Shown piece by piece: positions 1 to 64,000 of a stretch of 64,000 nt of DNA. Source of the stretch: Nymphaea colorata (Eukaryota > Streptophyta > Magnoliopsida > Nymphaeales > Nymphaeaceae). Each line of letters starts with the position of its first letter. Positions within the stretch are counted from its first letter, which is position 1. The DNA is taken from contig NC_045138.2 of the NCBI RefSeq assembly GCF_008831285.2, positions 34,156,769-34,220,768 of the forward strand. The letters run 5' to 3'. Below the pieces are notes generated by a model, which worked only from the letters and a program-made list of their open reading frames with translations, made no database searches and had not been told where the DNA came from. A program made the translations under genes and the position numbers.

Positions 1-3000
1 GCCATTCCAAAATCTGAAATTTTAGGGTTCATCTGCTCATCGAGTAAAACATTGGCTGCTTTGAGGTCGCGGTGGATAATGCTGAGTCGGGAATCATGAT
101 GAAGATAAACCATGCCCCTTGCAATCCCCATCATAATATTGAGTCTCGTCTCCCAATCTAACAATACTCGCCTTTGTGGATCTGTATGCCACCATAATTA
201 ACTTAGTTGACCTCTCTCTCTCTCTTTCTCTCTCTTTGATATGGGATGCATTCCACAATCATTTTGCAATTACATATCAGAAGTTAAAAATTCTCAAGTA
301 CTATTTCTTGGTCAGTCTGATCTGATGCACCTGATTAACATTTTGTAGAACAATAAAAAGTGTGTTCCTAAGTTTTTCATTGGGATCTCACGTAATATTT
401 TGTTCACCTACAGAAATTTGCAATGCTTGGACCATGGATCCCAATTCCAAGGAGAAGATCAACTTACAACCCAATGCTTGTAAAGTTGGTCCCATTGAAT
501 AGCGTCACCAAGAAAACGCCAGCCAGGTTTTTCAACACCAACTTGCTGGACCACGTAACTTGGTGTTGCTTCTTCTTCCTCTCTTACATTTTCACAAGAT
601 TGTGGAAATTGCAGTAGAAGAATGTTATTCTCTAGACATTTCTAGGGTCCAAGAGAAAATCTGAGTCTTCTTGTTGTATAGTCAGTGGGTCATGCGGACC
701 ACACCTTATAATAGAAAAGAAAAATTTTGTAGATTGGTGGAAATTTACTTGTATGACCGACCTAAATCCTAATTATGAACCACTAGAGTTAGGGGTTACG
801 CCTCAACATTGTCCTAACTAATCAGCGGTTATGGATGTCCAAAATTTTCATATGCATCTTTCACCCACCAAAGAAGAGAGAGAGAGAGAGAGGAAAAAAA
901 AAACATAAACGCTTAGAAATGATATTATATGAAGAGCGTGGAATTTGTACCAGTGAGAAAGGTGTCAAGGCTTTTGTTGGGGAGATACTCATAAATGAGC
1001 AGCACTTCCTCCTCCTCCGTGCAACACCCCAAAAGCCTTACCAAGTTCTTGTGTTGAAGATTTCCTATCAGTTTAACCTCATTCTTGAACTCCCTTATGC
1101 CTTGGCCCGAATATTGGGAAAGCCTCTTGACTGCTATTTCCTGTCCACCTGGGAGAATACCCTGAGAAGAAAAACTCAAGTATTTCAACCATGTATAATT
1201 AGTGGGTAGACTTTTTCTGGAGATGAAGTGGTGTTTTGAAACGTAGGAGATGGGAGTGAAAGTTTTGAAATCGCGTAATATGGAGTAGTTAATTAAGTAC
1301 CTTGTAGACGGGACCAAATCCACCTTGGCCGAGTTTGTTCAACTCTGAAAAGTTATGTGTGGCTGCTCGAACCGTCTTAAGTCCTACCATTGCTACTTCA
1401 TAGTTTGTACCATGCTGGTAATTCGGCCCGTTTAGGTCAAGCAATGATGTCTCCCTTTCATATATCATTTTTTCTATTCATCATGAAAAAGCTGATTTGT
1501 TATTTCAACCCAAATCGATAAAAAATGAAATTAAAGGAAGAAAGAATATGTGAGCGAAACAAATAGGAATAAAGTATCAATCCCAAAAAAAGTTTGTGTA
1601 TGTGTGTGGTGGATAATTTAATAGTGGATGTGATTGGTGTATTTGATTCGACGGAGCTCAGACTTGTATGATCATGGCTGTAGTTTCGAATGAATTTCAC
1701 TGATTTATGGATACAACCCAGAATAAGACGTCAATAATGTTACAAAGTACCTCTCATTTTTTATTGTCTTTAACATTATTTTTCGTTACTCGGGCGACCC
1801 AACGTCGGCCCCCACCGACAAATTGACAAGAGAACATATGAGTAGACCTTCTATAGAGTCGGTATTGACTATCGGGCAGTGAGTAAAACATGAAAGGAAG
1901 AATTCATGAATGGTTTTATACATAAATAAATGTAACTTGTATTCGCTTACCTTGAGAGGAGGCGCTGTGCAATCAATGGATGTGAAAGAGGAATATAGAA
2001 ATGTTTTTTTTCTTCATAATTAAATGTTAATTAAAGTATTTCTGGCTACTCTTAAAACTTAGAATGAGCAATAATTCTGTAGGAGCACTGTTAGTTAACA
2101 TTTTAATTTAAATTATGAGATAAGGTCAGTAGCTTCTTTACCCATGTGTTTCCTTGTTCGAACGATGAACACGATACAAGCAACCAAGAGACCACCTCCT
2201 ATGGGGCATACGATCGTAATAATTCTCCAAAAAGCTCTTCCACTGTTTCCTGCATTTAATTAACAGTTTTAGATAGATTGTTAAGACTGTAGCTAATAGA
2301 AAGATGGATGTGTTCAAACATTATAACTGGTAAACAAGATAGAGTGGATAATTTAAAATAATAACAGTAGCAAGCTCACAGCCAGATATGTAACAGTTAT
2401 TATCGGTTTTTCAGAGCGACAAAATGCAGAAATGACTTGGAAATTACGTCCACAAAAGCGAAGATTAGTGGAAAAACTGGGGACTGATTAAGTAACAGTA
2501 TGAAGCTGGGCATCTTTCCTGAGTAAAAAAAAAAAAGAAGCGGGATACATCAAACAGTATTGAAGAGAGGACGGTAGCATGCACCTGAATGATTATCCAG
2601 AGGTAATGCAGGAGAGCGGGGCCCATAATTAGCCGCCGGGGACGGCGACTCCGTCGGCTTTGAAAACTTTCCGAAGAATGGGTAGATCTCGTATCTCAGA
2701 ACACAACTTCCAGATAAAATTCTAGCCCCCTGTTTATGTAGGCAACAAGATGAAATGGAATTTACGGAATTGTTCAAACAGAAACGGCAGGCAGCAGGCG
2801 ACAAGTCTCTTGTGCACTGCACCATTCCATAGACCGTCACGTTGTCTGCGTAGGGAACGGCACCGGTGGCGTACGACAGGGAAGACTTGTTGGTGGTAGC
2901 CAACCCGGTGAGTTTGCTGAATAAGGATAGCACAATTGGCCTGAACTGTGAGGGATTAGAGATGGCATTGCTGTTCTGCAGGGCCTCTCTGGGGAAATCT

Positions 3001-3383
3001 GCAACCCCAAAGAAATTGTCACTTGAGTAGCGCAAGAGGCAATTTTCTTCCCAAACCACACCAGCTTTGAAGTTGGCGCACAACAGGAGGATCAGAGAAC
3101 CAGCAATTGCTGCACAACTGCGGCATTCATCGGCCGAGACATCTATGTGACACTGCACCAGGCCATAGACTTGGTCCGGCTCCTTGCCCACCGTGGTGTT
3201 GTAAAAGAAGCCAGGAAGGGAGGAGGCATTGGCTGTGAGAGAGGCCACGAGGGTCTTGAGGTTTTTCTCGAAGGTGGCTGTGTAGGCGGTTGGAGAGGTG
3301 GGGCAGGAACTGAGCTGGGCCTTGGCAACGTGAAAGAGATGAAAGAGAATTGCAAGGAACTTGATGCCTGTAATGCCATCCAT
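1..3383 (-). CDS. CRK-A: cysteine-rich receptor-like kinase, 3' part outside the window
   Basis: Surface receptor kinase of the DUF26 family, predicted at the plasma membrane. Exons read on the minus strand: 2585-3383 (signal peptide and two Gnk2/DUF26 domains), 2142-2249 (transmembrane), 1301-1473 (juxtamembrane and glycine loop [11 protein letters not shown]), 951-1161 (ATP lysine in IAVKRLS, start of kinase), and 1-181 ([13 protein letters not shown] and DFGMA, running off the window). The ATG at 3383 opens a hydrophobic leader ending in AKAQ. DUF26 cysteine patterns C-x8-C-x2-C are seen in [13 protein letters not shown] and [13 protein letters not shown]. The activation segment and last two exons lie to the left and are not seen. 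It is the near twin of CRK-B: exon 4 differs by only about three bases, the ectodomain by much more. I see no break in the part present. The family call is firm; ligand and pathway are unknown. Confidence 0.9.
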
Positions 3384-6347
3384 CCTATAGGTGATCCACG
3401 GCTAATGTCGTTCTGGTTTTGGATGCCAAGGATGTATGGTAATAAGAGAACGAACAATTGGGCTTTTAAATGGAAGAAAGAACGAGGCCAACAACATCTC
3501 TCGAGTCTTTCTCGCCGAGTTTGTAAAATCGGTGACAGACTCTCACCCATTTTTAGTTTCTGAAGTATATTTTCTTTGGTCGCCTCTCTCACTCTTACAC
3601 GGATCAGCTCATTAAAGAATGATAAAAGGGAGACCACCGACCCTTTCCTTGACTCTGTTGACATGAGAAGCAACCAGGCAACTGACATGAAGCGGCAATT
3701 CATCGATTTAACAATATTTTATGCTTAGTGTAAGTCAACTGTGAATTTGGGTTGCTCTGATTTCACATTTGCTGCAGCAGTCGCGGTCCTTTAGTATGCG
3801 ATATTGGTCCAAGGTCTTGGGAATACCCATTTTCGTTTTATGACTTGTATACTTCGCTGTTTGGAAAGAGCATCATAATATGCACCTATCTCAGATCTAT
3901 TAAACATTTTTAAAAGTGTATCATGTATCTGCTCCACTTTTTAGAGCAAATATAGCGTACTGTTACTGCTGCCATAAAAAGTGCAAATGACATGGATGTG
4001 TATATCTTTATAACACCATGTATGAGACGAGAACGAATATATGGCAGGATACAGATGAATTTCAAATGTGTCCCTTTCATCAAAATTCCAATCTGAACGT
4101 GTTCCTTGCGACTCCAGGTAGAAAAACTGGAGAAATTGACGAGAGAAGTTTCGGAGGATCTTCTGCTTGCCTGCGTCCACTCGCTTCCTGGTAGATGATG
4201 CAACTGATCGATATGTGCTTCGCACTATCTCATTTCCTCAACATTGTGCTTAATAACCACTTTGATGTTGATTAATGAGAAGGGCAATTCTACCAGATCG
4301 TGAACATATCGTTTATAATTTGGAACTCATTTCAGGCTGATTTCCCTAAATTTTCGACATACTCGTGATTTCTGTTGAACAGAAATCAGCAGTTCAAGGA
4401 CTTGAACCGAATTGGCCTTTTAAGATGATATGCCATTCAAGTGGGTTTTTTTTTGCCGGTTTCTGATCCGACAGATAGTGCGATCTTAAGCTAGAGTAGT
4501 TTGATCGGAAACATGCATAACTGAAGTTAATATCATTTCGTTTAGATGTGTTTTTGAACAATAAAAAAAAATTAATAGCCCTGATTACAACGAATTAAAC
4601 TTGGTTGCCACATTTTTCAACTGTGAAACTAACTTTAATAAAGTTTGTTTTATCTTAAATTACTAGTCATAAAAACGTTGGGATATATATTATATTATAT
4701 AATATTTAATATATAGATTTCTATTCTCTCATAATAAATCTCTCTCTGTCTCTCTCTCATTTGGTCGGACTAGGGTTTCGGCAGTCAAAACCCTTGTCCA
4801 ACCATCGTCTCCCTCTTTTGTGCGGCGTCGTTTCGCTTGAGCCCGACCCATCGTTGCTCCTGGTCTCACCATTATCGTCATCCCCTCCTTCAGTAGCGAA
4901 TACCGCCGCCTTCAAAGGAGGAAAATCAAGCCCTTCACTGCTGCAGCCTATTCCTTTCATCAATTTGCTGCATTATTGTCTGGTATATTCTCCCTTTCTT
5001 TCTTCAGCAATGACTAGCATCTATCCTAATTTAATGCCTTTTCTCTTTGTTGATATTTGAGAAATGCCAAAAACCTCTTATGGTAATTATTGGCCTTTTG
5101 TAAATTTGGCATAAACATGACATCTAGGATGCAAGCGCCCTGTTTTAACCTTGAAGGTAACTTATCTCATTGTGATTGTAGAAAAGGGGACGACTTCAAG
5201 TGAAGGAACTGAAGCTCAAAGTGGAAGCTGTAAATAAAAGGGAACCACCGTATACAACAATCAAGGAGATCGATGATTTGTGTGTTCTCTTCAATAGTTG
5301 TAAATTTGTAATGCTTCATGCATGACTTCTCTGCTTGGTTATCAGATCTCCTAGTTGTTCACTTATAACACTTCTCATGTTTGGACATTCATAGTAACAA
5401 ATATACACGACTTTACAGTGCATACAGTTAGCTGGTATAGCAATGGAGGACAACTGTGGGATGGTAGCAACAGTGAAGTTGATGATCCAAAAGATGATGT
5501 TGCAAATAAGTGCAGCCACGACACTAATAGAAAAAGAACAATTATGAGGTTATCAGTTGTAAATATGTAGTTTAGCTATTATTAAGAATCGATTAGTTTA
5601 GTAAAATGACTTTTTGTAGCAACATTTTAGTTTGATAAGATAAGAAACAGTATCTATTATCCAGTAATGGCCTTCGTTTATTTACAATGGTTTTTATGTA
5701 GTTTTACCAAATATTGTCACCGTTGTGTTAATTCTTTTTTTCTCACTTGGTGACGTGGAATAATTGCAGGCTCGTTTTATGCTTGGTCTAGAGCACTATT
5801 ACAATGAAATGAACATGAACTAGGCACTATGGAATTAGAAAAGGTAAAAGTATACTTCTTGAAAGCGGTTGAAAGATTGTTTACTTTTGTCAACACAATT
5901 CTTTCTGGAGTTCTACAAAATAATATGGAAGCAAGTCCAATTTTTTTTTTTTAAATCTTGGATAATAGGACGATTAAGTTGAAAATTGCCGTATGACATT
6001 TGTTTGGGTTGGTTGCAGCAGGGTGGGTTGAAAAATCGTGTGGCAAATTTTAATGAAAATGAGAACTTTGTCTCGTCTGATGTAGATCTTATCATACCTT
6101 CATCTAGAAGGTAATGATTCAGTTCATAGTATTAGTTGTTTGACAATCTACGGAGTGATTTCTTTTACTTTTTCATTATTCTTCATTCATGCTCTCACAT
6201 GTTGTTTGTTAATTTATAAAAACTATTATGTTGTCAATGTCAACAAATTCTAAACTGTATCACGCAGGCAACCATCATGTTCATCTAGGAGGTCTTTTGG
6301 TAGCGGTGAATCAAATCACCGGCATATATAGAACATTTCAGCTTGCC

Positions 6348-6493
6348 AATTCCCCACGGCTCACCCGTTGAATAGAATTCCCCACGAGACCTTTCCCGAC
6401 AGCCCTGAATCCGTTGGCAAATGAATGGCCGACGGCTTGTGGGGGGTTTTGCCAACAGTGAGAACCGTTGGCAACTCCCAAGATTGTTTAGTG
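6348..6493 (+). mobile_element. Right terminus of a CACTA (En/Spm) type DNA transposon, probable
   Basis: The block ends in TTTAGTG at 6487-6493; read from the other strand it begins CACTAAACAATCTTGGGAG, the CACTA hallmark. Just inside are repeated subterminal motifs in both orientations: CCGTTGGC at 6411-6418 and 6465-6472, GGCCGACGGC at 6427-6436, TGCCAACAG at 6450-6458. Such arrays are typical of CACTA ends. I could not find a matching left terminus or a 3-bp target duplication, so the full extent is unknown; it may begin near 4.7 kb where the CRK-A/CRK-B duplication stops aligning. No complete transposase is visible. Confidence 0.5.
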
Positions 6494-7010
6494 ACGTTTC
6501 GATTACAGTGAGGTGCTTTAAATTAAAATAGATCGGAGTGGAGGGTTTGCAAAGCTCATTGCTCGATAGAAAAGGTACACTTACATCGGTTAAAGTTCAT
6601 TTATTAACCAATATACCTATTGATTAATAAATGAGCAAAAATTGGGGAATGCTTTTTACCATATTCATCCTCATATGCACACTTTAGGAAATGGCTCATT
6701 TATGCATTTAAAGAAAATGATTAACCTCTACTTTTCAAATGGACAACATGCATGGATAGAGCCCCGAATTTTTCATTATAGAGGCCAAACTATAGTTTGA
6801 AAATTTAAATAGGGGTTGAAATATAAATTTTTATACAAATTAAAATAAAATTTTAAATGTAGTTTTTTTTCCCGCTTCCTTCATTTGCTAACGGAACTGG
6901 GGGAAGGGCCTATCAAATCATCCCTCCCTTTGCAGCTTGTTGCTGAATTTTGTGATATTCTACGACACCTTGCAACTTTAATCTTGTTTTAATGCATCTT
7001 TCATTTGATG

Positions 7011-7056
7011 CTCTCTCTCTCTCACACACACACTCACACACACACACACACACACA
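7011..7056. repeat. Compound microsatellite (CT)n(CA)n
   Basis: CT dinucleotides pass directly into CA dinucleotides over 46 bp with one CT interruption. It lies in the gap between the CACTA-like terminus and CRK-B. Confidence 0.9.
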
Positions 7057-7712
7057 GAAATGGGTGCCTATACTTTTGTCCTTAAGAAGGGCGTTTTCCA
7101 TCTAGCCGGCACGGTCTTTTCTGGTCCAAAACAAATCCTTGACACACATTTATCCTTGTGCAAGACTTTCATGCAAAGAAATATATTTACAATTAATTGA
7201 CTTATATGTTATAGATAAGAAAATATTGTTTATTTAATTAAAAGGCCTTATTTTTTTTCCATTTGTTATAAGATTTTAACAGTGAGTATTCAACTACCAA
7301 CGAGTTGGTTTACCTCCCAGGGAGGATGCTTTGGTCTTTTGATGACCAGATTCCACAGTTCTCGCACTCCTAACTATATTAACCTACTAAGATGTCCAAC
7401 GCTATATGTTTTCAAAAGACAAATGTTTTAAAATCTGATGAGAAAATCAGATTTTCCAAGATCACGAAAATCATCGGCATTAATTAGATTGGTTTTTCGG
7501 CAACTATAAGCGCCTACACATGTCCACTTGGGTAACAGTTGAACTTGACTTTTATATCAAACACACAATCTCTTTCACTTTTCCACTTACAAATGAATTT
7601 TCCTGCACAAGTCTTCTGCATAACATGACTAAGTAATTTCCTTTTGTCGCATGACTAAATGGCAGATATTCTTTTTAAAGGACTGCCAGAAACCTGACAT
7701 CAAGCAGCACCT

Positions 7713-10700
7713 TTACCTTGGAGCAACTTCAGTATATGTAACCCCGTTCAGTGAAGAAGACTGTGATTTGCTGGAACCATCTTTGATTTTTCTCATAGAA
7801 AATGCAGGTATCGTTGGCGTCGGAAGTGCCAAACATTCTCCCCCAAGCTTGAGAAGAACAGAAGACATGGTTGGTCTACTTTCGGCATCTTCTTGAACGC
7901 ATAGCAAGCCTATATGTAGGCATCTTAATATTTCTCGAGTAGGGCTTCTCTCTCTTAGCAGCGGGTCCACGAATTCCAGTCCCATCCCTCGACTCCACAA
8001 ACTCCATGCCTATATCCCAGTTTAATTCATCCAATGCAATTCCGAAGATGTTATTTATAGCTTCGAGTAGGATGAGTGAGAAAGCAAAAATGCTAGCCAT
8101 TAATCATCAGGAAAAGACCAAAAAATAGCAACAGTTTAGACCTTGATATCGTGTCTGCTCACAAGACATTTTTCTGCTGCGTAAACTGAATAGTAGACAA
8201 TAAACAGTCTAGCAGTTGATTCCATTAATGGCTAAAAGAACTCCAGCTATTGCCATTCAATCGTCCTGTAACAAGCCAAGAGATGCCACGTTGACCATGG
8301 CCCTGTTTTGCTTGCTGCTTTTATTAACTTTTACTCAGGTACTCCCGTTCTTCCGGTTAGCTTTAATCTTCTTCATATCAAACAATGCGCAACGCATAGT
8401 TTTTTTTTTTTTTTTTTTTTTCAGTTTGAGCCCTCAAACCGACCATAAGGACGCATGTCAATGACAAGGCTAGATAAGCTGTCTAAAACTAGTTTTCATG
8501 ATGAAACCAGATGGTTCTTGAAATACAAAGCATCTTGCTAATGGGGCAGAAGTTGTCAGCACATGCAAAACCAACACTAGACTCTGCTTCCTCAACGAGT
8601 TATTTAGAGAAACAAACAAAGGCTAATACCACGTCAAGGTTATCAAACATTGGCACTTCTCCGCCAATGCATTCAATTATAAAATGTGATAACAAATATC
8701 TTATGCTTATTTAAAATCGCATATCACAGTATTTTGAAAGCCAAATAGGATTTGCTCAAGAATGAAACACATTATAAGGCAAAATAGGTTCTTGTCGAAA
8801 AATATTTTGTAATTTAAACATAAGGGTTCATATATGCTAGCTAGGAGTTACTGCACAGTATTCCATGACTGAAGCAGGAGATATGAAGCAAGGAATCAAT
8901 GAGACTTACAAATCCAACGAGACTACGAGCTTCTTGATGGGCATGGTTAAACTTTCTGTTGAGTTGGCCACTGATGATTTCGAGGAGTAGGATGCCGAAG
9001 CTGTAGACATCTGATTTAGTGGAGAACAATCCATCCATAGCATACTCCGGAGCCATGTACCCACTGTTTGAGGAACAGTACAAAGGCAGAATAATGTAAG
9101 TGTTGACTTGCGGCAAAGTGATTTAAGTAATTAAAGTAGCCAGATCCGAGCCGATGGTTTGCAATTCAAATAAGGTGCATCGGTTGATAAGAAAAAGGGG
9201 ACGCCATCTTACTCGAGAAAGGCTCCAACTTAATCTGATAAGATTTACCCACTGACTACTAAATAAATGGAAAAGTGGGGTGGGGGGAAGCTTCTTAATA
9301 TCAACCTTATACGAAAAACGGCCCAAATGTTGATGAACTTAAGGACAGCAGAATACATTAGAGTTCCCTCAGAAAAAGATGCATAATTTAATCTTATTGC
9401 GGCACAAACTTAAGGAAAATAATTTATCTTAACAGAGGGCCAGCATTAACATTACAAATGGAGAGTTTGATCTCATTGCGCCAGAGTCTCCTGTATTAAG
9501 TTTGCTCAAAGTAGAAAGCATAGCAACTAGAGAAACGATTTATTGAATGAAGAAGAAAGTACAAAGGCATCGTCCTCCAATTTGCAAAAAAGAAACTTTC
9601 AGCAGCATAAGTTTTTGGCCACAATCAAATGCACTTCTAAATTTTGAGAAATGGCCAAACAAACCTAGGAGCTAGAAGAATTGAAAAGGTCTGTGGCAGT
9701 GATAAGGTAAAAGTGGTAAAATGGTAGTAATCCATCTCATGCGAAGTAGGTACATTGATAATTGTTTATTTCCATCAACCGAAGTGAAAAAATATAAGCA
9801 TCTGAAGGCCTTTATGTCTTCTTCACGTTGCCCAAAATTTTCATAGGTTTAAAGCAGTAATAACATTTTGTGCTTCCCTCGATCGATAAAGTAAGAAATT
9901 CAAACGCTTCAAAGGGTAAGAAGTTCTTATACTTACTATGTTCCAACAATTATTTTGGTGTTTGCTTGAGTTTGATTGCCACTGAAGATCCTTGCCATCC
10001 CAAAATCTGAAATTTTAGGGTTCATCTGCTCATCCAGTAAAACATTGGCTGCTTTGAGGTCGCGGTGGATAATGCTGAGTCGGGAATCATGATGAAGATA
10101 AACCATGCCCCTTGCAATCCCCATCGTAATATTGAGTCTTGTCTCCCAATCTAACAGTTCTCGCTTTTGTGGATCTGTATGCCACAATAATTAACTTAAT
10201 TGACCTCCTCTCTTACTCTCTCTCTCTCTTTGATATGGCATGCATTACACAATCTTTTTGCAATTACATGTTAGAAGTTTAAAAAATTCTCAAGTACTGT
10301 TTCTTTGTCAGTCTGATTTGATACACCTGATCAACATTTTGCAGAACCCAGAAAAGCATGTTCCCAATTTTTTATTTGAGTGTCAACGCACTGTTTGTTC
10401 AGCTACAAAAAGAAAAATGCAATGCTTGGACCATTGATCCAAATTCCAAGGACACGACAAACTTACATGCCAATGCTTGCAAGTTGATTCCATTAAAATC
10501 TAATTGAATAGCCTCATGACCAGTATGTTTTTGTCTCTCCTAGCTCCGGAAGACGCCAGCCACGTTTTCCAACACCAACTTGCTGGACCACCTAACTTGG
10601 TGTTGCTTCTTCTTCCTCTCTTACATATTAGCACAAGCTTGTGGAAATTTCATAGAACAGTGTCATTCTATAGACACTTCTAGAGCTCAAGAGGACATCT

Positions 10701-13700
10701 GAGACTTCTTCTTGCAATTTAATTAGTCGGTGGGTCATGCGGACCTTACCTTGTAATAGAAAAAGAAAAACCTGTAGAAGATCGGTGGAAATTTACTTCT
10801 ATGAGCGTCCTAATTATGAACCATTAGAGTTGGGGGTTATGCCCCAGCATTGTTGTATGAAGAAAGTGTATTGGCTTATCATGAACCCTTAGAGTTCGGG
10901 GTTTGAGTGAGCTGCTTCGCGAGCTTTGTAAGAATTTGCTTGTGAGAGTCCTTTGTTGTAAGCGGGTGATCATCTAACTAATAACGTAAGTTTATGGATG
11001 TCAAAACATTTCTGTATGCATCTTTCACCCACCATAGAAGATAGAGAGAGAGAGAGAGGGAGGGAAAACATAAACACCTAGAAATGATAACATATAAACA
11101 GTGTGGAATTTGTACCATTGAGAAAGGTGTCAAGGCTTTTGTTGGGGAGATACTCATAAATGAGCAGCACTTCCTCCTCCTCCGTGCAACACCCCAAAAG
11201 CCTTACCAAGTTCTTGTGTTGAAGATTTCCTATCAGTTTAACCTCATTCTTGAACTCCCTTATGCCTTGGCCCGAATATTGGGAAAGCCTCTTGACTGCT
11301 ATTTCCTGTCCACTGGGGAGAATACCCTGAGAAGAAAAACTCAAGTATTTCAACCATGTTAGACTACTTTGAACCTAACATTTATTTGGTAATTAGTAAT
11401 TAAACTATGGACCACTTAATTAAGTACCTTGTAGACGGGACCAAATCCACCCTGGCCGAGTTTGTTCAACTCTGAAAAGTTATCTGTGGCTGCTTGAACC
11501 GTCCTAAGTCTTACCATTGCCACTTCGTAGTTTGTCCCATGCTGGTAATTCTGCCCGTTTACTTCAAGCAAGGATGTCTCCCTTTCATATCTCACTTTCT
11601 CTGTTCATCGTGAAAAATGCTAATTTGTCATTTCAACGCAAATCGGGGTAAAATGAAAAAAACGAAAGAAAGAAGGAAAGAGTGCGTGAAAGATTGAAAG
11701 AAACAAGTAGAAATCAAGATTCTATAAAAAAAAAAAAAAGTGGTGTATATATATATATATATGAGCTAATTATTGAGACGCTGATCTTGACACTTGAACC
11801 TATCTGGGTTTATATTTTACAAATCCACCGGTAATCAGATCGTTGAGATTTACAAAGTTAGATTGTAGTTTCATTTAAAGTATTGGTGAAACTCAACTGT
11901 TTTAAAAGAAGAAGTAAGCAACGGCCATAATAAACACCATTCGGAAATTTTGGAGACACTCTACGAATGTGCATTTATTGATTTGACTGTCCATGGCGTT
12001 CGTTTGATGAGGTTCATGTCTTGGGTAAGTATGGGCTTTTGAATAAGGTTGAAGCATTTCAAATCTATGCCTTCAAAAAAGTGAACATTTAATAGTGAAC
12101 GTGATTAGTTTTCTTAGTGATTTTGATTTCATGCATGTAGCTCAGACTTGTATGATCATGGTACGTTTGATATGTACAAATTTGTTGGATCTGGACATAA
12201 CTCTGCTACCAATTACAAGGAATTTGGACCTGGATATAGCTCACCTACAAATGACACATGCTGTCCAAATCCAAATTATCAATATTGCATCCGAAGAAAA
12301 TCCAATAGAGTCCGGCATCCCAAATATTTTTTTAATAAAAAAATTAATAGAGCTTGCCTAATCAAATCTTGATAACTGATTAACCAAAACCAATTCACTA
12401 AGTGAACCAACAATACACAAACACTAAATAATGAACAACTAGACTACTAGAGAAATACAATGAAAAATAACAAAGAGCCACGCTAAAAGAGGGTAACTAA
12501 CTTGTATTCACTTATCTTGAGGGGCGGTGTTGCGCAATCAACGTGAAAGGGTCCGAATTTTTTTTTTCCATTTTCGTTATTAAATGTTAATAAAAGTATT
12601 TCTGGCTGGTGTTGGAACTTAGAATGAGCAATAATTCTGTAGGAGGGATCTTAATTTAAAATTATGAGATAAGGTCAGCAAATTGTTTACCCATGTGTTT
12701 CCTTGCTCGAACGATCAATAGGATACAAGCTGCCAACAGACCGCCTCCTATGGTGCTTAGGATCGTCATAATTCTCCAAAAACCTCTTCCACTGTTCCCT
12801 GCAATTGATTTTGAAATTACTCCCATAAGGCAAAGATTAGTGGAAAAACTCGGACTAAAATTTAAAGGTGGGACACATCAAACTGTACTGAAGAGAGGAC
12901 GGTAGCGTGCACCTGACGGATTATCCAGAGGTAAATGAGGCAGTGGCCCCGGAGAGATCGGCCCATTAGCCGCCGGGGGCTGCAACAGCGTCGGCTTTGA
13001 AAACTTTCCGAAGAATGGGTAGACCTCGTATCTCAGAACACAACTTCCAGACAAAACTCTAGCCCCCTGTTTATGTATGCAACAAGATAAAATGGAATTT
13101 ACAGAGTTGTTCAAACACAAACGGCAGGCAGCAGGCGACAAGTCTCTTGTGCACTGCACCAGCCCATAGACCGTCACGTTGTCTGCGTAGGGAACGGCAT
13201 CGGTGGCGTAGGACAAGGAAGACTTGTTGGTGGCAGCCAATCCGGTGAGCTTGCTGATTAAGGATAGCACAATTGATCTGAACTGCGAAGGATTCGAGAT
13301 GCCTTTGTCGTTCTGCACAGAGTGTCTGGGGACATCTGCTACCCCAAAGAAATGTTCACTTGAGTAGCGCAAGAGGCAATTTTCTTGCCAACACATAGCA
13401 GTTTTGAAGGTTCTGCACGACCCGGTGATCTGAGAGGTGGCAACTGCTGCGCAACTGCGGCATTCATCGGCCGAGACATCTGCATGACACTGCACAAGGC
13501 CATAGACTTGGTCCGGGCTATTGCCCTCCGTGGTGTTGTAAAAGAAGCCAGGAAGGGAGGCGGCATTGGCTGCGATAGAGGCCAGGAGGCTTTTGAGGTT
13601 TTTCTCGAAGGTGGCTGTGTAGGTGGTTGGGGAGCTGGGGCAGGAACAGATGCCCTGGGCGTTGGCAACGTGGAAGAGACGGAAGAGAATTACAAGGAAC

Positions 13701-13723
13701 TTGATGCCTGTAATCTCAACCAT
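7713..13723 (-). CDS. CRK-B: cysteine-rich receptor-like kinase, complete
   Basis: Complete seven-exon gene for a 663-residue receptor kinase: exons 12913-13723, 12691-12798, 11428-11600, 11116-11326, 9937-10174, 8910-9063 and 7713-8009, summing to 1992 nt. Residues 1-22 are a signal peptide; two DUF26 domains lie at about 28-245 ([26 protein letters not shown]); the membrane helix is near 279-299. The kinase has [36 protein letters not shown] and GYMAPEYAM, so all catalytic residues of an active RD kinase are present. Exon 3 is 173 bp against 122-146 in the other array members, and exons 5 and 6 are 238 and 154 rather than 241 and 151. It is the duplicate of CRK-A. The C-terminus ends VAPR. 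The ATG at 13723 is the only start that supplies the leader. Confidence 0.93.
11745..11762. repeat. (TA)n microsatellite in CRK-B intron
   Basis: A short TA run following a poly-A tract, within the intron between the transmembrane and juxtamembrane exons of CRK-B. It is absent at the matching place in CRK-A. Confidence 0.8.
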
Positions 13724-16697
13724 CCTATCTATAGGTGATGACGGCTAATGTCTTTCTGGTTTTGGATGCCAAAGATGTATGGAAATAAGAGAATGAACTA
13801 TTGGGCTTCTAAATTAGGTTACGAGAACGAGGCCAACATCTCTCTTTCTCGCCGAATTTGTAAAATCGGTCACAGATTCTCACCCACTTTTTATCTTCTA
13901 ATGTATATTTTCATCTGGTCAGCTCTCTCTGTTATTCGGAGCTCATAAAGAATGATAAAAGGGAGACCACTGAGACTTTCCTTGACTCTCACGATATGAG
14001 AAGCAACCAGGCAACTGAAATTATGCTGGAATTCATCGATATAACAATATTTTATGCTTTGAATAAAATATGTCTTCATATTCATCGATATAACAATAAA
14101 ATTTCCAACTGTAGGAAGTTGGGGCATCTCTACATACATCTTCTCTGATTTCACATATGCTGCAGCGTTAGCGGTCCAGCAGGATGCGATATTGATCCGA
14201 AGCCTTGAGAATATCCATTTTCTAAAAATGGGGATACGTTACTGCTGAATTTTTTACGATCTACACTAATGGTTTGTCTTAAAAAGTGCAAGTTACATGG
14301 ATGCATATATCTTTCAAACACCATTTATAAGACAGGAACGAAAATATATGGCAGGGTAGAGTTGAATTCCAACCTGGACGTGTTCCTTATGACCCCGGGC
14401 AGAAAAAATGGAGAAACTGGATATAGAAGTTTCGAAGGATCTTCTGCATGGCTGCGTCCACTCGCTTCCTGCCATATAGATGTAATTGGTTAATATGTGC
14501 TTAATAACCACTTTGATGTTGGTTAATGTAAAGGGCGATTCCACCAGATTATGAACTTTTATCCTTTTTAATTTGGAACTCATTCAGGCTTATTTCCCTA
14601 AATTTTCCATTGCTGTTGAACCGAAACAAGTAAGCGCAAGCTGCAACCTAACCTTAAAACCAACCCAGTTCAAGGGCTTAAACCAAATTAACCTCTTAAG
14701 ATATGCCATTCAAGTGGGTTATTTTTTTGCTGCATTAGGATATTACAGATCGTGTGATCTTAACCTAGAGTAGTTTGTTCGGAAACATATATTTAATGGC
14801 CCTTATAACAACAAATCTTATGGTATAACTAACTTGAGTATGGTTTGCCTTATCTTCCAATGCAACTCCCTGGAGGAAGGGTGGTTTTATCTTAAATTAC
14901 TAGTCACAAAAAATATCCAGGCCAAGTGCCAAACCTGATGCGCAACCTTAATATGGAACATCCAACGCCAACATTCATAGGTGGATGAGTTTTTTATTAT
15001 TTTTTTTTTTACAAATGGTGTTTTCACTTCCTTAATATGGGCATCATTTTAAAAACACAATTAAATATTATAAATTCTGTCTTTTTTTTTTCTTTTATGT
15101 AGACCAAAAATATGATTTTAGCAATTCCTTCGTTTTTATCCAAATAAGCCTTATAATCAAACTTTTTTCTTTTCTTTTCATTCCCTTCATTTCCATTTTT
15201 TTTCATCTCTTTGTTCCCTTTCCCTCCATCGAAATAAAATAAAGAGTAACTGTTCATATGCATTGAGTACAGGGTGGTGTGCAGTAGGCGCGCGGTTTAG
15301 AAACGAAAGTGATCAATTATTTTAGTGCTCATAAGAATATTATAAGTTATCAAGTTGACCTCATTTTTGATCAGGTTGTCTTTCAGTGAGCGCGCATTTG
15401 GGGTCAATGGTTATATATATTCTTCGTGGAAGAAGAAATGCGTCGACGAAAGCAATCTGAATGCGCTGTCAGCCTTGCTTGACAAATGCTTTTCTTGCTC
15501 ATGAATGCCATGACACGAGAATGGAAGATATATAACCTGCAACACTTCTAGAAGATCCAGCAGTCCACCGAGTGACGACGACTTTGCCTTACTGAGATTA
15601 GTCGCCCAAGAAAAGATTGGTATGCATTCATTTATAATGAGTGAGCAGACAACTCAAAGCAAATGTGAAAGGCGTAAATGGTAGTGGTACATTCGGTAGT
15701 GGCTCAGCCTCAATTACACTAATTAGAAACTAAATTATCGGATAGTTGTAGACTATCTTTCTTTTTAATGTTCAGTTTTACAACCAGCAAGATAGTGGCA
15801 GAGACAAAAAAAAAAAAGGGCCGAAAGACGTCGATCGATCTCGAACTTGAACTTGGTAAGATGGGTATGCGGGCACCACCCATGGCCAGATCCTACTTTA
15901 ACTCAGTGGCCGAGCTACATTGTAGTTGGTGTGGACAACCCACAAAATTTACTTTATTTACATATAAAAATTTCATTAGTTTTTAGGAACATGGTCAATT
16001 CGGATTGCTACAACCTCGAGCTGATGGTTCTAAATTGCTGGCTATATCTATTTAAATTCAAAGCAATTTTAATCTGCCATTGTTTTTATTATTTATAATG
16101 AAAGCGTGCATTTTGTGGATAACGTATGCATATTTTTATTTACTTATGTTTATAAAAAATCATTTTTTTCTTGGAAAGAATTTTTTTAATTAATTTTTTT
16201 CAAAATTTTAATTTAAAAGTCTATGATTTATGTTTTTTTGATACAGATCATGTTACACATTTCACAATGTTGGCTAGTACAACAAGGCATTTTAATGAAG
16301 GAGCTCCTCCAAGTCGAGAGTTGAAACCGTTTTCCAACATTAGCTTCAAAACCGTGCACTAATTAGCTTCTTCCTGAATTTTCTGTAACTAAAATTTTGA
16401 ATTCATTTTCAAGAATGGTACATGACAATTAAGTGTACAATAACTTGGGTGCCCATGAAATTTAACCATTCGACCGTCTACATTACAAGAGTTATTACTT
16501 AAGAAGAAGCAAAAAGTAAAGCCTGTCCAATACAAACGCCTTATAAATCTGTCCCATTCAAAATTGGATGACTCTCACATGCAATATTTATTTCTCATAT
16601 GAGCAATTCTTCCGTTTCAAATGTCTTGTTAAACAGATCGCGTAATTTCCTTCACATTAAGCTCATACTCCAATGTGGGATAAAAAGAAACACGTCC
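13724..16697. other. Intergenic between CRK-B promoter and CRK-C 3' end
   Basis: From 13724 to about 14910 the sequence aligns with the region upstream of CRK-A, marking the right edge of the A/B duplication. The rest, 14.9-16.7 kb, is AT-rich with homopolymer tracts. Short open frames here resemble no known protein, and I see no transposon ends. Confidence 0.6.
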
Positions 16698-19600
16698 TTA
16701 TCGTGCTTCTATGTCGCTCATCGTCACCTCATTTTGAGACCTCCCCTCCATTCCAATCATAGGGTACTCCAACTTTCTGCTCACCGTCTCTCTCGGAGAG
16801 TATCTCCCCACAAATGCAGGGTCCAAAGGAGAAGGAATGCTTATGGAGGTGTTACCAAGCATGAAAACCACTTGGGACATTGTTGGCCTATCTTCTGCTT
16901 CTTCCTGAACACACAGCAGACCCACATGGATGCATCTCAGTGCTTCACTTGTTTGGCATGATCCAGCTATCTTTTCTTCAACCAACTCCAGCGCTCTGTC
17001 TTCATTCCACAGTCTCCATGTCTGTGATCAATATCCATCAACATACACGTCAATCTCTGCATGAAAACTAAAAATTCTCTTGTCTAGGTGTGTTTATTTG
17101 TGATTGCAAAATCTTGACTTACATATCCCACAAGGTCCAAGTCAAGCTCAGACTGAAAGAAAGAAGCATTCCTTTTACCAGACACAATCTCTAACAGTAA
17201 GATTCCGAAGCTGAAAACATCGGATCTAGTGGAGAACCGACCCTGCATTGCGTACTCTGGTGACATATAGCCACTACAGAAAGAAAATTTAGCAGAAGTT
17301 AGGACCTCTTTTTTACTCTCTGTTTTGGTGAGGAAAATGTGTGTGTACAAAACACAAAAATCTTAGAAGAAAGCGAGAGAACAAAGGGTAACCAGATTGT
17401 AAAACTTACAATGTCCCAGCAATTCTGCTAGCATCACCTTGTGTTTGGTCCATGCCGAAAAGCTTGGCCATTCCAAAGTCTGAGATCTTGGGATTCATGT
17501 CCTGATCTAGCAAGATGTTGCTTGCTTTTAAATCTCTATGTATGACCTTGAGCCAGGAGTCTTCATGAAGGTACATAAGCCCCTTTGCAATTCCCATAAT
17601 GATTTTAAACCGCGTTCCCCAGTCTAATTTCTCACTTCTTGCCGAATTCCCTTTTCAAATGAAGAACACAGTCAAGCTTTGTGCAGTTGAGAAATGTGTG
17701 AGTTTCAGTACCTCATGGGATGTTTGTATGCAACAAAACGCCCTAAAATCAGGATAAATTGACTTTCATTTTTTTTTTTTCTAGATAGGTGGAAGCAAGT
17801 ACTAGTCTCTCGAGCAACAGTTGTTGAAATGAAAAACAAAGTCGTTCATATGGTTTATAGAGAACTAAAATTGTGGAAATATTTACCAAATAAAAATTTG
17901 TCAAGACTGGTATTCGGCACATATTCATATATAAGGATCTTCTCTTCTCCTTGCAGACAACAGCCATGAAGCCTAACCAAATTCCTATGCTGAAGTTTGG
18001 CAACCAGTTGCACCTCATTCTTAAACTCAGCTGCTCCCTGCGAAGAATATTTGGAAAGCCTTTTTACCGCAATGATCTCACCTCCTGGTAACTTTCCCTG
18101 AAACAACAGTCTACGTCATTAGCCAGATGCAGAGACACGCACCACAAAACAATGGGAAAAAAAAAAAACTCATCAAGAGACTAATTTCCTGCTAGGTTGG
18201 ATCAACACATCCTCTCTAGCTACTTTGTGGTTACGTAAAATTCAGTAATGGTGTTCTCCTCTTAGTGTCCAAGTTCCGGAAAATTCAGGTTCATAAGGCT
18301 TGGTAAGAAGTATGGGAATCGGAAATAGGTCAGCTTAGGAATTTCTAGGTACATTGGTAGAGATTGCAGAGACAGGTTTACTAGATATTCCAAATTTATG
18401 AACTAGTTAATATATGTTGTTGTCTCGTATATGAATTAGAGAGAGAGAGAGAGAGAGTACTCCCTAATTATGCGGTCGTAGGTATATCCCACTCCAGATA
18501 CTCATTTAACCACCCTATTCATCCTCCACTGCCCACGATGCTTCTCATTGCAGATCATATACCAATCTTACTGATCTATATACTTACTCGGACTACCAAC
18601 ATTTGTGGGTAATTGGAGATGGAATTACCTTGTAAACAGGGCCGAACCCACCTTCTCCGAGTTTATTTTGCAGGGAGAAGTTGTCAGTGGCAATTCGTAT
18701 ACTGTCTAGATCAAAAAGTAGCGCCTCCACGCTCTGCAATTCATCTTCACCTGCAATGGAAGTTTCAAGTGGCCATCAGATATATTAATTAGATGCGTCG
18801 GTCAAAGAAGCCCGCCTGCCTTTGTTGTACAAATGCATGGCCTAGTCACTTGCTTTCCCACCTAAATCTTCAGAAACATTTAATACTGCAGAATCCCAAT
18901 TGGATTGTTCCACATTAAATGTTTAATGCGTTTTGACAATTTGAACTGCGATTTCTTGGACAGACGCAGGCCACTCAAAAGTTATGGGGGTTGAACAGAT
19001 TGGACCACTGTAGATTGGACTACCAGTTCCTGTCACTAATATCGGATCAGTCTAAAAATATATGGCAAATGAATGGCCATGCCTGTGTCCAAATGGGATC
19101 ACATAAACTCAACCAGTCCCTTATAAGCCGTATATGATAAAATTATTGCAGATACAATCACAGAGGAAACTGAATCTGACGGAAAGTCTAAGTCATCCAT
19201 CCTTCTGTTTCTGACAGAATGCCTACTTCTACCTGCTCCGATACAAAGTCCATATCCGATTGCCAACCTCACTGCAAGTTGGGTTTGGGTCATATGGATT
19301 TCATGAAGGCCCTTGCTGCCATAATACAGTAGTATTGTCCCGGTGCATGCCGTGCACTGTCAAAATCATGATTATTTGGATTTGGACAGAATTTGTTCTC
19401 GAGTAAATGCTTCCGCCAAAAGTGGTTGAATGACGCTACCCCCCCAATAAATACCTTGCTGCGTCACCGTCCTCTGACATCTAGAATCAGTCATGGTTGA
19501 GATTGTAAAAGTTTGGTCTTTATCAGCTAATAGAATAGCTTGGTGAATCGGATTTGGTACATTCAAAGAAACTTAAAAAACCCTCTGCCTTATTACACAT

Positions 19601-19819
19601 GGACAGTAACATATATGTAGCTATTATATCCAACACATGGACGATATAAACACTTGGGTATACTTAAAATGTTGTTAAAATATGTAGACTAAAGTAAATA
19701 TGAAAAATTATGCGACTGTTCAGTTAGCTTAGACGATTTAGAAGTTACCCACATGTAAAATCATGTCTATAATAACATACACATAAAATGTCGTGAACTC
19801 TCAATCAATCAATCAATAT

Positions 19820-19850
<31 letters not shown>

Positions 19851-21127
19851 GAAAGGAAGGAGTAGGCGTTGACTTTATCCGCCTCTTTGTCATTCAACCA
19901 AAAAGGGGCAGTGAGGCGTGGCGTCAAACCAGCTGCACTTTTTTTTTTTTTTAATTTGAAAACAAAAAGAAGAGCCTCTGTTTCATTTGGGCGTAGAAGT
20001 TCAATGCATTTAACAATTCATTGGGTCGTCAGGTCGTAAGACTCCTGCTATTGACATCTGTTCACGACCAAGAAACGGAAATTTTTACTCGACTCACCAT
20101 TTTGGGGCTTCTTCCTGCTTTTCATTTTCCTTTTGAGAAACAGGGCGCAGATAACACACAGGAAAAGCACAGACGGCACCAAGAAGGAAAGAGTAGTGAC
20201 AACGATTCTGGACGAGCTTACAGCAGGCCCTGCATCATTCGCTGAACACAAGCTTAATAATTTCAGTAAGGCTCAGTACTGAACAACCAAGTGAAATACA
20301 TAGAAGGAAGTAAATTTCATGGTAGTAAGAACAGAACCAGAAGGCCGCGTTGTATGATTGGCAGGGTTCACTGGTGGTGGTGGTTGAGCAGATGTGCTGG
20401 AAGCTGAGCTTGGAAGGAGAGGGTTTGCGCCATACCAAATGAAGCAGCTCGCAGACATCGCTGAAGATGAGAGCTTGTCCGTAATACACTGTGCAATATT
20501 GGAGATGGCCTTTGTTAAGCATAAATTGCAGGAGCTCAAATTCAGGTCTCCTGTGCATTGGGTTACACCGTATATCTTGATGACATCCGTGTATCCAATA
20601 TAACTGGCAGAATACATGGCAGGAGATGAAGTGGTTAACCCTTTAAGAACATTGAAAAGCGACATGACAGAATTTCTGAATTTCTGAGGGGTGGAGACGC
20701 TTAAATTGCAGTAAGAAGGCAATCTATAGTTGGTGTCGATGACTCCAAAGAAATTCTGATCAGAGTAGCGCAATTCACATTTATAGAGCCATATGGTGGC
20801 AGATCTCTTTTGCGAGCAGTACTCGGTGATTAGGCTGGCAGCGCTGGAAGCACAGTCCTGGCAGGAGGCTCCAGTAACATCTCCTCGGCACTGAACGACG
20901 CCGTAGACTTGATCGGCCTCCCTTCCAGCGGTAGCCTTGTAGGATCCAGTGAAAGAAACGTTAGCAGCCAGGGAAGTGAACAACTGGTTGAGGTTATGCT
21001 CGAAGATGCTGTTAGAGGTGTAGGAGGCCGCAGAACTGTGGCAGTCGTAGTCGTATAGAGACTGGGCGTTGATCAGGTGAACCAGTGCTGGAAGAAGAAG
21101 AAATTCGAGCCCACCAATGGCGCCCAT
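16698..21127 (-). CDS. CRK-C: cysteine-rich receptor-like kinase, complete
   Basis: Exons 20338-21127, 20098-20241, 18629-18750, 17887-18097, 17410-17650, 17123-17273 and 16698-17021 join to 1983 nt and 660 residues. I start at the ATG at 21127 (MGAIGGLEF...), which gives a normal leader ending NAQS; the in-frame ATG 48 bases upstream would bury it. DUF26 motifs are [13 protein letters not shown] and [13 protein letters not shown], but the second domain lacks the usual CC pair near its end. The membrane helix is at about residues 276-296. The kinase shows [34 protein letters not shown] and GYMSPEYAM, and the protein ends IEAR. The first donor (GTTCTG) is weak, so the exon 1 boundary is the least certain part. 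The 1.35-kb second intron holds the (TA)n block. Confidence 0.9.
19799..19851. repeat. (TCAA)n followed by (TA)n microsatellite
   Basis: Four TCAA-type tetranucleotides lead into about 30 bp of TA repeats with one G interruption, inside the second intron of CRK-C. Confidence 0.85.
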
Positions 21128-24100
21128 CTTGAGAGCGTTGAAAATTCCAGAAGAGAAGACAGGACAGGAACACAATCACAGCTCCAAGGGCGATAGTTTA
21201 TTCCACAGTCCAGACGACCACATCTCTGGTTTGAGTTATTGTCCCACGTGCATAGTTAGTGCGCGTACCTCTCTCTTCGTTGGACGAAATTAATGCTTCT
21301 GTTGTTTCGTGAATTAACCTGAAAAAGAAAAGGATTTGCACATCCTATCAGCAAGCTTTGCATGCATGTGATTTCCCTTTAAATTTTATGTTTTATCTGC
21401 AAGGCAGGAATCAGGGCATGGTCCTGTTTACTTAGAACAGGTTTTTTCTTCAGTAGTACTTCCAGAAAGTGAGACAAGGTTTGTGGTCCGGAGTGCTGTA
21501 ATTTTGACATCCTGCCGCTGAAAGTTGTAGGTAAGTTAACTCTAATCTGTTTCTGAAGAACAGGAACTATATGGCCCACTGTGTTGATTGCATTCAAGCC
21601 CACGTATTTAGTTTACATTATACAAACAAGAGACTTTCTGCTGATAAAGTCCCTTTATCAGGGTCTGGTTGTTGAATTTCTTGTGTCACACTTTGGGTTA
21701 TACTTGTCCTTAGTTTCCTGTTGTCCGTATTGCATATAAATACAGATACAGGACAAAACCGACATCTGTCTCTGTTATGCCGGCTGGAATTGCTGGGGAG
21801 TTTTCGCCACAAAGTAAAATTTCTCTGATCCAGAGTGGTCTTTAACCATTTGTTCTTCTATCTCTTTCATTTTTCTGGTGAATGTTGTCACTTTGTAAGC
21901 ATTTATGGAGGAAAATTGGTGAAAGATGATTATCTTTGGTATATATGGAATTGGAGATAACTACGTGAGCGCAGGCACTAAATTGACCAAAATTAGCTTA
22001 ATTTATGGTGAGCGTGGACCGGATTACTGATACGCCCAACAATTATGGTTGAAAAAACTTTGCTTCCTGGACCTCAGTTACTGGTAAACGCAAGCAGCAT
22101 GACCTCCAATTCTTTTAAAAGCTGATGTTATGGGAAATCATTTCAAAGTTGTTCTACTAATTTTGGTAAGCTGTTGTGAACATGGGTGATCTCATTCTTG
22201 TGGAGCGTGGAAATTTAGAAACCACTGCTTCTTCCAAGTGGGTACCTTCTTATGGGCTTCTTTACATGTGCATTCAGAAGATCGCTCTTCCAATAAAAAT
22301 TTAAAATACTTAGGAGAGAATCTGACATCTATTGTCTTCTAAGTTGGAACTATGTTCTTTATCCTCCATATAAAGTTGATGACTCCTTGTTATGCCCTTA
22401 CAAGTTACATATTGGATTGGAGAGAGAAAGAGAGAAATGATAAAATGGGAATGAATTTTGAAGACAAGAAGTTTCCTTGCTACAATAACAAATCGCAAAA
22501 ACATAGAAGGACGAAGACAACATAATGTTGCAGGGTCCGTTATGCCGTTAGGACTGCGTGACAGAACGAGAAACCCGCGGGAGCTCCTCCTTTTCCCACG
22601 GTTTCCCATTTCTCCGTCGAAAATATCTGCATCATAGTTCGTGGCCCAAATCTCAGGTTGCGGGGGAGCTCTCTGGCGTTTAGCTTTATGCCGCCTATCG
22701 CCATTTCAAAGAGCAGTGGACAATGGCGAGCCCTCCGCCCTTTCCCCTCCGATCACCATTTCATAGAGCAGCGAATGGTTGCATTAACGCAAAGAATTTT
22801 CTTTAGCCATCTCTCAGCTTGGATTTTACTTATATATGCCTCTTGTAAATTCTGTAAATGGATAAATAGTGAGCTCTAGGTCTGGACATTGTTCACATGA
22901 GATCATAGATTGGTGCTTGTTTGCAGCGCAGCCCAAAAGAGACACAGGCCTTTTCGTGTTTTCTCCGTACCTTCAGAAAAGGAAATAGACAAGAAAAGCA
23001 GATAAGATCCATACAGAAGAAAAGAGCAAGACAAAAAATCAAAAGTAATACGGTTAAAGACAATCCTTTTCCCAAGAAACCTTTTCACGTTGAGATATCA
23101 AGAGCAGTCATCTGGATATCCAATAGCTATGTAATTGTGTCGAGATGGTTGCATCACCATTTCAAATTGTCCATGTGACATAGGTCATCATTGGAGGTAG
23201 TTGTACAAAAGACAATGGCTTGTTTACAAAATATGGTTCTCATTGTATGATTTACTGTTCTACAAAATTTACAACAGTTGTAAGTATTATCTGACTATCC
23301 AGCATTATCTGACCACTGAACTTGATATTATATTTACAAATTTGCTGAAGGCAAATATTTGTTCTTTTCATATATTTGTGCACTCTGTTGAAGATAATCT
23401 TCAACATACTCTCCTGTGAAAATGAGCTTCTTGTTTTTTGAATTCTCAATACTTCATCACAAATGAAGAAAAGAAAAATTAATCTTAGTGCTTGAACTTC
23501 CCCTTCAAACTGACATATTTATGCTGTTTCCCCTGACAATTCTATGTAATTGATGCATTGGCTGTGAAACATGAGAAAATGATCCTTTTGAATGGTTGCT
23601 TTCTTGGTTTTTCTTGTATGTAAGTCCATCTCCTGTACTGTTATTTCAATTACTTGTATTAATTTGATATGTCTTTGCAGCTAAGGACAGAGGTGAAGAA
23701 AGAATTATATGCATTATTTTTAATAGGAGAGATCATTTTGATCTCAATTGATGCTTTTCAAGTAAAGGAAGTCTATTCCAGGGACACAAGCAGTATAGAC
23801 AGCTGTGTTTGTGGCACAAATGACTAATACAGATATTTATTCTGGCGATTAAAATAAGCAATCCCACAAGTGATTCCAATGCTATCTAGAGTAGTAACCG
23901 TGGCGGCAAGAAAAAACACCAGCATAGACCTCAAATGACAGTCGAAGAAGGAAGACAAATACCAGCCCAAGATAATTAGAACAATATCTTTGGAAAAATA
24001 AAGCAAAATTAGATGATCTGCAGAACGAAGAATAAATGGTCCGTGGCGACACATCGAAGTGATACGTCCCTGCAGTTGAAGGATAACTGGATTGTAACGA

Positions 24101-24432
24101 CATAATGAGGAGATATGTCTGTCAACCATGATGTACCTTTGGCAGTACCATGTGAAACTTACTAAAACAAAAAAAATTAAAGAAACAGGATTAAACATTC
24201 TCTTTTATTTTGTACTATTCAATATTGACTTGTATATTTATATGAATAATTACAGATAAAAAACAATTGCAACGTTTAAAATACAGTCATGATAATATTT
24301 CTTTGTTGAGGAAAAGGGATAATTATGGGGGGTAAGGGCCATTTTGTAGTACGATCATTCCTAACAACCTCCAAACTGTATTCCATAACAAAGCCTCCTA
24401 GCCTGCCGTCTTTCATAGAAGGCATGACAATG
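21128..24432. other. Intergenic between CRK-C promoter and CRK-D 3' end
   Basis: No recognisable gene. A perfect 9-bp stem (CTGATAAAG / CTTTATCAG) with a 3-base loop lies at 21641-21661. A GC-richer block at 22.54-22.80 kb contains two imperfect copies of a phrase around CCATTTCA-AGAGCAG. Plus-strand acceptor-like sites before open stretches occur near 22926 and 23681. A 124-codon minus frame at 23824-24198 has hydrophobic segments but matches no family I know. Confidence 0.5.
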
Positions 24433-27400
24433 TTATCTGGCTTCTAACAAGGTGATGGTGTCGCTGGACGGGAGATCTGAGCGGGCGTTGGCTGGATCAC
24501 TTGCAACACATGATCCAACAATTTCGTCAACGTCTGAACCCTTAGGTGCTCCCCCCGTGTTCCTCGCTGTAGAGAAGGCAGGTGGTGAGGGAGATGGGAG
24601 CTGCATAAATGGGCTGTCCAGCATGTGGACGACCTTCGACATCTTCGGTCTGCTGGCTGCTTGCTCTTGTACGCAAAGCAGCCCAACTTGAATGTATCTC
24701 AGCACTTCAATGCGGTTGCTGTTGTTACTTTGATCGACCATGACATGGCGATCCATCAGTTCAGATGCTCTCTCTTCGTTCCAAAGCCTCCATGCCTACA
24801 CAAATCCGCCGGGTAAGGTTGCTTTAATAATGGTTAGTTGCCCATTCAAGAACTCACTTCTTTCCGCTGAAAATTTTCATGAAAATTTGTCTCCTTATAT
24901 CTAGATGGAACATCTTTTCATGTCAACAGAAATGCTCTCTCTCTCTCTCTCTGCTGTCTCTCCCTCAGATGGAGTGGATTTCAAACTTTAATTATCTAAC
25001 TCTTACGAAGTTAGTTCCTGTTTGGACTTTCATCATAGCACGAGTACTTTGTTTATAAACTTCTCCAAATGCTTTTGGGACCGCAAACGCGTCTCATGGA
25101 AATGTTAGGAAAAAAAAATTCACATGAAAGAAGAAGAAGAAGAATCCTCCCGCACTTACATAATTTGGAAGGTCCCGGTCCCCATCCGATTCCTCTGCAG
25201 AAGCATTTCTCCTACCACTGATAATCTCCAAAAGGAGAACTCCAAAGCTGAAAACATCTGCCTTTACTGAAATCTGCCCTTTCATGATGTACTCCGGCGC
25301 CATGTAACCACTGCAACAAAACATGCTCTACAATATTGCAAGAATTTTCAACATCCATACAACATTCGTCACACCTGGTTTGTTCATCTGGCAAATTTAG
25401 CAAGAACGCAGACTTCGATTCTTTCGTAAACTGACCCATCCAATGCCTATGGAATGGTTTGACAGTAAAAACAGTGAAACTCATCAAGATAAGCGCTTGA
25501 ATTTGCTTCTCAGTATTTTATCTTGCCTCTGGTGCCTAATAACTCTAAGCACATTGACTGCTGTCTTCTACAAATCCAGCTGATTGGGTAACTTAATACA
25601 AAATGTTCAAATTCATAACATTAAAAATCTGAAAATCTTCTATGTAAATCAGTTTTTATAATATTTTAAAATAATAATTTTAGCTCTCTCAGCTCATAAA
25701 ACCTACCGAAACATCAATATTTTGGGATTTTCTTTTTATTTATGCTTTTTCACATCCATCCATATGGCTAAATTTGTAAAAAAACAGGTTAAAACATTGA
25801 GGTATATATATATATATATATATATAGTGAATGTTTCCATGTACCGGATAATTACTGGACGACTAAAATTTAAAATTCATCGTTAAAAGGACTATAAATC
25901 ATTGGTCAAGCTACTCTAAACAGTAGTCATTTTATACAGCGTGCTAAATATCGACTTAGAGATTGTTTTTTAGCAATAATTTTTAAAATTTTAAGCATCC
26001 AGCCTACCCAAATTGAATCAATTTGCTATTAGTTGGATTCAAATGGACTAATTGAGGTCGATTTTGATAACAATGTACAAAATATTTGGTAGGCGTAGAA
26101 GAAAGTGTAACTTACAAGGTTCCCGCAACTCTGGTTGTTATAGCATGTGTCTGGTCGTTGGCGAAGAGGGTGGCCATCCCGAAGTCCGAAATCTTTGGTT
26201 TCATTTGTTCATCCAATAGAATGTTGCTGGCTTTGAGATCCCTGTGGATGACCTTGAGTCGGGAATCCTCGTGAAGATAAAGAAGTCCCCTTGCCACTCC
26301 CATTATGATGTCCATTCTTGCGGGCCATCCCAGGAGAGCGCGTTTGGTTGGATTCCCTTTCACATGTACATAACAAAAGGAAAATCTTATTGTTTCCTGC
26401 TTTTATTTTATTTCTGATGATGTCTGTTTGGTCGATGAGTTTCTGGGGAAAGGCAGTGCATTGAGCAGAAAGGGTAACTTGAGATAGAAATCGTTATTTT
26501 AAAATAACCTCTTGCGGCCGCATCATCATCATAAAGGTCTGGAGTGATAGCAGGTAAAATTCTTATGCAGATTTGGTAGCTTGTTTCATTTCAACTAAAC
26601 TAACGAGCTTCATTATTGTTAGAGACAGGGAAAGAAAATGGAGAAAATATGCTTTTCGTGGGTTCTGATTCCTTAAATTAAAAGCAACTTCAAATTTCTG
26701 ACCGACAGTCTGAAGTTTTTTGACAACTATGTAAGAGACGAAACCCCACTCACCAAAGATGAAGTTGTTTAAGCTTCCATTGGGGTGGTAGTCGTAAACG
26801 AGTAGCCTTTCATCTCCTTCCATGCAGCCGCCCAGAAGCGGAACAAGGTTATTGTGCTGAAGTTTTGCTACTAATTCCACCTCATTGTTAAACTCTCTTG
26901 CACCTTGACGGGAGCTCTTTGACAGTCTCTTCACTGCAATCTCTTGGCCGTTTATCAATGTTCCCTGTTACCAACATCTCATGTATAGAAAAGATGTAAT
27001 GCAAATAGTTGCCTCCGGATTCAATTGCTTGAAAGCCACACAAGCAAATCTAGCTTTTGAAGCAAGTGAAACTCCATGTGAAAGAACCAAAAATAGCTTT
27101 GCATTAATGTTGAGAATCTCTAGGTGGTCCATAACCGATGGTCTTGGTTTCAAGTTTTCTTTAGACATCAATAAAAGAGTGGCGGTGCAGGTTGAAATGG
27201 GTTCGACTAGGCATTATTGAGGTCCGAAGCTGGTTTGTGTATCTACAGGGGTGTAATGCCCTTGATAAAGTGAAAAAGAAAAACGTTTGAAAGGACAAAA
27301 TAAGAATTATGAAAACATAAAAAGATTAAAATGTGCATAACTTACAAAAATAAAAAATAAAAATGCCACTGTCTTCTTCTTTCTTTTTGTTAGTGTATAT

Positions 27401-29776
27401 TTGTTGCGTGCACATAGGTGTGCACGCAACAACTCAATCTCATTGAGGTCAGTTTTGAGTTGGACTATTATTAATAGAGTTTAATAAAAAAATGACCCTG
27501 TGATGACTTCAGGATTTTGTAATGAATGTGACGCATACTTTATTTACTAAATACAGGCTTTATCCCTCAAATCTTAAGTGACGGCTTTACTAAGGTATTC
27601 CACTAGATAACATGACACTTTTGACTTTGACCAAGCCAAAATGAGTTAATCTTCGTCCTTTCTTCTCATTTTTCTTTTTTTTTTTTTCCTGTTCTGACGC
27701 ATCAGTTGTCTTGTTCCGTATTACCTAACCATTTAAGAAAGAAAGAAAATTACTTGCGTCTTACTCATAATTATTATGAGCATAACATGCCACATATACA
27801 AATAAAATTAGTTAACCAATTATGATCCAACAAGAAATTAGAGTAACACAGAGATTGGTTTAGAACCAAACAAAGACACCCTATATGATTGCTTAAGTCG
27901 GGCCTATCTCCGCTTGTAGGTGTAAAAACAGTTGGTGCTTACCTTATAAACAGGACCGAATCCACCTTCTCCAAGTTTGTTTGCCAGAGAGAAGTCGCGG
28001 GTAGCAGCTCTGATGGTGCCAAAGTCGAACATGATAGCTCTAGGCCTTTCTCTTTCTCTATCTTTTCCTTCTAATGCGCCTTCTTCAACTGCAATGAAGT
28101 GGAGACTGCTTGTCAATTTTTCTTCATCTATTAAAAACACAACGACCCCTCCGAAGAGAAAAAAAGAAAAATGCACACAGCGTAAGACTATAATATTCTT
28201 ATGTGCAATAATCTCAATCATATGATTAGGTAACCTTTGTTCTTGAAAACTACTTTTTAGTTGACGGAGAACATATCGGTGAGGTACGCACACTTCAGTT
28301 CTCATGTTCCATTGGAAATGTTTATATTGATTTAATTTCTTGACCATAATTAATCACCTTAAATACATCATAGATTCCTGTGCCTAAGAGGCTAGAAACT
28401 AATTAACGCCCTATTCTTAAAGCCCACATGCTAACCAGCAGTTGGAGCTCTCTTGCAAGTAATTTTGGTCAAGATGTTCTCGCCGGCAAAATTCCACTAC
28501 CCAGATGCTAAATCCGTATATTTAAATGGATTTGGTTTTTTAAGAAATTACATATTAATTCTGATCTATGTTGAAAAAAGAATCATATAGGAGTAACATC
28601 ATCTTGCAGCCTACCTCTGCTTTTCTTTGTGCAGCTTCCCCTCTTCAACCACCAGCAAACAGCACAAGTCAGGAGGTTAAGAAGCAAAAGGACACCTGAA
28701 ACCGTGATTACTGTAACTACAACGGTCCCTTTGTTGCCTCTTTCACTGCCTGCATCCACCAACGGAAAGACGTTGGCCATTCAATCACTAATTAGCAAGG
28801 ACAGATAGTTTACTATGAATATTGGCGAAGCACAAAAAGGTAAATCAAATCGATGGGAGATAAAGAAGACAAGGGAGAAGTAAGAAAGAAGAATAGATCT
28901 CTTCCATTCTAAGCAGTTCCTTACATTCGTAACCATAAAAATTTGAAAACGTTTGCCATGGTTACCGCTACCATGTATGACAGGACATGATGACCACTAA
29001 CCTTTCGCTGATGAATTGTCAGGATTTTCAGGCGATATGACTATGGATTTGGAGTAGAAAAACGGGATATTGGTATCGAACCTTGCATTGCAACTTCCCT
29101 TGAGGACCTGACCACCCATCTTCCCGCTGCAGTAGACGGGGATAAGGGAGACGGCTTTTTCCAAACAAAACCTACAATCACTCATCGATACGTCTCTTGT
29201 ACACTGCACCAGCCCATATATCTTCTGACTCACCGACAACTCAATTTCTCCGGCAGCGAACATGAGCATGGAAGGATCAGTCGTCGTCATCTCAATTAAA
29301 TTATTCATCAATGCGGTGAGCCCTTTATAGAACAAAACTTCGTCATTGATTTTGCGGTCTATCCAACACCAATAGGCTTCATCCTCGTAATCCACCACAC
29401 CAAAGAAATTCTCATTCGAGTAGCGTAGTTCACAGTTTTCGTACCATATAACCCCTTGTTTGGCATTTGGGCACAGCCGGACCATCTCCATAGTTGAATT
29501 GGTGGTGCAAGTGCGACAGTTATCAGCAGAAACGTCATTTCTGCACAGAACCATGCCATAAACTTGATCGGGAGTTCTGCCAAAACTCATGTTATAGAAG
29601 GTAGCTATCGAGGCATTGCCAGATAAGGAGAGAAAGAGGCTCCTCAGATTGCGCTCGAAAGTGCTGTTTGTAGTATAATTCAATCCGATCGGGCACGAAT
29701 TGCCAATGAAATCATTTGAACTGAAAGCATGAATCAGGAGGAGAAGAAAGATAGCAAACCTAAGCTTGAACTCCAT
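24433..29776 (-). CDS. CRK-D: cysteine-rich receptor-like kinase, complete, divergent kinase
   Basis: Exons 29002-29776, 28615-28749, 27943-28088, 26754-26964, 26116-26356, 25160-25310 and 24433-24795 join to 2022 nt, 673 residues. I use the ATG at 29776 (MEFKLRF...), which opens a clean leader; a frame running further upstream has no leader. DUF26 motifs: [13 protein letters not shown] and [13 protein letters not shown]; the second domain has a single cysteine where most paralogues have CC. Membrane helix about 267-290. The kinase keeps [10 protein letters not shown], the AVKRLS lysine, [13 protein letters not shown] and GYMAPEY. Several family-constant residues have changed: [11 protein letters not shown] where paralogues read [11 protein letters not shown], and LLGW where they read LLDW. 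The 146-bp exon 3 carries an Arg/Glu-rich insert. It ends LEAR. The catalytic core looks active. Confidence 0.91.
25803..25826. repeat. (TA)n microsatellite in CRK-D intron
   Basis: Twelve uninterrupted TA units within the intron between the HRDLK exon and the GYMAPEY exon of CRK-D. Confidence 0.85.
27401..27432. repeat. Perfect 14-bp inverted repeat in CRK-D intron
   Basis: Left arm TTGTTGCGTGCACA (27401-27414), loop TAGG, right arm TGTGCACGCAACAA (27419-27432), with no mismatch. It sits inside the intron between the juxtamembrane exon and the ATP-lysine exon. It could be a hairpin in the pre-mRNA or the remains of an excised element; I see no further pairing outside the arms. Confidence 0.85.
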
Positions 29777-30997
29777 TTCACACCTTCTTCTTAGTGCTTG
29801 AGGACTAACTGATGAACCAACACATGGAGATGTTTCAATCTCCTTAGATTTAAGGAAGGGAAATCCTGCAGAAGGAGGTCCACGGGTTGTGAAACAACTC
29901 GTCGGTTTCAAGGAGGGACTTGGTCAAGAAAGATCAATACTAAGACCAAGAACTCACAAGATGGAACCATTTAATCATTCATTTGACTGTAGGACAGAGA
30001 CAGAAAGCAGGGGCATAACAGATAAATCAATAAACTTATGGCATCGACTGTTGGCATAAGAAAAAAATGATTGCATAGCATATAAAATAATTGAGCCAGG
30101 GAACAGATGACATGTTATATACTTAATTTATTTTGCTTCTTCAAGTATACTTAATTTATTTAGATCGACTCGCCTGGATTAAGTACTTATTACCTCCTGT
30201 AACTGATGAGTATTATGCATATTTTTGAGGGTGTGAAACTTTATCCAAGTTAGGTCGGGATAAAAATCAGACCCTTTAATTTTTTGTTAAAATGTTTTAA
30301 ACAAAACAAAAACATCCTAATGTGTTCATAAAAACTAATTTGATACGAAACATGCTATGGTTTAAGTTATTTTTATGAAAGATGGGAATTTCTCCATCAT
30401 CAAAATTTTGATGTTATATGAACCGTTCAATTTTACTTACTATAAAAATATGATTAAATAAAAAAGAATAACTTAACGTATGTTTGCCATCAGCTTATTG
30501 TTAAGATCATATGAGTAAGGTTAGATCACGAAAAACAGGTATTTTAGCAGTCTGATTTTTGTCCCCTGACTCAGTGGTCTGGGACCTACCAGTTACTCAT
30601 TGCGAGTTATTTGGGTTGGTTCAAAGGGAAAATATGTATCCTTTTACAAAAAATTTTGCTGTCACTGGGAGTGTGAGTGCGTGTGGTTGTGTTCCAAACG
30701 AATTAAAGCTTGGTATATAAGCGTCGCCGCGCTGCTTCTTCAACTCATGAATGAACTTAACATTGTGCTTGAAGACGTCGTCTGGAATTGGTCAATGTCC
30801 CTTGCAACGATGCAGTGGCTTCTCCACCTCGCACACAGACCCGCAAATAATAAATTTGCTCCTGCCATGTTGCTGCTAACAATTTTATGTCTGCTTTGTG
30901 CTTGATTGTGTCAATTGAATCTTTGATTAAAAATTGTTAACCAATACAAAAATCCATGCAATAGTAAAACAAAAGAAAAAAAAAGTGAACGAGTTGT

Positions 30998-31130
30998 TTA
31001 TAGCAGAAAAATGACTTGATTTAAGGTGCAAATTGTCAGGGTTGAATTTATCAAACACCATAAAATAATCATCAATTTGTTAGTTGTTTAATAAGTCAAG
31101 GACAAACTTGGTTACAGAATCATACAAGTA
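30998..31130 (+). repeat. Direct repeat, left copy
   Basis: Begins TTATAGCAG and ends CATACAAGTA. It matches 31648-31779 closely in sequence, order and length, including the phrase GACTTGATTTAAGGTGCAAA, with about 517 bp between copies. I see no coding content. Confidence 0.85.
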
Positions 31131-31647
31131 ATATCCCCTTACTAAAACTAAATGAAAAAAAAAAAAAAAAAAGGAGGGGTGTGGATCCCATAAAAACCAC
31201 AGCTAACCCTCATGAGAATCTAATAAGAGACATGTGGATAACATGAAGTTAGTTACAGAGACAGAGTGAGTGAAAAAGAATATAAAGAAGTTTTGGACCG
31301 TCACATGATTTTCAAAGAACTTCGTCTATAGGTCAAGTGCATCACACTTTTAGAATGATCACGTGGAAGCGGTGTTAATAGTTACATACTTTGATGCTTT
31401 TAGTCGTTCTTCCTTGGCTTTCACACATGTTATCGAAACATCGATTTTACGAACGCTTTGCAGGCCTTTTCAAGAATTAGACATAAAATGTAGGTTCTTC
31501 GACTGAAATTCGATTTAGCCCAATATGATGCACGGAAAGGGCATCGGGATCCAAGTGGTAGATATAGAAATCAAGCCTCTATCTTATTAAATATTTAAAT
31601 TAATAGAAAATGTGACGCATATAGTTTTTCTCTTTTACGAAAAGGGG

Positions 31648-31779
31648 TTATAGCAGCGAAAGGACTTGATTTAAGGTGCAAATTGTCGGTTGAATTTATC
31701 AATCACCATAAAATAATCATCAGTTTGTTAATTGTTTATCAAGTCAAGGAAAAACCTTGGTTATTGAATCATACAAGCA
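31648..31779 (+). repeat. Direct repeat, right copy
   Basis: Second copy of the block at 30998-31130, same orientation, scattered substitutions and small indels. This may be a local duplication or short ends of an unclassified element; I found no target duplication. Confidence 0.85.
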
Positions 31780-32919
31780 AACGACATGCTAAAATTAAAA
31801 CTATGGGCTTCCTGGGAGGTCCGTTGAAATTGGGATGTTGGGACTTTAACAAATTCTCGTGGTTTAAATTAGAGAAACAAATATTAATTTGCTAACAGAA
31901 AATATGTCTGCACAGGAAAGACATGGTTTGAAGTTTTATGCTTTATCTATTTCATTTTTATTCTAGTGGTAAAAAAAATACTGGGAAGCCAATGAAGCAG
32001 ATGGTGGGAAAAAATGAATAAAGATATGTCCAAAAAACCAAGCGCGTAAAATGAAAATCGAGAAATTTACAAACACTCCCCCGTCCTTTTGTTCGTTTAA
32101 AATTTTGCGTTAGATTTATGGAACTCATCTTCGGGTTTTAGTTTCCGTGCCAATATCGTGTCCTGGTAATAACCATTTCTGAAACATTTAATCCAGCTCC
32201 TTATAAACGGTTGTCAACAAAATTGTGAATTCTATCCACAATAAAGGTATGAGTTAGCATTAAATCAGAAACATATAAAGTGGGTTTTTAGGATATCGAG
32301 GTGCTGTCCGATCGATATACATTACTATTTGCACTATTGCATAACAGTATCGTATATATCATATGCTGAATTTGTACATAAATATATGCAATGTTTCTTT
32401 CAAACAAGTTTCTGACAGTATTCTTGTTGTAGGTTATCTGTTTAACATCCGGACGCTGGACTTTCTCTTTTATTTTCGACTTACACCCAATGACCTGGAC
32501 GGCGCTTATGGATGATGAAGAAGGTCCGTTTATCCTCGCAAGCTACAGATGAAGCGAAGAGGGGACCGCTCATCCCTTGCTTCGAATCATGCATTCTCAA
32601 AATGGGCTTCTACAGGGGAAGAGACCTTTAACCAATATTAAGCTCGTTTTGTTCCTCACTTCCCGATCACATCACCCTCAAAATAATGTCTTTAATTACT
32701 TGTTCAAGGCTATACATAGTCAAGGGACTGATACAATTCCAAGAATGGGTGTAATGTTCTAGCTGTCGGCCATTGCACCAAACTAATGAAAAATTAATGT
32801 GGGCTCTAATAACATGAGACTAGCTAGTTTCAATAGTATCCAGCTTCTAGTTTAATGATCGTTACAGCATTTTCAGGTGACGTGGTGGCATGTGTGCTAT
32901 TGACATGGTGAGATGTGAG

Positions 32920-35900
32920 TCAACTCATTTTGCTTCTCCCTCCCAATGATCCGACACTAGAAGGGGCTGCAAGTGTCATTGAGGTGTTGCTGAGCATGAG
33001 AACCACTCGAGACATTGTTGGTCTTTCTGTTGCATTTTCTTGGACGCATAGTAGGCCCACATGAATGCATCTTAATATTTCATTTTTTTGCAGTGGCTCT
33101 GGCATCCTTTGATCTACCAGTTCTAGTGCTCTGTTTTCTCTCCAGAGCCTCCACACCTGCACGATAGGAATCCAAAGTACCAATATGTGAAATCAATTTG
33201 GGTAACTTTTCAAACTACCCTTGACTCAGACTTGGGCTTAGATCGACAAAATTCTGGTGCTTGATTTAGCAAATCGTGTACTTACATAACCAACAATATC
33301 ACCAGAATAATCTGCTCGATAGAATGCTGCGTTTCTTTCGCCAGTAACAATCTCCAACAACAAGACTCCAAAGCTAAAAATATCTGATTTAGTAGAGAAT
33401 TGACCTTTCATAGCATACTCAGGTGACATATACCCACTGTAGGAGCCAGAAACTCAATTAGTAACATAAACTTTATTGTTTGCAAAGTTGGCATGTCCAA
33501 ATAACTATAAACTGCTAAGGAAACACAACGACAACTTACTATGTTCCAACAATTTTGCTTGTGTTGCCATGTGTTTGTTCCATCCCAAGAAGCCTTGCCA
33601 GTCCAAAGTCGGATATTTTAGCGTTCATATCTTCATCTAACAAGATGTTGCTTGCTTTCAAGTCCCTGTGTATAACCCTTAGCCTAGAGTCTTCGTGAAG
33701 ATACAAAATGCCTCTTGCTATTCCTGCAATGATCTTAAAACGTGTCGCCCAGTCCAGCAGATCCCTTTTTGATGCACGCCCTGTTGATAGTAAGATGATG
33801 TTACCAAAGGCATGATGAGGAGGATAACTTTTTGGAAGAACATCAATTTCACTGCTTTAACATAGCTACCTATAAATGACTTGCAAATCACCTTCGCTGA
33901 CTATAAATGACTTGCAAGAGGAATTCGTGGCAAACCAAAATATCAACAAACAAAACATTCTTACGAGTAATGACAAGAAAATATGGATAATCAAGTTGAT
34001 GTAACAAAATGAATGCAGGATAATGACAGTTGAAAGCAGATAAATACTAAGGTAACTTACCAAATAGAAAATTGTCTAGGCTTTTGTTAGGCACATATTC
34101 ATAGACAAGTATTTTCTCGTCTTGTTCACAGCAACAACCAAGAAGCCTAACCAAGTTCCTATGTTGAAGTTTGGCGACCAATGCTACCTCATTTTTGAAT
34201 TCAGTGACTCCATGCGTAGAATTCATAGAAAGTTTTTTTACTGCAATTATTTGACCATCTGGTAGCTCGCCCTATCCAACAGCTAAAAGACGTTCAGTGA
34301 GCCATCAAGCAACAGGAAAGTCAAGGTAGAGAAAAGATATTCAAATAGTTGGAGAACTACCTTGTACACTGGGCCATAGCCACCTTCTCCAAGTTTGTTT
34401 GCCCCAGTGAAGTTGTTGGTGGCAACTTTAATAGAATTCAAGTCATAAATCATTGATCGAATGCCTTCCATGCCACTTGTATCTGCACATAGATTTCATA
34501 TAATATGTAAGAAGTTATTGATACAGAATGATGCTTTTGTGTTTTATAGAAAATCCTTCTCTACAAATCGAGGTAGGCAATTATGCAAATTTTGTCAATT
34601 CTGGAATGATCAAAATGTTCAACTTGGAGCTGCTTCTGGTGGGACTTTCTTCAAGATGATCGTTTGAATTTCCACCATGTCATGAGAAGATATTGAACGC
34701 ATGATCGCAACATGCAAATGTAGCACCTTCAATATTGTCCTCCCAAGCAGCTCAAATACTTGGCAAATTCCGCTTAAGGATTTCTTGCAATTAGAAGGGA
34801 GGGAGTATCCCATTGGGTATCAGACACCTATATGGCTATATCTATAGATATTTGCAATCAAACCAAGTCCCTTTGTATTCTCAATTTTGCAAAAGCATAC
34901 CCAGCTTCCATCACCAGCCTAAAGAGGGCATTTTGTTCACTGAAGCGCACAGAGTCCATGAAACACACAACGATGCAAACATGGGACATGTAGAACAAGC
35001 CCTTTGAAATGCCATTATGGCGAGTAATCGAGGAACGCTGATGAAGCAGAGAATCCATTTGTTAGGAAGCAAACACAGCTCGGAGAGGATCAGCAACAGG
35101 ACGTTCCTTCCTGGAACACCAAGAACAAGGTGCAAGAAACGGATATCCCATTCCGCAACCAGAGACAAACGCCCTTAAGTATTTCTTTAAGTTGGGCTAA
35201 CTGACTGTAGGCATCATATGTGTACCACAACGCCCATTATCTCCTTTGCAAAAGCTATTCGCACAATGGTCAGATCAACACGAATTATCAAGTATCTCCA
35301 TTTAGGCAGAAAAACTTTTGCAGAAAGAACTTTCTTTCCAGGTGGACAATACATACACATTTAGAAAGAAATGTCTGATGTTAGTCAAAGTGGCCCTACA
35401 TATGTTTCTATTTTCCCCATCTCTTTGCATATGAATTGAGGTGAAGATTTGACACTTTAAACAGAGGAGGAATCTAAAATTGGCTCCAATTCACTAAAGA
35501 TTTCTAACCAAGAAAGATCTTGTCAACAGGGGCAGCATATGTGATATGTTTTCTTTGCTAACAAGGTCTGATCATGTGCAGGATTCTTGGGGGATCTCGT
35601 GTTAATGGCAGAAAACTTGTCGCATCTGTCGCACGACACCACACAAAAAAGACCATCCCTGATCAATATTGATAAGGAAAGGGCGATGGTTCAAGTTCGA
35701 GAATGGTGGCAGGGCCCTTTGGTATGTATAACCTGCACTAGTTAACTAAACCCCCAAATAGTATCATCTAACTTTAACAAATTTCTGAAGTTGGTTACCT
35801 GGTGTACCCTGACGCCGACTCTTCCTCCTCTTAAAGAAGCATACCAAGAAAATGCACAACAGCAGCAGCAGAAATACGGAGACTGACGTGCCCAGGATCA

Positions 35901-36887
35901 CCGCAGTCTTCGAGGAATCCCCACCAGATACTTCACACGGAGAACACGAAATGGACAACAATTGAGAAGAAAAATGAATGATAACAAGCTATTTTCTTCC
36001 GTTTCTCAAACATGGAAGAACGGAAAACAGAAATGGAGAGTGGAGCAGAGAGGATGCACAGGATTAGTACCAGGAAAATTGTCCGGAGTTGAGGGAGTCG
36101 TAGACTGGTTAGCTGGTGGTGGTGGTGGTGAAGAAGCCGGCCGTGCCGGCGCCGGAGTTAAGCTTCCATAGAAAGGGTAGATCTCGTATCTTATCACACA
36201 GCTAGGGGACAGAATCCTGGCACTCTCTCTGTCTGAGCAACACTGCCAGATGGTAGTAATGGAAGTCTTTAAACACGAGTCGCAGGATTTCAATGATAAG
36301 TCTCCTGTGCACTCGACCAGACCGTACAGAGTGATGTTATCTGTATACCAAACATAACCAGTCGCATACATGAGGGTTGAGTTTTTAGTGGTGGCTGACA
36401 TACTGAGGTTGTTGAAGAAGGACCGCAGAAGTTGTTTAAATTGTACGGGGTTGGGGATGCTATCTCCGTCCACATAACTGTTTTTGGACTCGTCTATGAT
36501 CCCGAAGAAATTGAAGCTGGTGTAGCGTAAGAGGCAATTGTCGAACCATATGACGGCCGCCTTGCTGTTGGGGCATAGTTCTAGGATCTGAGAGGCAGCG
36601 GAGTCCGCACAGGTGCTGCAGTCACCGGCGGAGATATCTTTGTAGCACTGCACCAGGCCATGAACTTGGTCGGCGCCCTTGCCGACGCTAGTGTTGTAGA
36701 AGCCTGTGAAGGAAGCGTTTTCTCTGAGAGACGCCAAGAGACGGTTCAGGTTGTTTTCGTAGGTGCTGTTGCTGGTATAGTTTAGAGCAGTGGTGAGGCA
36801 GTCGTGGTAGGGGACCTGAGCGCAGATGACGTGGAAGAAAAAGAAGAGAACTGGTAGGGATTTTAGGTAATGGAGACAAGCAGCCAT
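32920..36887 (-). CDS. CRK-E: cysteine-rich receptor-like kinase, complete with shortened C-tail
   Basis: Exons 36071-36887, 35799-35930, 34361-34482, 34061-34271, 33540-33780, 33286-33436 and 32920-33156 join to 1911 nt, 636 residues. The start is the ATG at 36887; the two codons before it are GTG. Leader ends CAQV. DUF26 motifs [13 protein letters not shown] and [14 protein letters not shown] Pro-rich stalk precedes the membrane helix at about 280-302. The kinase has [10 protein letters not shown] (Tyr where most CRKs have Phe), [31 protein letters not shown] and GYMSPEYAM. The frame stops at 32920-32922, but the same frame stays open for 29 more codons beyond that TGA, ending LEAGYY. That stretch matches the C-terminal LEAR tail of paralogues. 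So a late nonsense change has trimmed about 30 residues outside the kinase core; the protein is probably still made. Confidence 0.9.
33870..33917 (+). repeat. 17-bp direct repeat, period 31, in CRK-E intron
   Basis: CTATAAATGACTTGCAA occurs at 33870-33886 and again at 33901-33917, separated by 14 bases, inside the intron between the HRDLK and ATP-lysine exons. Confidence 0.8.
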
Positions 36888-38738
36888 CACCACGAACCTT
36901 TTTGGGGAAGGGGAAGAAAGGGCAGAAGACGGCGGCAGGTAGGGAGGCCGTGAGAAAATACTATGGTCGTCGTTGTACCGTATTTAAGATTTTCCTTGTT
37001 GTTTTCGTCAGGACTGTTACGGTGTTACCGACTTTTGTCAAAAAGATCTGCCTTGGCAAGTCGCGATCCAACTGATCAGGCACCGTAGCAACTCTAAAGT
37101 CGATTTTTCAATTGTATTTTCAAAAGTTACATCTTCTGTGGTTAAATTTTTCAATTCTGAGCATTTCAGAAACGTTCCAGAACCCGAAAATTATTGATCA
37201 ACCAACTTTGTCTCGGTATCTTTAACATCTCCATATGCAAATGGGGATATTATCAGGGGGAAAAGTCAACCGTGCAAAAGAGATCCTCGTTTTGTGGGCT
37301 CGTATTACTTGTGCTGATTATGAGCAATTAAGAGGTGTTTTATGAGGTCCTGTAAAAACAGAGAAGCTTGTTACAACAATAAAACCTCTATCGCTGTGCC
37401 TCTAAGCCGAACATGGCTGAACGGCCTTAAATCTAGTGTCTCTCATCTGTGATGCTGTTCACTTTCACTCGTTCTACGGTTCTGAAGCACGTGGGCTCTC
37501 ATCTCGGTTGTTAAAAGTTTTAACGAAATGCTTGATAATTATACTGCAGGCGATCTGCGCTCAACGTTTTTTATTGTTATCGGAGATCAAATTTGGGTTT
37601 TGGGAAGATGGAGGTTTAGCTTTTCTTGCGTTAGATGAAATGCCCCTCCTAGTCCTACTCACCCAATTTAACTTTATTTTGGGGTTTGACGGTAGAGCAT
37701 TTTGATGCCTTACAAATATCGTCAGAACAAATTTGGTTGTGTCCATCTTTCCAGCCCATTCGGTGTCTTAAAAATTCAAGGTTGTTTTCGTTAGAGAGGT
37801 TTACATCGAAGTACTTTGCGTGGTTTCTCTAGTAATAAAGATCACCAGAAAATCCATTCGTTTTCTTGAGTTCTCAGTGAGTAAAAAAAAAAATGTGGTT
37901 AAAAACTTTCAAAATGTTTTTTTCTTTTCGAAGAAAAAGAACTCAAAAGGATCATCTTCCAATATTGTTTTGATAAAAGGGCTAAAAAATCTAACTCCTT
38001 CAATGTCTGATGAGATTTTAACTGGTTCAACATAAGGTCTTAAACGCCGCTCGCGAAGTTTTTATGAATGTTGGGATATCACCGCCTTCATTAATTTCTC
38101 CGTTCCGACTTAAATGCTTAGATAAAGATGCGAGAGCTGATCCAAAGTGACTGCTGGCAACTTCGATCACAGAATTCTGTCTTCTTCGCATGAATGCGAC
38201 ACCTATCAAGAGTATATGCTGAGGTTGTGAATGGAATTCAACTGCTTTTGTTCATCGATTGCTTCTGCTTTCTCTTCTTTAATTAAAAGCAAGCCCTTTA
38301 AAGAAAGGCAATTTACGGCTCAAGGGGATAACTCAAAAACCAGTTCAGTAGCTAATGAAGCTTGTTCTACCACTAATTAAAGCCTTCCCACAACACCTTT
38401 ATGCGTATTGTACTACAACATTTCATTACAGGACGAACATTATGTCACCAAGAGATGATTTGTAGCCCCCTCTGTGCCTGAAACCTGTGGCTGTTTGTCT
38501 CACAATGGTAATACCGTGCCATCATTCTATAGTAATCCCTTACAGTTGATTGGTACACTTGTACAACATCATGTGTCATATGTTAATGCGACAAAAGATC
38601 TTAAGAGACAATTGGTAAACAGAAATAGGACTTAAAATCAGCAAGCAAACATAACGGTGCCTGGTTCGCTCAACGGTAGTTCTTCTGTTGCATTTGGAAG
38701 CACTGGCTACTAAATCACACTGCATTAGACAATCAATT
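36888..38738. other. Intergenic between CRK-E promoter and CRK-F 3' end
   Basis: No gene recognised. It contains the CRK-E upstream region, with a TTGACT box on the minus strand at 37264-37269, then AT-rich sequence with poly-A tracts. A 60-codon minus frame at 38027-38209 reads protein-like but I cannot assign it. Confidence 0.55.
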
Positions 38739-41885
<3,147 letters not shown>

Positions 41886-44207
41886 CACCGTGCGGTTGGA
41901 GATGCTTTCAGGCTCGCAGCATCGCAGGGGAAAGAGCAGGCGCTTCTTTTATGGTCGATCTTCTCAGCTCTTCTTGTCGACTTCGTCAAACTGAGTTTTA
42001 GTCCTTCCAGATTTTTGGTAGTTGGGTCCAGTCAGCACATGCGAAGGTCATACAGCCCCAAGCTGATTGCTGCCTTACTTGCCTTCTTCTTTCATTTCCA
42101 GTCCCATGGCTGGAGGTTGTTCGTTCCCATGGAAGCGGATTCGGAGGAGGAGAGACGAAAATTAGAGCATCAGTCTGATGCCTTAATCTCTTGAAAGATT
42201 GTCAATCGTTTGCCTCTAATGGTTGTTCCAAGCACAATAATTGATGGTTCAATTGGTTTGATGGGTACCTAAGAGCAAATAAATCGATGGTTGTATTTGG
42301 AGGGAAGGATGGGGAACTGCATGCGGATGTGAACAGGTGGATGTTTTTCCCCAAAATTTTGCAGGGACCACATACTTTGCATTTACGTTGAAGACGGGGG
42401 AAAAAGAGAAGGCAGAAGGGTCTTCTTCGTGTTCCTTTGTACAGTGCGACTGCTAAACTTTGCCACCCATCAGGGAGAAACACCAACACAAGCCGCCATA
42501 TAAGGAACACACTTTCGAAAGAATTTGTATGTACTGGAACGCTACCTGAATTACAGATGAGGTTGAATCTATACCGCAAAACCAAATCGAAATCTAATTG
42601 CCGACATCTATACAAATAAAGCTCGGGAGGCCCGGGGGGTTCGATTGGATTTGGATCAATTCGTTGTAATCGGATTTAATTTAGAGAATGGGTTGGAAGG
42701 ATTCAAAGAAGATAAATTCTTGAAAAGAAGAGCGAATTCTTAATTTCTTATCCATCCACGACATTGTGGGGGCAACTTTTATAAATGAAATGAAGACGGA
42801 GATGGGGACTCAATTGAGAACCTGAAAGCACCTTTGTCCACAAAGGCAACATTAATGATGTTGTTGAATGTTAAGTATGATGCCGCTACTTCTCCAACAA
42901 GCCTGCATTGTGCCCCACTCTATGTAATGTAATGTAACGACCATAGTACCCTACCCTGTTTATTATTTTTCCTCCGTATTAACTTCCGAGTCAAAGACGC
43001 GTTCACGCACATCGCCCTCGACCTCGTGGCCCGTCACGACAACTATCTACATAACCACCACAGCTCTCTCAATCTCCCCGTCCTCCTCCTTTGCTTTCCT
43101 TCTTTATGTTATTCGTTGATTGGTGACACGTCTTAATTCATTGTCACCACATACATTTTGATTTGAATGGATTTCTGGGCACATCTCTCTCTTTCTCCGT
43201 TTCCTAACAAAATTCTCCAATTACCTGCCCTCTTCTTTCTTTCTTTTCTATGATATAAGAAAACACGAAAAGAAATGCTCAACACGCGTGCTTCCTTTCA
43301 TTTAAACATGTCTATTCTCAATTACTTTGCAAAAAATAGTTGTTTAATGAAAAAGGTAGTTACTGCCCACCCTTGCGATTAGGACGTATGAGATGACTAG
43401 GAGTTAATGGCTATAATAACCAAAGTATAGACTAAACTTTTGTAAATTACAAGGAGATAATATTAGCCTATAAGAACCGAAGCTGACTCGTTCGTTGAAC
43501 AAAACAGATGAATTATGTTTGAGTTGTTCATTCAATTCAAATATTTTAGGGAGATTAGTCTAACCTTACCCTCCACAAAAGTTCAAGCTCTTATGGGAAA
43601 CGTAAAAACAGTGCCGTCCCACTTGGGGCTACCAGACCCTCCGCAGAAAGTCTGTTCAGGACATTCTTGTCCACTTTGAAACGCCCAACCTCCACCGCTT
43701 ATCCACGCATCAGCATCGTACTGGAGAGAGTCGTCCAGGACAAACATGTTACAGTTCCCGTTTCATTTTGAACGTTGAAAGAAAAGGGCATGACGGCTGA
43801 CCGTCGATCGAGACCCTTCACCCACAACGACTAAAAGGCGGACCTCGTTATATACGGCATACTAGTTTATTAATTTTTCGTGCGTCAGTGAAAATACGAT
43901 TTTTTTTTTTTTAAAATGAAAACAAAAAACCCTACAAAGTGCATAATTTTTTTTAATTGTTAACTACGGATGACGGTGCAGGCAATTCAATCTTACACAA
44001 AAAGTCACTGCATTTCATTGTCTCGCGACTACCAGAAAGATACGTAGAAGGGCATTTAGTCCACCACAGTCACAGATTGGGACCATTTATTGGCGACTCT
44101 TATTCTAGCACACAAGGAGAGGGACATTCAAGGACGGAAGCACGCATTTTACATCATATACGGCAGCTGGACCTTGTCTCCGAGCTCGTTCGTCGTCGTT
44201 GTTGTCC
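41886..44207. other. Intergenic between CRK-F promoter and gene G; no kinase exons found
   Basis: I scanned this stretch for the remaining five CRK exons expected for gene G ([29 protein letters not shown]) and saw none on either strand. It holds AT-rich sequence, a 137-codon minus frame at 42202-42615 without resemblance to known proteins, and a short open frame at 43583-43747 listed separately. Confidence 0.6.
43583..43747 (-). CDS. Possible small gene: 54-residue Gly/Trp-rich open frame
   Basis: ATG at 43747, stop at 43583-43585. The product is 54 residues, acidic at the start (LDDSLQYDADAW) and rich in Gly, Trp and Cys in the middle (SGGGWAF, CGGSGSPKWDG). A TATATAA box lies on the same strand at 43848-43854, about 95 bases upstream of the ATG. 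No signal peptide or known motif is visible. It could equally be an exon remnant or chance. The composition looks more protein-like than the surrounding AT-rich DNA, which is the only reason for listing it. Confidence 0.2.
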   Translation of the reverse strand: MFVLDDSLQYDADAWISGGGWAFQSGQECPEQTFCGGSGSPKWDGTVFTFPIRA

Positions 44208-45582
44208 TCATTCCGAGGCAATTAAGTGGCTCTTGGAGCTCGACTGCTGCAGCAATCTTCTGTCTTCGATTCTCCTGTTTTTCCTGCTCACAAGGACGTG
44301 GCAGATGGCGCTCACCAGTAGGGAGGTTGTTGCAGAGACTGATGCAGCGATCACGACAGCATCTCTCGATATTGAGCATATACACCTATTACATCCTTCA
44401 AACATACAAAATCAAATATGAATGTCAAATGAGTCATCACAATTAAGGCGGGCGGTTGAGTGTAACGTTAGCAAGTAGTCTTTGATTAACAAAATAAATG
44501 TTGAGAAGACTCCGCTCTCAGTTGAGGCTGAGCGTAAATCCTCTTAAACAACCTCTTTTACTGGATAACACGGTCTCTGCTTTCATGGGGGTTTTTCAGT
44601 CAAAAACAGGTTCCCATGTAATCGAAAGAAGAAAGCGAAAAAACAGAGGCGAAACTTTCAACGAAATCATCCTCTTAACGAACGTATCTCTGTTTTTTTT
44701 TTTTTTTTTTCTCCAAAAAAATTTCCTCTTTGTTTGTTGCAAGAAAGATAAAACGATAGCAGAAAAATGCTCACCAGTAACAACAACAGAAGAATTCGTC
44801 GGAGCTCCACCCGATGTGGAGGAAGGCGGTGGTGGCAGCGTCACCAGCGAAGTCGACAAGTTCCCGAAGAAGGGGTATATCTCGTACCTTATAACGCAGC
44901 TGCCGGACAGAATTCTAGCCCCTCGTTTGTCGGAGCAACACTGAGAGATGGCACGCACGGAGCTCTTCAAACAAGAATTGCAGAAGTTGAACGAGAGATC
45001 CCTCGTGCACTCTGCGAGGCAATAGAGGGTGACGTTGTCGGTGTACTTAACACTTTCAGTGGCGTACATGTGGCCGGAGATATTGGTGGTAGCTGACTTA
45101 ATGAGATTGTCGAACAAGACCTGAACGATTGGCTTGAATCTTGCAGGGTTGGACATGCTGACGGTGTTCACGAGAGCCATTTTCGATGCGTCGACGATCC
45201 CAAAGAAATTGAAGCTGCTGTAGCGCAGGAGACAGTCGTCGAACCATATGACGCCCATCCGCTTGCCCGGGCACACTTGGACGATCTGAGAGGCAGCAGA
45301 GGCCGCACAACTGCGGCAGTCGTCGGCGGAGATGTCTCCGTGGCACTGCACCAGGCCATGGACTTGCTCGGGGCTCTGGCCTACCGTGGTATTGTAGAAG
45401 CCACGAGAGACCGATGATTTGGCTGCCAGGGAGGCCAAGAGGGCGTTCAGATTGCGCTCGAAGCTGCTGTTGGTGTTGTAACTGAGAGCAGAGATGGGGC
45501 AACTGTAATAAGGACTCTGAGCGCTACTCAGGCGCAAGAAAGAGGGAAACAGAAAAATTGTGATGTACCAAATGGAAATCAT
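44208..45582 (-). CDS. Gene G: kinase-less double-DUF26 membrane protein (PDLP-like architecture)
   Basis: Exon 1 44775-45582 and exon 2 44208-44395 join in frame to 996 nt, 331 residues. Residues 1-21 are a signal peptide (ending SSAQ). Two DUF26 domains follow (CHGDISADDCRSC, CTRDLSFNFCNSC), closest to CRK-F and CRK-E, then a Pro/Ser stalk and a membrane helix at about 282-305. Exon 2 opens at AAG|GATG, matching the CRK-F acceptor AAAG|GATC. Where paralogues splice to the juxtamembrane exon, this exon has CAG|TCG instead of AG|GT and runs on to a TGA after a 26-residue basic, Ser-rich tail. No kinase exon follows. Double DUF26 plus helix plus short tail is the plan of plasmodesmata-located proteins. 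An extra Cys occurs in LYCLAEC (usual LYGLVEC). If intron 1 is retained, a 328-residue form without the helix results. It may be a decoy, a co-receptor or a decaying CRK. Confidence 0.72.
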
Positions 45583-46300
45583 TTCAAGAGTGCGATGATA
45601 ATGGATTCGGGACTCGAGGAAGAAACCAGAGCAGGAGGGAAGGTTCAGGTGCTGATAGAGGGAGTACTGTAAAGCTCGTTTCTCGGTTGATACTTTGACT
45701 GGTGGTGCTGATGATTTTCGTAGCTCTTTAACCGCTACAAAAAAATTTCAATTTCAAGATTAAGACAGCAACCATATTTTGTTGTTTGAGATATCTATTC
45801 CATATATCTGCCTGTGTGGGACCGAAGTAGATAGTCAGAAAGACCATGGCTTGTGAACACGCACGGATCATTAGTCGGACGCACTGAAGCTGCACCTTTA
45901 TGCTAAAATGGTTTCACTTTTACGGAAAGGCAAATGACTTCTTTCTCTGTTTTTTTTTTTTTTTCTCTGTATTTTTCTGAGGGCATTAGGGTTAGGCAGA
46001 TTGCCACTTGTCATATCAAAAGGCGGCCAATCTTTGGGATTTAGGTCATGTGCACAGAAATTACCGTTGAGGAGATTTGCATCGACATTTTTCATCCAAA
46101 ACGATGTGTACGGCGAGGGTAAAATTAACCCGCAAAAAAATCTCTCTCTTGAGTTTGGACCTTTTACCGTGGGGAATTTCACCCGCAACGCAGAATCTCC
46201 TCTCTGGCTGCCTCTCCTCTCTCGCTCTCTGGTTCCTCTACGCCGATCATCGCTGCAGCTATTGAGCTCCACCACCACATTCCGGCCGTGAAAAGAAGGG
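45583..46300. other. Upstream region of gene G
   Basis: Contains the promoter side of gene G, with a TTGACT box at 45695-45700, and a poly-T tract near 45950. Overlapping frames on both strands at 45.9-46.29 kb resemble no known protein; the plus-strand one could once have led into the PPR fragment that follows. Confidence 0.5.
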
Positions 46301-46800
46301 TTGGAGCTCCATCTTGCATGGTCGTTGTTAGGTGGCGTGGCCTTCGTCGGTACTACGATGCCTAAATATATGTACGGGAAATTTCGGCTTCCAGACAGTG
46401 CATGCCGGGTTTTTGAAGAAATCCCTCAAAGGAAAGCTTTCTCCTGGAACATTTTGATGATGGGTTTTGCTGACTGCGAAGGGATCACAGACGCACTCCA
46501 ATTGTTCGGCGAAATGCCTGAACTGGAGCGAGATGAAGTTTCCTGGAACACCATCATCGCAGGATGAGTTCAGAATGGTCGAGGTGAGGAAGGCCTAAAA
46601 CTATTCATCCGTATGTTTTGTTTTCTGATCATATTCCTAATTCGTTTACCTTAGTCAGCGCCCTAAATTCTTGTTCGAGTTCGTGTTGGATTGGCCTTGT
46701 TCACAAATTCATTCTTTTTCCCTTAAACTGGACGCTTTGGTTGATGACCATTCGATCCAGTGTGCGCTTGTAAGTATGTACATAAAACTTTGTGATATTA
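46301..46800 (+). pseudogene. Pentatricopeptide-repeat (PPR, PLS type) gene fragment, broken
   Basis: The plus strand encodes recognisable PPR repeats: SACRVFEEIPQRKAFSWNIL, then GFADCEGITDALQLFGEMP, then DEVSWNTIIAG. An in-frame TGA at 46565-46567 follows; beyond it the same family sequence continues as VQNGRGEEGLKLFIRM and, after a frame change, PNSFTLVSALNSCSS. PPR proteins of this type act in organelle RNA editing and processing and usually have ten or more repeats; only about four survive, with no start, no organelle-targeting leader and no E/DYW end. It interrupts the array between G and CRK-H on the opposite strand. Confidence 0.8.
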
Positions 46801-48872
46801 AGAGTGAGTGCGCAAACTGTTTTCGGCATATACTCTAGTGGAATTCCATAATTTCTGGCTTATTTTATACTGAGCGTTATATTTGAGCATTTGCGTTTTT
46901 TTTTTTTTTCTTTTTCTTTGTGTTTATACTCTATTGCAATCCAAATGCAATGGAATTCCTTTGTTGTGAATTTGCGTCTCTACTAGAAATAGAACCGGTT
47001 ATTGTAAGGAATGAAGTTAGGAATAATTTTTGTCTGAAATAGAATGAGACATTGCCATGCATTCAAATAGTATGCTTAGGTGTAAACCTTAACATTTTGT
47101 TGTCTTGAAATATCATTTTCTTTCAATTCAATTTGTTTCCACGTGAATTTGGAGGGAAACAAAAAAAAAACAATTACTACTAACGGTTTTGAAACATGAT
47201 TAATTTTACAGTGCAAAAAACTACTTTGTCATCAAACAGGGCTTAGTAAATTTTTCCAACCATGATAAAATTACCACGTTCAATTCTTACATGCCATCAA
47301 ACGAACTCTTAAGGGTGATTGAGATCTGATTTGAAATCCCTTTCAGTGAGCCCCCCGCATTAAGTTTCAAGATTGGAGATCACCAGCATGGTGCCCAAAC
47401 CTCAAATATATTTGAGTTTCCATGGAAAGGGGATTGACTTTAAATCCTTGAGTCTATCAAATCAAATTAGCTTGGAGCTCAACATGCCCTAAAAAATTTT
47501 AACTCCGACTTTGTTACCAAGTGGGAGGACAAGTAGTTCATGAAACTGCCGAGCTTTTCGGGATATATATGTATAATAATTTCCTGTGTTTTGCGCTAGC
47601 TAGTTGTTCCTTATTCCTATTTCACAGTCCTTCCCCTGCCTCGTTGAAGTCTACTGTATTTTCAACTTTACCACAATGCAAAGGCACCGCATCCAGCAAG
47701 ATATTTCAGAAACAAAGAATAAAGTAAGGGCTCTCTTCCATGACGCCCCCATGAACCCTTTAAATCTCATTACCGGTGCTACAGAAATTTCGGTTCGGGG
47801 AAAAAAGTTAGCTAGATTGATGAAAGCTGTTGCGTTTGGAAGGAAAGTGTACGGTCAAAGTTGATTGAAACTATACGAATCCTCGTGGATGCACACACGG
47901 GCAAGAGAGTTTTGAGTTTATCAAAGCGACTTCCACCACATGAACCGAACGTTAGTTCTGTCTTCGCCATTCAAGCAACTTCTTATGGGGTCGTTTGATC
48001 TTTTGATTCTGGAATCAAAATTCCATAATCAAGTTTTCACCTCAACCTTGAATTAGAATGAAATTTTCAGTTTCATTTGATAGTATGGACTTTTGATTCT
48101 AGATTTAAAATAAACTTGTTTGATGAAAAAAATAATTAAAATTCTAGAGTTCATGAATTAGAGCTCTAGAGTTCACGAACTAAAGCCTTCATGTGGCCAA
48201 AAGAAATATGAAAAGATTCTAATTCTATATAATCATAATTTCATCCCCTAGGATGGACTCGTAATTCTGGAATTTGGATTCTAGAATGAGCCAATATTCC
48301 AAAATCAAAAATTTTTGTTCGAATTAATACAATTCTCATTTTTAAAAAAATGAAAATAAATGACTTTAAAATTCCATGGATTCCAAGTAAATCAAACGCC
48401 TACTATATGAATGCTGCTGCCAAGAACGTCCTTAATGAAAATAAAAAGGGGGAAAGATCAAGGTTTGGAAATTTAAAAATGTGTTGCATGCAACTTCGAA
48501 CTCTGTTTTGTTTTTCAAGAGTAACAAAAAGTTTTGTGCGTAATCACAATATGCTCGAAGCAGAGAACAACGTCGACACAGGAGATAAACAGGCCACTAA
48601 AACCACAGCTACCCATTTTTCGTGGGACAAAACTAGAGAACCCGTGTAAAACACGTACGCAGGCACGCACACCCTCCACACACATACACATAAGCTCGAA
48701 AAATGGCAGATATCTATACCCCATAAACTCGAAATGATGTTGCTGAACCTCCTTGGTGGCGATTGGAAGTCACTTACCAAACCATAATTGTATGAAGTGG
48801 TCTTGGTTCCTTTACGAGTCTAAATGCAAGCCCAGGTTAAGGAAGAAAACTAGAAGGACTGGCATTAAGTCG
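46801..48872. other. Intergenic between PPR fragment and CRK-H 3' end
   Basis: AT-rich DNA with poly-T and poly-A tracts. An 86-codon plus frame at 47604-47864 contains a stretch (RALFHDAP) faintly like a PPR repeat, too weak to call. A MITE-like block lies at 47987-48400. From 48.4 to 48.87 kb there is nothing recognisable. Confidence 0.5.
47987..48400. mobile_element. Candidate MITE (non-autonomous DNA transposon)
   Basis: Starts GGGGTCGTTTGATC and ends AAATCAAACGCC, giving imperfect terminal inverted repeats with an 8-bp perfect core (CGTTTGAT). The 414-bp interior is AT-rich, non-coding and rich in TTGATTCTGGAAT-like phrases in both orientations. The length, ends and composition suit a hAT-like MITE. 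I could not identify a clear target-site duplication, so the family is open. Confidence 0.4.
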
Positions 48873-51800
48873 TTAGTTCACGGAGGTTTTTGGTCCTGGT
48901 GGGTCGCCCCATACACTGAAGGTGGCATTGCCAGGAGTAGACTGAGCTGACCCAGCCGCACCCACCTCAGACTCGCCGATTGAGATGTCTGTTTCGGCAG
49001 TGCCTTTCATGGCAAACCAGAAGGCGGGAGGGAGGGGGAGAGGGAGGACCGTCGATGCGTAACTGAGCATGAGAACGACCGCCGACATTGTTGGCCTCGC
49101 CTCTGCATCTTCTTGAACGCATAACAAGCCCACATGGATGCATCTCAGCGCCTCGCTTCCCTGCAGTGAACCCAATAATGCCTCATCCACCATCTCCAGT
49201 GCTCTGTTTTCATTCCAAAGACTCCACGCCTGCTTGTTGCCCATAATAAGGGAAAAAAACAGAGTCATATCTTCAGAATGAAAAGATACTTAGTCTAAAT
49301 TGAATACTGTTCTATGGCGTCTCTTGTTTTGGAATCAGAATTAGATGCCAAGAGTGCCCGGATTTCCATGTTGGCAGGACACAATCTTCTATCCAGGCAG
49401 GGAGACGGTGCAGAAGTGTGAAGCAAGCAGGCACCCAAGGTGCCCAAATTATAAGGAGGCGAAGAATCTCCAAGACGGGAAACTCTGGCAAGAAAAGATA
49501 TTGCTTACATAGGCTGAAAGATCTTGACAACGATCAGATTGGTAGAAAGAATTGTTACTGCGCCCGCTTACGATCTCCAGCAGCAACACGCCGAAACTGA
49601 AAGCATCTGATCTAGTAGAGAATCGTCCCTGCATTGCATACTCGGGCGACATATATCCACTGCATGTACCAGTGAGGATGCCACCCGATCATTCTCTAAT
49701 AAGTTAAATAACTGACTTGATCTTGCCTTGCGTGCATCCGACAACTACTGACCTAAACCAAAATATCTTAGTTGAGATTAATAAAAATCAAAATAGCTTA
49801 CTATGTTCCTGCAATTCGGCTCGTGTTTCCCCTGGTTTGATCCACTCCAACAATCTTTGCTGTCCCAAAGTCTGAAATCTTTGGATTCAATTCCTTATCC
49901 AACAGGATGTTGCTTGCCTTGAGATCCCTGTGAATGACCTTGGGCATTGAGTCTTCATGGAGATAGACAAGTCCCCTCGCAATTCCCAGTATGATCTTAA
50001 ATCGTGTTCCCCAATCCAGTTGCTTGCCTACCGTTCTCTTCCCTTTCAATGACGAAAAAAATGGAGCAAACAGTTATGATTCTGCACTGTCATGGCTGAA
50101 AGCAACTAATTCCCATCTCATTATCTTCTTCCATTGACATGGGGAAATGCTCATAATATTGATAAGTTCCTTCTTGTGCCACGCTGAACCATGGCATGAC
50201 CGGTGCCTGTTTGAAATATTTCTCACTTGAAGGTAAAAACGCCCTTTTTCATGTGTTCCTAAAGCATGATTTCGTCAAAATATAGCTATCATAAAGGGAA
50301 TGGTGCTACGAGAAAGGAACTCCCTCTCTCTCCCCCTCTCTCTCTCTCTTGAAATCATAGTCATAAAAAACGTGTTTTGTTTGAAAAAAAAAAAACGTGA
50401 ACTGTTTAAAATTTAAAAAAATGTTCTTTAACGTTAAAAATTAAAAAAAACCTGAAACAACATGAGAAACTTATTGTTCCATGTATTGTTTTCTTTTTTT
50501 TTATGTTATTCATTTCTGTCATGTTCTTTTAATGCCAAACCTTTTTTTTCATTTTTTATTTTTTATTTGTTGGAATTCTACTTAGTTTTTGATGTATGTG
50601 TCATTGGTTTCTCATTTATTTTATTTTTTTTTAATAAAATTTACTGTATTTTTCTCGTTTTTTTTTTCAAGCTCATCCTATTATACTTGAGAAAACCTCT
50701 CCGCTTGAAACTGAGAAAGTTTTTTGTGACTATGTTTGCCAAATCGATGAAAGGAAATGTTGTAACCTCCCTGCCATCGACTCTGCTGATCATTGGCTGG
50801 AAATCGTGGCTTCCAATGATCATGTCGTCGACACATTAACCTACCACTTAGCTAGGGTCACTATTATTTGCCAATGAGCAAAGTGGAGAAGTCACTTACC
50901 GAATAAAACAGTATCAAGGCTTCTGTTATGGACGTATTCATAGATGAGCATCTTTTCTCCTCCTTCTAAACAACAACCCCGAAGCCTAACCAAATTCCTG
51001 TGCTGAAGTTTTGCAATCAATTGCACCTCGTTCTTGAATTCCGAGGCTCCTTGTGCGGAACTCTTGGACAGCCTTTTTACGGCAATTTCTTCGCCATTGG
51101 GCAGCATTCCCTGTAATGGTTCATAACTCGCTCATTTTCTTCCCTCCTCCTAGTTGAGAAGAAACAGTAACTTTGATCAATGTTTCGGAAAGTCACCTTG
51201 TAGACAGGACCGAATCCGCCTTCTCCGAGCTTATTTTCTTCTGCAAAATCTTGTGTAGCAGCTTTCAGAGAAGCCAGGTCAAAAATCAAGGGCTCCCCAC
51301 TTCCCTTTTCTTCCTCACCTGCACATAATTTTAACTATGTTTGAATGTCCACACTTAGATCGGAGCTCAATTAATTAGCCGATAGATACTAAAGTAAGTT
51401 TGGTTTCTGCAGAAGCTCGTGGACTTAAATTGCGGAAAGTTTTCAAGGAAATGAGGTTAAACCGAGGTAAGTTTATCTATTACTTTGGTGGAAGTGTTCT
51501 GGAAAAGCAGCTAACAGACCTAAGTTCTGAAGATTACGTTAACTGTTACTGAGTTGAAAAAATCATCAGACCAATGCGTGCTAACATCTAGAAAATGTAA
51601 TTTGGAACTTTGTCTCAGAGAACAGGATCACGTGTCTTATCTGGGGAGTGAGGCCCCTCATAGGACTGCGTTATTTTTTTTTTATATTCCCACGATACGG
51701 AAACGATAAAAAGCAGCATCATTTTCTTTTCTTTCTTTTTTTGTCGTCTTTGCTATGGACATATAAAATGTTTCTCTCTGCTTCTTTCCGACCTTATCAC

Positions 51801-53525
51801 CACAATGTGGCTCGTAATAGACGTTCACTCATTTCTCATTTCTCATTTCTCTTTGTGATTGGTAAAGGAAAAAAAAAAAAAAAAAGTTCGGTTTGGTTGG
51901 GACAACACCCTCAAAATTGGTCTTCTAGTGAAATCACTAATCTTATTAAATAAATAGTTTCGAAACCTGGTTTGTGCGTTCGAATGACAAGACATAAAAA
52001 TGGATTTTCATTTTTCGAAACATAATTTTATTTGGATAATAAACATGAGTTGATATATAGTAAATACAGATATTACTAAAAACTCTAGTTTTATGTGAAA
52101 AAACTGTTAGATGTTTTTGGGGCCTTTTGAAAAACAAAAACATAGACGGGGTTGGCACGGCAAGGGTGCCAACGACAAAGCCCTCCATTGATTAGAGTTA
52201 AGGCCGAGGTGACTCGCCCGAATAAATTGGATCAGAGTAGTCCCCTCGCCTACGACGTGAACGGTAGTAGCATGCTGATAAAAGTAGGGTCAGAAAGGCT
52301 TTCATGGCTGACCAACCTTGACCTTAGCAACTAAAATGGCTGATAAACAGTTGTTTTCTTACCTTGGAAATTGCCCGCTTTTGTCCATCCATCCCTGTGC
52401 CTCCTCCGATAAAGTATGTACAAGACACAGTGCGCGCACAGAGTTGCCACCAAGAAAGACACCCCAATCCCAACCAGCAGCTTTGCCCATCGCCTCCCAT
52501 GAGATGTTTCATTATCTAAAATATTCAAAGCACCCATCGCAGAACAGAAAAAAAGTAAGAAACATGCTTTCTTCAAGATATTGGGATCTTTAATCAACCT
52601 ATCCACCCAAATGGAATCCCCAAAAAAACAAATAAAAGAAAAAGTGAGATTAGACATGTAAATTTTGTTCATATGGTTTAAGGATTGAACATGTTTTCCA
52701 GCACACACATGAAAGGTTCGGTGACTCACCGGTAGATGGTGGTGCTGCCGGTGAAGAAACAGACGCCGCACTAGTGCTTAGAGGATACGTCTCACGTCTC
52801 ACAATACAGCTTCCTGTTAAAAACCGAGCGCCCAAACTGTGACTGCAACATTTAGAGAGAGAAGCCACTCCGTTCATCAGGCAATAATTGCAGTCTTGGA
52901 GTGACAGGTCTCTCGTGCATTGTACTAATCCGTAGACGGTCGTGGAGGAACTGGAGTTTGTATAGGTGATGCTGCCCGTGTTATACATGAGACTCGACCC
53001 GTTCGATCTAGTGGCCGATTGTGTGAGGTTGCGCAGCAGTGAAACAACCTGTTGATCGAACGCTTTTGGGGTACGGAGAGGGTCAGTGTTCATTAGAGTC
53101 ATCTCGTTCTGTGAATCAACGAGACCAAAGAAAGATTCGTTGGAGTAGCGCAGGAGGCAGTGGACCGTCCACAGGACAGCTGATTTCTTGTTGGCGCAGA
53201 TCTGGAGAGTTAGTCTCCCGGCAACGGCTATGCAGTTCCGGCAATCATCGGGAGTGGCGTCTCCCCGGCAGAGGGCAAGGCCCATGAGTTGGTCCGGGAA
53301 GCTCCCCTTGTATTCCCTGCTGAAGCCATTGTTGAAGAAGGCGGTTGCTGCCAAGGAGGAGATCAGACTCTCCAGGTTGGCTTGGTAGGTGCTGTTAGTT
53401 GCGTACGTCGCGTTGCCTGGGCAGCTGTAGTATGGATCCTGGCCCCTGCTATGCCGAAGAATCAGCAGGAGGAGGAGGAGTACGATGGAACGTCGGATGG
53501 CCTTGCCAGTCCCTCCCATCTTCAT
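48873..53525 (-). CDS. CRK-H: cysteine-rich receptor-like kinase, complete
   Basis: Exons 52730-53525, 52363-52515, 51197-51318, 50900-51110, 49802-50042, 49509-49659 and 48873-49229 join to 2031 nt, 676 residues. I start at the ATG at 53525 ([12 protein letters not shown]), whose basic stretch precedes a long Leu-rich leader; a frame extending further upstream would mask the leader. DUF26 motifs [13 protein letters not shown] and [13 protein letters not shown]. The membrane exon is the longest in the array (153 bp), with the helix at about 278-300. The kinase has [40 protein letters not shown] and GYMSPEYAM. The C-terminus ends PKTSVN and lacks the LEAR/IEAR motif that closes CRK-C, D and F. 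It is the most upstream member of the array in transcription order, and the first to diverge in the ectodomain by eye. Confidence 0.92.
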
Positions 53526-54250
53526 GAACTGGTGAAATGCAGTGAACTCAAGGAGGTACAAGAAGGAGAGATACGTCTTTGGAAAAGCAGAGCAGAACCT
53601 ACCATCTTCCAAAACATTATTCGTGCACAGTTGAAATGTTGGACAAATGTTCGACTGGCGGCTTAGTTTGGAAGATGTAGGCGTCAATAATTAATAATTG
53701 TAGGGGCAGGGATAACTTGCATTTCTTTATTCCGGACTATACAATTACATTATTTTTGCCAATGTAGATATTTCTTTCCATGCGATACAAGATGAGTCCC
53801 CACAGCCTCTACATCTCGAATGGGAACAAATGGGATGACGGTTTTTCATTTTTTAAATAGGTAAAATCACAATTTAAATCAAACCATACATCGTAATTTT
53901 TACCAGGTCTTCTAATTTCATAACAAGTTAAAAAGATTTATCATATAATTAAGAAGATTCAAATGACACACGAGCCACCCGGTTGATGTATTACATTTGA
54001 TTTACTGGCACCGGTTAGAGTTTATGTTCGTCTTCAATTACATTTATCTCTTCCAATATTTTCTTATTGGAGCTTTCCTCATTTTATTTATTGAGAACCA
54101 TGTTGTGAATAAGTTTTAGGCTATGTTTGATAGCCTTGCCTCATCTGAGGTCTGACCTCCACAAGAGTTCCGTAAATTAACAAAAGATGTTGAGATTAAC
54201 AGTGGATTTCAAATCCAAAAAATGGACGAATTTATTGAAGATGGGGCCGG
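53526..54250. other. Upstream region of CRK-H
   Basis: AT-rich sequence with no recognisable gene, repeat or transposon end. The open frame continuing upstream from the CRK-H start is read here as 5' leader. Confidence 0.5.
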
Positions 54251-55740
54251 AGCCCGTCGTGGAAGGCTCCACCGGAATGCGTCAAGAAAGACGGCTCTGC
54301 AAGTGGGGAAAAAATGGAAACCGGTGGCGGATCCGAGGCTTGGCATCCTTGTAGTCAGTCATTCATAATATTTTTTTTTTCTTATTAAAATGAATGTTGG
54401 TGAGACGAAGACTTCAACTTGTTCACATGGGCGCTGTGGCTTTTACGGATCAAGGATTATGGGCGGATTTGTGTAGGAAAAATTACTTTGGGTGACAGAC
54501 ATTTGGTGCTGGTCAATTCTCCCATTTGGAAAGACATCTTAAAAGATTGAGCCTTGGATGAGCATTTGTAAGGGTGTTCCCTAGGTCCTGTTCAAAGGAT
54601 GATGTTAACTTAGGTTCTTGGAGAGGCGACCATCGTAAAGGCGATCTGGTGGGGCGTCTAAAGAGGCTCTGACTGTCAAGAAGGCTCTTGCCGGTTTCAG
54701 AGAGGATTGGACAAGGTGGGATGACAGGTCCTGACACTATTGGCGGTTGGCACAAACTAAAGATTTTCTTTGCTGGAATTCTCATGGCTTGCTCTTTCAT
54801 TGAGAAAACAGATCTGGCAACAGCTCACAGTTATGGGTACGGTTACCGTGTGGAGGAAGTTTATATGGTGCTCTAAATCTCTTCCCAGGGGTTATCCAGA
54901 TGCTCTCTGTGCAAAATGGAGATGTAAGATGAGGGTCCCCTTTTTTTGGGAGCATTTCAAAACATGTTTTATGTGTTGAGACTCCCTGACATGGATTTTC
55001 GTTCAATATTGAAGTGGTGGGCTCGAGACATTTCTCTTGTAATAATGAATTTCAGTTTTGCTGATCTTCGTTTTCAATGTCGAAGTGTGGAATATTTGGA
55101 CGTTTCGGAATCAGACAGTTCATGAAGGATTGATTAGATTGGAGCATGAAGCTAGGAGGGAGGTCTGATAGCCATGCATGGAAGTCATTTTGGTGCATTG
55201 TTGGTCTGATTCTACTAAAACATCCATCCAGCTTTGGGTGAAGACTCATATTTTCAGTTCCTCTTGGAAGTGGAAAGAATTTGATGGATGGCTGTTACAA
55301 GTCGCGGTGTCCACCTGTGGTGTTAATAGGAGTTACTTCTGCAATTTTCTGGTATCGATGTCTGATCGAACTGAAAGAGTTTTCTTCGTCCTTAGACGTG
55401 CAGGAGTTGTTGGATAATCAGCAATTTCTGGAGCTTTTTAACAAGGAAGCTGCAAGTTCTCGGGAATTACAGATTAGATCTAATTGCATGTGATGGAGAA
55501 GATAGCTTAAGGGGCTCAATGACAGTTGATGTGTTGAGCGGTGGTTGCAGGTGTTCTGAACAGGACGGCGGTTGTTCATTTATGAACCGTTACTAGGAGG
55601 TTATTGAAATGCTCCCTAACGTGGGGCTATCTATGGCTTGGTGATTTTGTTTCCTGTTCCAACTTTTACTTTTTCCCTCTATTCTTTCTGTAATCCTTTT
55701 GAAGATCAATAAAAGGGAGCTAGCCTCTAACCATGTTCCA
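54250..55740 (+). mobile_element. Decayed LINE-like retrotransposon 3' end, tentative
   Basis: On the plus strand several interrupted frames read like the region behind a plant L1 reverse transcriptase: VWNIWTFRNQTVHEGL (compare the W-x-W-x-x-RN signature near the end of many plant LINE proteins) around 55090-55140, and KRVPFFWEHF-like text near 54940. The stretch ends in TTTTGAAGATCAATAAAAGG near 55700, a polyadenylation-like 3' terminus. Many stops interrupt it and no reverse-transcriptase core (YADD/FADD) is present. It could be another degraded coding sequence. Confidence 0.35.
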
Positions 55741-55885
55741 TTGAGAGAAAACCATTTTCGAGCAGCTCTTATTAGTATCTGTGCATATGACCGTTCGATC
55801 ATCTGTATAGATGATTTCCCATCCTCTACCCTTGTAGGAGTCACCAGCCAGAATTTTCCTTGCAAGATGTAAAGGAAAAACGAAT

Positions 55886-55929
55886 GAATATGATTGTTTT
55901 CAAAGTTGAATATGATGGTTTTCAAAGTG
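55886..55929 (+). repeat. 22-bp tandem duplication
   Basis: GAATATGATTGTTTTCAAAG at the start of the first unit is followed directly by a second 22-bp unit starting at 55908, with two substitutions. Confidence 0.85.
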
Positions 55930-55960
55930 CAACTTTGGTAAACCGCGGTTGAGCGGTGGC

Positions 55961-56084
55961 GAACTTGTACTACGTATTATTCTTTTGTACATTTTATTTA
56001 TAACTGTTAAAGTGTGGCTAAAACCGAACTTATAATATGTATTATGCTTTTGTGTATTTTATTTATAACAGTTAAGTGTGATTA
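55961..56084 (+). repeat. About 60-bp tandem duplication
   Basis: Two units, 55961-56020 and 56026-56084, share GAACTT, CGTATTAT/TGTATTAT, CTTTTGT, ATTTTATTTATAAC and GTTAA-GTGTG in order. They are diverged and non-coding. Confidence 0.8.
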
Positions 56085-57654
56085 GTTTTAACTTTTAAGT
56101 AATGAAAGGAGCAGGTGCTAACCCTAATGCCCTTCTTTTCTTCTCCCTCTTCTCGTGCAGACTACTTCTCTCTTCTCTCCTCTTCCTTTTTGGTGATCTG
56201 ACATAAATCTGACATAAATCTAAAAGAGTGGTCTCAGTTTCCTTTGAAGATTTGATGGAGAGAAACCAACTCCTGTTTATGGACGCATGACATCGCTATT
56301 CCCAATCATATTACCGCTGCCATTCAGGATGTGATGGAAATATGACAGACAGGTATCAGATGAATTTTTCTCATCGTTAAAAAAAATAACAATCCAGTTT
56401 TATCAAATCAAATGAGAAGCACGGTGGTTGCACACGGAAGCCAGCTGCCGTCGGTGCTGCCGGATTCAGGTTGGTTCGCCCTTATTTGGCAGTTGCCCAC
56501 CACCTCTCAATGCCGATACGGTTGGAAGTTCAGGGACTTGCTTGCGTGAAAATCTCATTTGGGAAAATTTTCACCTTTTGGGCGAGTCGCCTGAATAATT
56601 TTCACATGTATGAAAGTCATGGAAAAATCCCATGGCATTTGTCATTGTGAACTCAATCTATACATAAAAATGAGCCCGCACTGCCAAGGTTACTAATCAA
56701 ATATATTGAAAGTCATCATTTCCTTTTATCCAAATGCATCAGAAACATTTACCAGGAATTTCTGAGACCACCTCTCGAGTACTAGCATAAGACACGCTAT
56801 CTACATCTCCATTTCCGTCCTTCAAGCTTCACATTTCCTCGTATGGATCATCCTCGAGGCATGCCATTCCTAAGATAATGATGGCACGGAGACAGGGTAA
56901 TAAGTCTCAATCACCAATTCTGAAATTGGAAACACCGAGCAAGGAAGGAGTTGTCAGTAATCTGCAAGAAGTTAACGGTGATAGAAATGGCAGAAAGCCT
57001 AGTATAAAAAGAACACTTTGAGAGGAGAATATACATGGATTGCCAACGACAATATACATGGGGCCACAGCCACAGAATACAAAGTACAGGTCAAGCTACT
57101 TTGGACAAGATGATAAGATATTACTAATCAATTGAATTGTCCTGAAGAGCTATACAACTTTAAAAACTTCAAGTTGCCCATGATTGCAGTATTCGTTGCC
57201 TCAAAATTTAAATCAAAATAATAAAAACATACAAGGATCAAATGAGATTAGCGTTGGACAAGACTTGGGCAACATTGAAGTTGCCAACTGCAAGGTTCCA
57301 GCTATCACCAATGCAGATCCGAACAGACTTTGAGAAAGTCGTAACCTGCAACGTTGTTGAAACTTGAAACAATCATGGGTGCTAAACTGAAACATTTGCA
57401 TAAATCTCAAAAAATGGAAGTGCACCAGATCGTACACTCATAAGTGCATGTCTTAAACCTGCTCTCAAGAAGCAGGAGCCCAAAAAATATTTCACACATT
57501 ACATGCAATAAAAATATCTTCCTTCATGCAAACACCAAAAGATCGAGTTGCAGGTTTACATAGCACATGTACATGCATGCAAACTACCACATATTAAGGA
57601 TGAAGCTAGTTCACATACAATGTGTGCATTCGTGTGTCCATCATTTGATGATGA

Positions 57655-57656
<2 letters not shown>

Positions 57657-57695
<39 letters not shown>
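57657..57695. repeat. (TC)n microsatellite
   Basis: Thirty-nine uninterrupted bases of TC repeats, the longest perfect dinucleotide run in the window; likely polymorphic. Confidence 0.95.
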
Positions 57696-57698
<3 letters not shown>

Positions 57699-58175
57699 TT
57701 TGAGTAATATTGATGTTAGGGCATACCCATCTACATAGCTCAGATTCGTGATCAGCCATTTTTGCAACAGAGATGCTACTAACTAAATCTTTTCAAAGAG
57801 AAACTCCTATGCACATAAATAAGTGCCGCGGCAACAATACAGAATCATACGACACAGTGCTGAAAGGGCACAACTTTCCACCTTGGCAACATTTTTGTAT
57901 ATATGATAGAATGAGTTTAAAGAGGAGCAACATGTTGAGGTACAACTGCAATGAAGAAATAAATCACAAGTCAGCATCACAAAGAAAAAACATCGTCAGC
58001 TTGATAGTAACCCTAATCTATGTTTGTACTAGATGATTCAAAGTAACAATCTGTATATGATTACCTATTTACCTTAAATAGTTAATTTTGTGGACCTGTG
58101 TAGCTCTAGCATCACCATTTGTTGCTTAGCAACCTTTTGTCACAAAAATCTCGCTCCGACAGAAGCAGTCTGCAG

Positions 58176-61100
58176 TCATGATTCCAAAAAGACAACTTCC
58201 TCATCCTCACACTTCCTAATCTTAATATTCATTACTTCATTAGTGAGGGAAATAATGTCACAGCACTGTCTTCGAGGTGCCTGCAACTGGAAAGGAGGGA
58301 AAAGAAGAAAATGAGGAATGCCAAAATAGAAAATAATGGATTACTAACAAAACTGCCTAAATCTGATGGTCTTGCAGGATAATCCACATCACAGGAAAGA
58401 TCAACTACAAAAGGTTGAGTAAAATAAATAGCAGTTACCTGCTTAGTGTCTAAATCCAGTTCTGTGGACAGCACACGGACATATTTCAAATCCCAGGGTG
58501 AAAATTTATTTGAATAGCAACCCACTCCTGAGCTTCTGCTGTAATTGCTCTCAATGCCAGTCTCACCAGCAAGTACACTCTCAAAAAAGAAAATGGCAGG
58601 TCTGTTACATGGATTTCTTGGTAACTCCCTTGTATTGAACATATAAGGAACAGATGAAGCATTTTTTTGTCCTCTGCGCCATGGCATGAATGTCCGCAAC
58701 AAGGGAAGAAGGTCTGGAACTAGTTGAATACTATTATAGATCTGAACACTGTAACCCCATGAAATAGAAACAGTCCAGGCCTTTGAATTTTCATAGCAAA
58801 TAGTTTGTTGAAGAATCCTCCCTGAGTCAGCTTTAACAGCTTCAAACAAATGCTCTAATGCATGCAATCTACTTAATTTGGGGAAGACAGGGGCCAAAAT
58901 ATCAAGATGATGAAGTGTTACTAAAGGGGCCAAAGGATGTGCAGCCAGCATTCCAAATGCATCTCCTCGAAAGTCAACCTGGCAAAATGTATTTATTGTA
59001 ACAGGTAAACACACACACACACACACACACACAGAGAGAGAAAGAAAGAGAGAGAAAATGGGTGAAAGCACTTAATGACCCAGATATATACTCAATGCAT
59101 TTTCCCCAACCACTTGAGCGCATTGTCAAATGATTAATTACTCAATTGGACTCTCACCGTAGTAATGACTCGATTGGACTCTCACTGTAGTAATTGTAAC
59201 CAATGTGCAATCGGGGAGCAAATTTTTCCTATTTCTTTTCATGTTTGAGGATGGAAACCATGAAATGGCACCTGAACAATCTCTAAATGGAAGCAACTGT
59301 ATGATATACTGCAATTAAGATGTATACATGAGCTATGGTCATAATTAATTCAACAAATCAACAGATGAAGTCATCGATTTAAGATAGGCATTCATAAGCC
59401 ACAGGATGCTAACTGGGGCATCCACATGCCAGAATCATACAGGATTATTTCAATAAACGAACCAAGATGCTAAATTTGCTTCTCCTTTTTACGATTAATT
59501 TGGGCCATATGACTCATTTTAATAACTCTCATTTTTTAAACACGCAACATTTAGAAATTTTCTGTGTGTCCTTCTGTAACTGATCACAGATATAGTTTAT
59601 AAGACAGAAGTAGAAATTCTTATGGTTATGTAGAGCAGCAGTTCTTCAGTTCTTCTAAACAGACAACATAAGAGATATGACCTGCAAATATGTTTCCCAG
59701 TACTTCACTAGGTCAGAATGAAGTGCACACATCAAAAGATATATTTGCAAATATCTTCCTTTCTCTGGCTTAACATAAACAAATTTTTTGCAGAATCAAA
59801 CATAGAACTGTACCTACATTTCTCCACTAACTCAGAGTTCCTACAGGTTGCTCCATTTGATGTTCACCAAAACCAAATAATAACTAGTTCTGTAAAAAAA
59901 TCAAATCATTACACGTAGCTAATTGAAACAAAGACTTGAGGGCTTCTCTGTCTTTTCCAGGTATTCACAGGAGACGGCATTTGTTTCGCAGAAAGTGCCC
60001 ACAATAGCAACAGAGGCATTCCTAGACAGCTCCAGCAAATCAAAGACTGGACATCAGAAAGAGAACGCTGTGGTTGGCGAATAAACTATCCATCAGAAAC
60101 TACTTGTGACTCTCTTTGCCCCAACAGACTACACTCGCTCTCCCCCTTTCCCCATCTCTTCATCCTCTTCCTTTTAGGATAGTTTCTTCTGTTTCCACAT
60201 ATACAAATAAAAGTCCATTGATGGAATCAAGAAACAGGGCACCCATCCTTCTAATGCCCTCTCAGTTCTCAGGCAGCCCAGTATCAGAAAAAGATGTCCC
60301 TAAAACTGTCATAGAGACAAACGAGAAAGCACTGATCAAATGCTTTCCAAGCGCAGGTGCTAAATTTTATTTATTTTTCTTGATCTACACTTGATCCAGT
60401 CGATGCTTTGTTAAGAATTAATCTATATTTTGTTTGGTCGCCGTAATATCCTTTTCATGTGAGTATTTTGGAAGTGTGCTCATATTAATGCTTTATTATT
60501 CACCATCTTTCAATACTTGAATGCCTCATTTTCCTTATGGCAGTTTTTCAATTTATTCCATGAATCCTGTGCTTTTCTTTTGCTTTGTCATAGCTTTAGA
60601 AGCAATCTTCTGATTTGTCTTGGTTCTTGAACAGCCTTATGTAAGGGGTTCAAAGTCTAGAGCCCTAGCAAATTAGCAATACATACACATGTTTTTGTTG
60701 ACAAAGATTTCTTTTTTAGACAGGTTCAATTCCATTCACATATGTGAATACCACTTACAGATAATAGACGTATACAGTCCTCAGTGTATCACATTTTTTC
60801 TAAAGACACCTTACCTACCGAAAACGTAAAGAATGATCTGCAAAAGCCCACTCAGCCAGAAACAGCTTCCAATCATAGTTTACTAGGGGCCAAGACAAAT
60901 AATACTCGCAGTACTAACATACAGCAAAAGTAAATCCAATACGGCGATACCAATTAGTTTGAAGAGTATTCTCAAATATGGAAGAGCCAGGAATACTGCA
61001 TTAAAGGGTACATGTAGCATTAACTGAACAGCTGCTGTTTTAATGAGATCGCCATCAAGAACAGCACAATATTAATGATCTTCACACTAGCATTAACTGA

Positions 61101-62203
61101 AATTGAAGTTGACATAAATCGTCTCCTAACCAAGAGAAAACAGAATCCTCAAAAATGAATAAAAGTTTAAACGAATGCTTGTACTTGCCAAGCAGCATCG
61201 CTATTACCATCATCGTCATGCAAATCAACAAAAGTACCTCACCAAAATATTATTCGCCAAACACTAGCAGGGGAAAAAAAAATCTACAGAAGGTCATCGA
61301 GAAGAAGAGAAAATTTTCGGAAAAATCAATAAGGAAAAGAAAACGGGCAAGAGCAGAAACTTGACCAACCTGATGGAATCCCCGTTCGTGGGTAAGCCCA
61401 ACGCCGAGCTCCGCCAGGCATGCGAACACCCTGGCATCGCTGCCGTAGAGATGGGCGTACCGCACCAGGCAAGAGTCGAACACCCGCGCCAGCGCCGCTG
61501 CAAGTCGGTGACTGATGGCGAATCCGCCGCCGCCGAACCCCATGTCGAACGAGTTCACCCTGTTCTGGTCGACGTTCTCCGAAGACTCCCCAACGTAGAA
61601 CCACATCTCATGATCGTACTTCCGCAGCACCCTCACCAGGTTGTCCACGAAAAACACTGTGTCGTCGTCTCCGAAGACGAACCACCGGACGTCCGGCAGG
61701 CCGAGGCGGACAGTCTCGGCGACGATCCTGGCTACTCGGATAGCAGACCGGAGGCCCTTCCGGTAGGTGTAGGGAAAGCGCGAAGTGTCCTCGGAGACGC
61801 GAACGGTAGGGAGGGAAGCGTCCGTTTGAGGGAAGGAGGAGTTAAGGGGGCGGTCAAGCCAGACGAAGCCCCTGGTCTCGCCAGGGCGCCACCATGCGCG
61901 GACGTAGTCCCGACGGCGAGGCCAGCTGCTAGCCGAGGAGGCGATGCCGAAGACGAGGTGGCGCGTCTCTGTAGGCGGTGATTCGGGAAGAATCGGGCGG
62001 TGGGCGAGGTGGAGGGAGGAGAGGCAGCGAGGGGAAAGGCCGCAGGGATGGGTGGAGAGGACGACGATGGCGAGGTAGGCAATCCAGAAGGAGCACGAGA
62101 GGAACGCGAGTCGCTTCACAAGACGGAGCGTGAGGCCTCCGGCGGTGAAAGGGTGGGGAGTCGTCATTGCTCGAGCAAAACGGCCTGCTGAAGAGGAGAA
62201 CAT
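58176..62203 (-). CDS. GT31/DUF604 (Fringe-like) glycosyltransferase, complete
   Basis: Three exons, 61370-62203, 58439-58978 and 58176-58280, join to 1479 nt, 492 residues. It is a type II membrane protein: a short cytoplasmic N-terminus, a signal anchor at about residues 33-49, then a lumenal catalytic domain, so Golgi location is inferred. The DxD metal and nucleotide-sugar site is WFVFGDDDT (DDD at 179-181), followed by GFGGGGFAIS (222-231) and GSDARVFACLAELGVGLTHE. Exon 2 continues DFRGDAFGMLAAHPLAPLV. The last exon gives APRRQCCDI and IRKC, the Cys-rich end typical of plant DUF604 proteins. The ATG at 62203 is the first in frame (the codon three positions before is GTG); a second ATG at 62167 would give 480 residues. 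Acceptor and sugar are not known for this plant subfamily. It is unrelated to the CRK array and marks its flank. The 2.4-kb first intron carries the (GT)n tract. Confidence 0.9.
59009..59056. repeat. (AC)n(GA)n microsatellite next to a splice acceptor
   Basis: About 25 bp of AC followed by about 23 bp of GA-rich repeat. On the gene strand this is a CT-then-GT tract lying 31 bases before the exon 2 acceptor of the glycosyltransferase, in the position of a polypyrimidine tract. Confidence 0.9.
59141..59196 (+). repeat. 28-bp tandem duplication in glycosyltransferase intron
   Basis: Unit 59141-59168 (CTCAATTGGACTCTCACCGT...) is followed at once by 59169-59196 with only a few substitutions. It lies inside the first intron. 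Confidence 0.9.
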
Positions 62204-64000
62204 ACCACACACGGTTCAAACGAGAAAGGCGACAGGACAGAGAGAGGGAGAGAGAGACACACACACAGAGAGAGAGCACCCCCATGAAAGAGGCGGAGTA
62301 AATGGTACCGTTCAAAAGAAAGGGAAGAGACAACAGTAGTACGCCATGTGGGAACAGAACACCCCGCAGATCACTCCGTCTGTCTGTGCTTCGGAGTTGG
62401 ACCTTCCTCGTCGCGTTGCCCCTCTCTTCCTTGCACATTCGGTCAAGGTCTCGTTTTGCTTATTAAAGAAGCGTTTTGCGTCACGGAGACCGGAGAACGC
62501 GGGCGCCCGCTCTTTTTAATGGAGAGAGAATCATTTTCAATATTCTGTGAAAGTGGGCCTCGCCTTCTTTTCCTTTCTCCAACTCCATGACTATGATGAT
62601 CGCCATTCATGATGATGCCGCCATCAACTCCGCTCGTTCTTAACACGGCCTTCAGTTCAGTCGTCCATTTTACTTTCATCGTCTTGGAAAATTTTACAGG
62701 GACACGCTCAAGTGCTCAACTTTTGAGAACACACGCTTTAAGCTGCTAAACGTAGGAAAATTTAAGACCTAGGTGCTCTTGTGCACGCATATGACTAATG
62801 GAGTTGCGAGAAGCCCTACTTCCTTGGTATTTCATTTCAGATCTCACCCTGTTATCCTGAAGCGCGACGTTCCAAGGGATCACTTTGTTTGAAATAATGA
62901 AGGAACAAAGACCTTCCAACGCAAGTTAGAACCGTTCCTTCAAGTGCACGCAACCAGAAACAAAAAGTTACTACACATGTTAATTTGTTTAATTAAAGCT
63001 ATATGGTATTTACGGTTATTTTCAAACAGTCTTGGCATCGGCACTTATTAACTTAAAGGGAAGGGCTACAGCGTCTGATAATGGCTTTACTGAAACGGTA
63101 TATATTAAGATTTTATGAACTTCTTCAGTCACTGCATTTGTGACTCTACCGTCTCAAGTACGTGTATTATATTCAAATTTTAAAAGCAAGTGTTTTTCTC
63201 TAAAGTACGTTAAAATGGAGGTTTGGATCATTATGATTTGTTGCCTCTTAATTTGTTATTCTTTAGCTTAGATGATAGATAGAAGCAATGCTATCAAAAT
63301 TGAGATGGTAAGTGAATTGGAACAGAAATTAGTAGAGAGAAAATCACAAAGCAAACAAAGTGAAAAAGAAAAAAAGAAAATATAAAGTAAAGTTCCACCA
63401 ATGACTAGAACAAGACAAAAGGGTGGTCTGCATTGATTTACCTCGAGTGGTTGACGCTAATTTTAACTGCAAAAGTTAGATGACTCGAAAGAGTTGGTAT
63501 AGCGGGACGGATGGCAGTCAAGTTTTGAGTTTCTGAAGTGCCACTTATTACTAATTAAGTGTATTTTCTAGAATCAAAGAACATTTATAAGATTTTCTTT
63601 CGAGTGGGTTTTTTTTTTTCTCCTGGCCTTTGAAATATACGCTTTCATTAGCGATCGAACACAAGATGAGGCCTAGTAAAAATAGTCAGTGAGCCCCATT
63701 CTTTTATGTTCATTTCTTCACATTAATACAAGAATCATTGATCTTATGCGTGTGTTTGTGTGAAAAGAACCATTGACTTTAGACAAGCAAAAAAAAAAAT
63801 AAAAATTAAACATTGACCAATACACAATGTTATATCGTTACATTGAATTGCTATAATGGCCATAACGTTCCTCAAACAACAGAAGTACCCCTTCGCAATC
63901 AAAGTGCCCTAAACTTTGTGAACTACGGACAGTGCTTTTGGTGGGGGCACTTAAGCACCTCTTGTTGTCTCTAGAAAGAGAAAGAATATAACAGGAGCGG
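62204..64000. other. Upstream region of the glycosyltransferase gene
   Basis: Immediately upstream of the start, 62236-62275 is a GA/CA-rich stretch on the plus strand, which is a CT-rich leader on the gene strand as is common in plant 5' untranslated regions. Beyond 62.7 kb the DNA is AT-rich; I recognise no gene, RNA or transposon end. A 78-codon minus frame at 62443-62679 is unassigned. Confidence 0.5.

Follow-up and report, generated by a model that had tools for sequence, protein, structure and literature searches.

The window analyzed here, a 64,000-nt stretch of Nymphaea colorata DNA, carries eight DUF26 genes in a tandem array, all on the minus strand and named A to H by rising coordinate. 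In a tblastn scan of the window, an ectodomain was found in all eight. The five kinase blocks were complete in B, C, D, E, F, and H, and three were found in CRK-A before the end of the window; gene G had none. Open reading stretches for kinase exons were listed for all seven array genes other than G. Gene G and the neighbors discussed below are laid out as follows.

32923 to 36887, minus strand: CRK-E, a kinase-bearing neighbor with 53% identity to G, placed with G in one split under both the DNA and the codon likelihoods
38742 to 41885, minus strand: CRK-F, a kinase-bearing neighbor with 58% amino acid identity to G exon 1
41950 to 44207, minus strand: region downstream of G, 2258 bp, with no detectable kinase exon
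44208 to 44395, minus strand: gene G exon 2, 188 nt, encoding the juxtamembrane CNRCIC, the transmembrane helix, a 26-residue basic tail, and the stop
44396 to 44774, minus strand: gene G intron 1, 379 bp, GTGAGC...TTTGAAG, phase 1 (from the splice-site listing)
44775 to 45582, minus strand: gene G exon 1, 808 nt (269 codons and one further base, phase 1), encoding a hydrophobic N terminus, DUF26-A, DUF26-B, and a Pro/Ser/Thr stalk
48876 to 53519, minus strand: CRK-H, a kinase-bearing neighbor upstream of G

The final kinase exon of CRK-E (32923-33192, minus strand) ends earlier than those of F and H, with loss of the C-terminal tail. Between H and G lies a short PPR-repeat fragment (46292-46567, plus strand; PF01535, E value of 1.3e-8), probably a gene remnant. 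Past the last CRK, two open stretches on the minus strand (58235-59071 and 61253-62215) match DUF604, one of them also being Fringe-like, and these are probably a single glycosyltransferase-like gene.

The two exons of G join in phase 1 across a CTG/GTGAGC donor and a TTTGTATGTTTGAAG/GAT acceptor, a phase that agrees with the exon structures modeled for the neighbors. Their 808 nt and 188 nt sum to 996 nt, which is exactly the 332 codons, stop included, given in an earlier note on this DNA. A profile search found two stretches of PF01657 (DUF26) in exon 1 (E value of 4.6e-37), the membrane helix has a mean hydropathy of 2.03, and the final 25 residues of the basic tail include 7 K/R and 3 D/E. 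The earlier description of a protein that keeps its signal peptide, two DUF26 domains, stalk, and membrane helix and ends in a 26-residue basic tail was thus borne out, with the signal peptide being a judgement by eye from the hydrophobic N terminus. An AF2 model of the ectodomain was of moderate confidence (mean pLDDT of 71, pTM of 0.57), and its top five Foldseek matches were PDLP8 and PDLP5 ectodomain chains (E values of 2.1e-17 to 6e-17), a likeness expected for any tandem DUF26 protein. Seven of the eight ectodomains entered the alignment termed A1, the profile search, the structure model, and the protein identities given below; D was left out, its exon end being undefined at that point. 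Four cysteines present in G are absent from E and F, namely, C188 in exon 1 and those of the CNRCIC cluster (44376-44393) just outside the membrane; they could join chains or could reflect drift. A search of viral and prokaryote contigs confirmed no relative of G exon 1, which is unsurprising for a gene of plants. The gene model of G is well formed, and function is likely.

The downstream region held no recognizable trace of a kinase. The best tblastn match to a kinase in the 2258 bp after G scored 20.4 bits, a value equalled by 35 of 200 shuffles; the absence of the five downstream kinase exons, reported previously, was therefore upheld in the sense that none rose above shuffled DNA, and G is the sole such member of the eight. 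Under simulated neutral decay, the same scan found the remnant in 40 of 40 cases at 0.3 substitutions per site, in 7 of 40 at 0.5, and never (0 of 40) at 0.75, 1.0, 1.25, or 1.5 (F, E, H, and C regions). Since the scan is blind at 0.75 substitutions per site and above, very old decay in place is compatible with its null result. Spacing points the other way: the stop of G is 2323 bp from the ATG of F (the other six array gaps are 1855 to 4333 bp), as against 2026 to 4975 bp between the exon 2 donor and the stop in the six array genes with all five kinase blocks. On these distances, deletion or partial duplication is favored over decay in place, and the kinase block of G seems to have been removed rather than merely degraded. 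At the start of intron 2, E and F agree at 19 of 25 positions; the best match to either in 44300-44000 of G was 13 of 25, which 350 of 500 shuffles equalled. The simplest account that we infer for the kinase loss would be either that the segment was deleted or that a partial duplication stopped within exon 2.

The last exon of G was examined for homology with the transmembrane exon of its paralogues. When the 1 kb that follows the G donor was shuffled 400 times with dinucleotides preserved, a comparable transmembrane exon arose in 3 cases and the paralogue score was equalled in none, under criteria that had been fixed only after the exon had been seen. When residues were shuffled within the exon 2 helix and its flanks, the score of the match to F was equalled in 3 of 2,000 trials. 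At the DNA level the exon is poorly conserved (51% identity between G and F over 27 codons), and the real score was equalled by 3 of 500 shuffles in the comparison with F and likewise with A, by 14 with E, 55 with C, 126 with D, 155 with B, and 435 with H. Because the protein-level score together with the required phase and acceptor was rarely matched by shuffles, we regard exon 2 as genuinely homologous to the transmembrane exon of the paralogues on the strength of the protein comparison, the DNA match being weak. The earlier reading of CAG/TCG in this exon as the lost donor did not survive: that site lies 152 nt into exon 2 at a codon boundary, whereas the donors of E and F lie at 132 and 135 nt in phase 1. 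The splice-site listing held no phase-1 GT before the stop in the G exon 2 frame.

Comparison with six paralogues gave exon 1 protein identities of 58% to F and 53% to E. For the five-gene set (A, B, E, F, and G), a codon model placed E and G against F with A and B, ~25 log-likelihood units ahead of the alternatives, and IQ-TREE under three models put the same split ahead by 23 to 31 units. The log likelihoods of the three topologies were -2662.19, -2686.92, and -2686.78 in IQ-TREE and -2661.90, -2686.63, and -2686.49 in our own codon code. The trees gave a less sharp picture: in protein, E, F, and G came together at 89/94, with no order among the three, and in DNA, F joined A and B (91/93). 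All eight array genes were separate from PDLP5 and PDLP8 at 100/100 in a tree that comprised the array and these two PDLPs. These results agree with the earlier note in making E and F the nearest relatives of G, and the placement by a DUF26 tree that it had called for puts G with the array CRKs and away from PDLP5 and PDLP8.

Its further claim of a recent local origin from a CRK was right in part. The CRK relationship stands, since G groups with the array CRKs; "recent" does not, because dS between G and E is 1.53. Pairwise dS values for F-G, G-H, E-H, and F-H ranged from 6.4 to 13.4, which is saturated and unusable as numbers (six of the eight genes entered the pairwise dS work, and all eight entered the trees). 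Judging from a G-E dS of about 1.5 and saturation between G and F, the ectodomain lineage of G is old. A recent origin of the gene lineage is ruled out by dS; this applies to the lineage and not to the date of kinase loss. The adjacent cysteines of DUF26-B described below and the tandem array would fit a putative parent in the variable (beta) CRK clade; the tree covered the array genes and two PDLPs. Elsewhere in the array, the ectodomains of CRK-A and CRK-B (2586-3383 and 12914-13723) are close copies with a dS of 0.15, and their pairwise omega of ~0.90 was the highest among the 15 pairs computed, in keeping with relaxed or diversifying selection.

Codon evolution was modeled on 207 gap-free codons from which the signal peptide and stalk had been trimmed, with five of the eight genes in the topology comparison and omega profile and with all eight in a second codon model. 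The branch omega of G was 0.143, 0.153, and 0.150 on the three five-gene topologies and 0.162 on the eight-gene tree; over the same four trees, the kinase-bearing neighbors gave 0.19 to 0.21 (E) and 0.21 to 0.32 (F). An omega of 1 on the G branch was rejected (2dlnL of 28.55 to 50.55, P values of 9.1e-8 to 1.2e-12). That G lies below the background was significant in the five-gene sets only (2dlnL of 8.3 to 9.4, compared with 2.9 on the eight-gene tree), and the profile on the best five-gene topology accepted values of ~0.08 to 0.25. A model-free count of unique changes at the three codon positions gave 12/116, 11/132, and 25/71 for G, 11/115, 11/132, and 27/73 for E, and 9/113, 5/126, and 15/61 for F, so that G resembles its two kinase-bearing neighbors in this respect as well. 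Where the other seven genes are invariant in amino acid sequence, G keeps 35 of the 36 columns. The codon pattern indicates that constraint on G either still acts or ceased only very recently.

The alternative that withstands this evidence best is that G is a very young pseudogene, in which the kinase was recently deleted and the rest of the gene is still unbroken. Neither a broken frame nor lost codon constraint was found, the frame being intact and omega being 0.14 to 0.16, and simple decay is weakened by the codon constraint; a very recent loss of the kinase stays compatible with it. The omega of the G branch averages the time before and after kinase loss, and the low value may belong to a CRK past. 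The short gap to F fits a deletion, exon 2 is the least conserved part of the gene examined, and a frame can survive some neutral drift: with two indel rates, simulated survival without selection was 13 to 26% at 0.02 substitutions per site, 3.6 to 14% at 0.03, and 0.5 to 4% at 0.05. The same simulation and the omega profile, which rejected a neutral final phase longer than ~5 to 12% of the G branch (the bound varies with the constrained omega assumed), require that any neutral phase be short. Moreover, a recent break inside intron 2 would have left an intron 2 start, and none is left in G, although this argument has no force for a break inside exon 2. We regard a young pseudogene as possible but unlikely.

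In domain order G matches the plasmodesmata-located proteins, as the earlier note had observed: it has two extracellular DUF26 domains, a transmembrane segment, a short tail, and no kinase, with the signal peptide read by eye. PDLP1 to PDLP8 (PDLP5, 6gre; PDLP8, 6grf) have the same parts, signal peptide included, and the PDLP5 and PDLP8 ectodomains share the fold modeled for G. They differ from it, according to the published descriptions, in belonging to an alpha-group lineage, in carrying an Ax3G motif in the transmembrane domain, and in their type of DUF26-B disulfide. The earlier view of PDLPs as an old separate lineage has to be amended: the clade is old, yet PDLPs have been published as CRK derivatives (PMC6368629). 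Ax3G, on the N-terminal side of the transmembrane domain, is reported to be invariant in 491 PDLPs and to be needed for PDLP5 function (PMC7275062). The transmembrane helix of G contains neither Ax3G nor any Gly; within the array the motif occurs in E and F only, and its absence is thus not peculiar to G. In DUF26-B, G has adjacent cysteines (C215-C216) and no cysteine at the strand 1 position, an arrangement described for many CRKs, unlike the bridge from strand 1 to helix 2 of PDLPs (PMC12040379). Across the array, adjacent DUF26-B cysteines without a strand 1 cysteine occur in six of the eight genes (A, B, E, F, G, and H), and CRK-C and CRK-D have, respectively, C140 and C137 in that region without the adjacent pair, which is the PDLP-like pattern. 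A post hoc search also found, in the transmembrane helix of G, a chain in which five small residues follow one another at four-residue intervals, and 42 of 2,000 shuffles reached it; the helix of CRK-H has a chain of four that only 11 of 2,000 shuffles reached. We consider the chain weak and not peculiar to G, since the search was post hoc and the chain in H is the rarer among shuffles.

A true PDLP identity for G is rejected on the tree grouping relative to two PDLPs, the missing Ax3G, and the CRK-type DUF26-B cysteines, and with these three tests against it G is PDLP-like in architecture only. It could still be a working plasmodesmal regulator of the PDLP type, derived from a CRK in a second, separate event. 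The matching domain order, the short cytoplasmic tail, and the match of the ectodomain model to PDLP8 and PDLP5 are what such a protein would show, and targeting of PDLPs has been reported to be independent of a specific transmembrane sequence (PMC7275062). Against these stand the lack of a motif found in all 491 PDLPs of the same report, the grouping of G away from PDLP5 and PDLP8, and a CRK cysteine pattern in place of the PDLP bridge, and we consider a PDLP-type function quite improbable. Very improbable, finally, is a secreted ddCRRSP made by frequent retention of intron 1, with the ectodomain followed by a read-through tail and no exon 2 anchor: the reading frame of exon 1 continues past the donor (stop to stop, it extends to 44599 in intron 1) and repeated origin of ddCRRSPs from CRKs has been published (PMC6368629), but exon 2 is a phase-matched, paralogue-like transmembrane exon that is unexpected by chance, and the splice sites are GT..AG with a GTGAGC donor.

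G has the receptor-like architecture described, no detectable kinase, a place among the CRKs of its own array, and strong purifying selection on its branch. The reading that we prefer, with a probability of about 0.55, is that it is a CRK paralogue, putatively of the variable-clade type, that lost exons 3 to 7 and now serves as a DUF26 receptor-like protein that partners CRKs. The exons would have been lost through a deletion or through a partial tandem duplication that stopped within exon 2, and what was left would be a tandem DUF26 ectodomain anchored in the membrane and followed by a short basic tail. The product would be expressed and functional at present. At the plasma membrane it would enter complexes of CRK ectodomains, where, having no kinase, it would act as a partner or competitor, so that the kinases of its neighbors might be damped or tuned by it. 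The idea of a partner or competitor is drawn by analogy from CRK28, which is reported to self-associate and to pair with CRK29 and whose ectodomain dimers are predicted to be similar to the PDLP5 crystal dimer (PMC12040379). The role of decoy or partner for CRK-E and CRK-F, put forward in the earlier note, is likewise conjectural. A more detailed version, in which the kinase was lost early on the branch of G, the ectodomain is at least as constrained as those of the kinase-bearing neighbors, G tunes CRK-E and CRK-F through its ectodomain and through pairing of small-residue transmembrane helices, and the PDLP-like architecture arose independently of PDLPs, seems to us doubtful.

Loss of the kinase from CRKs has already been published (Vaattovaara 2019). 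PDLPs and ddCRRSPs are described as CRK derivatives that arose by loss of the kinase and/or the membrane region, with an atypical Amborella PDLP cited as an example of loss in two steps (PMC6368629); we set that protein beside G by its published description. For ddCRRSPs of the beta group, the same source gives an origin from vCRKs by partial duplication with loss of the kinase and transmembrane parts, a history like that proposed for G, except that they are without the transmembrane segment that G retains. The Duf26-RLP class, counted across 350 genomes (PMC10834447), comprises proteins with a DUF26 ectodomain and a transmembrane segment but no kinase, as G has, and the Arabidopsis table of a prediction paper gives nine DUF26 receptor-like proteins (PMC9603095). 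Those are classes of domain architecture, whereas G is tied to a specific CRK array, with kinase-bearing CRKs as its closest relatives (within the window and in comparison with two PDLPs only) and with codon constraint on its branch. Among the literature matches listed, there was no functional study of a kinase-less variable-clade CRK protein that retains its transmembrane segment; an effect on nodulation has been reported for a secreted relative, CRRSP1 (PMC12537019). Genes like G may be underreported, since a soybean CRK curation is described as having dropped putative CRKs that lacked a domain (PMC6237359).

G appears to be a new instance of an established route to kinase-free plant receptor proteins, and it offers a concrete, testable case of the passage from receptor kinase to receptor-like protein, adjoining the kinases from which it came. 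If it is functional, it would bear on what distinguishes a plasmodesmal PDLP from other DUF26 membrane proteins, and it would raise the question of whether kinase losses in tandem arrays make built-in competitors of the kinases that remain.
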